Positions 1-64,000 of a stretch of DNA of 64,000 nt are shown one piece after another. Numbering within the stretch: the first letter of the stretch is position 1; each line of letters starts with the position of its first letter. Location: contig OY783208.1 of the NCBI GenBank assembly GCA_963678705.1, forward strand, positions 19,556,207 through 19,620,206. Direction: 5' to 3'. The DNA is from Panorpa germanica (lineage: Eukaryota; Arthropoda; Insecta; Mecoptera; Panorpidae). Made by a program: the position numbers and the translations under genes. The notes below the pieces were generated by a model. That model had not been told where the DNA came from. It made no database searches and saw only the letters and a program-made list of their open reading frames with translations.

Positions 1-429
1 TTTAAACAATGTAACGGTAATCGAGAAACCGTTACACCCGAATGACATTTAATGGTTTTTAATAAATTGATGGATTATTTAAGTAAATTACAAAAATAAA
101 ACTTAAAATAAAAAAAAAATTATTTTTCACGGTTTTTGTGCATTTACTTTATTTAATTAAAGTAGTCGTTGACTGTTGGACACCTTGTATTGTTTAATCG
201 CTAATAGCTTTTAGTTTACAGATATACATCCATGCAAAAAAGCATGACGTTTTTCATTGACAGATACTTCAATTGTTAATATCTTCTATAATATTGTGTT
301 TTAAAGACTTAAATTTTCCGCGTTTAATGTAGGGCTTTCAAATGCGTTACAGTTGGTACTGTGCGTTACTGACGTATGCAATCACTTTACGGTAATCTTC
401 TCTTAGTACAGCGGTAAGCTACAGAAGGC

Positions 430-1060
430 GGAATAAATAAATGAAAGACGTGATGAGAAGAATAGGAAAGTACCTGGAAGAGAAAAACATGGAAAGGAAC
501 GTGAATAAGATAAAAATCTCAAAAGAGGGAGGTTAAAATCGGAAGGAGGATGAAGATAAGAGAACGAGGAGGTAGAAGAGATGCAAGAAATTAGATACTT
601 TAAATATATGTTCATGAAAGGTAATGAGGAAGAAGCTCAAACAAAGGCGCTGGAAAGAAAGGCAAGATTATCGGAATGGACAAAAAATGAAGGATGTAGC
701 TATTTGATGGATTAATTGAGAGAATGATGATGTACGGAACAAAAATATGGGGGTGGAAAAATGGAGAAAACAGGAGGTGGTTCAGAAGAAGTATTTAAAA
801 TGTGTGTTAAGCGTTAATAAATTCACACCGTGATAGTAGATAATAGAAGAAGTGAAAGGGAGCAATTTGAGGGTAGAAGAAAGAACGAGAGTGATTAGGT
901 GGGAAAACAAAGTAAAAAATACAGGCAGGGAGTTCTTGAGATTGATGTGGGAACAAATCAGGAAAGGAGAGAATATGAAAGAAGGAAAATAAATGGAGTG
1001 AGAGTATAACAGAGGAAGAGAGAAGGAGGAGAAGGTTATGCATAATCTCTTAAGAGAAAG
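430..1060 (+). mobile_element. Decayed non-LTR reverse-transcriptase C-terminal remnant
   Basis: Translated fragments in shifting frames resemble the RT C-terminal/thumb region of a LINE group common in insects. There is an MKDVMRRIGKYLEEKN-like segment at the left, a MMYGTKIWGWK-like segment near 725, and a VQKKYLKCVLSVNKF-like segment near 775, followed by a Lys/Arg/Glu-rich tail. Several stops and frameshifts interrupt it, so it is not functional. Recognition is from pattern memory only and the clade is uncertain. Confidence 0.45.
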
Positions 1061-1189
1061 GGATATAACTAATAATTTTCTGCGTAAAATCTAAGCGAAG
1101 GTATGGTACTAGTTGCAACCGGCCTAAAAATTTCATCCGAAATAGAGCGGATGGTTTGGTGATTCTTAAAGAAGGAATATATGTTTACC

Positions 1190-3160
1190 TATTATATTGT
1201 TCGTAGTTGTCAAAATGTTCAAAATATATAGATATTTATCGGAAATAAAAAGTTTTTTAAATTTTGATGTTTTGTATAGGACAAATTTCTAAGATTTTGT
1301 ACGTCCTTGATATTTTCGTTGAAAATCTCTAGAAAAACTGATTCTGTAATAACTGAAATATTGCAAAAACAATTTTTGTCAATATCTCTGTAGATTGCAA
1401 AGATAATGCATTATCCGAAATTTAATTTCAGTGGCGGCGTGAATTTCCGGGCAATGTTAGAATAGAATAAGAATGTTGACATTTGGTATGTAGGCTTCCT
1501 GCAGACAGTAAATAATAAAAAAGAAATAGAAAATCATAAATTTCCTGTGGTGGCGGGAGTTGAGATGGTAAAACTCAGAAATATTGAATAAAAAAAATTA
1601 AAATTTGAATATGTATAGATAAACTAATTATGCATATTTGTCAATAATTAGAACACTAGTCAACAATTAGAGCAGTGTCGCAAAAGAATTAGAATATTGA
1701 AAATTGAGATATTGGCCGCTATATACGCTTATTAAAGACATAATTAAAAAAGCCGAAAATTTTCAGTGGCAGCGGGTATCTTAAGTCCAATCCAAAAACA
1801 TTAATAAATCGAGACAGAGGGATATAATTTAGAATATATGTACTTTAATACAAAGAATAGATCCCCGTGCCAAAATTTTGACAAATTTAGTTCATTAGCG
1901 GTTGTATGTGGGGGGGGGGGGTCTAATACTAAAATATATAAACAAACCTGAAATTTAGTATGCAGGTATAGATTGATATATTAATAATGAAAATATAACA
2001 AAACTACATTCTCTTAAGTGTAAGATGATATTTAGCATGTAGAATTTTAAATAGAAGCAAAATAGTTTTTTATTTGTTAGATATTCAAATTACATCCAGT
2101 AGTAATCCAGAATTAGATTAATAGCGGGTGCGTTTGGAGGCAGAAGGCTACAGATTCGAATGACCTAGATGTAAGAGGGAGAAGTGGGTGTGTCAATAAT
2201 CAGACAGGGGCACTGTTAGCTAGAGGCGATGTAGAGCAGCGCTAAGGTGCTGGAATTAGGGGTGGCAATATAGTGGAATTAAATTGTAAGTGCAGGAACG
2301 GGAACGATAAGGGCAAGAATGTAACAGAAGTGGTGGTGTTGGAGTTGGGAGTAATTAAGTACAAGGCGCTTGGCATTTATAAGTACAGAAATTAATTGGA
2401 GATAGGTGTAAAATGACATGGATAAAAATAAATAATTCTAAACATATATCTTAGCGAACAATTATTAAAAAATAAAGTACTTATGAGGCACTTCGAATAA
2501 AAGGGATATAATTCATTACCTTCATCATAAGGTAATAATTAACCAAATAGTAAATATTTGTTTTTAGTTTTCCCGATGATATTGATTAAAATATGGACAT
2601 CAAACCAAAGAATGTCATCATCATCATTATCTCGAGAAGAGAAAGGTACGCGTTGAAGAAGGAAAAAGTTAGTAACATGTAAAGGTAATTGGAAAAGAAA
2701 AAAAAAAGTTTGCTTGATTCAGGCAAAGAACACGTAAATTCAAAAGGAAAGACGCCCTTAAATGAAGACCTTGAGTTTAAAGCTTATGTTTTATTGATCC
2801 TAAATAATATAACAAAGTATCCTAATTCCTTAGGGGAAAGGGGTGTAAGAAACTTACTAGGAAGCAAAAGGGTGTAAGTGCAGACTGGCTTTTATAAAAA
2901 CAGTTCCTGTGTCAAAGGTAATTATTTGAATTACTTCACATTACTTTTACAAAGTAAGACATATGTGTAGATGTCAGTAGTAATAAAGAAATTGTTATAA
3001 ATGACCTCCAGAATTTTTTATACGATCTTAACTTTACACTCGTTTTCTGAAAAATTTTACTTTTGTCACTCTGGCGCTCTGTGGCGGAGGTGCAGGGAAA
3101 TTAAATTGAAAGTGCGACAGTGAACGTTAGAGAACTATGAAGCCAAAACGTGATAATTGG
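1190..3160. other. Non-coding AT-rich tract with GC-box degenerate repeats
   Basis: No gene is seen. The stretch is AT-rich with recurring short GC islands of the type CAGTGGCGGCG or GTGGTGGCGGGA near 1430, 1550, 1765, 1895 and 2120, each followed by similar AT-rich text. This looks like a very degenerate repeat with units of one to a few hundred bases. It includes a run of G at about 1911-1921. The same family is seen at 39710-41680 (mirror) and, more diverged, at 56700-57960. Confidence 0.5.
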
Positions 3161-4079
3161 GGTTTAGGAGCGGGGTCCTGAACGTTTTTCAAGACAGGGA
3201 TTAGTTGTGGTAAATGGAAGGATTAGAACACAATAAAAAAACATACATTTCAAAAAAACATATATTTTAGCAAAAATTACTTGAAAATAATATTTCGCAT
3301 TAGGTTCAATGTAATAAATAAGTTTTAATTTTATCACAAATAATATAAACACGTCACTTTGCGACGGGGCGAAACGCTAGTATATCTACAATGTTTCATC
3401 GGTATCCTGGATATAATTTGCCTAGTTTGCATCGCTGGCGGTATTTCTAAAAAGGTTTGGGTTCTACAGGCGGAGCTTTAACTTAAAGGACCAATTTCTA
3501 GCCGCCTAATTATCCATTGCCTTTTCTTATTGTTTGATGTTGAATTTACATCCTTATTGAGCTTTTTCCATTCAATAATTCCATTATCAATTATTCGACA
3601 ATTAGGACGTTTTGCAAGTTTATTAAAAACTAATTAAGCAATATAATTAAACGAATTGGATCATTTTAAATTAGAGTATATCAGTTATATAATTATTTAC
3701 TTCCGATAAATTACATTTCCAAGGTTCAACATTTTTCCACTTATCTCCATATTTTCTAAAACAAAAAATTTGCATTGAATAGTAAAGATTCCAAAAGATA
3801 TGTATTGTATGTGTATAATTGGATATAAATAAATCACAAAACTTACCATCTAAAGCTCAAATTTTAGCTTGTTCCACCCAATTGGTTTTTTGAGTTGAAT
3901 CTTCCCACACTGAATATTTAACTTCAAATCTTTTCCAGGTACAATAATGATTCATTTTTCGTTTTACGAAAGGGGGCGTATTCGTTTTTTAGTTTTTTGT
4001 CACTTATTTTTAACAATTTTATAAATACTTTTATTAACTGGTTGAATTTCTGACAAATTTTTTTTGCACTCTGTTGCTT

Positions 4080-4660
4080 AAAGGTTTCGTGGGTTCAAAA
4101 AATCGATTTTTTTTTGGCTTATTAATTTCTACCACATCTCAAGAATATTATCCTAAATCTTCAAGTCGATCCGAATAATAGTTTCGGAGATACGGCCTTT
4201 GGAAGGTGTGCGCCCCAAGTCAGTTTTATTGTTACTCAAAAGTTTAAACGCGTTTTTCTGGGAACCGTGTTTTCAAAGTCGGTTGTTAAATGTTTTCGAA
4301 AACTACTTAACCGATCTTGATGAAATTTTACACAGGTGTTCGAGATACAATTTACTCGTGCTTGAACGAAGGATTTTTTTTTTTCAATTACAACTATTTA
4401 AAAAAAAGCAAAATGTCAAGCAAATTTGACCGAAATTTCATTTTTTTGGAAAAATGTCTGCCAAAATTCCAATTTTTACTTTTTTTTCTTTCCTTCGTTC
4501 AAGCACGAGTTTATGGTCTTAACTAAAACACTTATTTTTGTTTTATCATTTTTGATGATCCTGTCAGGAGTTATGCTGACAACGCGGACGCACCTTTTTT
4601 TCGAAGGGTCACCGGAAATGACGTCACAATGGAGGAGTTTTAATTTTTTTTTTGTTTTAA
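4080..4660 (+). repeat. Dispersed repeat with 19-bp internal hairpin (unit 1)
   Basis: This non-coding repeat is present three times in the window. It contains a perfect 19-bp inverted repeat, 4355-4373 against 4491-4509 (arm CTCGTGCTTGAACGAAGGA), separated by about 117 bp, flanked by T-rich and A-rich tracts. The small frames inside shift and show no domain. The family is unknown to me. Confidence 0.6.
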
Positions 4661-4781
4661 ATTCTTTAAATATGTATCAATAAGACAGAAAAAAAATTGA
4701 ATTAAATAAATAATTTTTTACACAGAAAAAAAAATATTGAAAATAGGCCTTTTTTTACCCGACGAAACCCATGTAACCCCT

Positions 4782-5193
4782 TAACAGAGATGGCAATATA
4801 ATTGAGGGTTAAAGAAACAAAAATTTCTATTATAATTGGTACTTTCTCCTGTAATATTGCGACTATATTTGCTAACTTTATAAATATATACTCGTAGTAC
4901 AATTTTTTAGAAAAAAAAAAACCAGAATGAAGAAATTCTGCAGCTGCTTAATAACAGAGAGAAGAGGACCAAGCCGGAAGACTTGACTTTGTGATTCTGC
5001 TACTACAAACCACACACGTGGTTTTTTAGATTTTGGAACTAGTCAGTGGACCAGAACTGAACAATTATATTTTAACTTTTTATATATAAATTACTAGATA
5101 AGGCACGCTTAGTTGTAATATTCTTTGTTAAAAAAAAATGTTTATAGAAAGTAAAACATGCCTCTGCCTTTCAATGTATTGCCATCTCTGTTA
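4782..5193 (+). mobile_element. MITE with 16-bp TIRs and TA flanks (unit 1)
   Basis: The non-coding element of about 410 bp is bounded by inverted repeats reading ACAGAGATGGCAATAT at the left end and its complement at the right, with TA on both outer sides. This is the arrangement expected of Tc1/mariner-type MITEs. One mismatch has accumulated in the right TIR of this copy. The internal sequence is AT-rich with no transposase. Confidence 0.65.
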
Positions 5194-5583
5194 TGCAACA
5201 AAGTTACGTCAGCTGTCACAAAATGACGGTCAAATAATAAATCGGAAAAAGTTAAAAAAGCAATATTTCTGTCAATTTTTAACAAATTTCTAACCCAAAT
5301 CGATGTTTACAACAAAAAAGCTTCAAAATATGCTTATTGCATGCTATTGCATAAGATGCTGAACATCACCCAGCTGACATCTGCCGTGGACGGTCGCTAC
5401 TACATAAACATGAAGCAATGCCACGTTTACAACTAGAAAATTACTTAAGAAGGTAAGAAATGGTGCACCAAGCAGCGGGTCCCCAGAAAGTCCTCCGGAA
5501 GTCCACGTCGAACCTAGATAGCCGGTGCTGAACAGGAGAGCGAATAATGTAAAAGCAAACAAATAAAACAAAAAAAAACTCAC

Positions 5584-5643
5584 CGTAGCAATAGTAGTTA
5601 AAGCACAAGACACTGCAAAGATAGCAAGGATTAACACCTTCAT
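5584..5643 (-). pseudogene. Orphan first exon (signal peptide) of the protease-homologue family, unit 1
   Basis: This is a 20-codon exon beginning MKVLILAIFAVSCALTTIAT, a typical secretory signal peptide, followed directly by the donor GTGAGT. Its promoter block (dyad, Inr-like TTCAGTA) lies at 5644-5850. No downstream exons of the family follow on this strand within the window, so it is an orphan copy carried by the inverted repeat. The open frame continuing about 80 codons beyond the donor is intron read-through. Confidence 0.65.
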
Positions 5644-5850
5644 GTTCAATTATTTCTAATTCTCACAATTTGTTTTAAAAATGTAAAAAGTTTTACTGAA
5701 ATTTAATCACTTTCACTTTAAAGACCCGCAAGAAAATACCGTACTTTACTTTATGAGAAAATACTCAATAATGTTGGCCACGCAATTAGTAGAGTGCAGG
5801 CAACTTAATCAATGTAACAAGCATGTCACGGTAATCGAGAAACCGTTACA

Positions 5851-6608
5851 CCCGAATGACATTTAATGGTTTTTAATAAGTTGATGGATTATTTAAGTAA
5901 ATTACAAAAATTAAACGAAAAGTGACTCAGACTTAATGCAATGGATATTTCAAATTAAAATTATTTATTTTTCACGGTCTTTGGGCATTTACTTCATTTA
6001 ATTAAAGTAGTCCTTTACTTTTGAACACCCTGTATTTCTTTAAAGATATTGTTAATATCAAATATAATAAAATTCAATTCTAATTTTAATTTAAAACATT
6101 TAACATGAATATTTATTTAAAAATAGGTTTACTGTGTTATCGCTACTGTGTGCACATAATTTTACTTTTATAACAAATAATCCAGAAAGTATAGCACTGG
6201 TCTAGGAATCGAACTCGAAGGTATCTCCATAGTTCCTAAGCCGGGCTCCTCTAAAGCTCTCAATGCACATTTTCTTATTTTCACAATCAATAGTAGAAAC
6301 AATTTGGTAAAGTGTCACTTTTTTTGACGTTTCTATTACTATTGCACTGCAATTATTCGCATTAACTTTATCTTCATTTGTATTCCGACAGGTGGAGTGG
6401 ACATGACAACAAAATCATACGGATCTTTAATACGATTACAAATTTAGAATGCATATAAATAAAACCATTGGCTTTCAATGCATGAGTTCTACATATTTTT
6501 TTTATTATCTATTAAAGAACATTTCCACAGTTAAACTTATGGAAATGAAGATAAGTTAATTTAGAAAATTTAAATCCTAATTTTCTTAACTCAACCCTGA
6601 GAAGCCTT
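5851..6608. other. Non-coding interval with a B-box-like motif
   Basis: This contains the start of the promoter-associated repeat (ACACCCTGTAT near 6023-6034) and AT-rich text. On the minus strand near 6205-6215 an AGTTCGATTCC motif resembles a Pol III B box. No protein-coding gene is seen. The same text recurs at 18046-18803 and, inverted, at 36253-37010. Confidence 0.4.
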
Positions 6609-6767
6609 TTAGACACTTGAACCTAAATGAGTTTTTTGATGGTATTTTAAGGATCCCGGCCTTGAAAAACATTTACTACATGTAGAGCAAGAAAATGGTT
6701 TTAAACCTAAGTGAGTCTTCTCATGTCGTCCTAAACTTGATAAAGCTGCAAGTGTTTTGTTACACAT
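6609..6767 (-). CDS. C2H2 zinc-finger mini-ORF, unit 1
   Basis: This is a 52-codon frame from ATG to TAA. It carries one complete C2H2 finger (Cys27, Cys30, His43, His47) with the TGEKP-like linker degraded to HLGLKPF, preceded by the His half (His15, His19) of another finger. It is most likely a fragment of a multi-finger gene or a processed piece moved with the repeat; no further fingers are found nearby. Nucleic-acid binding is the family role, but a single finger is unlikely to act alone. Confidence 0.5.
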   Translation of the reverse strand: MCNKTLAALSSLGRHEKTHLGLKPFSCSTCSKCFSRPGSLKYHQKTHLGSSV

Positions 6768-6769
6768 TT

Positions 6770-7620
6770 TCTAATTCATATTAATTTCAATTTGTAAAAA
6801 TATCATCACAATCATCCGCCACACATAATTCAATAAAAAAAAATATCACAATCATCCGTTACTTCCTCTGTTTAAAACACGATGTAAGATTTGGCAAAAT
6901 CGCTTCCACAGTTAGTCGCCGCACGAGTAACCGCGAATATTTAAAAGGCATTAGGTCATAAAAGTTATAAGTAATATAATATTGTTAAGGAAATTAAATA
7001 CACTACGGTGGTACTAAGATCTCCTTAAATGAAACAAATTAAAATAATCTTAGCTTCTGTTAGCGACATCTATTGAAGAACAGCTTAACCTATATGTGTT
7101 TTAATATTTGTTCAATAGATGGCTGGATGGTTGAATATATGGTACAATACTGTGATTGTACGCAACCTAAATGACCTATTTGGTTATCCACATTTAAAGA
7201 AGACGAAATGGGCTTAAATAAATATTTTGTCTTAGCAATAAAAAGTTTATGCCATGGTTCACAAGCCCATTTATTTCAACAATAATATCAGTTTCTTTTA
7301 TGTAAATATGTAGAACTGTTAAAAAGGCGTTGTAGGCCGCCATCATGGTAAATATGGGTTTGTAGGCTCATTTCTTAGGGGTTGATGTTTCAATTGTTGA
7401 TTGAACTTTATGTTAACAAATGTGTATTGGCGTGTCTATTTTATGAAATATCTAAATGTTGACGGATGTAGCAGGTAAAAATTTGAATTGTGAATTGAAA
7501 AGTGTGCCACATAGGACTTTAATATAAACTGAAAGAAATACTTCCGTACCAGGTTATCAACTATTGATATCATATATGACTAATAGGCACTTCATGGTCA
7601 AAATATGAAACCCATCCAGT
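6770..7620. other. Non-coding interval between zinc-finger fragment and Jockey remnant
   Basis: AT-rich sequence with no recognisable gene. Two copies of a CACAATCATCCGYYAC-type motif lie near 6807 and 6846. A short inverted repeat around TCTATTGAAGAACA and TGTTCAATAGA lies near 7069-7115. Copies are at 18965-19815 and 35240-36090. Confidence 0.5.
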
Positions 7621-7629
7621 GAGGACACT

Positions 7630-8480
7630 ATACTTTCTCTACACTACCGAATTGCCAAGTACAACATAAACTACTGTTGCTACGTTTGCTGACGATACTG
7701 CTATATTAGCATCACATACTGACCCAGTATCAACATCACGGAATCTACAGACTAACCTCAATATGATTTAAGAATGGCTTAAGCAACGGCGAATAAAAGC
7801 AAACGAAACTAAAGCAACTCATGTAACATATACCATGCGCGGAGAAATTTGCCCGCTAGTGAAAATATATAATTGTGTAATTCCACAATCAAATGACGCC
7901 TAATATCTTGGAATATATTTGGACAGAGTGCACACTTGGCAAAAGCACATTTTTACAAAGCAGCTTGGTCTCAAAATCAGAAAATTGTATTGGGTTATTA
8001 GTCGAAAGTCAAAACTTTCTCTGGACAACAAAATACTTCTATACAAAACCATTCTAAAGCCCATATGGATTTACGGAATTCAGCTTTGGGGTACTGCATG
8101 CAACTCCAATATATCCATTACCCAACGTTTATTAAATAAAGTACTAAGAGCTATTGTAGATGCACCATACTACGTCACTAATGAAGTCATCGAGAAAGAC
8201 AGTCCAAAAGCACCCATCAAAAATAAAATATACCAATCCAGTGCAAAATATAGTGATAGACTAATAAACCACTCCAATGCGTTGGTGAATGAACTGAACG
8301 TGTGTGAAAACAGGAAACCCCGCAGGTTAATTCAATATCAACCAGTTGACTTAGTTTTAGATCCCAGATAGGGAATAGTGTTCAATGTATACGAGTATAA
8401 TGTATATAAAAACAAGAGAGCATTTACTGGAATGTTTCTCTTACATGTAATTGCTTAATCATGTGAGAAGCTTATTGCCT
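7630..8480 (+). mobile_element. Jockey-clade RT fragment, unit 1
   Basis: The left part encodes the ATFADDT catalytic box near 7685. A 150-codon open stretch at 7919-8371 covers the RT thumb and C-terminus, with segments HIFTKQLGLK, RKLYWVISRKSKLS and ILKPIWIYGIQLWGTA and the tail LNKVLRAIVDAPYYV. Isolated stops at 7769-7771 and 7896-7898 break it. It lacks the endonuclease and 5' part, so it is a 5'-truncated, dead insertion. Confidence 0.8.
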
Positions 8481-8559
8481 TTTAGGCAGATTGCTGATAA
8501 TATAAGAGAAATATAAAAAAAACAACTATGTGATCATCTTTGTTAAATGTTACGTTATT

Positions 8560-9788
8560 ATTAGTTATTTCTTTAATATATAGATTCCAATCTGCTTTAG
8601 AGATGTTCCATCTTAATCTTTACCAGATTATTTCTGTTGTATTGTTTACGATTTGAAGTTGAATTAAAAAATAATCACTTCGTTATAAATCTGGTAGGAC
8701 TGACCATTCTAGTTTCGATGCTATTTGGGGCTGGCATAGATTTAAATCAATTGCGGATGTAGTTTGAAAAGAAAAATTAAAATGCGTATGTTGGCCGTCA
8801 TTTAAGAGAAATAAATTATTGTTGTCCAATAGTCTTTCTATTAATTTACCTCTGTTAATTTAATCCGTAACATTGCCCCACAGTCTGTTGTGTGTATTAA
8901 AATCTTCATGTAATATGAAGAGGGGAGGAGGGGGGTAATTGTGGTAATATGTTTTCTATATCTGATATAATTATATATTGATTGTTTGGTAAGTATAGAT
9001 TACAAATAGAATTTTTTGTGGAACATAAGGAACGTGGGATTGTATAGTTTTATGTTTCGAATAAAAATCCTCCTTTAAAAGTGTAGGCACATCTGTTGAG
9101 ACTACCATAGGTGGGATGATCTTATTATAGTTTCGGAGTTGGTCGAACCTATTTTGTGTCCAGACGGAAAAAAGGTGGTCAGTGTTTTCCCTTCCTACTA
9201 CTGTGTCGTGAGTCTCATGGTATCTTAGATTTTAAGAATCCATTGTTTAATTATACTTAGCTTAATTATAATTTTATTTAGCACAAATGTCTCAGGGCAG
9301 GTCTTTGTCTGTTGCTTGGTGGTTATTGCTACAATTTGTACACCATGCAGTTGTAGCTGTGCATGTAGATACTGCATGTTTGGAACTTCCACAGGCTAGA
9401 CATTTGGATATTAGAAAATGGCATTTGGTAGAAGTATGGCCATACTTTAGACACTTGTAGCATTGTAAAATTGGTTGGATGTATGGTTCGATAACTCAGC
9501 GTACTCTCCATAACATAATTAAAAATATTTAGGTAAATTTATATCTTCGAAAAACAGTTTAAGAGTTGTCGATGGTGCGTATTTAATACCATTATCAGTA
9601 AATATTAACTGTTAAGTTACTGTTATTAACTATTAAATTAAGTTAATCAGTTATTATCAATTACTTTCCTGTTAAGTCTTTGGACTTAAATAATTTTAAA
9701 ATTGTTACATATGATGTTATTTATTAATGTTTCTTCGGTGTAATCTAAATCAACTTGTTTTATAATTTCTGTTTATGTACTCCAGAAG
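8560..9788 (-). mobile_element. Old I-like non-LTR element remnant: ORF1 zinc knuckles and endonuclease (unit 1)
   Basis: On the minus strand 9330-9500 encodes two CCHC knuckles (CYKCLKYGHTSTKC, CLACGSSKHAVSTC) and part of a third (CTNCSNNHQATD). This is the three-knuckle array typical of I-group ORF1 proteins. Downstream, about 8700-8900 encodes a decayed AP-endonuclease segment with DFNTHNRLWG and LLNDGQHT signatures. Frameshifts abound. At its upstream end it is interrupted by the hAT-like transposon (TSD at 9793). Confidence 0.7.
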
Positions 9789-9800
9789 TAGGGTATGCAT

Positions 9801-10740
9801 TAGAGTGGCCCTTATTTTAAAAGTTAAAATTTTTTTTGCGGCACTCTCCCATTTGGTGCCAATGCCTAAAAAAATGATCTGTGTAAAATTTTAGGTCAAT
9901 TGGATAACGGAAAAACGTGCCCCAAGAGCCCTGAAAATTAAAAAATCCCAGATTTTTCTTTTAAAATTCATATATCTTGCGAAATATTAATTTTACGTAA
10001 AAACTTATTATGCAAAAGTTGTAAATTTATTAAAGATAAATATATTATCATTTATTACTTTTTCTTGTACGACTAACAATTTTCGAGAAATAGATGAAAA
10101 TCAGTTCATTTATTAAAAATCCACGAGAATCGAAAAATGGATTTATTAAAAATCGATTTTATTTATTTATTTTACAAAATATTTATTATACACAAAAAAG
10201 TGTTTTACAAAAGTTGTAGATCTATTAAAAATGCATATATTATCCTCTATCCCTTTTTTTATACACCTAAGAGTTTTCGCGAAAACGGTGAAAATCAATT
10301 AATTTTTCTAAATATTTTGACGCTGAGATAAAGTCGATTTTATATAGCCTGGAAACTTTCGGCGATAATCATTTACAACTTGAAGTACATACTGTTTCTG
10401 TTGTTCGTTTTTAGTAAATAATTTATTATAATCTTCTATGAGCTAACTCCTCTTTCAGCCGAATCATTTACAACTTTTAATTTGTTCGTTAATTCCAGAC
10501 CTTTTATATAATTTTCATTTTCATGCCACGCCGATAGTTCTGTCATAAGGAATTCATCATTCAAGTCTAATCTTTTGAAAAATTCTCTAGTTTCAGAAGA
10601 AATGAAATGTTCAATTCCATCATTATTAATTTTTGGAATTTCATCTATTAGTATCTGTATTTGCTTCTCACTTTTTACTGATAAATCAGTTTTGCGATTC
10701 AAAGCAGTGACCATTTTCATTTTTGAATCAAATGCCAAAT
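9801..10740 (-). mobile_element. Half of the hAT-like transposon, unit 1/left arm
   Basis: Only the right end of the element (TIR beginning TAGAGTGGCCC at 9801, next to GTATGCAT) and the C-terminal third of its ORF (10436-10738, minus strand) remain. At 10740 the sequence switches to a Jockey remnant. This is the inner breakpoint of the inverted duplication. Confidence 0.8.
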
Positions 10741-10789
10741 TTGCAGTTGCAGTAAAAATTTAAAACAGAAAGAAAACAAAAGAATTCAA

Positions 10790-12480
10790 TACCAAAATAA
10801 ACAACATTCCAGCTGTAAATTTTGCTACCAGCTACAAAACAATTTTGTAGTGAAAGAAACAGTGAGAGTATCTGCAGAAACATCTTTTACTTAAGCTGCA
10901 ATAAAGAACAATGTTCACGATTTAGTGCACACAAACCAATCGTATCCACTGATGCAATCTATGCAACCAATATTTAAGAAACTAATTCACTAGGACAAAA
11001 AAATGCAAAACATTTCTATTAAAGTGGGTAAAGCTGCATCCAGCATCAAAGAAGCTGAAGAAAATCAGAATAAAGAAAGGCGAAAATACACTAAGAATAA
11101 CTGCATGGAACCCGAACGGTCTGAAAGTCATTTGTCCGACTCCGAGCAAAAAATTGACATATGATTGATATCGGAAACTGACTATACAGATGGCAATCGT
11201 AGGCAAAAATTAAAGGGTATGACAATCACAAATCAATTTATCTGGAAAACAAAGGCAGAGGGGTATCTGCTGTTATAATTACACAATATATCACACCACG
11301 AATTTAATAAATATAAAACAATTTATATCCCCCAAAACATATATTGAAAAAACCAGATTATGTGATGTTTCTGCAAACAATGGGTAAGAGATTTATAGTT
11401 GGTGGAGGCTGTAATGCGAAAACACATTCTGGGTTTCTAGAATTAACATCAAAAGGCAAAGAACTACTAGAAGCAGTGAGATAATCCAGTGCAACACGGA
11501 ATTAAAAGGCAATCTATCTTACTGGCCCACTGATAGAAAAAAAAGAGGCCTGATGTAATAGACTTCTTTATATTGAAAAAATATTCACAAATTATATAAA
11601 TATCGAAGGACCACTCCATCCTTAAATCACTTTTTGAGTGAACTAACGGGCGAAAGAGATACAGTTTAATAACTCTGAAAGGTAACAAAAATTATCAAGA
11701 GACCGACGATGTAATCCTAAACCATTTGATAAGAAGATAGAAGCTGGGCAAGAGGTTATGCAGAAAAAACTAGTTATAGAGTTATTTGCAAAGCATCTTG
11801 AGAACTCATTTTAGCCGCATCCAACTTAATGCAACCTAAACAATTTAGCGAGTAGAAATTGTACTAGGCCCTGTCCTGTATACATTATAGACTAGTGACA
11901 CAACACTATCCAATGGCATTGTAATGGCAACATTTGCGGATGACACAAAGAAGCAATGGATAAAGTACAAAAAGCCATGAAAAACATTAATAAATGGACA
12001 AGAAAATGAAGAATTAAATTAAATTAGAGTGTACCGATTTACTTTCATTTATTTTATTCTAATATTAATTTTACGAAGAAAAGGATTTAGGCATAGAAAA
12101 ATGTATTTGCTAATGGGACACCAATTCATTTTATCCGTACACAACAAATTAATGATGTAAAAGCAACTACTAAAGCCAGTGTGAACGTATGGTATTCAAG
12201 TGTGGGGTTGCACTAAAAGCAGCAACAACAAAATTATCCAGATATTCAAGAACAAAGTACTACGTTATATTTTTAGCGCGCCGTGGTACGTCCGAAACTC
12301 AGATATTCATAGAGATTTCAAAATCAGTAGAGTTGATAAAGGAACATACTAAGAAACGCAAGAAACGACCCCGTCAACCCGCCAGCGTTAAAGCGGTACA
12401 GCTGCTTGACTCTGTCGAACTTAAGAGAAGACTGAAGAGAACGAAACCGTTTGAGTTAGGCCGTCCGCACATGGGTTCAC
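10790..12480 (+). mobile_element. Decayed Jockey element (EN and RT relics), unit 1
   Basis: Fragments in changing frames follow the Jockey ORF2 order. These are an ITAWNPNGL endonuclease start near 11098, RFIVGGGCNAKTHSGF with KGKELLEAV near 11390-11480, a YWPTD and DVIDFF segment near 11515-11570, the RT box ATFADDT near 11930, and a C-terminal WYVRNSDIHRD near 12285 followed by LKRTKPFEL near 12440. Many stops and frameshifts make it dead. The 122-codon open frame at 12189-12557 is a mixed-frame by-product. Confidence 0.7.
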
Positions 12481-12743
12481 TAATTATAAATGCGAGTCAC
12501 AAACCTGCCCGAGCGAATGAGAATACAACTGTCTCGAATGAAACTAAACTGATTTGAAATTGTTTTTGAGCGTCTGTTTTTCAAAAGGCAATTAAGTTGC
12601 ATACTTCTGATGGTGAACATCATGTGCAGAGATGTGCACAAATACTTTTCAAAACTATTTAAATACATACATACATACAAATAGCTCGTTCTTTTTCTAT
12701 TTTAAATACAAAATAAATTTCGAGTTTGGATCTAGCAGTTAGA
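12481..12743. other. Flank of I-group element with ATAC microsatellite, unit 1
   Basis: No gene is seen. There is a short ATAC microsatellite near 12664-12678. The interval ends in the 12-bp CTAGCAGTTAGA (12732-12743) that is the target-site sequence of the I-group insertion. The same text is at 24683-24945. Confidence 0.6.
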
Positions 12744-15700
12744 TTTTTTTTTTTTTTTTTTTAATATTTAGGCTTTGGCTTATTCAGCTTTCTTGCCATA
12801 GAATTTTATTTGTAAAATTATATAAAAAATTTACATATAAATTATAATTATTCTAATAAATACAAATAAATTGATTCTTTTTAAAAAATTAAACTTAAAA
12901 TTAAATACATACTAAATAAAATATTCTAACTTATATTACACTTCTATATTGTTTTCTACCACAAAGTTTGTTACTATTTCTGCTGTTGCTTCATTTGTCA
13001 TTAAATAGGATATGTTGACTGGGAACTGTGTTACAATACATAATTTATTTAAAAGTCTATCAATTTTTGATGCTAAAAGATGACACCCTAGAATTATATG
13101 GTCCAAAGAACCTTCTTCTCCACATCTACAATTTGGTGTGTCTTTTATATTTATTTTGTATAGATGAGCTGGACATCTAGAATGCCCAGATTTCATTCGA
13201 CAATTTGTTGAAATATATCTCCGTGAATGATTTTTATTAAACCATGTGGTTGTTGGAATTTTTTGATTCGCTGCAAAAAACAACTTTCCAGTACTTTTCT
13301 CATTATATATATTCTGCCATTCTGCCATACAATTTTCTTTAATTATTTTTTTGGAATCATTTATTGACCAATTTATTTCGATTATTTCTCCATCTACACA
13401 AGCTTCTTTGGCAAGTTTGTCAGCCATTTCATTCCCTTTTATGCCTACATGTCCAGGAATCCAAATAAGTTTAACATTGATATCACTTTTTTTCATTTTT
13501 AAAAGATATTCTTTAATTGAACATATTTTGTTATTATTATTGTTTTTGAATTTATTGTTATTTAAAGATACACAAACACTACGAGAATCAGTGAAGATTA
13601 ATATATTTTTATTGTCAGTGTTTTGTATTATTTCTAATAATTTCATTATTGCTGTTATTTCTGTATTATAAGAATTTGTGATATTGTTAAGTTTGTATTT
13701 GTACTGTTGATCTGTATTATAATTGAAAATGCCAATTCCTCCAGTTTTAGAGTTTTTCTCGAATGAACCATCGGTAAACCATATACTCCAATTTATATCA
13801 TCTTTTGTTATATATTCCATATATTTTTGATAAATTATTTCCTTGTTGTCATTCTTCTTGAACAAATTTATTTCTGTATGTATTGTTGTCATGCTTATTT
13901 CTAATGGAAATTTGAAAAAAGGTATAATGTTGTGTACCTCTAAGTTTAAGTTATTATATCTATCAAAACTAGTTAAAAGTGCCGGTTTTTTATGAGTTGT
14001 CCAATATGGTTTATTATAAAGAACATATAGTTTAGATAATCTTGTATTTAAGAAGCCACATGAGTTATGTCTGTTTTTACAAAAGAAACTGTCTGATATT
14101 TGTTGTATTCTGATATTTACCGGAGGAATATTAGTTTGATAGTTGAGGATTTGGATTGGTGTTGAAACCATTGCATCTAATATTATTCTTAAACATTTGT
14201 TTTGTATAATTTCATTTTTTTTTAATCTTGAGTTATTTGCGGTGCAGATCATAGTACTAGAATAGTCAATATGCGGTCTAACAATAGCTTTATATATTTT
14301 TATTAAGGTTGTTGGGTATGCGCCCCATTTGTATCCTGCTATACATCGCATCAAATTTAAGCCTTTTTGACATTTGTTAATAATATGTGCAATTTCTTTC
14401 GCCCAAGTGCTTTTCGTATCAAAGAATATACCCAGAAATTTGGTATTTGAACTAACAGTTATATTTTTGTTTCTGATGGTTATTTTTGGACTGCAGTTTA
14501 TTCTATGCCTTGTAAATATAACTATTTTACTTTTTTCTGACGATATATTTAATTTGATTTCCTTTACTAAAATATCTAGTTTATTTAATTTTGATTGTAA
14601 TCTGTTTTGAGCTATATCTTGTGTATGGCCCATACTATAAATAACCATGTCATCTGCATACATCAGTACTGTTGTGTTGTTATCTGATAGTGTTGTTAAC
14701 TTTTCTGTGTATATGTTGAATAATAAGGGAGATAATATTGAGCCTTGTGGAATTCCGTGATTACATAGTATAGGACCAGTTAGCTTATTATTGTATCTAA
14801 CTGTTATTTCTCTATTTTGGAAGTAGTTTATAATCCAGTTGGATATTTTGGAAGATATACCTATGTTTTCTACTTTTTCTTTTAATATTTTTAGATTAAA
14901 ATTGTCATAAGCAGCTTCAATGTCAATGAAAGCAGCTATCATATAATGATTTTTACTGTATGTTCTTTGAATATCGATATTCAATATGTTTAAGTTATGC
15001 TGCGTACTTCTTGTTTTTCTAAACGCAAATTGTAACTCAGATAATCTTTTATGATGTTCGAGATACCACTCCAGTCTGTTTTTGATGATGGATTCCATTC
15101 TTTTGCCCATACATGATAGTAAAGTAATTGGTCTGAATGATTCTTCTTTGTTTGGATCTTTTCCTGGTTTTAATATAGGAACAACGATATGTTTTTTCCA
15201 GTCTAATGGTATATCAGCAGTGTTTAATGACAGATTATATATTTGTGTAAGATGATTTATTGCATTGTCAGGTAAGTTTTGTATCATTTTGTAATTTATT
15301 CTATCAAATCCTGTGCTACTGTTTTTATTATGATTTAACGCGAAATTTACTTCATTTTTATTTATGTTATTATCTAGAAAATTATCTTTTACGGTGGTGG
15401 TGGTAGTAATATTTAAATTGTTGTTCTGTGGAAATTTTTTTTTAATGAATTATTCTATTAAATTTTCATTATCACTTATCCTTTTAGTACTATAGCTTTT
15501 ATTGTTAATTTTTCTTATATTATTCCAGACAATGTTGGTTGTTGTGTTTGGGTTTAAATTCTCGCAGAAATTTTGCCATTCTATTTTTTTTCTGGCTCTA
15601 AAATATCGTCTGGTTTTAGCTTGATGTTTTTTATAATTTAAATAATTCGCCATTGTCATGTTTTTATTAAAAATAGTTAGTGCTAATTTTCTTTGAGCTA

Positions 15701-15885
15701 TCATTTTATTGCACTCTGTGTCCCACCAAGACGGTTTTATTTTATTAGGAGTTATATTATACAATCTGGTAGATGGGATATGTATGTCTGCCGAATTATT
15801 AATAACATCTATAAATTGGTTGTATTTGTTTTCAACATCTTGGGGATTACTTGTGATTCCATTTGTGCTAAGGTTTGAAATTCTG
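12744..15885 (-). mobile_element. 5'-truncated copy of the I-group element, created by tandem duplication
   Basis: This copy starts with the poly(A) tail (seen as T-run 12744-12762) and stops abruptly at 15885 within the ORF2 spacer between endonuclease and RT. It is truncated not by aborted reverse transcription but by the tandem-duplication junction. The evidence is that the flanking text at 15889 is the unit start and the missing 5' part is present at the equivalent place in unit 2. Confidence 0.85.
12936..15885 (-). pseudogene. I-group ORF2 fragment (RT, RNase H, zinc knuckle), unit 1
   Basis: The frame encodes the same RT (YADD at 14649-14660), RNase H and C-terminal cysteine region as ORF2 at 25138-28866 but lacks the endonuclease. 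A GAA to TAA change at 15450-15452 splits it into 12936-15449 and an upstream part. That upstream part is fused at the duplication junction to unrelated sequence, giving a chimeric open frame up to 15959. Two codons (Ser-Gln) present near 25497 in unit 2 are absent here. It cannot make a functional ORF2 protein. Confidence 0.85.
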
Positions 15886-16264
15886 TTTGATAAATTACAT
15901 TTCCAAGGTTCAACATTTTTCCATTTATCTCCATATTTTCTAAAACAAAAAATTTGCATTGAATAGTAAAGATTCCAAAAGATATGTATTGTATGTGTAT
16001 AATTGGATATAAATAAATCACAAAACTTACCATCTAAAGCTCAAATTTTAGCTTGTTCCACCCAATTGGTTTTTTGAATTGAATCTTCCCACACTGAATA
16101 TTTAACTTCAAATCTTTTCCAGGTACAATAATGATTCATTTTTCGTTTTACGAAAGGGGGCGTATTCGTTTTTTAGTTTTTTGTCACTTATTTTTAACAA
16201 TTTTATAAATACTTTTATTATCTGGTTGAATTTCTGACAAATTTTTTTTGCACTCTGTTGCTTA

Positions 16265-16855
16265 AGGGTTTTGTGGGTTCAAAAAATCGATTTTTTTTTT
16301 GGCTTATTAATTTCTACCACATCTGAAGAATATTATCCTAAATTTTCAAGTCGATCCGAATAATAGTTTCGGAGATACAGCCTTTGGAAGGTGTGCGCCC
16401 CAAGTCAGTTTTATTGTTACTCAAAAGTTTAAACGCGTTTTTCTGGGAACCGTGTTTTCAAAGTCGGTTGTTAAATGTTTTCGAAAACTACTTAACCGAT
16501 CTTGATGAAATTTTACACAGGTGTTCGAGATACAATTTACTCGTGCTTGAACGAAGGATTTTTTTTTTTCAATTACAACTATTTAAAAAAAAGCAAAATG
16601 TCAAGCAAATTTGACCGAAATTTCATTTTTTTGGAAAAATGTCTGCCAAAATTCCAATTTTTACTTTTTTTTCTTTCCTTCGTTCAAGCACGAGTTTATG
16701 GTCTTAACTAAAACACTTATTTTTGTTTTATCATTTTTTAAGATTCTGTCAGGAGTTATGCTGACAACGCGGACGCACCTTTTTTTCGAAGGGTCACCGG
16801 AAATGACGTCACAATGGAGGAGTTTTAATTTTTTTTTTTTGAAAATTTTAGAAAT
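16265..16855 (+). repeat. Dispersed repeat with 19-bp internal hairpin (unit 2)
   Basis: This is the unit 2 copy; hairpin arms are at 16540-16558 and 16676-16694. It differs from unit 1 near 16738, where a short stretch reads TTTAAGATTCTG. Confidence 0.6.
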
Positions 16856-16977
16856 TATTCTTTAAATATGTATCAATAAGACAGAAAAAAATTTGAATTA
16901 AATAAATAATTTTTTACATAGAAAAAAAAATATTGAAAATAGGCCTTTTGTTACCCGACGAAACCCATGTAACCCCT

Positions 16978-17388
16978 TAACAGAGATGGCAATATAATTG
17001 AGGGTTAAAGAAACAAAAATTTCTATTATAATTGGTACTTTCTCCTGTAATATTGCGACTATATTTGCTAACTTTATAAATATATACTCGTAGTACAATT
17101 TTTTAGAAAAAAAAAACCAGAATGAAGAAATTCTGCAGCTGCTTAATAACAGAGAGAAGAGGACCAAGCCGGAAGACTTGACTTTGTGATTCTGCTACTA
17201 CAAACCACACACGTGGTTTTTTAGATTTTGGAACTAGTCAGTGGACTAGAACTGAACAATTATATTTTAACTTTTTATATATAAATTACTAGATAAGGCA
17301 CGCTTAGTTGTAATATTCTTTGTTAAAAAAAAATGTTTATAGAAAGTAAAACATGCCTCTGCCTTTCAATATATTGCCATCTCTGTTA
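16978..17388 (+). mobile_element. MITE with perfect TIRs and TA flanks (unit 2)
   Basis: This copy has fully matching terminal inverted repeats (16978-16995 and 17371-17388, including the flanking TA). It is 411 bp overall with no coding capacity. The TA duplications suggest mobilisation in trans by a Tc1/mariner-like transposase. Confidence 0.7.
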
Positions 17389-17778
17389 TGCAACAGAGTG
17401 GCGTCAGCTGTCACAAAATGACGGTCAAATAATAAATCGGAAAAAGTTAAAAAAGCAATATTTCTGTCAATTTTTAACAAATTTCTAACACAAATCGATG
17501 TTTACAACAAAAAAGCTTCAAAATATGCTTATTGCATGCTATTGCATAAGATGCTGAACATCACCCAGCTGACATCTGCCGTGGACGGTCGCTACTACAT
17601 AAACATGAAGCAATGCCACGTTTACAACTAGAAAATTACTTAAGAAGGTAAGAAATGGTGCACCAAGCAGCGGGTCCCCAGAAAGTCCTCCGGAAGTCCA
17701 CGTCGAACCTAGATAGCCGGTGCTGAACAGGAGAGCGAATAATGTAAAAGCAAACAAATAAAACAAAAAAAAACTCAC

Positions 17779-17838
17779 CGTAGCAATAGTAGTTAAAGCA
17801 CAAGACACTGCAAAGATAGCAAGGATTAACACCTTCAT
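17779..17838 (-). pseudogene. Orphan first exon (signal peptide), unit 2
   Basis: This 60-bp signal-peptide exon and its GTGAGT donor are identical to the copy at 5584-5643 and were carried along by the tandem duplication. No downstream exons are visible in this orientation. Confidence 0.65.
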
Positions 17839-18803
17839 GTTCAATTATTTCTAATTCTCACAATTTGTTTTAAAAATGTAAAAAGTTTTACTGAAATTTA
17901 ATCACTTTCACTTTAAAGACCCGCAAGAAAATACCGTACTTTACTTTATGAGAAAATACTCAATAATGTTGGCCACGCAATTAGTAGAGTGCAGGCAACT
18001 TAATCAATGTAACAAGCATGTCACGGTAATCGAGAAACCGTTACACCCGAATGACATTTAATGGTTTTTAATAAGTTGATGGATTATTTAAGTAAATTAC
18101 AAAAATTAAACGAAAAGTGACTCAGACTTAATGCAATGGATATTTCAAATTAAAATTATTTATTTTTCACGGTCTTTGGGCATTTACTTCATTTAATTAA
18201 AGTAGTCCTTTACTTTTGAACACCCTGTATTTCTTTAAAGATATTGTTAATATCAAATATAATAAAATTCAATTCTAATTTTAATTTAAAACATTTAACA
18301 TGAATATTTATTTAAAAATAGGTTTACTGTGTTATCGCTACTGTGTGCACATAATTTTACTTTTATAACAAATAATCCAGAAAGTATAGCACTGGTCTAG
18401 GAATCGAACTCGAAGGTATCTCCATAGTTCCTAAGCCGGGCTCCTCTAAAGCTCTCAATGCACATTTTCTTATTTTCACAATCAATAGTAGAAACAATTT
18501 GGTAAAGTGTCACTTTTTTTGAAGTTTCTATTACTATTGCACTGCAATTATTCGCATTAACTTTATCTTCATTTGTATTCCGACAGGTGGAGTGGACATG
18601 ACAACAAAATCATACGGATCTTTAATACGATTACAAATTTAGAATGCATATAAATAAAACCATTGGCTTTCAACGCATGAGTTCTACATATTTTTTTTAT
18701 TATCTATTAAAGAACATTTCCACAGTTAAACTTATGGAAATGAAGATAAGTTAATTTAGAAAATTTAAATCCTAATTTTCTTAACTCAACCCTGAGAAGC
18801 CTT

Positions 18804-18962
18804 TTAGACACTTGAACCTAAATGAGTTTTTTGATGGTATTTTAAGGATCCCGGCCTTGAAAAACATTTACTACATGTAGAGCAAGAAAATGGTTTTAAA
18901 CCTAAGTGAGTCTTCTCATGTCGTCCTAAACTTGATAAAGCTGCAAGTGTTTTGTTACACAT
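18804..18962 (-). CDS. C2H2 zinc-finger mini-ORF, unit 2
   Basis: This 52-codon frame has the same finger residues as the copies at 6609-6767 and 36094-36252. It is open in all three copies, although this may simply reflect their recent common origin. Confidence 0.5.
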   Translation of the reverse strand: MCNKTLAALSSLGRHEKTHLGLKPFSCSTCSKCFSRPGSLKYHQKTHLGSSV

Positions 18963-19824
18963 TTTCTAATTCATATTAATTTCAATTTGTAAAAATATCA
19001 TCACAATCATCCGCCACACATAATTCAATAAAAAAAAATATCACAATCATCCGTTACTTCCTCTGTTTAAAACACGATGTAAGATTTGGCAAAATCGCTT
19101 CCACAGTTAGTCGCCGCACGAGTAACCGCGAATATTTAAAAGGCATTAGGTCATAAAAGTTATAAGTAATATAATATTGTTAAGGAAATTAAATACACTA
19201 CGGTGGTACTAAGATCTCCTTAAATGAAACAAATTAAAATAATCTTAGCTTCTGTTAGCGACATCTATTGAAGAACAGCTTAACCTATATGTGTTTTAAT
19301 ATTTGTTCAATAGATGGCTGGATGGTTGAATATATGGTACAATACTGTGATTGTACGCAACCTAAATGACCTATTTGGTTATCCACATTTAAAGAAGACG
19401 AAATGGGCTTAAATAAATATTTTGTCTTAGCAATAAAAAGTTTATGCCATGGTTCACAAGCCCATTTATTTCAACAATAATATCAGTTTCTTTTATGTAA
19501 ATATGTAGAACTGTTAAAAAGGCGTTGTAGGCCGCCATCATGGTAAATATGGGTTTGTAGGCTCATTTCTTAGGGGTTGATGTTTCAATTGTTGATTGAA
19601 CTTTATGTTAACAAATGTGTATTGGCGTGTCTATTTTATGAAATATCTAAATGTTGACGGATGTAGCAGGTAAAAATTTGAATTGTGAATTGAAAAGTGT
19701 GCCACATAGGACTTTAATATAAACTGAAAGAAATACTTCCGTACCAGGTTATCAACTATTGATATCATATATGACTAATAGGCACTTCATGGTCAAAATA
19801 TGAAACCCATCCAGTGAGGACACT

Positions 19825-20675
19825 ATACTTTCTCTACACTACCGAATTGCCAAGTACAACATAAACTACTGTTGCTACGTTTGCTGACGATACTGCTATA
19901 TTAGCATCACATACTGACCCAGTATCGGCATCACGGAATCTACAGACTAACCTCAATATGATTTAAGAATGGCTCAAGCAACGGCGAATAAAAGCAAACG
20001 AAACTAAAGCAACTCATGTAACATATACCATGCGCGGAGAAATTTGCCCGCCAGTGAAAATATATAATTGTGTAATTCCACAATCAAATGACGCCTAATA
20101 TCTTGGAATATATTTGGACAGAGTGCACACTTGGCAAAAGCACATTTTTACAAAGCAGCTTGGTCTCAAAATCAGAAAATTGTATTGGGTTATTAGTCGA
20201 AAGTCAAAACTTTCTCTGGACAACAAAATACTTCTATACAAAACCATTCTAAAGCCCATATGGATTTACGGAATTCAGCTTTGGGGTACTGCATGCAACT
20301 CCAATATATCCATTACCCAACGTTTATTAAATAAAGTACTAAGAGCTATTGTAGATGCACCATACTACGTCACTAATGAAGTCATCGAGAAAGACAGTCC
20401 AAAAGCATCCATCAAAAATAAAATATACCAATCCAGTGCAAAATATAGTGATAGACTAATAAACCACTCCAATGCGTTGGTGAATGAACTGAACGTGTGT
20501 GAAAACAGGAAACCCCGCAGGTTAATTCAATATCAACCAGTTGACTTAGTTTTAGATCCCAGATAGGGAATAGTGTTCAATGTATACGAGTATAATGTAT
20601 ATAAAAACAAGAGAGCATTTACTGGAATGTTTCTCTTACATGTAATTGCTTAATCATGTGAGAAGCTTATTGCCT
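19825..20675 (+). mobile_element. Jockey-clade RT fragment, unit 2
   Basis: Same fragment as 7630-8480; the open stretch is 20114-20566. It differs by Pro to Ser in the KDSPKA segment and by a few silent or neutral changes shared with the right arm. Confidence 0.8.
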
Positions 20676-20754
20676 TTTAGGCAGATTGCTGATAATATAA
20701 CAGAAATATAAAAAAAACAACTATGTGATCATCTTTGTTAAATGTTACGTTATT

Positions 20755-21983
20755 ATTAGTTATTTCTTTAATATATAGATTCCAATCTGCTTTAGAGATG
20801 TTCCATCTTAATCTTTACCAGATTATTTCTGTTGTATTGTTTACGATTTGAAGTTGAATTAAAAAATAATCACTTCGTTATAAATCTGGTAGGACTGACC
20901 ATTCTAGTTTCGATGCTATTTGGGGCTGGCATAGATTTAAATCAATTGCGGATGTAGTTTGAAAAGAAAAATTAAAATGCGTATGTTGGCCGTCATTTAA
21001 GAGAAATAAATTATTGTTGTCCAATAGTCTTTCTATTAATTTACCTCTGTTAATTTAATCCGTAACATTGCCCCACAGTCTGTTGTGTGTATTAAAATCT
21101 TCATGTAATATGAAGAGGGGAGGAGGGGGGTAATTGTGGTAATATGTTTTCTATATCTGATATAATTATATATTGATTGTTTGGTAAGTATAGATTACAA
21201 ATAGAATTTTTTGTGGAACATAAGGAACGTGGGATTGTATAGTTTTATGTTTCGAATAAAAATCCTCCTTTAAAAGTGTAGGCACATCTGTTGAGACTAC
21301 CATAGGTGGGATGATCTTATTATAGTTTCGGAGTTGGTCGAACCTATTTTGTGTCCAGACGGAAAAAAGGTGGTCAGTGTTTTCCCTTCCTACTACTGTG
21401 TCGTGAGTCTCATGGTATCTTAGATTTTAAGAATCCATTGTTTAATTATACTTAGCTTAATTATAATTTTATTTAGCACAAATGTCTCAGGGCAGGTCTT
21501 TGTCTGTTGCTTGGTGGTTATTGCTACAATTTGTACACCATGCAGTTGTAGCTGTGCATGTAGATACTGCATGTTTGGAACTTCCACAGGCTAGACATTT
21601 GGATATTAGAAAATGGCATTTGGTAGAAGTATGGCCATACTTTAGACACTTGTAGCATTGTAAAATTGGTTGGATGTATGGTTCGATAACTCAGCGTACT
21701 CTCCATAACATAATTAAAAATATTTAGGTAAATTTATATCTTCGAAAAACAGTTTAAGAGTTGTCGATGGTGCGTATTTAATACCATTATCAGTAAATAT
21801 TAACTGTTAAGTTACTGTTATTAACTATTAAATTAAGTTAATCAGTTATTATCAATTACTTTCCTGTTAAGTCTTTGGACTTAAATAATTTTAAAATTGT
21901 TACATATGATGTTATTTATTAATGTTTCTTCGGTGTAATCTAAATCAACTTGTTTTATAATTTCTGTTTATGTACTCCAGAAG
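20755..21983 (-). mobile_element. Old I-like element remnant, unit 2
   Basis: Tandem copy of 8560-9788, with the same knuckle array (about 21525-21700) and endonuclease relic. Confidence 0.7.
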
Positions 21984-21995
21984 TAGGGTATGCAT

Positions 21996-22942
21996 TAGAG
22001 TGGCCCTTATTTTAAAAGTTAAAATTTTTTTTGCGGCACTCTCCCATTTGGTGCCAATGCCTAAAAAAATGATCTGTGTAAAATTTTAGGTCAATTGGAT
22101 AACGGAAAAACGTGCCCCAAGAGCCCTGAAAATTAAAAAATCCCAGATTTTTCTTTTAAAATTCATATATCTTGCGAAATATTAATTTTACGTAAAAACT
22201 TATTATGCAAAAGTTGTAAATTTATTAAAGATAAATATATTATCATTTATTACTTTTTCTTGTACGACTAACAATTTTCGAGAAATAGATGAAAATCAGT
22301 TCATTTATTAAAAATCCACGAGAATCGAAAAATGACAAAATCACGAAATAAAAATCGATTTTATTTATTTATTTTACAAAATATTTATTATACACAAAAA
22401 AGTGTTTTACAAAAGTTGTAGATCTATTAAAAATGCATATATTATCCTCTATCCCTTTTTTTATACACCTAAGAGTTTTCGCGAAAACGGTGAAAATCAA
22501 TCAATTTTTCTAAATATTTTGACGCTGAGATAAAGTCGATTTTATATAGCCTGGAAACTTTCGGCGATAATCATTTACAACTTGAAGTACATACTGTTTC
22601 TGTTGTTCGTTTTTAGTAAATAATTTATTATAATCTTCTATGAGCTAACTCCTCTTTCAGCCGAATCATTTACAACTTTTAATTTGTTCGTTAATTCCAG
22701 ACCTTTTATATAATTTTCATTTTCATGCCACGCCGATAGTTCTGTCATAAGGAATTCATCATTCAAGTCTAATCTTTTGAAAAATTCTCTAGTTTCAGAA
22801 GAAATGAAATGTTCAATTCCATCATTATTAATTTTTGGAATTTCATCTATTAGTATCTGTATTTGCTTCTCACTTTTTACTGATAAATCAGTTTTGCGAT
22901 TCAAAGCAGTGACCATTTTCATTTTTGAATCAAATGCCAAAT
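21996..22942 (-). mobile_element. Half of the hAT-like transposon, unit 2
   Basis: Same truncated element as at 9801-10740. Around 22330-22350 it keeps the longer version of a short internal segment also present in the complete element, whereas unit 1 has a replacement there. Confidence 0.8.
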
Positions 22943-22991
22943 TTGCAGTTGCAGTAAAAATTTAAAACAGAAAGAAAACAAAAGAATTCAA

Positions 22992-24682
22992 TACCAAAAT
23001 AAACAACATTCCAGCTGTAAATTTTGCTACCAGCTACAAAACAATTTTGTAGTGAAAGAAACAGTGAGAGTATCTGCAGAAACATCTTTTACTTATGCTG
23101 CAATAAAGAACAATGTTCACGATTTAGTGCACACAAACCAATCGTATCCACTGATGCAATCTATGCAACCAATATTTAAGAAACTAATTCACTAGGACAA
23201 AAAAATGCAAAACATTTCTATTAAAGTGGGTAAAGCTGCATCCAGCATCAAAGAAGCTGAAGAAAATCAGAATAAAGAAAGGCGAAAATACACTAAGAAT
23301 AACTGCATGGAACCCGAACGGTCTGAAAGTCATTTGTCCGACTCCGAGCAAAAAATTGACATATGATTGATATCGGAAACTGACTATACAGATGGCAATC
23401 GTAGGCAAAAATTAAAGGGTATGACAATCACAAATCAATTTATCTGGAAAACAAAGGCAGAGGGGTATCTGCTGTTATAATTACACAATATATCACACCA
23501 CGAATTTAATAAATATAAAACAATTTATATCCCCCAAAACATATATTGAAAAAACCAGATTATGTGATGTTTCTGCAAACAATGGGTAAGAGATTTATAG
23601 TTGGTGGAGGCTGTAATGCGAAAACACATTCTGGGTTTCTAGAATTAACATCAAAAGGCAAAGAACTACTAGAAGCAGTGAGATAATCCAGTGCAACACG
23701 GAATTAAAAGGCAATCTATCTTACTGGCCCACTGATAGAAAAAAAAGAGGCCTGATGTAATAGACTTCTTTATATTGAAAAAATATTCACAAATTATATA
23801 AATATCGAAGGACCACTCCATCCTTAAATCACTTTTTGAGTGAACTAACGGGCGAAAGAGATACAGTTTAATAACTCTGAAAGGTAACAAAAATTATCAA
23901 GAGACCGACGATGTAATCCTAAACCATTTGATAAGAAGATAGAAGCTGGGCAAGAGGTTATGCAGAAAAAACTAGTTATAGAGTTATTTGCAAAGCATCT
24001 TGAGAACTCATTTTAGCCGCATCCAACTTAATGCAACCTAAACAATTTAGCGAGTAGAAATTGTACTAGGCCCTGTCCTGTATACATTATAGACTAGTGA
24101 CACAACACTATCCAATGGCATTGTAATGGCAACATTTGCGGATGACACAAAGAAGCAATGGATAAAGTACAAAAAGCCATGAAAAACATTAATAAATGGA
24201 CAAGAAAATGAAGAATTAAATTAAATTAGAGTGTACCGATTTACTTTCATTTATTTTATTCTAATATTAATTTTACGAAGAAAAGGATTTAGGCATAGAA
24301 AAATGTATTTGCTAATGGGACACCAATTCATTTTATCCGTACACAACAAATTAATGATGTAAAAGCAACTACTAAAGCCAGTGTGAACGTATGGTATTCA
24401 AGTGTGGGGTTGCACTAAAAGCAGCAACAACAAAATTATCCAGATATTCAAGAACAAAGTACTACGTTATATTTTTAGCGCGCCGTGGTACGTCCGAAAC
24501 TCAGATATTCATAGAGATTTCAAAATCAGTAGAGTTGATAAAGGAACATACTAAGAAACGCAAGAAACGACCCCGTCAACCCGCCAGCGTTAAAGCGGTA
24601 CAGCTGCTTGACTCTGTCGAACTTAAGAGAAGACTGAAGAGAACGAAACCGTTTGAGTTAGGCCGTCCGCACATGGGTTCAC
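22992..24682 (+). mobile_element. Decayed Jockey element, unit 2
   Basis: Tandem copy of 10790-12480 with the same endonuclease and ATFADDT relics and the same 122-codon mixed frame at 24391-24759. In unit 2 it directly precedes the target duplication of the young I-group element. Confidence 0.7.
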
Positions 24683-24933
24683 TAATTATAAATGCGAGTC
24701 ACAAACCTGCCCGAGCGAATGAGAATACAACTGTCTCGAATGAAACTAAACTGATTTGAAATTGTTTTTGAGCGTCTGTTTTTCAAAAGGCAATTAAGTT
24801 GCATACTTCTGATGGTGAACATCATGTGCAGAGATGTGCACAAATACTTTTCAAAACTATTTAAATACATACATACATACAAATAGCTCGTTCTTTTTCT
24901 ATTTTAAATACAAAATAAATTTCGAGTTTGGAT

Positions 24934-24945
24934 CTAGCAGTTAGA
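24934..24945. repeat. Target-site duplication (3' side of I-group element)
   Basis: CTAGCAGTTAGA immediately before the T-run; identical to 30694-30705. Confidence 0.9.
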
Positions 24946-25137
24946 TTTTTTTTTTTTTTTTTTTAATATTTAGGCTTTGGCTTATTCAGCTTTCTTGCCA
25001 TAGAATTTTATTTGTAAAATTATATAAAAAATTTACATATAAATTATAATTATTCTAATAAATACAAATAAATTGATTCTTTTTAAAAAATTAAACTTAA
25101 AATTAAATACATACTAAATAAAATATTCTAACTTATA

Positions 25138-28100
25138 TTACACTTCTATATTGTTTTCTACCACAAAGTTTGTTACTATTTCTGCTGTTGCTTCATTTGT
25201 CACTAAATAGGATATGTTGACTGGGAACTGTGTTACAATACATAATTTATTTAAAAGTCTATCAATTTTTGATGCTAAAAGATGACACCCTAGAATTATA
25301 TGGTCCAAAGAACCTTCTTCTCCACATCTACAATTTGGTGTGTCTTTTATATTTATTTTGTATAGATGAGCTGGACATCTAGAATGCCCAGATTTCATTC
25401 GACAATTTGTTGAAATATATCTCCGTGAATGATTTTTATTAAACCATGTGGTTGTTGGAATTTTTTGATTCGCTGCAAAAAACAACTTTCCAGTACTTTG
25501 ACTTTTCTCATTATATATATTCTGCCATTCTGCCATACAATTTTCTTTAATTATTTTTTTGGAATCATTTATTGACCAATTTATTTCGATTATTTCTCCA
25601 TCTACACAAGCTTCTTTGGCAAGTTTGTCAGCCATTTCATTCCCTTTTATGCCTACATGTCCAGGAATCCAAATAAGTTTAACATTGATATCACTTTTTT
25701 CCATTTTTAAAAGATATTCTTTAATTGAACATATTTTGTTATTATTATTGTTTTTGAATTTATTGTTATTTAAAGATACACAAACACTACGAGAATCAGT
25801 GAAGATTAATATATTTTTATTGTCAGTGTTTTGTATTATTTCTAATAATTTCATTATTGCTGTTATTTCTGTATTATAAGAATTTGTGATATTGTTAAGT
25901 TTGTATTTGTACTGTTGATCTGTATTATAATTGAAAATGCCAATTCCTCCAGTTTTAGAGTTTTTCTCGAATGAACCATCGGTAAACCATATACTCCAAT
26001 TTATATCATCTTTTGTTATATATTCCATATATTTTTGATAAATTATTTCCTTGTTGTCATTCTTCTTGAACAAATTTATTTCTGTATGTATTGTTGTCAT
26101 GCTTATTTCTAATGGAAATTTGAAAAAAGGTATAATGTTGTGTACCTCTAAGTTTAAGTTATTATATCTATCAAAACTAGTTAAAAGTGCCGGTTTTTTA
26201 TGAGTTGTCCAATATGGTTTATTATAAAGAACATATAGTTTAGATAATCTTGTATTTAAGAAGCCACATGAGTTATGTCTGTTTTTACAAAAGAAACTGT
26301 CTGATATTTGTTGTATTCTGATATTTACTGGAGGAATATTAGTTTGATAGTTGAGGATTTGGATTGGTGTTGAAACCATTGCATCTAATATTATTCTTAA
26401 ACATTTGTTTTGTATAATTTCAATTTTTTTTAATCTTGAGTTATTTGCGGTGCAGATCATAGTACTAGAATAGTCAATATGCGGTCTAACAATAGCTTTA
26501 TATATTTTTATTAAGGTTGTTGGGTATGCGCCCCATTTGTATCCTGCTATACATCGCATCAAATTTAAGCCTTTTTGACATTTGTTAATAATATGTGCAA
26601 TTTCTTTCGCCCAAGTGCTTTTCGTATCAAAGAATATACCCAGAAATTTGGTATTTGAACTAACAGTTATATTTTTGTTTCTGATGGTTATTTTTGGACT
26701 GCAGTTTATTCTATGCCTTGTAAATATAACTATTTTACTTTTTTCTGACGATATATTTAATTTGATTTCCTTTACTAAAATATCTAGTTTATTTAATTTT
26801 GATTGTAATCTGTTTTGAGCTATATCTTGTGTATGGCCCATACTATAAATAACCATGTCATCTGCATACATCAGTACTGTTGTGTTGTTATCTGATAGTG
26901 TTGTTAACTTTTCTGTGTATATGTTGAATAATAAGGGAGATAATATTGAGCCTTGTGGAATTCCGTGATTACATAGTATAGGACCAGTTAGCTTATTATT
27001 GTATCTAACTGTTATTTCTCTATTTTGGAAGTAGTTTATAATCCAGTTGGATATTTTGGAAGATATACCTATGTTTTCTACTTTTTCTTTTAATATTTTT
27101 AGATTAAAATTGTCATAAGCAGCTTCAATGTCAATGAAAGCAGCTATCATATAATGATTTTTACTGTATGTTCTTTGAATATCGATATTCAATATGTTTA
27201 AGTTATGCTGCGTACTTCTTGTTTTTCTAAACGCAAATTGTAACTCAGATAATCTTTTATGATGTTCGAGATACCACTCCAGTCTGCTTTTGATGATGGA
27301 TTCCATACTTTTGCCCATACATGATAGTAAAGTAATTGGTCTGAATGATTCTTCTTTGTTTGGATCTTTTCCTGGTTTTAATATAGGAACAACGATATGT
27401 TTTTTCCAGTCTAATGGTATATCAGCAGTGTTTAATGACAGATTATATATTTGTGTAAGATGATTTATTGCATTGTCAGGTAAGTTTTGTATCATTTTGT
27501 AATTTATTCTATCAAATCCTGTGCTACTGTTTTTATTATGATTTAACGCGAAATTTACTTCATTTTTATTTATGTTATTATCTAGAAAATTATCTTTTAC
27601 GGTGGTGGTGGTAGTAATATTTAAATTGTTGCTCTGTGGAAATTTTTTTTTAATGAATTCTTCTATTAAATTTTCATTATCACTTATCCTTTTAGTACTA
27701 TAGCTTTTATTGTTAATTTTTCTTATATTATTCCAGACAATGTTGGTTGTTGTGTTTGGGTTTAAATTCTCGCAGAAATTTTGCCATTCTATTTTTTTTC
27801 TGGCTCTAAAATATCGTCTGGTTTTAGCTTGATGTTTTTTATAATTTAAATAATTCGCCATTGTCATGTTTTTATTAAAAATAGTTAGTGCTAATTTTCT
27901 TTGAGCTATCATTTTATTGCACTCTGTGTCCCACCAAGACGGTTTTATTTTATTAGGAGTTATATTATACAATCTGGTAGATGGGATATGTATGTCTGCC
28001 GAATTATTAATAACATCTATAAATTGGTTGTATTTGTTTTCAACATCTTGGGGATTACTTGTGATTCCATTTGTGCTAAGGTTTGAAATTCTGCTTTCTA

Positions 28101-28866
28101 TTTCGAGGCTATATTTCTCCCAATCTGCTTTTCGGAAATTTCTCCTCGTTAAATATTCAGATGTACGGTAACGGTCTTTATTATAGTCATTCAAACAGAA
28201 AAAAATTGGGTAGTGATCACTATCTAAGCTATCTGCAAGAACTTGCCAGGAAGTAATTTGTTGTGTTAACGTCATTGATACCAATGTGAGATCCAATATA
28301 CTGTCCCTTGTACTGAGATTGCTTACTCTAGTTGGTTTATCATCGTTGATAATATTTAGATTTTCGTTTTCTATGAAATCTAACAATTCGTTACCTTCAT
28401 ACTGACTACCTGGACAATTTATATCCCAAGCAAGATTAGTCGCGTTAAAATCTCCAGCAAGTATAACAGGAACATCTATTTGTTGTTTTATCTGTGACCA
28501 GTTTGAATTAGATAGTTTATGATTCGGTTTAGCATAGATTGATAAAATACATATTACATCAGTTTCGTTATGTGTTAAAATTATTCCAGCTATTTCGACC
28601 GAATTAAATGGGCTATTTAGCATTACTCGTTTATATTTTATAGATTTACGAATCAAGATAGCAACACCCCCGTGGGGATTATAGTTTGTATTCTGTATCC
28701 TATCTTCTCTTTCAATAAAATAGCCTTTGATGTTGAAATTGAGATTTTTTGTTAAAAACGTTTCTGATAGTATGCATATATGTATGTTATGCTTCTGTAA
28801 CATATGTTGTAGTTCCTCTTTAATATATCTGACTTCTCTGCAATTCCATTGAATTAAATTTATCAT
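25138..28866 (-). CDS. I-group ORF2 protein: AP endonuclease, reverse transcriptase, RNase H
   Basis: 1242 codons, uninterrupted. The N-terminus starts MINLIQWNCREV and carries AP-endonuclease signatures LSETFL, GDFNATN and SDHYPIF, for target nicking. The RT follows with RPITLLSCMGK, FIDIEAAYDN, IPQGSILSPLLFN and the catalytic YADD at residues 667-670. RNase H has WFTDGS (Asp 963), the Glu in NTEITAIM, FTDSRS and IPGHVGIKGNEMADKLA. The C-terminus has a Cys/His cluster (CRMKSGHSRCPAH, then CRCGEE and HIILGC). ATG at 28866 matches the usual start just before the WN motif. It acts in target-primed reverse transcription in the nucleus. No inactivating change is visible. Confidence 0.92.
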   Translation of the reverse strand: MINLIQWNCREVRYIKEELQHMLQKHNIHICILSETFLTKNLNFNIKGYFIEREDRIQNTNYNPHGGVAILIRKSIKYKRVMLNSPFNSVEIAGIILTHNETDVICILSIYAKPNHKLSNSNWSQIKQQIDVPVILAGDFNATNLAWDINCPGSQYEGNELLDFIENENLNIINDDKPTRVSNLSTRDSILDLTLVSMTLTQQITSWQVLADSLDSDHYPIFFCLNDYNKDRYRTSEYLTRRNFRKADWEKYSLEIESRISNLSTNGITSNPQDVENKYNQFIDVINNSADIHIPSTRLYNITPNKIKPSWWDTECNKMIAQRKLALTIFNKNMTMANYLNYKKHQAKTRRYFRARKKIEWQNFCENLNPNTTTNIVWNNIRKINNKSYSTKRISDNENLIEEFIKKKFPQSNNLNITTTTTVKDNFLDNNINKNEVNFALNHNKNSSTGFDRINYKMIQNLPDNAINHLTQIYNLSLNTADIPLDWKKHIVVPILKPGKDPNKEESFRPITLLSCMGKSMESIIKSRLEWYLEHHKRLSELQFAFRKTRSTQHNLNILNIDIQRTYSKNHYMIAAFIDIEAAYDNFNLKILKEKVENIGISSKISNWIINYFQNREITVRYNNKLTGPILCNHGIPQGSILSPLLFNIYTEKLTTLSDNNTTVLMYADDMVIYSMGHTQDIAQNRLQSKLNKLDILVKEIKLNISSEKSKIVIFTRHRINCSPKITIRNKNITVSSNTKFLGIFFDTKSTWAKEIAHIINKCQKGLNLMRCIAGYKWGAYPTTLIKIYKAIVRPHIDYSSTMICTANNSRLKKIEIIQNKCLRIILDAMVSTPIQILNYQTNIPPVNIRIQQISDSFFCKNRHNSCGFLNTRLSKLYVLYNKPYWTTHKKPALLTSFDRYNNLNLEVHNIIPFFKFPLEISMTTIHTEINLFKKNDNKEIIYQKYMEYITKDDINWSIWFTDGSFEKNSKTGGIGIFNYNTDQQYKYKLNNITNSYNTEITAIMKLLEIIQNTDNKNILIFTDSRSVCVSLNNNKFKNNNNNKICSIKEYLLKMEKSDINVKLIWIPGHVGIKGNEMADKLAKEACVDGEIIEINWSINDSKKIIKENCMAEWQNIYNEKSQSTGKLFFAANQKIPTTTWFNKNHSRRYISTNCRMKSGHSRCPAHLYKINIKDTPNCRCGEEGSLDHIILGCHLLASKIDRLLNKLCIVTQFPVNISYLVTNEATAEIVTNFVVENNIEV

Positions 28867-29063
28867 TTTAACTGTTTTAATTAATGATTAATTTTTATAT
28901 CTGATGTCTTGTTTTTCGATTTATTTATATATTTTATTTTTTCTTTATGTTTATATAATTGTTGTTGATTTAATATTTTAGTAAATTTATTAACCGATTA
29001 GGTTTAGTGATGTGAATAGAGTTTTTATTAAAAAATAAACTTAATTTATATATTGATGTTTTC
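28867..29063 (-). other. Spacer between ORF1 and ORF2 of the I-group element
   Basis: About 200 bp, AT-rich, with short stop-limited frames. It separates the likely ORF1 end (about 29064) from the ORF2 start at 28866. No separate gene is seen. Confidence 0.5.
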
Positions 29064-30482
29064 TTACGAGTTTGGCCATTGTACACTAGATATTTGTTTC
29101 TTATAGCTTCTAAGAGATTGGGATGTAATATTAGGGTCTTTGTTTGTATCTTTAATTTTGTTATCATTATTTTTATTATATATTGATTTATAGCAGGTAT
29201 CATTATCATTGTTTTCCATTGTAATATCAGGTTTCTCTTGGTTGATTTGCTTTCTGTTTTTTCCTTGATTAGTTTTCTTAAGGAATGTGTCACTTTCTTC
29301 ATTGTTAGGTTTCTTTTCTTCTTTTTGGAATTGGTTCTTTAGTGGATGTCGTAGGTTGTGGTTGACTGTAAGATCTTTGTAATGAGTTACCTGTATTTGA
29401 TTTATTCACTCTGGTATTGGTTCTTCTGGTTAAAGGGTTTGGTTTGTATGTTGGAATTATGTTGATACTATTGTATTTATTAGTGATATTGGGAAAAGTC
29501 TCATTGTAGTTTAGAGCTTCAAAAGAGTTTTGAGTTCTTACTGAGTATAATTAGTCTGTATTTTTTTCTGTTAATTCTAATTTTGCTTCATAAAAACTGA
29601 GATTGTGTTGGGCCATGAGATCTTTTATCTTGATTTGTCTTTTTTTTTCAGGACATTCATTGTCTGTAGCCTCGTGGTTAAGTTTACAATTTATGCATGT
29701 CGGGTTAGGAGATGTGCATGCAGTACGTAAATGATCTTCACTTCCGCAGAATTTACATTTTGCTACTTTTGCTCTACATTTTGTGGCTGCATGTCCAAAT
29801 TTAAAACAATTATAACATTGTATCGTCTGTTGTACAAATGGTTCACATGCTCGTCTCACTCTCCACATGTAAACATAAGCAGGAATAGCAAGTCCTTCAA
29901 AGAATAATTTCACTGTTGTACTGGGTTCATATTTTATAGCTCCGTCAACTCTTAGTTTTCGATTTAACCTTTGCACTCTCGTTACTTTAAAAGGTGGACA
30001 CTCTATATTATTTAAAATTGTATCTTCCGAATACTCGATATCAACACCTTTTATAATAGCTACTTTTGTGCACCAGTAAAATGGGATAAACGCTTTATAT
30101 CCATTGTTTTTCAGCAATGTTGATTTGGTAATTTCGTTAGCTAGTATTGCATTAGCACATTGAACGATTACTCTATTTCTTCCCACTTTTTTAATTTCTA
30201 TTATATTAGATTTATTGCTAATTTTGCAAATTATTTCTGCTAATTTAATGAACTAAAAAATGTATTTCCATCACTATTATTTTTAACAATCATTACTTTA
30301 TACGAGTCATATTTTGTTTCTGTGTTGTATAAATTATTATATATTTTTTTAACATTGTCACTATTGTTATTTAAGTTTTCTGCCATATCACTGGATGTTT
30401 TTTCTGTAGGAAATGATTTGTTAGTCACAGAGTTGTTTTTATTGTTCGGATTTTTATCGGGAGGTTCAGTCTCCATATCCAT
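29064..30482 (-). pseudogene. I-group ORF1 (nucleic-acid-binding, three CCHC knuckles), disrupted
   Basis: The start ATG at 30482 opens an Asn-rich acidic N-terminus of about 80 codons, ended at 30240 by what looks like a single-base loss. The following frame (to 29554) encodes a GRNRVIVQC segment, VQRLNRK and three knuckles CYNCFKFGHAATKC, CKFCGSEDHLRTAC and CINCKLNHEATDNEC. A TAA at 29551-29553 interrupts sequence that plainly continues with SVRTQNSFEALNY. A further shift near 29330 leads to a Lys/Asn/Glu-rich tail ending about 29064. Expected product is about 470 residues, normal for ORF1. ORF1 proteins bind the element RNA in a ribonucleoprotein. At least three lesions are inferred. Confidence 0.7.
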
Positions 30483-30658
30483 ATTGTTAATTAACCAGTG
30501 ATAATTACATAAAAGTTACTTCACTTTTTAGTAATATCACTTAATAATAATAAAATTATAATTTAAATACAAATAAATCACAAAAAAAAAAGAAAAAAAA
30601 TATTATAATTTGCAAAAAAAAAGATCACTAAAAATTTTATTGTTTTGTTTATTGTAAA

Positions 30659-30693
30659 CACGTGCACTCACTAAGGAGTCTCGATGCGAACTG
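30659..30693 (-). promoter_or_regulatory. Internal promoter of the I-group element (Inr and DPE-like)
   Basis: Transcription is expected to start at the element end CAGT. Counting A as +1 (30692), GCACGTG occupies +28 to +34 (30665-30659), one mismatch from the RGWCGTG downstream element known for Jockey and I. This lets the element carry its own promoter. Confidence 0.5.
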
Positions 30694-30705
30694 CTAGCAG
30701 TTAGA
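30694..30705. repeat. Target-site duplication (5' side of I-group element)
   Basis: CTAGCAGTTAGA directly at the CAGT 5' end of the element. The exact match fixes the element boundaries and shows it is full length. Confidence 0.9.
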
Positions 30706-31156
30706 GCATACGGTCGCATTGTTAAATACAGACATTGATAAACAAAGAAACTAATTAAAAACATACATTTTATTTTTTTTCTCGTTTTAAGCATACCGAT
30801 TTAGTTTGTTTTATTTTTCATAATGATAAAGTAAACTTACCTAATATTATTTTTTAGTTTGAGTTCTTTTTTTATTGCGCGTAATGGATGGTGATGTGAG
30901 CCTCGGAGGAGGGCATAATAGTGATTCTCCACATAACAATACAGTACGGATGATGACAGTATTACAGTGAATGTTAACAAATGCAATAGTAACAATAATT
31001 ATAGCACCTATAAGGTTGTGATAGTATCACAACAAGGTCAAATTTAAAGCTAGCAGATATAATTTACACACAACCTGACAAAAACAATATCTCAGAAATA
31101 GAAAAAGCACGAAAAAAATTGACTGATCCGATTTTAAAGAATAATAAACTTGAAGC
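30706..31156 (+). mobile_element. Old I-like element remnant, 5' part with ORF1 start
   Basis: A Met-Asp start (near 30882) and fragments resembling the ORF1 N-terminal region (a YKVVIVSQQG-like and an ILKNNKLEA-like segment ending at about 31156) precede the hAT-like insertion. The ORF resumes at 33270, so both pieces belong to one element. Stops and frameshifts interrupt it. The first 170 bases are AT-rich and may be its 5' UTR. Confidence 0.5.
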
Positions 31157-31164
31157 ATGCATAC
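31157..31164. repeat. hAT target-site duplication, left
   Basis: ATGCATAC, identical to 33262-33269 on the other side of the element. Confidence 0.85.
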
Positions 31165-33261
31165 TAGAGTGGCCCTTGTTTACTGTTGGTGAAAATTATT
31201 TTTGAGATTTTTTATTGCGGCACCCTCCAGTTTGGTTCCATTGCATGAAAAAAAAATATATATAAAATTTTAGATCAATCGGATAATGGGAAAGGGTGCC
31301 CCAAGAGCCCGGAAAATTGAAAAATTCCAGAATTTTAAAAAAAATGTTATTTATCTGGCGAAATAATAATTTTATGCAAAAATGTTTTACACTAAAGTTG
31401 TAGATCTATTAAAAACACATATATTATCATCTATGACTTTTTTTCGTACGACGAACGATTTTCGAGAAATACATAAAAACCACTTCATTTCCATGTAACG
31501 TTCTATATCGACGAACGACTGATGATCGAAAATCAGCTTGTATATGCCGTGAATCAAATATTAGCGTCATCTTTGATTCAAAAGTGATTTGTACATTGTA
31601 TAGATTGTTCAAATTTTGACTCATAGTAGTTTTTGTTTCCATATCCACTTTATTCCCCCATCCAAAGACCCACCCACAGTTTTCTTTAACCAAATTGAAA
31701 TTATCCTTGAAGCGTTTTAGATAAAAAGAGAGCCAAAACTAAAGGTCAAACTGTGGCAATATTTAAAAAATTTCAATGTGCTTGGCCTAAAATCAATCTT
31801 AAAAATTTCCAATCCTGGATTGAAGACGAAAAGGTCACGAGGCATTTGAATCGGGGCGATATATCGCACATTCTTGACTTTGTTAGAAACACTTTGAACG
31901 AACAGCAGCCTAGAGAGGATTATACGAAACTTTTAGAATTAACAGCTATTTTTCTTGGCGAAACACCATCTCGTGGAATATTTTTCCGTATTCCCGGGGC
32001 TTTCCATCATGCGATGTGGATGGCAAAAGCTATTTACTGTTTGAAAATTTTTCTGTTTCGTGATGAATTTGAATTATTAGAAATAGAACAAAGTGCAATT
32101 TGTGATATTTGTATTTTTCTTGTGAATGTGTATGTCGAAGTATAGTTTTGTGCGCCTTCTGCTGCAAAAGCACCGTATCAGGATTTTAAGGTTCTTTCGA
32201 AACTGTTCCAATATCAAGCTATCGATCGTGATATCTCTCGTGTGGCTTTACAAAAACTAAGGAATCATTTATGGTATTTAAGCCCTGAGGTTGCTTTTGC
32301 TTTTTTTGATCCAAATTTGTCATTTGATTCAAAAATGAAAATGGTCACTGCTTTGAATCGCAAAACTGATTTATCAGTAAAAAGTGAGAAGCAAATACAG
32401 ATACTAATAGATGAAATTCCAAAAATTAATAATGATGGAATTGAACATTTCATTTCTTCTGAAACTAGAGAATTTTTCAAAAGATTAGACTTGAATGATG
32501 AATTCCTTATGACAGAACTATCGGCGTGGCATGAAAATGAAAATTATATAAAAGGTCTGGAATTAACGAACAAATTAAAAGTTGTAAATGATTCGGCTGA
32601 AAGAGGAGTTAGCTCATGGAAGATTATAATAAATTATTTACGAAAAACGAACAACAGAAACAGTATGTACTTCAAGTTGTAAATGATTATCGCCGAAAGT
32701 TTCCAGGCTATATAAAATCGACTTTATCTCAGCGTCAAAATATTTAGAAAAATTAATTGATTTTCACCGTTTTCGCGAAAACTCTTAGGTGTATAAAAAA
32801 AGGGATAGAGGATAATATATGCATTTTTAATAGATCTACAACTTTTGTAAAACACTTTTTTGTGTATAATAAATATTTTGTAAAATAAATAAATAAAATC
32901 GATTTTTATTTCGTGATTTTGTCATTTTTCGATTCTCGTGGATTTTTAATAAATGAACTGATTTTCATCTATTTCTCGAAAATTGTTAGTCGTACAAGAA
33001 AAAGTAATAAATGATAATATATTTATCTTTAATAAATTTACAACTTTTGCATAATAAGTTTTTACGTAAAATCAATATTTCGCAAGATATATGAATTTTA
33101 AAAGAAAAATCTGGGATTTTTTAATTTTCAGGGCTCTTGGGGCACGTTTTTCCGTTATCCAATTGACCTAAAATTTTACACAGATCATTTTTTTAGGCAT
33201 TGGCACCAAATGGGAGAGTGCCGCAAAAAAAATTTTAACTTTTAAAATAAGGGCCACTCTA
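31165..33261 (+). mobile_element. Complete hAT-like DNA transposon, 2.1 kb
   Basis: The termini read TAGAGTGGCCCTT at the left and its complement at the right, fitting the hAT YARNG rule. They are flanked by a perfect 8-bp duplication ATGCATAC (31157-31164 and 33262-33269), the hAT target length. The inverted ends extend about 350-500 bp with moderate divergence. Inside is one broken ORF (31753-32748) that I do not recognise as a classical hAT transposase. The element sits in the ORF1 of an older I-like retrotransposon. Confidence 0.85.
31753..32748 (+). pseudogene. Broken ORF of the hAT-like element, uncharacterised family
   Basis: One frame runs from about 31753 (no ATG seen; the frame is open at GTG) to 32682 with a single stop TAG at 32143-32145, in a position where Trp is likely. 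A one-step frameshift near 32615 then moves the C-terminus to a frame ending about 32748. Recognisable segments are AFHHAMWMAKAIYCLKIFL, NHLWYLSPEVAFAFFD and VVNDSAERGV. I recall such AERGV proteins as repeated hypothetical proteins of arthropods and cnidarians. No RNase-H fold or BED/hATC motif is obvious, so the function is not assigned. Confidence 0.6.
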
Positions 33262-33269
33262 ATGCATAC
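33262..33269. repeat. hAT target-site duplication, right
   Basis: ATGCATAC, paired with 31157-31164. The half-elements at 9801 and 21996 carry the same octamer (as GTATGCAT) beside their surviving end. Confidence 0.85.
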
Positions 33270-34330
33270 CCTACTTCTGGAGTACATAAACAGAAATTAT
33301 AAAACAAGTTGATTTAGATTACACCGAAGAAACATTAATAAATAACATCATATGTAACAATTTTAAAATTATTTAAGTCCAAAGACTTAACAGGAAAGTA
33401 ATTGATAATAACTGATTAACTTAATTTAATAGTTAATAACAGTAACTTAACAGTTAATATTTACTGATAATGGTATTAAATACGCACCATCGACAACTCT
33501 TAAACTGTTTTTCGAAGATATAAATTTACCTAAATATTTTTAATTATGTTATGGAGAGTACGCTGAGTTATCGAACCATACATCCAACCAATTTTACAAT
33601 GCTACAAGTGTCTAAAGTATGGCCATACTTCTACCAAATGCCATTTTCTAATATCCAAATGTCTAGCCTGTGGAAGTTCCAAACATGCAGTATCTACATG
33701 CACAGCTACAACTGCATGGTGTACAAATTGTAGCAATAACCACCAAGCAACAGACAAAGACCTGCCCTGAGACATTTGTGCTAAATAAAATTATAATTAA
33801 GCTAAGTATAATTAAACAATGGATTCTTAAAATCTAAGATACCATGAGACTCACGACACAGTAGTAGGAAGGGAAAACACTGACCACCTTTTTTCCGTCT
33901 GGACACAAAATAGGTTCGACCAACTCCGAAACTATAATAAGATCATCCCACCTATGGTAGTCTCAACAGATGTGCCTACACTTTTAAAGGAGGATTTTTA
34001 TTCGAAACATAAAACTATACAATCCCACGTTCCTTATGTTCCACAAAAAATTCTATTTGTAATCTATACTTACCAAACAATCAATATATAATTATATCAG
34101 ATATAGAAAACATATTACCACAATTACCCCCCACCTCCCCTCTTCATATTACCTACCAGAGTCCTACCAGATTTATAACGAAGTGATTATTTTTTAATTC
34201 AACTTCAAATCGTAAACAATACAACAGAAATAATCTGGTAAAGATTAAGATGGAACATCTCTAAAGCAGATTGGAATCTATATATTAAAGAAATAACTAA
34301 TAATAACGTAACATTTAACAAAGATGATCA
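33270..34330 (+). mobile_element. Old I-like element remnant, right arm (3' of hAT insertion)
   Basis: This continues the ORF1 that is broken by the hAT-like element at 31165-33261. A VQRLNRK-like segment near 33375 parallels the same motif in the young element's ORF1, and the CCHC array follows at about 33555-33740. The endonuclease part is mostly lost through a deletion of about 200 bp at 34150-34165, where a short copy of TCTGGTAGGA fills the junction. Confidence 0.65.
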
Positions 34331-34380
34331 CATAGTTGTTTTTTTTATATTTCTCTTATATTATCAGCAATCTGCCTCAA

Positions 34381-35231
34381 AGGCAATAAGCTTCTCACAT
34401 GATTAAGCAATTACATGTAAGAGAAACATTCCAGTAAATGCTCTCTTGTTTTTATATACATTATACTCGTATACATTGAACACTATTCCCTATCTATGAT
34501 CTAAAACTAAGTCAACTGGTTGATATTGAATTAACCTGCGGGGTTTCCTGTTTTCACACACGTTCAGTTCATTCACCAACGCATTGGAGTGGTTTATTAG
34601 TCTATCACTATATTTTGCACTGGATTGGTATATTTTATTTTTGATGGATGCTTTTGGACTGTCTTTCTCGATGACTTCATTAGTGACGTAGTATGGTGCA
34701 TCTACAATAGCTCTTAGTACTTTATTTAATAAACGTTGGGTAATGGATATATTGGAGTTGCATGCAGTACCCCAAAGCTGAATTCCGTAAATCCATATGG
34801 GCTTTAGAATGGTTTTGTATAGAAGTATTTTGTTGTCCAGAGAAAGTTTTGACTTTCGACTAATAACCCAATACAATTTTCTGATTTTGAGACCAAGCTG
34901 CTTTGTAAAAATGTGCTTTTGCCAAGTGTGCACTCTGTCCAAATATATTCCAAGATATTAGGCGTCATTTGATTGTGGAATTACACAATTATATATTTTC
35001 ACTGGCGGGCAAATTTCTCCGCGCATGGTATATGTTACATGAGCTGCTTTAGTTTCGTTTGCTTTTATTCGCCGTTGCTTGAGCCATTCTTAAATCATAT
35101 TGAGGTTAGTCTGTAGATTCCGTGATGCCGATACTGGGTCAGTATGTGATGCTAATATAGCAGTATCGTCAGCAAACGTAGCAACAGTAGTTTATGTTGT
35201 ACTTGGCAATTCGGTAGTGTAGAGAAAGTAT
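34381..35231 (-). mobile_element. Jockey-clade RT fragment, right arm
   Basis: This is the inverted-arm copy; the open stretch is 34490-34942 and carries the same Ser variant as unit 2. It is not functional. Confidence 0.8.
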
Positions 35232-36093
35232 AGTGTCCTCACTGGATGGGTTTCATATTTTGACCATGAAGTGCCTATTAGTCATATATGATATCAATAG
35301 TTGATAACCTGGTACGGAAGTATTTCTTTCAGTTTATATTAAAGTCCTATGTGGCACACTTTTCAATTCACAATTCAAATTTTTACCTGCTACATCCGTC
35401 AACATTTAGATATTTCATAAAATAGACACGCCAATACACATTTGTTAACATAAAGTTCAATCAACAATTGAAACATCAACCCCTAAGAAATGAGCCTACA
35501 AACCCATATTTACCATGATGGCGGCCTACAACGCCTTTTTAACAGTTCTACATATTTACATAAAAGAAACTGATATTATTGTTGAAATAAATGGGCTTGT
35601 GAACCATGGCATAAACTTTTTATTGCTAAGACAAAATATTTATTTAAGCCCATTTCGTCTTCTTTAAATGTGGATAACCAAATAGGTCATTTAGGTTGCG
35701 TACAATCACAGTAATGTACCATATATTCAACCATCCAGCCATCTATTGAACAAATATTAAAACACATATAGGTTAAGCTGTTCTTCAATAGATGTCGCTA
35801 ACAGAAGCTAAGATTATTTTAATTTGTTTCATTTAAGGAGATCTTAGTACCACCGTAGTGTATTTAATTTCCTTAACAATATTATATTACTTATAACTTT
35901 TATGACCTAATGCCTTTTAAATATTCGCGGTTACTCGTGCGGCGACTAACTGTGGAAGCGATTTTGCCAAATCTTACATCGTGTTTTAAACAGAGGAAGT
36001 AACGGATGATTGTGATATTTTTTTTTATTGAATTATGTGTGGCGGATGATTGTGATGATATTTTTACAAATTGAAATTAATATGAATTAGAAA

Positions 36094-36252
36094 ATGTGTA
36101 ACAAAACACTTGCAGCTTTATCAAGTTTAGGACGACATGAGAAGACTCACTTAGGTTTAAAACCATTTTCTTGCTCTACATGTAGTAAATGTTTTTCAAG
36201 GCCGGGATCCTTAAAATACCATCAAAAAACTCATTTAGGTTCAAGTGTCTAA
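36094..36252 (+). CDS. C2H2 zinc-finger mini-ORF, right arm
   Basis: ATG at 36094 starts 52 codons with a half finger and one full C-x2-C-x12-H-x3-H finger, ending at TAA 36250-36252. It is probably a gene fragment. There is no upstream exon with consensus signals that I can identify. Confidence 0.5.
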   Translation: MCNKTLAALSSLGRHEKTHLGLKPFSCSTCSKCFSRPGSLKYHQKTHLGSSV

Positions 36253-36599
36253 AAGGCTTCTCAGGGTTGAGTTAAGAAAATTAGGATTTAAATTTTCTAA
36301 ATTAACTTATCTTCATTTCCATAAGTTTAACTGTGGAAATGTTCTTTAATAGATAATAAAAAAAATATGTAGAACTCATGCGTTGAAAGCCAATGGTTTT
36401 ATTTATATGCATTCTAAATTTGTAATCGTATTAAAGATCCGTATGATTTTGTTGTCATGTCCACTCCACCTGTCGGAATACAAATGAAGATAAAGTTAAT
36501 GCGAATAATTGCAGTGCAATAGTAATAGAAACTTCAAAAAAAGTGACACTTTACCAAATTGTTTCTACTATTGATTGTGAAAATAAGAAAATGTGCATT

Positions 36600-36665
36600 G
36601 AGAGCTTTAGAGGAGCCCGGCTTAGGAACTATGGAGATACCTTCGAGTTCGATTCCTAGACCAGT
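36600..36665 (+). other. Possible tRNA-derived SINE fragment (B box)
   Basis: AGTTCGATTCC at 36646-36656 fits the Pol III B-box consensus GGTTCGANTCC with one mismatch and is followed by CTAGACC, as in a tRNA T arm. I do not see a convincing A box or cloverleaf, so a tRNA gene is unlikely and a SINE relic is only a possibility. Confidence 0.25.
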
Positions 36666-37010
36666 GCTATACTTTCTGGATTATTTGTTATAAAAGTAAA
36701 ATTATGTGCACACAGTAGCGATAACACAGTAAACCTATTTTTAAATAAATATTCATGTTAAATGTTTTAAATTAAAATTAGAATTGAATTTTTTTATATT
36801 TGATATTAACAATATCTTTAAAGAAATACAGGGTGTTCAAAAGTAAAGGACTACTTTAATTAAATGAAGTAAATGCCCAAAGACCGTGAAAAATAAATAA
36901 TTTTAATTTGAAATATCCATTGCATTAAGTCTGAGTCACTTTTCGTTTAATTTTTGTAATTTACTTAAATAATCCATCAACTTATTAAAAACCATTAAAT
37001 GTCATTCGGG

Positions 37011-37037
37011 TGTAACGGTTTCTCGATTACCGTGACA
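37011..37037. promoter_or_regulatory. Conserved promoter dyad upstream of exon 1
   Basis: This is an imperfect 9-bp dyad TGTAACGGT with a 9-bp spacer, about 180 bp before the ATG at 37218. The same block occurs upstream of every copy of the first exon, and one copy (42833-42859) is a perfect palindrome. The 3' part of the module also keeps a TCTTTAAAGTGA block and a TTCAGTA initiator-like site near 37161. A dimeric transcription-factor site is plausible but unproven. Confidence 0.35.
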
Positions 37038-37217
37038 TGCTTGTTACATTGATTAAGTTGCCTGCACTCTACTAATTGCGTGGCCAACATTATTGAGTAT
37101 TTTCTCATAAAGTAAAGTACGGTATTTTCTTGCGGGTCTTTAAAGTGAAAGTGATTAAATTTCAGTAAAACTTTTTACATTTTTAAAACAAATTGTGAGA
37201 ATTAGAAATAATTGAAC

Positions 37218-37277
37218 ATGAAGGTGTTAATCCTTGCTATCTTTGCAGTGTCTTGTGCTTTAACTACTATTGCTACG
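37218..37277 (+). CDS. Intact signal-peptide exon 1, possible alternative first exon of the protease-homologue gene
   Basis: ATG at 37218 opens a 20-codon signal peptide ending in phase 0 at the donor GTGAGT (37278). Exon 2 of the gene at 43738 begins in phase 0 on the same strand, and the nearer first exon at 43024 has lost its ATG. Splicing from here to 43738 would cross an intron of about 6.5 kb but would restore a translatable start. That use is inference; the exon may equally be an orphan like its two inverted copies. Confidence 0.5.
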
Positions 37278-37667
37278 GTGAGTTTTTTTTTGTTTTATTT
37301 GTTTGCTTTTACATTATTCGCTCTTCTGTTCAGCACCGGCTATCTAGGTTCGACGTGGACTTCCGGAGGACTTTCTGGGGACCCGCTGCTTGGTGCACCA
37401 TTTCTTATCTTCTTAAGTAATTTTCTAGTTGTAAACGTGGCATTGCTTCATGTTTATGTAGTAGCGACCGTCCACGGCAGATGTCAGCTGGGTGATGTTC
37501 AGCATCTTATGCAATAGCATGCAATAAGCATATTTTGAAGCTTTTTTGTTGTAAACATCGATTTGGGTTAGAAATTTGTTAAAAATTGACAGAAATATTG
37601 CTTTTTTAACTTTTTCCGATTTATTATTTGACCGTCATTTTGTGACAGCTGACGCCACTCTGTTGCA

Positions 37668-38078
37668 TAACAGAGATGGCAATACATTGAAAGGCAGAGG
37701 CATGTTTTACTTTCTATAAACATTTTTTTTTAACAAAGAATATTACAACTAAGCGTGCCTTATCTAGTAATTTATATATAAAAAGTTAAAATATAATTGT
37801 TCAGTTCTAGTCCACTGACTAGTTCCAAAATCTAAAAAACCACGTGTGTGGTTTGTAGTAGCAGAATCACAGGGTCAAGTCTTCCGGCTTGGTCCTCTTT
37901 TCTCTGTTATTAAGCAGCTGCAGAATTTCTTCATTCTGGTTTTTTTTTTCTATAAAATTGTACTACGAGTATATATTTATAAAGTTAGCAAATATAGTCG
38001 CATTATTACAGGAGAAAGTACCAATTATAATAGAAATTTTTGTTTCTTTAACCCTCAATTATATTGCCATCTCTGTTA
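37668..38078 (-). mobile_element. MITE with TIRs and TA flanks (right arm)
   Basis: This is the inverted-arm copy of the 411-bp MITE, with outer TA dinucleotides on both sides. Confidence 0.65.
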
Positions 38079-38209
38079 AGGGGTTACATGGGCCTCGTCG
38101 GGTAAAAAAAGGCCTATTTTCAATATTTTTTTTTCTATGTAAAAAATTATTTATTTAATTCAATTTTTTTTCTGTCTTATGGATACATATTTAAAGAATA
38201 ATTTCTGAA

Positions 38210-38790
38210 ATTTTCAAAAAAAAAAATTAAAACTCCTCCATTGTGACGTCATTTCCGGTGACCCTTCGAAAAAAAGGTGCGTCCGCGTTGTCAGCATAAC
38301 TCCTGACAGGATCATCAAAAATGATAAAACAAAAATAAGTGTTTTAGTTAAGACCATAAACTCGTGCTTGAACGAAGGAAAGAAAAAAAAGTAAAAATTG
38401 GAATTTTGGCAGACATTTTTCCAAAAAAATGAAATTTCGGTCAAATTTGCTTGACATTTTGCTTTTTTTTAAATAGTTGTAATTGAAAAAAAAAAATCCT
38501 TCGTTCAAGCACGAGTAAATTGTATCTCGAACACCTGTGTAAAATTTCATCAAGATCGGTTAAGTAGTTTTCGAAAACATTTAACAACCGACTTTGAAAA
38601 CACGGTTCCCAGAAAAACGCGTTTAAACTTTTGAGTAACAATAAAACTGACTTGGGGCGCACACCTTCTAAAGGCTGTATCTCCGAAACTATTATTCGGA
38701 TCGACTTGAAAATTTAGGATAATATTCTTGAGATGTGGTAGAAATTAATAAGCCAAAAAAAAATCGATTTTTTGAACCCACGAAACCCTT
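38210..38790 (-). repeat. Dispersed repeat with 19-bp internal hairpin (right arm)
   Basis: This is the inverted-arm copy. The hairpin arms are conserved, including the loop length of about 117 bp. Confidence 0.6.
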
Positions 38791-39709
38791 AAGCAACAGA
38801 GTGCAAAAAAAATTTGTCAGAAATTCAACCAGTTAATAAAAGTATTTATAAAATTGTTAAAAATAAGTGACAAAAAACTAAAAAACGAATACGCCTCCTT
38901 TCGTAAAACGAAAAATGAATCATTATTGTACCTGGAAAAGATTTGAAGTTAAATATTCAGTGTGGGAAGATTCAACTCAAAAAACCAATTGGGTGGAACA
39001 AGCTAAAATTTGAGCTTTAGATGGTAAATTTTGTGATTTATTTATATCCAATTATACACATACAATACATATCTTTTGGAATCTTTACTATTCAATGCAA
39101 ATTTTTTGTTTTAGAAAATATGGAGATAAGTGGAAAAATGTTGAACCTTGGAAATGTAATTTATCGGAAGTAAATAATTATATAACTGATATACTCTAAT
39201 TTAAAATGATCCAATTCGTTTAATTATATTGCTTAATTAGTTTTTAATAAACTTGCAAAACGTCCTAATTGTCGAATAATTGATAATGGAATTATTGAAT
39301 GGAAAAAGCTCAATAAGGATGTAAATTCAACATCAAACAATAAGAAAAGGCAATGGATAATTAGGCGGCTAGAAATTGGTCCTTTAAGTTAAAGCTCCGC
39401 CTGTAGAACCCAAACCTTTTTAGAAATACCGCCAGCGATGCAAACTAGGCAAATTATATCCAGGATACCGATGAAACATTGTAGATATACTAGCGTTTCG
39501 CCCCGTCGCAAAGTGACGTGTTTATATTATTTGTGATAAAATTAAAACTTATTTATTACATTGAACCTAATGCGAAATATTATTTTCAAGTAATTTTTGC
39601 TAAAATATATGTTTTTTTGAAATGTATGTTTTTTTATTGTGTTCTAATCCTTCCATTTACCACAACTAATCCCTGTCTTGAAAAACGTTCAGGACCCCGC
39701 TCCTAAACC

Positions 39710-41680
39710 CCAATTATCACGTTTTGGCTTCATAGTTCTCTAACGTTCACTGTCGCACTTTCAATTTAATTTCCCTGCACCTCCGCCACAGAGCGCCAGA
39801 GTGACAAAAGTAAAATTTTTCAGAAAACGAGTGTAAAGTTAAGATCGTATAAAAAATTCTGGAGGTCATTTATAACAATTTCTTTATTACTACTGACATC
39901 TACACATATGTCTTACTTTGTAAAAGTAATGTGAAGTAATTCAAATAATTACCTTTGACACAGGAACTGTTTTTATAAAAGCCAGTCTGCACTTACACCC
40001 TTTTGCTTCCTAGTAAGTTTCTTACACCCCTTTCCCCTAAGGAATTAGGATACTTTGTTATATTATTTAGGATCAATAAAACATAAGCTTTAAACTCAAG
40101 GTCTTCATTTAAGGGCGTCTTTCCTTTTGAATTTACGTGTTCTTTGCCTGAATCAAGCAAACTTTTTTTTTTCTTTTCCAATTACCTTTACATGTTACTA
40201 ACTTTTTCCTTCTTCAACGCGTACCTTTCTCTTCTCGAGATAATGATGATGATGACATTCTTTGGTTTGATGTCCATATTTTAATCAATATCATCGGGAA
40301 AACTAAAAACAAATATTTACTATTTGGTTAATTATTACCTTATGATGAAGGTAATGAATTATATCCCTTTTATTCGAAGTGCCTCATAAGTACTTTATTT
40401 TTTAATAATTGTTCGCTAAGATATATGTTTAGAATTATTTATTTTTATCCATGTCATTTTACACCTATCTCCAATTAATTTCTGTACTTATAAATGCCAA
40501 GCGCCTTGTACTTAATTACTCCCAACTCCAACACCACCACTTCTGTTACATTCTTGCCCTTATCGTTCCCGTTCCTGCACTTACAATTTAATTCCACTAT
40601 ATTGCCACCCCTAATTCCAGCACCTTAGCGCTGCTCTACATCGCCTCTAGCTAACAGTGCCCCTGTCTGATTATTGACACACCCACTTCTCCCTCTTACA
40701 TCTAGGTCATTCGAATCTGTAGCCTTCTGCCTCCAAACGCACCCGCTATTAATCTAATTCTGGATTACTACTGGATGTAATTTGAATATCTAACAAATAA
40801 AAAACTATTTTGCTTCTATTTAAAATTCTACATGCTAAATATCATCTTACACTTAAGAGAATGTAGTTTTGTTATATTTTCATTATTAATATATCAATCT
40901 ATACCTGCATACTAAATTTCAGGTTTGTTTATATATTTTAGTATTAGACCCCCCCCCCCACATACAACCGCTAATGAACTAAATTTGTCAAAATTTTGGC
41001 ACGGGGATCTATTCTTTGTATTAAAGTACATATATTCTAAATTATATCCCTCTGTCTCGATTTATTAATGTTTTTGGATTGGACTTAAGATACCCGCTGC
41101 CACTGAAAATTTTCGGCTTTTTTAATTATGTCTTTAATAAGCGTATATAGCGGCCAATATCTCAATTTTCAATATTCTAATTCTTTTGCGACACTGCTCT
41201 AATTGTTGACTAGTGTTCTGATTATTGACAAATATGCATAATTAGTTTATCTATACATATTCAAATTTTAATTTTTTTTATTCAATATTTCTGAGTTTTA
41301 CCATCTCAACTCCCGCCACCACAGGAAATTTATGATTTTCTATTTCTTTTTTATTATTTACTGTCTGCAGGAAGCCTACATACCAAATGTCAACATTCTT
41401 ATTCTATTCTAACATTGCCCGGAAATTCACGCCGCCACTGAAATTAAATTTCGGATAATGCATTATCTTTGCAATCTACAGAGATATTGACAAAAATTGT
41501 TTTTGCAATATTTCAGTTATTACAGAATCAGTTTTTCTAGAGATTTTCAACGAAAATATCAAGGACGTACAAAATCTTAGAAATTTGTCCTATACAAAAC
41601 ATCAAAATTTAAAAAACTTTTTATTTCCGATAAATATCTATATATTTTGAACATTTTGACAACTACGAACAATATAATAG
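39710..41680. other. Non-coding AT-rich tract with GC-box repeats (right arm)
   Basis: Mirror copy of 1190-3160; the C-run near 40950 is the mirror of the G-run near 1911. No gene is seen. Together with 39170-39709 it fills the space between the hairpin repeat and the LINE remnant. Confidence 0.5.
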
Positions 41681-41808
41681 GTAAACATATATTCCTTCTT
41701 TAAGAATCACCAAACCATCCGCTCTATTTCGGATGAAATTTTTAGGCCGGTTGCAACTAGTACCATACCTTCGCTTAGATTTTACGCAGAAAATTATTAG
41801 TTATATCC

Positions 41809-42439
41809 CTTTCTCTTAAGAGATTATGCATAACCTTCTCCTCCTTCTCTCTTCCTCTGTTATACTCTCACTCCATTTATTTTCCTTCTTTCATATTCTC
41901 TCCTTTCCTGATTTGTTCCCACATCAATCTCAAGAACTCCCTGCCTGTATTTTTTACTTTGTTTTCCCACCTAATCACTCTCGTTCTTTCTTCTACCCTC
42001 AAATTGCTCCCTTTCACTTCTTCTATTATCTACTATCACGGTGTGAATTTATTAACGCTTAACACACATTTTAAATACTTCTTCTGAACCACCTCCTGTT
42101 TTCTCCATTTTTCCACCCCCATATTTTTGTTCCGTACATCATCATTCTCTCAATTAATCCATCAAATAGCTACATCCTTCATTTTTTGTCCATTCCGATA
42201 ATCTTGCCTTTCTTTCCAGCGCCTTTGTTTGAGCTTCTTCCTCATTACCTTTCATGAACATATATTTAAAGTATCTAATTTCTTGCATCTCTTCTACCTC
42301 CTCGTTCTCTTATCTTCATCCTCCTTCCGATTTTAACCTCCCTCTTTTGAGATTTTTATCTTATTCACGTTCCTTTCCATGTTTTTCTCTTCCAGGTACT
42401 TTCCTATTCTTCTCATCACGTCTTTCATTTATTTATTCC
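41809..42439 (-). mobile_element. Decayed LINE RT remnant, right-arm copy
   Basis: This is the inverted-arm copy of the remnant at 430-1060, with the same broken frames and the same IWGWK-like segment on the minus strand. Hydrophobic frames on the opposite strand are antisense to its purine-rich tail and are not genes. Confidence 0.45.
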
Positions 42440-42832
42440 GCCTTCTGTAGCTTACCGCTGTACTAAGAGAAGATTACCGTAAAGTGATTGCATACGTCAG
42501 TAACACACAGTACCAACTGTAACGCATTTGAAAGCCCTACATTAAACGCGGAAAATTTAAATCTTTAAAACACAATATTATAGAAGATATTAACAATTGA
42601 AGTATCTGTCAATGAAAAACGTCATGCTTTTTTGCATGGATGTATATCTGTAAACTAAAAGCTATTAGCGATTAAACAATACAAGGTGTCCAACAGTCAA
42701 CGACTACTTTAATTAAATAAAGTAAATGCACAAAAACCGTGAAAAATAATTTTTTTTTTATTTTAAGTTTTATTTTTGTAATTTACTTAAATAATCCATC
42801 AATTTATTAAAAACCATTAAATGTCATTCGGG

Positions 42833-42859
42833 TGTAACGGTTTCTCGATTACCGTTACA
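42833..42859. promoter_or_regulatory. Perfect 9-9-9 dyad in the promoter of the SPH-FReD gene
   Basis: TGTAACGGT is followed by nine bases and then ACCGTTACA, a perfect inverted repeat about 165-190 bp before exon 1 at 43024. The mirror copy at 10-36 is identical. In the 37 kb and 55 kb promoters one arm is degenerate. Confidence 0.4.
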
Positions 42860-43023
42860 TTGTTTAAAATTGCCTGCACTCTACTAATTGCAATTCCAAC
42901 ATTATTGAGTATTTTCTCATAGAGTGAATTACAGTGTTCTCTTGCGGGCTCTTAAAGTGAATAAATTTGATTGCAACTTTTGACATTTTCTACACAAATT
43001 AAAACAATTCTAAATAAATTAAA

Positions 43024-43083
43024 ATAAAGGTGGTAATCCTTGCCATCTTCATCGTAACTTGTGCCTCAACCACTAATGCTACG
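43024..43083 (+). CDS. SPH-FReD exon 1, signal peptide with ATA in place of ATG
   Basis: Twenty codons aligned to MKVFFLAIFAVSCALSTNAR at 55494, but the first codon is ATA (43024-43026). Donor GTGAGT follows at 43084. No in-frame ATG is near, so translation from this exon is doubtful. Confidence 0.65.
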
Positions 43084-43737
43084 GTGAGTTTTTACTATTA
43101 TTTGTTTGCTTTGACATTAATCGCTCTCCTGTTCAGCACAGACTTTCTGGGGACTTCTCTTTTCGTGAGGAGCGCTGCTTGGTTCATTATTTCCTACTTT
43201 TTAAATAATTTTGCAGTTGTAGACGTCGCATAGCTTTATGTTCATAAAGAAGTGACCCTCCAAGGCAGATGTCAGCTGGGTGGTGATCAGCATCGGATTT
43301 ATTGAGTAATTTGAATCTTTTTTTGTTGTAATTTTGTTAATAATTGTCTTAAATATTTGTGTTTTAACTGTGAAAGTTGACTTGCTTGGATATAATATTT
43401 GGCCATTATTTTGTCCGGCTACCTCTCAAATATATTACTATCTCTATCATACAACAGAGTGTAAAGCAGACGCGTACTCAAATGTCAACTGCTACCTAAA
43501 GCTATCTCAATCAACAAATGAGCAAAAGTGGAAAACAAGGCCAAATGTAATGGATTTCAAATTATTCAACAGAGTTCAGTACTAATTTTGAATATGACTA
43601 AAAAATTGAGCGGCAAAACAAAAATTCAAATTTAAAAGAATATGTCCGTCAATTTTTTATATTAAAAAGAAATAATAGAAATATATTCGCAAATAAATCA
43701 AAATATCTGATTACAAAGAACGACCTTGGTTTTTCAG

Positions 43738-43873
43738 TCGGCAAGCACTCGGTGGTATCCTGATGAGTACACTACAACTGCGTATACAACCACTCAGTCT
43801 ACAACAACGCAGTTGACAACTCCGCCCACTTATCCATCAGATGATTATTGCCCCATTGAAGAGATAAAAACTT
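43738..43873 (+). CDS. SPH-FReD exon 2, Thr-rich linker
   Basis: Acceptor TTTTTCAG; 45 codons plus one base. Rich in Thr with repeated TTT/TTTQ blocks, likely O-glycosylated, then DDYCPIEEIKT leading into the protease domain. The intron after it is only 69 bp and is strongly conserved with the paralogue at 56069-56137. Confidence 0.7.
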
Positions 43874-43942
43874 GTAAGTGATTCATTGGTTTTACAGGAC
43901 CCCCAATGCACCCCTGTTGTTAACATACTAATATTTTTACAG

Positions 43943-44231
43943 GCGGGTTTAAATACGGAGTTCCTGCAGCCAAAAGACAATTCCCTTACGTTGCCTTTTT
44001 GAAGAGCAGAAATGCCTTTAAAGTTCAGTACTGCAGCGGAAGTCTAATTCTTCAAAGATGGGTCCTTACTTGAGGTCACCCTCGGGGCCCTCGTTCCGTT
44101 CGATGAAGAAGATCCGGACAGGGTCGTTGTGCTATCGGATGACATCTACATCCACCCTAGGTATCTTCCGTTTTATAAGAATCCTAAGAACGATGTGGCT
44201 TTGATTAAATTGCCTAAATCGTTAAAATCAG
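43943..44231 (+). CDS. SPH-FReD fused exon, protease-like N-half with internal deletion
   Basis: The first part reads as a trypsin N-terminal barrel (RQFPYVAFLKSR, YCSGSLI, RWVLT) and then meets TGA at 44071. From 44072 in the +1 frame it continues EVTLGALVPF, HPRYLPFY and NDVALIKLP, containing the aspartate of the triad, and ends in the phase required by the next exon. A deletion has removed the catalytic-histidine segment and an intron. The IVGG activation site is absent. Confidence 0.7.
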
Positions 44232-44297
44232 GTGAGATCATCAGATCCTGTAATTCACCAAACTCCTGAGCGTCATTCATTGTCCTGATTGTTGCAG

Positions 44298-44387
44298 ATG
44301 CTATCATCCCTATTCCTCTAAAAACTGACTCTGGACCAATCTCTAAAGATAGCATTATTTTCGCTGCATGGAGAGAAGCTGGCTACG
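44298..44387 (+). CDS. SPH-FReD exon, protease-like middle
   Basis: Acceptor GTTGCAG, donor GTAGGT. 29 codons including AIIPIPL and a FAAWREAGYG segment at the position where trypsins have GWG. Phase 1 at both ends. Confidence 0.65.
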
Positions 44388-44774
44388 GTAGGTTCACAAT
44401 AATCAGTTATTTCATGTTACTGGTTCCATCCCCTTACACGGTGGTACATTCCCAAACAAAATCCTTGCTTGAGAGGAAATTTGGGCACTACTTGTAAAAT
44501 TACAAAAAATATTATTATTTAAATGGGCCATAGATGAGAAGAAGAAAGTCCTGGAACTTTAGATCACATTTTATTTGATTACATAAATTGTATAATTGTA
44601 CAAAGATTGGAATTTAACAAGCAATTCACAGAAAAGGCTGAAACCTTCTCAGTGACACTACATTTTTTTTATAAAATTCTAAATTAATGTCAGGGAATTG
44701 ATTAAGTTTTTGGAAAATGCTAAAGTTCAGTTATAACTTCTGTATTAAATAGAAAGAAACATTAATTATTTCAG

Positions 44775-44881
44775 AAGGACCTTGCAGATGTGAAAACATG
44801 GACGAGGAAGGGGAGTATGGAAATGCTGCTATGGACTCGGAACTATTCTGCTGTATTTCTACAGATAACACCTTTTGTTTT
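44775..44881 (+). CDS. SPH-FReD exon with cysteine pairs
   Basis: Acceptor TTTCAG, donor GTAAGT. Contains CRCEN, FCC and a final FCF, immediately before the active-site-serine region. Confidence 0.6.
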
Positions 44882-46085
44882 GTAAGTGTCCAAGTTACTT
44901 TTTACTTACCCTTTAGTCTATGTTACGAAAGTAAATGTTTGCCAGTGGTATACCAGATTTAAAGGAATTTGAAAGACTCTGCGTTTTAAAGTGCGACCAC
45001 CTGTTGCACCATCGCACCATCGCACCATCTCAGTACGCAAAGACCATTTCTACGAATTCTGTGAAATACCCAATAAACACTGTTGCAGTTAATGTAACAT
45101 AAGAAAAGTTACTTGCTACTTAACCGATCTCAGTTTCGATGACAGCTTTACAAAGTTTTTTGAAATATTCTAAAATCCTTAAAAGTTATTTTAAGGTTTA
45201 AGGCTTTAAGAATAAAAATGTTTCAATGCTTCGGCGGTAAATCTCAAAGGATTGTGATTTTGAGTATAATCTTGAATAATTGCGTCAAGTACCTACTCAG
45301 TCTCTAGCATGATCTTAGTGTGTTTTGACCTTTTCTTTAGTTGTGTTTAGTAAATAAATAAAAATAAAAAAAATGGCTTATAAAAGGACCAATAAAACTT
45401 GTATTAGTTTCATTGAATACTGTGGACAATATCCATGTCCTTGGAATCTTAAGGACGTGAAGTATAAAAACAGGGACAATAAACATGGTCCTTGGCGCAA
45501 CATATGTATAGCAGACCCTATTTTTAAAGAACTGAGTTATTCTAAACATATGTTTTCTAAAACAGGTTGAAAGAATTCGTTCGAAATATGAAAGCTTTCT
45601 ATGAAAGTGTTTTCCAACTTCTTTCAGCAAACTCTTCGTTGAATGTCGCATGTTAAAGTCTCTTAAACGTGTTCCACGCATACGACAACATCCAAGAAGT
45701 TGGTTTTGTTTGATGGTCACTATTGAACAAAATGTTTTTTAGCAAATGCACAATTGGATTACTAGCATTAGACAGTATTTAAAAAAAGAAGGCCTCAAAA
45801 CTACGTGATCAGATGTGATATTGGGTTTACATTGGAAAGTAAATATCATCAGCTGCCTTAATGTGTTTAGATTGATTCACTGATACATGAAGTTAGCAGT
45901 CAAACAAAGAAGAGTCACGCAGTAAACATTTAGATGAAATGTTTTGGCTAGTACAAGTATAGTTCACTCGTCTGCGTAGCTTTTGAACATTACAACTGTT
46001 TTACGCGCGATGGTTGTGTTATATATAATAAATTTATTGAAATCTCTAATTGATGCATTAATCTGTAATGTTTTCCTTCTTGTAG

Positions 46086-46230
46086 ATTCACAACGGAGCC
46101 GGTTTAGTCGTTAATGGAGTTCTAGTGGCAGTAATGAGCATGCGGTGCTTTCCCCATTGCCGTGACCATGAAGGAGTCTTCACAAACGCCTACCACCATC
46201 TGCAGTGGATCAACAACACCTTGATTGAAG
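46086..46230 (+). CDS. SPH-FReD exon, protease-like C-half without active serine
   Basis: The segment IHNGAGLVVNG stands where active proteases have GDSGGPLV, so Ser195 is Asn. The C-terminal signature GVFTNAYHHLQWIN matches the trypsin helix (GVYTxVxxYxxWI). Donor GTTGGT at 46231; unspliced it would end at TAA 46239-46241 after IEGWS. Confidence 0.75.
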
Positions 46231-46239
46231 GTTGGTCTT

Positions 46240-48394
46240 AACTCATTTTTGCATATTAATCAAATATTTCATCAGACGAGCGAATTATATTCACTCCCAG
46301 GTTGTTCTAAAGCGTATTTCAACAATTGCGTTGTCATCTACTTTGTTATCTTCTCCCCTCGTTTGCCTCTGCCCTTCCTCCTTTTGTACCCGTCTTCTCT
46401 GTTCCTGGCACAATGTGCTCGTCCATTCGCTCACCATCCTTCCAATATCATCAAGGGAATTTGTTCGATATGTTTCTAAGTCTTTTAAATTAAGTTTACC
46501 TAATTTAATTAAATTCAGCTAGAAATGCAGGTACACAGATTTATGTGGAAGTTAAAACAAAAGTATAATTGGTGATTGTTTTGAAATTGATTAGAATTGT
46601 ACGATGTGGTGATTCATTAATCTTATTACAAAAGATTTAATTTAATTTAATTGTGCCGCCTTAAAAATATGAAATAGGCAGTGGCGGATTAACATCCTCT
46701 TTCAAATCACCTGCTCCTACGTGTTTTTAAAAAGTGAGGTTATGACAGTGACAAATACTTTTCAAAAGTATTTAAGTACAAAATAAGAATTTTAAAAATA
46801 CTTTTGAGAAAATAAAGTACTTTTTATGTTACTAATATTTTTCTTTTATTTGATTACTAAAGATTATTACAATCTGTCCTGCTTATAGGACATTCAGTGA
46901 TAGGTATGTCAAAATAAAGTGTCCTGCGCGGGTTGTGTCCATCGACTCATCCTTCAATTTTAATAGATCCTAGATTCTGTTTAGTTGATTAATAGGTCCT
47001 GAGGTACTTTCTTTTTTTGTCTCCGTACTGCCGAATTATTGGACATTAGACAGCTGGCCAAATTGTTTGGATGTTCTATTATTCTCTCCTTGTATACTTT
47101 GATTCTTAGCACTATTTCTTCTTTTTACTGTAGGTATATCCAGGTCTCGATGTATTATGTGATTAGGTATAAACCATGGTGCATTCGTGACAATCCTTAG
47201 CATTTTGGAAATCTAGTTGTATACCATATGATAATACTGGTTTAAGTATGGATTTGTAGACTAGGAGTTTGTTTTCAGTGCTCAGTTGTGACTTTCGTCC
47301 TATCAGCCATGACATCTTCCGCAGTTGTAGACCTAGTTGCTTTTTTTTGTAAATATGTGCTTCTTCCAAATGAGGCTCCTGTCTAGGTGTATTCCCAGGT
47401 ACCTCACATGGTCAGCCTGTGGTATATTGACATTGTTTAATGTGATACCTGTGAAATTTCACTGGCTTTGATTCTTTAGTCCTTCATCCAGGAAGATAGT
47501 TTGTCTAGATTTTTCTGTAACATAGTCGAGGTATTTGCTGGATCATTAATGTTACTAATATAATTGTTTTTTTCTTGACGTGAATTTACAAGCTATCAAC
47601 CTAATGATATAAGTGTTATTTATGTCACGGATAAAGTAGACCTATTTGGGGGAGGCTACATATTTGAACGTATTTGAAATTGAATACTTGACTAAAATTA
47701 TTAATTATGTGTGCTGATTTTATGTGTTTTTATTGCGTTTAACTGACGTCGTATTCAAAGTTCTGTCTATGGTACCGACACATAAATATATATTATCAGT
47801 ATTTATATTAGTAGTATGATATTCAGGTTATATTTTCTTTACTGCTTTGCGACATAGGGCTATATGCGTGAACAGTCAAATTACCATAATATAATGAGCC
47901 TAAAAGAGAGGTCATTGTGTAACAAAGGATTATACCTAAGCATGATGCAAGTTAGGAGAATATGCGATTTAAGTTAGACGAAATATAGAACCCTCCGAGT
48001 AAAGATATTCCTTTAAATGCGGTTGAAAATAAAGACTTCAAGTATTATTTATTCAGTGTTTAATTTAATATTACCTAACCCACATTTCTAATAATGTGTA
48101 AAATGAACGTTGGTAAATAAGGCCACTTTAATTATTAATATCTCGCTTCGCAGCTGGTCAAAATTTTTGAAATTTTATCATTAAATTAAGAACATTTTAA
48201 AGGCAAAATTAACATAAATTTTGAATTTTTTTTATGAGTAATTAGGTATTTTTGAGCCTTGAACACTTGGACTTTAAAACATTTCTATTAAAAACAGAGC
48301 ACCCTGGGAAATAAACAATTAGACAGGTTCCTACACAATGCTCTTAACTAAGCGTAGGATATAGAGTTACACTGGTTGCCATTTTGTTTTCCAG
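46240..48394. other. Intron between protease-like and fibrinogen-like halves
   Basis: About 2.2 kb, AT-rich, containing a Jockey RT relic (46900-47560, minus). No other gene is seen. Confidence 0.55.
46900..47560 (-). mobile_element. Jockey-clade RT fragment in intron
   Basis: The minus-strand frame encodes QLGLQLRKMSWLIGRKSQLS and ILKPVLSYGIQL. Upstream, in another frame, is a DKLSSWMKD-like segment and a YLGIHLDRS-like segment. It is homologous to 7630-8480 but diverged, hence a separate insertion. Confidence 0.75.
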
Positions 48395-48618
48395 ATTGCA
48401 GTACAGAATACATTACTGACTCCAGTACAGACTCCACTACAGAGTTGACTACAGATTCCACTACAAAGTCCACTACAGAGTCCACTACAGATTCCAGTCC
48501 TGAGGTTTATACAACTTGCAGTGATACTAAAACCGCTGGAGTGTACTTAATCCAGCCGAACTACGACATAGACCCGTTTGAAGCTTATTGCGACATCGTG
48601 GACGGCAAGTAGTGGACG
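48395..48618 (+). CDS. SPH-FReD exon, Ser/Thr linker and start of fibrinogen domain
   Basis: Acceptor TTTTCCAG, donor GTAACT. A linker of DSTTEST-type repeats is followed by TAGVYLIQPNYDIDPFEAYC, the typical opening of a fibrinogen-related domain. The TAG at 48610-48612 falls where the family has DGGGWTV, with TGGACG following, so it is an isolated nonsense codon. Confidence 0.75.
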
Positions 48619-49283
48619 GTAACTACTCTGACTTCATTTCTTTCTAAGGCATTTCCTGTTTACATGCAGCGCTTCGTCTTTTGCCGACATCTCCCTAAAC
48701 ACAAAACGTAGATATTACCTTCAATATTTTACGCAAATGATACCTTTTTTTATGTTTAACGTTAACTTTAAATATATGTTAAAGATTATAAGATGGCAAA
48801 TAAATAAGAAACTCAGTTAAATTGTTTACTTTAGGGAAGTGTTTCTTCATTTAGATGTTTCTAGAATTACAAATCCGTAGTGGAAATGTAGGTGGCATGA
48901 AACTTACAAACAATTATACATTGTCGTCCCCTAAATTGTAATCCTGCATTGAAAGTATCCAGAGAATTTGTTGTTTTAGAATGTTTAAGTTGTTATCTCT
49001 GTTTAAACCAGTTGTTTTGTGTATGTCCTTTGAACTAACTTAAAGAGTCTATTAGAGCATTCCTTGGATGTCATAATTCCCAAATTATCTATCCTAATTG
49101 AAAGTACAACGTTTCTGTTAAAGACAAAACAAAAACTTAAACCGAAACATAAATGTAATGTAACCTTACATTACAATAACCTAAACAAATGTATGTAAAT
49201 GGTAAAAGTTTTATTCCAAAGGAAAAACTTTTTAGGTAACTCCAAGATTTCTTTACTAGAAATTTAATGAAGATATTTTGCAG

Positions 49284-49400
49284 GTCATCCAGCAGCGCTT
49301 CAACAAGTCAGTTGACTTTTACAGAAACTATGCTACCTACACAAAAGGATTTGGACCGATTGATGGAAACCATTGGCTAGGATTGGAGAAGATCCACCAG
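49284..49400 (+). CDS. Fibrinogen-related domain exon 2
   Basis: 39 codons in phase 0: VIQQRFNKSVDFYRNY, a GFG turn and HWLGLEKIHQ. These are hallmark segments of ficolin/tenascin-type domains. Confidence 0.85.
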
Positions 49401-49507
49401 GTGGGGTCACGATTTTCTCTTATCCTTATGTCATGACTTTCAGTGATACCAACTGGAAATGGTATACATAACAGTTACAGTTATCACAGTTTAACTGTTA
49501 CTTTTAG

Positions 49508-49652
49508 TTGACGAAAAATAGCGACCATGAACTCCGGGTGGACTTGCAGGCTCACAATTTAACGAGGAGATACGCCCTGTACAGTGCGTTTAAAGTTGAC
49601 TCCGCGGGGTCGGGATTTAAATTAACGATCGCTGATTACAGCGGAAACGCAG
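49508..49652 (+). CDS. Fibrinogen-related domain exon 3
   Basis: ELRVDLQ, YALYSAFKVDS and LTIADYSGNAG match the central family motifs. Donor GTAGAT at 49653. Read-through would add about 38 unrelated residues to a stop at 49768. Confidence 0.85.
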
Positions 49653-49769
49653 GTAGATCCAATGTTTATTCCACACGCAAGACTTCCTGTACTGATTTCA
49701 TGTTCCCGTGGTTCACGTGGCCTACAAATTCGTTTGACATTCGGGTAGTGTTTAGTCAGATGGGTTGAT

Positions 49770-52724
49770 CTTCTGTATTCCGACCCTGGACCCTTTCAAG
49801 GTCAAGTGATTTGAAGTATCGTATATATAGTGCCGGAATAAACGATACTTAATTAATCCATAATTCTCAAGTAAACAACAATTCCACAAGACTGTCAACA
49901 CAACTGATAATTCAATTTATTTAGCCATTAATTAATTAAACTTTAGAACAACAAATGACCACATCCGACATCTCAAGATGAAACAATAGCATGGAAAGAT
50001 ATAATTAAGACATATTTTAAATACGTAAATTACGATAAACGTCAATAATCTATAATACGATTATCGTGATAATCAAATAAATTTAAAATAAATGAATGTT
50101 TTGGAAATGAAAATATTTTTTGTGGTTTAAGTCGTTTTTATTCGTAAATTTATTAAGGACTGTGTAAAACTAGCAAAGCCAGTGATGAACTTTCTAGAGG
50201 AAGGAAGAAAGTTAAGCTATGCCCGAATATTATATTATTATTATATTAAATGTTTTTGCCATTTCGCATTACATTCTTTCGCCTTAAATCATGAAATTAC
50301 ACAACATTGGGATTAATTACATAGCAATTATTAAATTTAAACACCATCTGCTCCTCCTTCTCTCTATCACCGCCATCCGCAGATTCGCTTAATTTTTCTT
50401 ATATTCTTTGTCTCTTTTCCTCGTACGGATTCCGGTATCTCTTTCTCCCAAATCTTCTTGTATCTTTCTTATATATTTACTGTTGCTGTATTATGTCACA
50501 ATAAGCACCCGTTAGCCTACGCCAATGGAACACTAGACCAGTTAGAAGTAGATTAGTTCACAATGGAAAAAGAATTACTTTCCATCTTTCGCCCAATCAA
50601 CGGACATTGCACCTGTATCAATTGTCATTAGAGCAAGAAATGTAGAATGTAATGCTCTTACTACTTGTTACTAAATAACAATCCATCGATAACTAGAAGA
50701 CTAAATAGAAAATACGAATAAAAGCTAGATGAAATACCAAGGGCACACATGAGAAGGTTTCAAACAAACAAAACATTGATAAGGGAGATTAAAGGTCTAG
50801 AGGGTACAAAGTAATTGGCACCAACTGCATTATGTAGACCATAGGCGTTATAAGCCCTTCAACACTGAAAATCACAAATCACAAACAGCCCAGGATTATA
50901 CCCACTGGGAAAGGAACTGTTGTTCATATTCAATAACAATGAAAACTAATTAAAATCAAAAACAGCAGCATACTAATTAAAAACGCTGAAAAAATCCAAA
51001 ATGAAATTGGCAGAATGAGGACCAGAGAAAGAAAACATCAATAACTAAATGGAGCGAATATTTAATACAAATTCTAAAAGGACTAAAAAAGGACTCGTCA
51101 ACTCAGCAGGACCTATGTGGAGAGGAATATCAGGCAGTCTTGATAGCGAAGATGGACAACGATGTGACAAAACGGTTGACAAAATAAAACAGCAGAAAAG
51201 AACAAACAAGAAACAATTAAATCAACTTGCCACTCAAATAATTCTCACCATGCGAAGTCCAATTAATGCCAAAACAAAAAAATTCTTCGTGTATTGGACA
51301 AACGTCCGAATCCTTTGCAGACATCACCGACCCAACAAAGCAATGCACCCTTCAGGGATGCAACAAGTAGGAGCTAAGACGAATTGGAAGGTGCTACCCC
51401 TGATGACTATCTTTGAGAATGTCACTGTTAAAGGAATACAACAGCTGGACCTGCATAACATTATGCAGGACAAATTTAAACCAATAACAAGACTGTACCA
51501 GTATGTAAAACCCATAAAAACCTAGAATTAGGTAATAAACACATGCAGTTAATAATGCTGCAGTAATTAACCTATGTGTCCCTAAAGTAACAGGTTTAAC
51601 TTAGATAGATATTTCCAAAAAGACAAAAAACGAGAAAATTAACAAAATAAAAATCAATTAATTTTGAAGGAAATCGAATGACAATAAATTAAAATTAAAA
51701 TTTCCATTCTTGGTAAGGAGGAGTTAAGGAAGCAACAGTTTCAAGAAACTGTCAAAGTTTTGAATGACTTCCGGCATCTCAAGATGAAGCAATAGGACTA
51801 GAAGACATAATTAGGAATGGCTTAATCGCTGCTGCTTAAGATCTAGACGCGCAAGAGTTTTATCCAATAGTTGTCTTCATTCACAGAGAATTGTAAATTA
51901 CAAAAGTCAATAATCTAATAACAAAAATAATAAGAAGAAGAACATTAAACGACGTAATAACACTGTACGCGAGTGTACACCTCTTAAAGTGAAAATGTAA
52001 TAGATACGTTAAAATGAACGGGCCTTGTAGACCATGGGCATCCAATGCCTCAATTCGGCACTGCATAGATACTAGGAAATCATCAGCTGCCTGGTAGAAG
52101 TTCAAGGTCATGGAACAAGTGCGGCGTTGATTCTGTAGTGGAATTACCTTTGTTGACAGGAAGTCTTTAAGGTTTCAAGTTTTCATGATTTTATTAAGGT
52201 TAACAACATTATTCTGTTATTAGCACCATAACATATGGTGTTGTGGCACCATAGCTGTTCATCGATCAATAAAACATGACTAAATAGCATGACTGGCCCT
52301 CTACTAATTATTATTATTATTCTACAGACTTCTATAAGAATATTTAAAAATTAAAGAAATTAATAGAAAATAATTCACAATCTAATTGTATTAAAATTAT
52401 GTTCTCCTGCCATCACTAGACAAACCGGGAAACACCGGGTATTAGGAGTTGATAACAAATAAACATAACACACTTTGTGACGTGAATGCGTTATTAAATG
52501 TTAAATTATTGATTAAGTAATGTTAACACGTTGAGGACGAAGCACGGAGTACGAAACATGTTGTGTTTTAATTTTGCAGGAAATTTAAATTATTTGACGT
52601 TGAAAACAGCATTGGTTGTTAAATAATCCCATTCCGTCGTGAACGTGTAAACAACGCCTGGTTGTTGTTGTGAGTGCCCAGTTGTTGGTTTGTTTGTACC
52701 GCAATGTTCTTGTTATTGTTTCAG
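49770..52724. other. Long intron of the fibrinogen-like part
   Basis: About 3 kb. It contains an insect-retrovirus-like envelope relic at 50560-51530 and otherwise AT-rich text with no recognised gene; a simple ATT repeat lies near 52305-52322. Confidence 0.5.
50560..51530 (+). mobile_element. Errantivirus/gypsy-like envelope (F-protein type) relic
   Basis: The longest open part, 51049-51525, shows a basic cleavage-like motif (KRTKKG), a following hydrophobic patch and an LDSEDG segment, then Lys-rich heptad-like text. This is the arrangement at the F1 start of insect retroviral envelope proteins. The upstream part is broken by many stops. No LTRs, gag or pol were recognised around it. It lies inside an intron in sense orientation. 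The call rests on motif order only. Confidence 0.4.
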
Positions 52725-52872
52725 GCGACTCAATGTACGATCCACCCGGCAACCACGACGACCTGAACGGAATGAAATTCACTACGTACGACAAGGACCA
52801 GGACAAGTGGTCGAACGTTAACTGTGCGGTTAAGTGTAAAGGAGCCTGGTGGTACAAACGTTGTACGTTCAG
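52725..52872 (+). CDS. Fibrinogen-related domain exon 4, calcium loop
   Basis: Acceptor [17 protein letters not shown] is the Asp-rich calcium loop, followed by [17 protein letters not shown], where the family usually has NCA and a GGWWY-type strand. Donor GTAGTT. Confidence 0.85.
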
Positions 52873-53596
52873 GTAGTTATCTCCACCTGCGTCTGCGTCA
52901 CGTGATGCGTGATGTGACGGTGCTCTAGAGTGTAGGGTTGCCACCTCATCGGACGCCCGCGCCTCCACATTATCACACATTATCTCCAGGCCACTGGTTT
53001 ACTTATTCCTACTCCGGGTCTGCGAGTTCTGTCACAAAACACACAATTATTCGTTTCCATATTACAACATTTTCTCCGGAACAGTTCAGGAATATAAATC
53101 CGATAAATATTCAAACTTTTATGAAATTTCAACAAATTTATGAAACTGAAAATAACACATTATACTTAAACTTGTAAAATATTTTAGAACTTGTGCTTTA
53201 ATTAAGGTAGTTGTGCCGCGACACTAACTTCTATAGCTGTCCTACTCTTTCTAATATACGGCTTATATTTAATTTAACTTTTTTACATTAATATAATGTC
53301 AGATTACATTAAGAAAAATATGCGTTTAACATAAATTTACGTTTTTTTGTTCATCGAGTGTTTAAAAGCAGTTTTATTTGATGAAATAAAAATATGCAGC
53401 AACCCAATGAAACTCCCATCGCTTTGTTGCGGATTTAGATTTTTGTAATTTATGATTTTCAGTGAATTGACTAAAATATATTTCAGTGCAGAGTTCATGG
53501 CAACATTCAGTTGTTGTCAGTTGTTAACCCTGATCCATTTATGTTCACCCTCTGTTTTTGTGTTGGTACTATTCTAACGTTGTGTTTTACTTGCAG

Positions 53597-53714
53597 CAAT
53601 TTGAACAGTCCGTACTACGTCTGGCCTAAGTATGGTTGGGACACAATGTGCTGGCGTCACAACTTTGACAGGGTCGCACTTAAAACAGCGCGAATGCTGA
53701 TCAGAAGGAAATGA
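53597..53714 (+). CDS. Fibrinogen-related domain terminal exon
   Basis: Acceptor TTGCAG in phase 2. SNLNSPYYVWP, then a GWDTMCWRHNF segment and TARMLIRRK, ending in TGA 53712. Corresponds to the SLKxTxMKIRP-like end of the family. Confidence 0.85.
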
Positions 53715-55080
53715 TCAGCCTAAAATGAAGCCGTAAAAACAAAAACGCATAGCAAAGGAAAGAAATGAAATTAATTGAACCACGAGACAAAAAGAGAGAG
53801 AGAGAGTGAGATCACTTAGAGGATTTAAATAGTCCGACATCTTCATTAAATAAAAATTCCACTTGTAAATCAAATTTGTTGATGTACTGGGTGTCCAAAA
53901 GACTACTACTAACTTATTTAAGTAGCGTAAATATAAAACACAAATAATAGGAAACATGCCTACAATTTAAACTTCAATAAATTTCTTAAAACCCTGGAAG
54001 ATTATGTTCAGTTCATTAGTAGGACATCTCGGAAAAATAAAAGTTTCAGCATTTCGAACACTACACCTGGTTCAATAAGCAAACAACTCATAAATGCACA
54101 AGAGATGTCTCACTTATGAACTGGACGGTAATTAGAAAGCAAATTATCAAAACAATGGACTTACCTGCGTTATCTTCTGGGCGGCTCATCTAGTAAGTTG
54201 TTTCTCGATGGGGACAAAACTTTGCAACGATGTTTTAAAACCCGGTTGCAAAGTTTTGACCCAAATGAGCTTATAAAAAAATAATTTAAACTAAAATCAA
54301 AAAAAAGGAAAAATTGCCTTAAATAGTTGAAGAAAAATGGAAAATCTCTCTCTCTCTCTTTCTTTCTCAATCTTCCCTTTTTATCACAAATTTATTAAAA
54401 TAATATTCAAATAACGCGCGCTTTCCATAGAAAGAGTTAGGTAAAGCCGCCATCTTGAATATTATTTTATATACAAATTAAATATTATAAATATATAATT
54501 AAAAAATGGATTGTATTGAAATATATAAATAAAAATGAATCCCTCAAATATTCAATGATTTTGAAATAAATAACACTACTTATTATATTCTATTCAGTTC
54601 ATGACGTCATTAAATACTAGGATAAAAATAACAATATAACGCAGTAAAACGAAATTCATACTTTAAATAGCTATATCTCCGTCAATTTTTGGATATATAT
54701 TAAAATAAAACGCCAATAAGATATATCTAGTGTAAATTTATCTAGCCTCCATTAATTTCAGTGCAAATCTGCTTCAGTCCACTATAAATTTGTTAAAGAT
54801 TGGTTTGACACACTTTAATTAATGTTGTGAACAATATCTTCAATTCTAAAAATGTATATTATATGTACTGATAAAGTTAACTATCAGGATCTCAAATGTG
54901 ATTGGTTTTAAACAGTCGCAATGTTATTAAAGATATAAATAATTAAAGAACCAAGGACAAAACTTTGCAAATTCTTGCCCCTAAACAATCTGCAACCAAA
55001 CATACACCAGCACACTTCGTCCAATAGTCCAAGTTATATACAATCTTTTACACATCAATTTCTTTCAGTGCAAACTAATA
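53715..55080. other. Intergenic region with dispersed TC-rich repeat
   Basis: No gene is seen. It holds GA/TC microsatellites (53797-53812, 54346-54368) and a stretch 54345-54550 that recurs, diverged, at 56368-56585. The motif CAAAACTTTGCAA occurs near 54217 and 54957. Confidence 0.5.
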
Positions 55081-55493
55081 GCTATTAGCGATTAAACCGG
55101 ACAGGGTGTCCAACAGTCATCGACTACTTTAATTAAATAAAGTAAATGCACAAAGACCGTGAACAATAAATAATTTTAATTTGAAATATTCATTGCATTA
55201 AGTCTGAGTCACTTTTCGTTTTATTTTTGTAATTTACTTAAATAATCCATCAACTTATTAAAAACCATTAAATGTCATTCGAGTTTAACGGTTTCTCAAT
55301 TACCGTGACATGCATGTTACATTGTTTGAATTGCCTGCACTCTACTAATTGCGTAGCCAACATTAGTGAGTATTTTCTTATAGCGTAAAGTCGGTAAAGT
55401 TCGGTATTTTCTTGCGGGTCTTTAAAGTGATTAAATTGCAGTGAAACTTTTTACATTTTCAAAACAAATTGTGAAAATTCGAAATAATTGAAA
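55081..55493 (+). promoter_or_regulatory. Promoter module of the truncated paralogue
   Basis: About 410 bp homologous to the blocks before 37218 and 43024. It includes the degenerate dyad at 55284-55310 and the TTTTCTTGCGGGTCTTTAAAGTGA-type core near 55407-55430. It begins near a CAGGGTGTCC motif at 55102. Confidence 0.45.
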
Positions 55494-56285
55494 ATGAAGG
55501 TGTTTTTCCTTGCCATCTTCGCAGTGTCTTGTGCCTTAAGCACTAACGCTAGGGTGAGTTATTTACTTTTATTTGTTTGCTTTGACATTATTCGCTCTTC
55601 TATTCATCACTGGCTATCTAGGTTTGACGTGGACTTCCTGAGGACTTTCTGGGGACTTCTCTTTTCTTGAGGAGCGCTGCTTGGTGCACCATTTATTATT
55701 TTCTTAAGTAATTTTCCAGTTGTAGACGTGGCAAAGCTTTATGTTCATGTAGTAGCGATCATCCACGGCAGATGTCAGCTGGGTGGTGATCAGCATCGGA
55801 CTTATTGAATATTTTGAAGCTACATTACTATAATCGTCTATTAGTAAATAAGTAAAAACTAAGAAAAATCAATAGACATATATCAGTCAATGTTTCGTAT
55901 AAATTCAAAAGATCTGTTAACAAATAACCGTCTTGGTCTTTCAGTCGACAACTACTGAGTCCACAACCACAGAATCTACGACCTCGGAGACTACGGAATT
56001 AACAACCACGTCGGCTACCACCCCTTAATTATCAGATGATTTTTACACCATTAAAGAGTTAAAACCCTGTAAGTGAATAACTGGTTTTACAGGACCCCCA
56101 ATGCGCCCCTGTTGTTAACGTACTGGTAATTTTACAGGCGGGTTTAAATATGGAACACCTGAAGCCAAAAGACAATTCCCCTACGTTGCCTATCTGAAGA
56201 GCAGAAATGCTTATAAAGTCCAGTACTGCAGCGGAAGTCTAATTCATACTAAATGGGTGCTCACTTCCGCTTATTGCACGCTCCA
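55494..56285 (+). pseudogene. Truncated paralogue of the SPH-FReD gene (exons 1-3)
   Basis: Exon 1 55494-55553 has an intact ATG and signal peptide MKVFFLAIFAVSCALSTNAR. Exon 2 55945-56068 is a Thr-rich linker with TAA at 56026-56028 and Cys to Tyr further on. Exon 3 56138-56285 encodes RQFPYVAYLKSR, YCSGSLI and WVLTSAYC; the triad histidine (AHC) is Tyr. Donor GTAAGT follows, but no later exon is found in the window. It is a broken copy of the upstream gene with nearly identical intron 2. Confidence 0.75.
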
Positions 56286-56367
56286 GTAAGTAAAATGTCT
56301 GATTAGGTATTTTTTTAGGTTAGTAACAACTCACTTCTGAAGTAACTCATCTTTTAGAGACTCAAAC

Positions 56368-56585
56368 GCCTCTCTCTCTCTTCCCTTTCCCTTTTTTATT
56401 ACAAATGTATATATTTACTATAATAATATTTAAATAACCTGCGCTTTTTGCAAAATAAATTTAAAAATGATGCCATCTTAAAAATTATATTAAATATAAA
56501 TTAAATAATATAAATTTAATATTAAAATAAAGATTGTAATTTAATATAATTAATATATAAATAAAAATCAAACACTCAAATATTA
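56368..56585. repeat. Dispersed TC-rich repeat, second copy
   Basis: TCTCTCTCTCTTCCC followed by AT-rich text parallel to 54345-54550 in the same orientation, ending in a CTCAAATATT motif in both. It is non-coding. Confidence 0.5.
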
Positions 56586-58049
56586 GGAAGGAAGGTTGTA
56601 GATCATGAAATTATCTACAAAAATTGTACGTATACTTTTTTCTAAGAATCACCATTCCTGGGATATTGCGATTCTAATTCCCTGAGCATCGTACGTCCTT
56701 AGAGTACTTTTACAGCGCCCCCGCTTTAGCACTATAATTAAATAAACCTTCGTTTCCTCCTACCTGGGTAAAATTGTCATTTACCCTAATGAAGCACAGT
56801 ATTAAACAATGTCCACTGCCCCGCCCCTAAACACCAATCATTACCTCTTGGCTTTATGCTCTGTATAGTTCTCGCACTTCCAATTATATTCCTCTGGACT
56901 TTGTCACAATGCGCCCACTTGAACACAACAGCCCACCTAAGCATCATCGCTCATTAAGGCACTTTCCTATCGCCCCCGTTTAAGCGCAATCATTAAATAA
57001 TCGTGCACTTCCACACCCTGCGTACTAATCCCTTAACAATTAGTTTTCAAAATTATTACTATACTGGCAACCTACATACTAAATTTCATCATTAGTACAT
57101 TATTTTTTAATATTTATTCGATAAGATAAATCCTTGATAAAATTAATTTTCACTCATTTCAATGTAAACCTACTAATAACATTAATTTATTTATTGTTTT
57201 AAGAAAGCTTAGCGGTTCGCTCCTAATAATCTCATCTCTAGCCCTTTTACTTCTCGTTATTGCACTTTCGATTTAATCTCCATGCACCGCCGCCCACACT
57301 TTCAGCACCAAAGCACATATTTTGCAACACGGTTACCTCCTAGAGTCAATATAATCTATGGCCACTACTTCTAACACCACCGTTACTTAGTACTGAACCC
57401 CGGACCCACACTCTCCTCCATTCAGGCACTACCAATTCGATATTACAGCAATTCATTGACATGATTAAAACTGCACTGTAATCTTACGTTCTAATTATCT
57501 TATTTATATTTACGCTGTTAGATTTATGCTCCTGAAATAAAATTGTCAAATTTTAGGCATAGCAATATACTTTGCTCGTAACAATTCTTTCTACCTTTAT
57601 AACCTTTATCTACCTCTACTTTTATAAATGATCGAATATTCAAAATTGAGCTTTTTGGAAAACCCTTTGCCGCCCCCACTACCCCAATTTCACGACGCTA
57701 CTAATGTTAAATTTATTTTCGCAAATATATACATGCATAGTTTCTATTTTTTTTAATTTGATATTTGGGGCTGTTAACTATTTCCTTCTATACCTCTCAC
57801 TCCTGTTCAATTTCACAGCACAACAAACGCACCAAAAATCAATCGAATTTAATATTCTATTAAATATTTTAAATGCAAAATATCATCGTTGTACCTCTAT
57901 TATGTTCTTATACTCGGTTTATCACCCCCCACTTTAATGTTACACTTAAGAAAATGTAGTTTTTTTTATATTTTTGTTATCAATATGTCAATCTATATCT
58001 GCATACCAAATTTTAGCTTTATATTTATATTTTAGCATTAGTAAGGTAG
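56586..58049. other. Non-coding tract after truncated paralogue
   Basis: AT-rich with GC islands (CGCCCCCG, CCGCCGCCC types) of the same degenerate family as 39710-41680. The part near 57940-58035 parallels 40855-40950. No gene is seen. Confidence 0.45.
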
Positions 58050-59030
58050 TAGCGTTAATGGTATAAACAAATAAATTTTAACTTGAAACACTATACGAAT
58101 CGCATAAACAAATAAACATATAAACAAATAAACATATAAACTTTCACTTTAAACACCATACGAATCGCGTTAACAAATAAACAAATAAACAAACAACCAA
58201 ATACACATATAAGCTTTCACTTGAAACACTATACGAATCGCGTAAACAAATAAACAAATAACCAAATAAACATATAAACAAATAAACATATAAACAAATA
58301 AACATATAAAAAAATAAACATATAAACTTTCACTTGAAACATTATACGAATCGCGTTAACATATAAACAAATAAACAAATAACCAAATAAACATATAAAC
58401 TTTCACTTAAAACACCATACGAATCGCGTAAACAAATAAACATATAATCTTTTACTTGAAACACCATACGAATCGCGTTAATAAATAAACAAATAAACAA
58501 ATAACCAAATAAACATATAAACTTTAATTTGAAACACCATACGAATCTCGTAAACAAATAAACATATAAACAAATAAACATATACACAAATAAACATATA
58601 AACAAATAAACAAATAACCAAATAAACATATAAACTTTCACTTGAAACACCATACGAATCGCGTTAACAAATAAACAAATAAACAAATAACCAAATAAAC
58701 ATATAAACTTTCACTTGAAACACTATACGAATCGCGTAAACAAATAAAAATATAAACAAATAAACATATAAACTTTCACTTGAAACACCATACGAATCGC
58801 GTTAACAAATAAACCAATAATCAAGTAAACATATAAACAAATAAACATATAAACTTTCACTTGAAACATTATACGAATCGCGTTAACAAATAAACAAATA
58901 AACAAATAACCAAATAAACATATAAGCTTTCAATTAAAGCACCATACGAATCGCGTAAACAAATAAACAAATAAACAAATAACCAAGTAAACAAATAATC
59001 AAATAAACATATAAACTTTAAACTGTGAAT
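58050..59030. repeat. Minisatellite with alternating monomers
   Basis: About twelve copies of a core ACTTGAAACACCATACGAAT followed by CGCGT, each joined by a variable number of AAACAAAT/AAACATAT tetramer-type repeats. The base after CGCGT alternates A, T, A, T along the array, except once near 58795-58885, which shows a two-monomer higher-order unit. Hydrophobic frames on the minus strand are repeat by-products. Confidence 0.85.
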
Positions 59031-59129
59031 GGTACAAGCTCGGAAAGAAGACACTTGACACCGGCTGCCAATGCGGATCGGCAGTCAGGAAACGAGTCGC
59101 AGGCAGTCTAACGGGGACAACTCTGCCTG

Positions 59130-59500
59130 CTGTTCCGATCAAGAGTCCCCACATTACAGCAGTCGGAACAATAGGAGGAGTAAATAGGGGACCAATTGTG
59201 ATGGGAATATGGAAAAGCGGCCATGCAAAATTTTGATTATTACTGGTGCTACGCAATCACTAGTCGGATTGGAATTCATTAGACGACAAGAATTTACGAA
59301 GCAGATCATTGCACCATCAGCTCCCATTGTATTGCGAGCAATTACTGGAGATACGGCACCCGTTTCCGGAAAAATTAATTAAAGATCAGGTTAGGCCACA
59401 TGATCCGAGACTTTATATTCCTCGTAGAACCAATAGAGGAAGAATGTGTTCTGGGTTACGGTTGGATGTCCTCAATAAACTGTACAATTTTTCCAAGAGC
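59130..59500 (+). pseudogene. Ty3/gypsy protease relic
   Basis: A TGATQSLV segment near 59242 corresponds to the DTGA flap region of the aspartic protease, but the catalytic Asp position is Ile and flanking frames shift. The C-terminal ECVLGYGWM segment near 59445 matches the protease end (xILGxDxL). Confidence 0.55.
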
Positions 59501-60960
59501 TAATGTTATACAAATAGGAAGAGACCGGCTTGAGCTGCTAAAAGATGACACTGATGAAGCTCTAAATATCAGAACGAGTATTACAAAAAACATACAGCCC
59601 TCAGAGGATAAAGAAGTGACCCTTCCGGACCACCTACAGGACGTCTATGAGAAGTCAAATAAAAATTTAACTCTTGAAGAATCTCATGACCTGAAGATGG
59701 TACTACAAGACAACCAGGACATTTTTTCATCGGGAATAGAAGACGTGGGACACACGACATTAGTGCAACACCCAATAAAGGTAGGAGACGCTAGACCAAT
59801 TAAACAACCTGCACGAAGACTGCCATGGGGACAAGAAGAGGAAGTTGACGCCATGGTGGATCAAATGCTGCGAAACGGAATAATAGAACCCTCAACAAGT
59901 CCGTGGGCATCACCGATAGTACTAATAAAGAAAAAAGACGGAACGAAGCGATTCTGCGTAGACTACAGGAGATTAAACTAGGTAAATCAGAAGTGGAAAT
60001 AAGCAAGAAGATAGAGAGAAAACAGCGTTCACGACCGGGAAAGGTCTTTGGCAGTTTCGAGTAATGCCTTTTGGTCTATGTAATGTCCCCGCAACATTTG
60101 AACGATTAATGGATAGCGTCTTAAAAGACTTTTCTCCGGGAACATGCCTCGTGTATCTAGACGACATAGTGGTGCTTGGCAAAGATGCTAGAAGCCAAAT
60201 AGATAATTTGAAAATTGTCTTTCAACGATTACGAACAGCAAACCTTAAATTAAACCCAAAGAAATGCATCCTTTGTGCCGAACAAATAAGATATCTGGGA
60301 CATGTCGTCACTAGAAATGGAGTATCTACGGACCCGGAAAAAGTGAAAGCTATTCAGACCTGTCCGACTCCCACCAACCTGTCGGAAGTGCGGAGTTTCC
60401 TTGGGTTATGTGCTTATTACAGAAAATTTGTTTCAAACTTTGCGAAGATTGCAAAGCCGCTGTATGAACTTACGCAGAAACCAACTAGGAAGAGGCGACC
60501 CATTGTGTGGACTCCATCATGTGAAGACTTGTTCAACCAATTAAAGGGAAAGCTTACAAATGCACCGATCCTTGCTTTTCCCAAACGTGTAGGCAAATTT
60601 ATATTGAATACGGACGCATCGCATACCGGAATGGGAGCAGTACTCTCACAAATACAACAAGGCGAAGAACGCGTAATAGAATACTTCAGTAGGGTATTCT
60701 CGAAGGCTGAACAGAATTACTGTGTTACGCGAAAGGAACTTCTGGCAGTCGTTAAAGCTCTGAAACAGTTTAGACACTATTTGTGGGGCCAGCCATTTCG
60801 AATTCGTACCGACCACGCTTCGTTAACCTAGTTAACAAATTTAAAGGAGCCTGAGGCACAACTAGCACGTTGGCTACAACAGATAAGCGAATACCAGTAT
60901 AAAATCGAGTATCGGCCAGGACGTCAACACGCGATTGCAGATGCATTGTCTAGAAGACCG
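59400..60960 (+). pseudogene. Ty3/gypsy reverse transcriptase and RNase H, disrupted
   Basis: 59400-59981 ends with the [18 protein letters not shown] and FCVDYRRLN motifs. The next recognisable part begins near 60010 (KTAFTTGKGLWQF) and 60064 (MPFGLCN), so about 40 residues including the first catalytic Asp block are deleted. YLDD is at 60154-60165. RNase H follows with NTDASHTGMGAVLSQ, ELLAVVKALKQFRHYL and TDHASL. TAG at 60829-60831 stands where Trp is expected, and the frame continues to DALSRRPC near 60955. It is not functional. Confidence 0.85.
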
Positions 60961-61147
60961 TGTGCAACCAATAGATGTGACCACTGTGAACGTAAGGAGG
61001 CTAAACAGGAGCCCGAAAGCGAACCCGATGAGGCAATACTTATACGACATACTCAAATCTATTTGCAAAACGGTCGATTACCTCGTAACTATGATGATGC
61101 CGAAAAATGGGATCCCCACACTAGCAAAAGCAGAAATCAAAATGAGC

Positions 61148-61557
61148 ATGGAATACATCAGGGATGACCTATTCTTAGCACCCTCTAAATACTCGTTAGC
61201 GCATTGTGTCGCCGAAGACCTGCATATGAGTAAAGGTATTGCAGTAACATTCAAGGAGAAATTCGGAGATCTGAGAAAGCTTCGAGAACAACAGAGAAAC
61301 GTAGGAGAAGGTGCAGTTCTAAAAAAGGATGGAAGATTTATTTATTACCTGATTACAAAACGGAGGAGTTCCGGAAAACCAACGTACCATGATCTATGGC
61401 AATCATTGGTATCACTACGAGAACACATCCTGCAGCAACAAATAAAAAAGTTAGCGGTTAAATAGGTTGCGGACACGATCATTTGACGTGGGCACATGTA
61501 GAGCGTCTGCTGAGCTACGTATTCTACGATTTGGAGCTCAACATTCAGGTTTATATA
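61148..61557 (+). pseudogene. OARD1-like macro domain (ADP-ribose hydrolase type) inside pol
   Basis: About 137 codons with the family landmarks in order: YIRDDLF, SLAHCVAEDLHMSKGIAV, FKEKFG, GAVLKKDGRFIYYLITK, KPTY and IGCGHDHLTW, then a final LNIQVYI strand. The Lys of LITK (61358-61360) and the Asp of GCGHD (61477-61479) match the catalytic Lys and Asp of human OARD1, which removes ADP-ribose from glutamate. A frameshift near 61455 splits the domain. Its C-terminal half is in one uninterrupted frame with integrase, so it is part of the polyprotein rather than a neighbour. Confidence 0.8.
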
Positions 61558-62990
61558 CCAGAACCAGTATCAACCGTTCCCATAAGATATTTGACGCGGG
61601 CGAAGGCTAAAACCAAAGAAACTCAAGAAACAGTGAATAATGATTCGACTCCACCTGCAGATAGCTCGATTCAAACGACTGATCGAGCAGAAGATAAGCT
61701 GGGTGACATCGTAGGTGAAGCACCGAAAAAAGATGAAGATCTGGCACTCATTGCGGCATGGAAAAAGACAGGAATTAGACCTCAGTGGCCAGAGGTATCA
61801 GCCTATAGTCCTCGTGTAAAAGAATATTGGTCTATGTGGAACTGTTTAGAACTTCACGATGGAAGGCTATATCGGTTGTGGCATTTTGTAGACGACAGGC
61901 CACCCATTCGACAACTGATAGTACCTAATAAACTAGTCCCGGATATATTGAAACAAGTACACGATAGTTTCTCAGGTGGACATTTCGGGGTGCATAAAAC
62001 ACTAGAGAAGATACGGCAAAGGTGGTACTGGCCCCGTTGCGGAGCCTCAGTAAATCGTTGGTCTCGAAATTGTGACACTTGTACGGCCAGTAAAGGACCC
62101 CGACAGAGAAATCAAGGACCTATGCATACCTACACGGTGGGAACACCGTTCGAAAGAGTTGGAATGGACATTTTAGGACCACTACCACGGAGCCGAAACG
62201 GCAATAAATACGTGTTGATCGTGGTGGATTACTTCACCAAATGGCCTGAAATACTTCCTTTTCCGAATCAAGAAGCGATTACAGTTGCAAAAGTCTTTGT
62301 GCAAGAAGTAGTATCGCGTTATGGAGTTCCTTAAGAGCTACATTCGGATCAAGGAAGAAATTTTGAAGCCGCCGTATTCCAGCAGATTTCGAAACTTCTA
62401 GGAATGCATAAAACCCGAACTACACCATTACATCCACAGTCGAACGGCATGGTTGAGAGACTAAATCGGACGATAGAAGAATATCTGTCAAAATTTGTCA
62501 ATGCTAATCAAGACAATTGGGACGAGATGATACCTCTGTTTTTACTAGCATATCGGTCAGCGGTGCACAAAGCAACACAGCAGACTGATGGGACGAATGG
62601 GACGTGAACTCAGGTTACCCTGTGACATGATGTACGGATCTCCTCCCGAAAAAAAGTTTATTGGCAACGAAGAATACTGCGAAACCCTAGCGCAAGAATT
62701 AGAAGAGATCCACAAATTTGCAAGAGAACGCCTTCAGTTAGCGACGGATCGCTCGAAAACGCGTTATGATTGTAAGAAACAAATTCAGCTTTTGCAGAAG
62801 TGATGCGGTATGGCTCTTCTATTTTAAGAAGAAGATAGGACAAAGCCCTAAGCTACAAGCCAAATGGGAAGAACCGTATTTAATATAGGCTGTCATTTCG
62901 GACGTGATATACAAAGTGCAGAGATCAGCCCGAGGAAAATGCATGATTGTTCACCGAGACCGACTCGCAAAGTACGAGGGTGAAAATGCT
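61558..62990 (+). pseudogene. Ty3/gypsy integrase, disrupted
   Basis: A Thr/Glu/Lys-rich spacer (TRAKAKTKE and following) leads to the HHCC zinc region (HFGVH near 61981, CDTC near 62075). The catalytic core follows with Asp 62167-62169, Asp 62347-62349 and Glu 62455-62457, giving the D-35-E spacing. TAA at 62332-62334 and a frameshift near 62585 break it; the C-terminal part (GRELRLPCDMMYGSPP, then an HRDRLAKYEG tail near 62958) lies in other frames. The family function is cDNA insertion. Confidence 0.85.
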
Positions 62991-63054
62991 CCGGACTGGG
63001 AGTTAACTGAATCAGCCGCCTGATGAAAATTATAAGCATTAGGGACGAGCGCTT

Positions 63055-63069
63055 TTAAGAGAGGGAAAG
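63055..63069 (+). promoter_or_regulatory. Polypurine tract
   Basis: The purine run AAGAGAGGGAAAG (63057-63069) lies immediately before the LTR start TGTTAC; it primes plus-strand DNA synthesis in LTR elements. Confidence 0.75.
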
Positions 63070-63912
63070 TGTTACGAATTTGCGGGCGTCTGAGCATACA
63101 CAAATTATAGTTATAAAATAATAACTGGAATTAGCAGAAAAGGTTGCGCATCCCTGTACAAATATCAGGACATTTTGATAACGAAGCTGTTTACAAGTTG
63201 GCGCATAACTGATACGCGTGTTCCTGGAAATGAACATAAACAACTGCATACCATGCACTTGTGTTATTGTTTACGAGTGAACTTTCTAGAATCAAATATT
63301 ACGCGTGTTGAGTGGAACGTCATAGAAATAGTCGGAAGGTCAAAACAGCGTATTTGGTTAATTATAGGAATATTCTGGAAAGTCAAAGGTGTTGTGACCA
63401 GGGGTAGAGTACTGCGCAAACCGCTGATATAAAAGGAGCAGAGCATCGCGTCGCGAGTCAGTTTTTCCATCAGCAGTCAGTCCGCAAGAAAACATCAGTC
63501 AGAGAAAAATAAGTGCACAGTGAAATATTAAAAAGTAATAATTATAAAGTAGTTGTAATTGTTTTGTGTTAATAAATAACGTTTGTAAAAGTGTTAATTC
63601 TTCTTATTATTTTAATTGTGGCTATTTCTTAATTTAATAAGTTACAACGCGACTAAATAGTGTAAACAATTGCACCCGCTCGGCAATTGAAAGAACTCCA
63701 GTCGCAGGCGTACTACGGCGTATATTTAGAAGGTTCGAGAAGCCTAATCTCCAAATTTGTACCTTTAGCGTCCTAGAAGGTTCCAGAGCCAGACTCCCTT
63801 CATTCCCCTTTTACGCCCTTACAAGTTTGTATCATTTAGTGTTAGAAGCTGAAGAGGATAGTTGCAACGTGCACACAGGCCGTCTCCGTCGTCGCCAAGA
63901 AAAATTGTAACA
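63070..63912 (+). repeat. 3' LTR of the Ty3/gypsy element
   Basis: Starts TGTTAC and ends GTAACA, a 6-bp terminal inverted repeat of the TG...CA type. TATAAAAG at 63428-63435 lies 32 bp before a TCAGTT initiator (63458-63463), and AATAAA at 63571-63576 is a candidate polyadenylation signal. The 5' LTR is not in the window, so boundaries rest on the polypurine tract and the terminal repeat. Confidence 0.75.
63428..63463 (+). promoter_or_regulatory. LTR core promoter (TATA and Inr)
   Basis: TATAAAAG followed by TCAGTT at the canonical spacing (first T of TATA 32 bp before the A of the initiator). Confidence 0.6.
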
Positions 63913-64000
63913 ATATAATATTAAATACAATCATTATACAATCCGTATTTCCAAACACATATTAAATGAATTATTAATTATTTCTAGTGGTTGTTCTTTA
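63913..64000. other. Flank right of the LTR
   Basis: 88 bp of AT-rich sequence; no feature seen. The target duplication cannot be checked because the 5' end of the element is missing. Confidence 0.5.

What the first reader, a model, noticed from the sequence alone, without database searches (positions are those of the whole stretch)
61148..61557. A macro (OARD1-like ADP-ribose hydrolase) domain built into a Ty3/gypsy polyprotein between RNase H and integrase
Seen: ordered OARD1-type motifs with the catalytic Lys (61358) and Asp (61477) preserved, and the C-terminal half in one open frame with integrase. The flanking RNase H and integrase share one reading frame, so the domain sits where some retroviruses carry dUTPase. 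Known: macro domains reverse ADP-ribosylation and, in some RNA viruses, counter host antiviral ADP-ribosylation. Inference: the retroelement captured a host OARD1 gene, possibly to evade PARP-type restriction of cDNA or integration. I do not know of a described family of this kind.
Basis: partly seen in the sequence, partly recalled or inferred. Interest (0 to 1): 0.88.

Follow-up and report, generated by a model that had tools for sequence, protein, structure and literature searches.

The report
Retrotransposons carrying a captured ADP-ribose hydrolase
A family of recently inserted jumping genes, probably of an insect, carries between its copying and inserting enzymes an apparently intact copy of a host enzyme that strips ADP-ribose tags, which may help the element get past a host defence.

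Summary
Window 61148-61557 encodes a broken OARD1/TARG1-type macro domain (phmmer to solved OARD1, E 4.7e-31) between RNase H and integrase of a decayed Ty3/gypsy element (59023-63687). It is no one-off insertion. The genome holds at least 29 close copies with a pol frame of 1296-1389 codons. The one scanned in pieces reads protease-RT-RNase H-macro-integrase. LTR pairs differ at 0-2 of about 650 bases in 8 of 9 copies checked (ninth 93.9% identical). The macro shows purifying selection (11 nonsynonymous, 24 synonymous changes against L030, p about 3e-9) and keeps its Lys/Asp pair. A second recent family has an OARD1 domain between protease and RT. A third has a degenerate one in the RNase H-integrase slot. 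A contig protein from elsewhere has one after RNase H. Two relatives lack it. The first two families' macros group with insect OARD1-like proteins in one tree (97/94), less firmly in others. I found no description in the open literature searched. Activity is untested; I favour a captured ADP-ribosyl hydrolase protecting the reverse-transcription or integration complex.

The parts
59023..63687 (+). Decayed, 5'-truncated Ty3/gypsy element of family F1
   Evidence: blastn of intact copy L021: 59023-59978 95.6%, 59991-63687 93.5%
60004..60306 (+). C-terminal part of reverse transcriptase (RVT_1)
   Evidence: Pfam PF00078 E 5.1e-21
60508..60828 (+). RNase H (RT_RNaseH / RT_RNaseH_2), followed by an in-frame stop at 60829-60831
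   Evidence: Pfam E 7.4e-36 and 8.9e-31; ORF list
61148..61462 (+). Macro domain, N-terminal three quarters, one frame off relative to RNase H and integrase; catalytic Lys codon 61358
   Evidence: phmmer to OARD1 4j5r E 4.7e-31; codon check
61462..61557 (+). Macro domain, C-terminal quarter, in the integrase frame; catalytic Asp codon 61477
   Evidence: ORF list, codon check, OARD1 HMM hit on this frame in L001, the window's own copy
61921..62094 (+). Integrase zinc-binding domain (H2C2)
   Evidence: Pfam PF17921 E 8.7e-21
62146..62604 (+). Integrase core, interrupted by a stop at 62332-62334
   Evidence: Pfam rve, weak on the two pieces (E 0.013 and 0.085); whole rve in intact copy L021
63070..63687 (+). 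3' LTR remnant
   Evidence: 87% identical to the 5' LTR of L021

Best explanation
The window holds a dead copy of a Ty3/gypsy LTR retrotransposon family (F1) whose pol polyprotein includes a full-length OARD1/TARG1-class macro domain between RNase H and integrase. Shown: the domain, its place, its retention in recently inserted copies, purifying selection on it, retention of the Lys/Asp pair. Inferred: the polyprotein is made by -1 frameshifting from gag and cut by the element's protease, so that the macro domain is packaged with RT and integrase, free or fused to integrase. There it works as an ADP-ribosyl hydrolase, removing ADP-ribose that host PARP-type enzymes put on acidic residues of element proteins or on the phosphate ends of its RNA or cDNA, and so keeps cDNA and integrase competent for insertion. 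The domain most likely came from an insect-type OARD1-like gene. A second family (F2) carries such a domain between protease and RT; a third (F5) kept a degenerate one in the F1 position. Slots and life history resemble dUTPase in retroviruses and LTR elements.
For: OARD1 match of an intact copy over the whole domain, E 9.1e-43. F1 architecture PR-RT-RNH-macro-IN by Pfam on pieces of L021 (Macro 21.4 bits, cut-off 22). At least 29 copies with open frames of 1296-1389 codons. LTR pairs 0-2 mismatches in 8 of 9 copies checked (L021-L028; L029 93.9%). Macro pN/pS 0.12 among eight F1 copies, against integrase 0.13, RNase H 0.08, RT 0.04, protease 0.37. L021 against L030: 11 nonsynonymous, 24 synonymous, binomial p 2.8e-9. 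Lys and Asp motifs both found at 26 of 31 distinct places; of the other five, L007 showed the Lys only, L006 neither, and three (L014, L015, L018) were not read on the right strand. F2: same domain between PR and RT, OARD1 E 7.4e-38, LTR pairs 100% identical in 2 of 2 copies checked. P0039: PR-RT-RNH-macro with Lys and Asp kept. F5: degenerate domain in the F1 slot, E 4e-14 to OARD1. Human TARG1 removes ADP-ribose from acidic residues and from DNA and RNA terminal phosphates (passages of PMC8053099, PMC7050489, PMC6582358).
Against: No biochemical evidence. Pfam's Macro model scores F1 (21.4 bits) and F2 (17.5) below its cut-off of 22 (P0039 23.9, above it). Against the diverged copy L029 the macro ratio is 0.33, twice that of integrase (0.16), and F2 pairs show as many or more nonsynonymous than synonymous changes, on small counts. 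F5 has lost the Asp and the glycine loop, so the slot can tolerate a dead domain. Ratios among young copies partly reflect selection over a short time. The host OARD1 gene and host PARPs were not found or tested. Protease sites and particle packaging are assumed.
Confidence: 0.6

Rival explanations
1. The domain is a reader, not an eraser: it binds ADP-ribose on PARP-modified chromatin or at DNA breaks and steers the integration complex there, much as the chromodomain of chromoviruses steers integration to modified histones (recalled).
For: Macro domains can be readers (PMC7050489 passage). The domain lies N-terminal to integrase in F1 and F5. F5 keeps a domain without the Asp.
Against: F1, F2 and P0039 keep both catalytic residues. 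In F2 the domain lies far from integrase. F5 also lost the glycine loop that should bind ADP-ribose.
Confidence: 0.15
2. Structural passenger: after capture the domain became a fixed spacer in the polyprotein, its chemistry irrelevant.
For: F5 keeps a degenerate domain, open at 3 of 4 places read (L064, L065, L067; L066 aligns with one gap and was not read further), with no clear purifying signal (L065 6 nonsynonymous and 3 synonymous; L067 2 and 6). F2 macro pairs show no purifying signal on small counts.
Against: Among young F1 copies nonsynonymous change is held down about as much as in integrase (0.12 and 0.13), and against L030 strongly so (0.10), though against L029 less than integrase (0.33 and 0.16). 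The active-site motifs are kept in F1, F2 and P0039.
Confidence: 0.15
3. House-keeping chemistry: the enzyme hydrolyses O-acetyl-ADP-ribose or acts in the nucleus on DNA-repair signals at the integration gap, rather than countering a defence.
For: TARG1 also uses O-acyl-ADP-ribose and moves upon DNA damage (PMC7050489 passage; PMC10933786 abstract in listing).
Against: A small diffusible metabolite gives no reason to carry the enzyme inside pol; otherwise not excluded.
Confidence: 0.1
4. One-off insertion of a host OARD1 pseudogene into one dead element.
For: The window copy alone is broken and could look like this.
Against: At least 29 copies with one open frame through the domain, near-identical LTRs in 8 of 9 checked; other families carry it.
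Confidence: 0.01

Closest known systems
dUTPase in pol of some retroviruses and of bdelloid and basidiomycete LTR retrotransposons
   Same: A captured cellular nucleotide-chemistry enzyme inside the polyprotein; in print placed between PR and RT in bdelloid and basidiomycete LTR elements, and between gag and RT, RT and IN, or after IN in retroviruses (PMC5408684 passages). F2 uses the PR-RT slot, F1 and F5 the RNase H-IN slot; in P0039 the domain follows RNase H and integrase is not seen.
   Different: The enzyme is an OARD1/TARG1 macro domain, which acts on ADP-ribose, not dUTP.
Macro-domain ORFs of epsilon-like fish endogenous retroviruses (Basta et al. 2009)
   Same: A macro domain in a retroelement.
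   Different: A review passage calls them additional open reading frames of fish ERVs (PMC4977317); the original paper is not held, so macro class and exact place could not be compared. Here the domain is inside pol of Ty3/gypsy elements.
OARD1/TARG1/C6orf130 (ALC1-like class macrodomain hydrolase)
   Same: Alignment without internal gaps over about 138 residues, counterparts of Lys84 and residue 125 kept.
   Different: Fused into a retroelement polyprotein. F5's version is degenerate.
Macrodomains of coronaviruses and alphaviruses
   Same: A mobile parasite's macro domain; those counter host ADP-ribosylation (PMC7232374 abstract in listing).
   Different: Those are of the MacroD type (recalled), in RNA viruses; here the OARD1 type in a reverse-transcribing element.
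Chromodomain-bearing Ty3/gypsy elements (chromoviruses)
   Same: An extra cellular-type domain attached to integrase (recalled).
   Different: Chromodomains are C-terminal readers of histone marks (recalled); the macro lies N-terminal to integrase and looks enzymatic.

Membership tests
Ty3/gypsy LTR retrotransposon (family F1) | PR-RT-RNase H-integrase order with LTRs | tested here: met
   Pfam on pieces of L021; LTRs of 646-662 bp with TGTT...AACA ends in 6 of 8 pairs as aligned; in L024 and L027 the aligned repeat ends otherwise, probably running past the LTR
Ty3/gypsy LTR retrotransposon (family F1) | Short target-site duplication | tested here: met
   The same 4 bases on both sides in 6 of 8 copies (L021, L022, L023, L025, L026, L028); flanks AT-rich, so weak evidence; L024 and L027 not resolved
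OARD1/TARG1 hydrolase | Whole macro domain alignable to OARD1 | tested here: met
   F1 E 9.1e-43, F2 E 7.4e-38; P0039 nearly whole, E 1.3e-32
OARD1/TARG1 hydrolase | Catalytic Lys and acidic residue (Lys84, residue 125) | tested here: met
   F1 and F2 copies, P0039; not met in F5, where the acidic residue is gone
OARD1/TARG1 hydrolase | Hydrolysis of ADP-ribose esters | not testable with these tools
   No assay
Errantivirus/env-bearing gypsy | env ORF after pol | tested here: not met
   F1: 3' LTR begins 46 bases after the last sense codon in L021; F2: no sense ORF of 120 codons or more in L041 or L042. F4 (L063) has one
dUTPase-bearing elements | dUTPase domain in pol | tested here: not met
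   No dUTPase hit in the pol pieces of L021, L035 and L064

The most novel reading that the evidence does not exclude
A lineage of insect Ty3/gypsy retroelements has armed itself, perhaps more than once and in two different slots of pol, with an OARD1-type hydrolase that strips ADP-ribose from element cDNA ends or integrase. That would mean that insects restrict retroelements by ADP-ribosylation, a defence against transposons that I know of no description of, with F5 as a lineage that has since lost the need.
Probability: 0.3. Interest if true: 0.92.

Novelty: new variant of a known kind. Interest (0 to 1): 0.76.

Why it matters
Accessory enzymes in retroelements point to the pressures the elements meet. 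An OARD1-type ADP-ribosyl hydrolase kept inside pol, in more than one family and more than one slot, makes it testable whether ADP-ribosylation restricts retrotransposons in animals, and gives several natural versions (active-looking and degenerate) to compare. It parallels viral macrodomains that counter PARPs, in a reverse-transcribing parasite.

Tried and rejected
One-off pseudogene insertion: rejected. Chance similarity: rejected. One capture or several was not settled: the best macro trees separate F1, F2 and P0039, but one clade of all retroelement macros is not rejected (p-AU 0.178; 0.364 with F5). The F5 branch is 8.5 changes per site, so its place means nothing. RT and IN trees hold only 7 and 6 rows, of which the macro-less F3 and F4 are close kin (81% in RT), so they cannot place gains and losses; by plain RT identity F5 is nearest to the macro-less F3 and F4, and F1 nearest to F4, which speaks against one simple macro-bearing clade.

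Host OARD1 gene: not obtained. The genome search with P0001 and with P0034 did not complete. No structure was predicted, because the tool's stated list of sequences it takes does not name those from the fetch from genomes. IMG/VR scans: F1 macro, F1 RT, F2 RT gave no relatives; a macro alignment gave 19 loci, not pursued. Pfam missed the macro in the window pieces and in F5; OARD1 profile and sequence searches found it. Pfam found no domain at cut-off in F1 ORF1. F5 selection is inconclusive.

Full report
What was checked. The window frame 60887-61462 matches the solved human OARD1/TARG1 structures over residues 88-189 with E 4.7e-31. The catalytic Lys codon is at 61358 and the Asp codon at 61477. 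RT and RNase H lie upstream and integrase zinc-binding and core domains downstream (the core only weakly, in two pieces). RNase H and integrase share one frame, the first three quarters of the macro lie one frame off, and the last quarter is in the integrase frame. The window copy is thus dead: a stop after RNase H (60829-60831), frame changes around and within the macro, a stop in integrase (62332-62334). It is also 5'-truncated: intact copy L021 aligns from its position 2785 on, at 93.5-95.6% identity, with about 109 bases in RT unaligned, ending in a 3' LTR at 63070-63687. Just upstream lies a tandem-repeat tract (58062-59019).

It is a family, not an accident. A six-frame search of the same unnamed 464-Mb genome gave 153 matches (150 of 607 candidates scored, and the printed list is cut, so a lower bound). 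In the printed list 18 copies have an open frame of exactly 1389 codons through the macro and 11 more have 1296-1382. Nine copies (L021-L029) were read further. In eight of them ORF1 of 417-447 codons overlaps the pol frame by 139 bases in the -1 relation, with in-frame heptamers AAACCCA and GGGAAAC (8 of 8); in L029 ORF1 is broken. Pfam on separate pieces of L021 gives protease, RT, RNase H, Macro (21.4 bits, cut-off 22), integrase H2C2, rve and p58_C. The 5' and 3' LTRs differ by 0 bases in 5 copies and by 2 bases in 3, of 646-662 bases; the L029 pair is 93.9% identical. The eight elements are 6.8-7.0 kb; in L021 the 3' LTR begins 46 bases after the last sense codon, so there is no room for env. 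Three F1 copies on contig C5 are spaced 6361 bases apart and two on C197 6255 bases apart, as expected for tandem elements sharing LTRs (inference).

The domain is kept by selection in F1. Among the eight young copies pN/pS of the macro is 0.12, against 0.13 for integrase, 0.08 for RNase H, 0.04 for RT and 0.37 for protease (28 pairs, not independent). Against the diverged L030, 11 nonsynonymous and 24 synonymous changes were counted (ratio 0.10); under equal rates, with site numbers taken from the L021-L029 pair, the binomial chance is 2.8e-9. Less favourable: against L029 the macro averages 0.33, with integrase 0.16, RNase H 0.21, RT 0.10 and protease 0.50, and the remaining macro pairs give 0.19-0.59, the highest (L029-L003) from few changes. 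The Lys and Asp motifs were both found at 26 of 31 distinct places; L007 showed the Lys only, L006 neither, and L014, L015 and L018 were not read on the right strand in that script. Intact F1 aligns to OARD1 without internal gaps, E 9.1e-43. Counting along the printed chain, with an offset of 6 that I inferred, puts its Lys at 84 and its Asp at 125; the review passage names residue 125 as Glu, while the aligned chain shows Asp.

A second family. F2 (macro 46% identical to F1's over 137 residues) has a gag-type ORF1 with a CCHC knuckle and a pol frame of up to 1638 codons. Nine of the 15 F2 places printed have frames of 1571 codons or more. Pfam on pieces of L035 gives protease, Macro (17.5 bits), RT, RNase H, integrase: here the domain sits between protease and RT, and the RNase H-integrase junction holds no macro. 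OARD1 match E 7.4e-38. LTRs of 841 and 804 bp are 100% identical in the two copies examined; the L035 element spans about 11.1 kb; no sense ORF of 120 codons or more was found in L041 or L042 downstream of pol. The ORF overlap has TTTAAAC in 4 of 4 copies read. Among five F2 macros 3-8 nonsynonymous and 1-6 synonymous changes were counted per pair: no purifying signal, on small counts.

A third family, and relatives without the domain. A search with the RT/RNase H piece (138 of 1601 candidates scored) showed further gypsy families. One copy of each of three was fetched. F3 (1373 codons) and F4 (1318 codons, followed by a Baculo_F/Gypsy env) have no OARD1 match at E 10. F5 (1652 codons, with a DUF1759 gag part) has an OARD1-like domain at residues 1152-1290 between RNase H and integrase (80.9 bits; Pfam of the flanks; E 4e-14 to OARD1). 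It keeps the Lys but has lost the IGCGLD loop with the Asp, the HC motif and GIAV. The piece is open in L064, L065 and L067; L066 aligns with one gap and was not read further; selection is inconclusive. In a six-row integrase tree F1, F2 and F5 stand apart from F3 and F4 (100/100), and in a seven-row RT tree F2 joins P0039 (96/94); but F3 and F4 are close kin, and by plain RT identity F5 is nearest to F3 (52%) and F1 to F4 (48%), so these trees do not show one macro-bearing clade.

Elsewhere. A protein search scoring only the F1 macro gave 6 proteins of 134 candidates and one with F2 gave 1 of 173. P0039, from a 5.5-kb contig of unnamed source, is PR-RT-RNase H-Macro; the protein ends just after the macro, so integrase is not seen; Lys and Asp are kept. 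The other six (Tenebrio, Tribolium, Brassicogethes, Cinara, and two of unnamed source) show no pol domains by Pfam; I take the named ones for host OARD1-like genes. In a 26-row tree F1 and F2 macros fall with these insect-type proteins (97/94), F2 next to the beetle group (83/84); P0039 does not. In a 25-row tree the same group has 84/78; in a 46-row tree F2 joins the beetles (96/76) but F1 is unresolved. One clade of all retroelement macros is not rejected (p-AU 0.178 without F5; 0.364 with F5). So capture from insect-type OARD1 is supported for F2 and, less firmly, for F1; whether there was one capture with a move, or two or more, is open.

How it most likely works. Human TARG1 removes ADP-ribose from acidic residues and from 5' or 3' terminal phosphates of DNA and RNA (passages of PMC8053099, PMC7050489 and PMC6582358). 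Inside pol the enzyme would be packaged with RT and integrase, where both substrate kinds occur: element proteins and cDNA or RNA ends. Removing ADP-ribose there would keep ends usable for reverse transcription and strand transfer. Steps shown: presence, place, conservation, selection in F1. Steps inferred: processing, packaging, activity, substrate, host enzyme. The degenerate F5 domain fits either lost need or a remaining structural role.

Known or new. Captured dUTPase occupies the same two kinds of slot: PR-RT in bdelloid and basidiomycete LTR elements, RT-IN in some retroviruses (PMC5408684 passages). A review mentions macro-domain ORFs in fish epsilon-like ERVs (PMC4977317 passage); the original paper is not held, and passages of a zebrafish ERV survey name no macro domain (PMC8672886). 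Ten searches of the open-licence library listed no paper that I could see describing a macro domain in Ty3/gypsy pol; four of the listings were cut (20 of 839, 20 of 32, 40 of 398 and 10 of 62 papers shown), and subscription papers and repeat databases were not searched, so this is no proof of absence. I rate it a new variant of a known kind: the accessory-enzyme strategy is known, this enzyme in these elements was not found in print.

Noticed in passing
window 1-42868: Large near-identical repeats: a direct duplication with spacing of about 12.2 kb (e.g. 3705-4004 and 15889-16188) and an inverted copy (arms 1-1920 with 40949-42868 and 1911-4653 with 38217-40959, both 100%; 16824-20896 with 34160-38232, 99%), together a large palindrome-like structure.
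   Followed up: no
window 25138-28887 and 12936-16040 (- strand): Non-LTR retrotransposon ORF2 (1249 codons open in one copy, in two open pieces in the other), judged by eye from the translation; a gag-like CCHC protein, also by eye, lies at 29551-30252.
   Followed up: no
window 58062-59019: Tandem-repeat tract (periods 65 to 308) ending just at the truncated 5' edge of the F1 element.
   Followed up: no
P0033, P0034, P0036, P0037: Beetle and aphid proteins with one good OARD1-like domain; P0033 and P0034 show further weak macro-like repeats, possibly a little-studied insect OARD1 lineage.
   Followed up: partly
L064 positions 754-5709: F5: single gag-pol frame of 1652 codons with a DUF1759 gag part and a degenerate OARD1 domain.
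   Followed up: partly
L043-L061: OARD1-like domains on 19 IMG/VR loci, 29-41% identical to the query.
   Followed up: no
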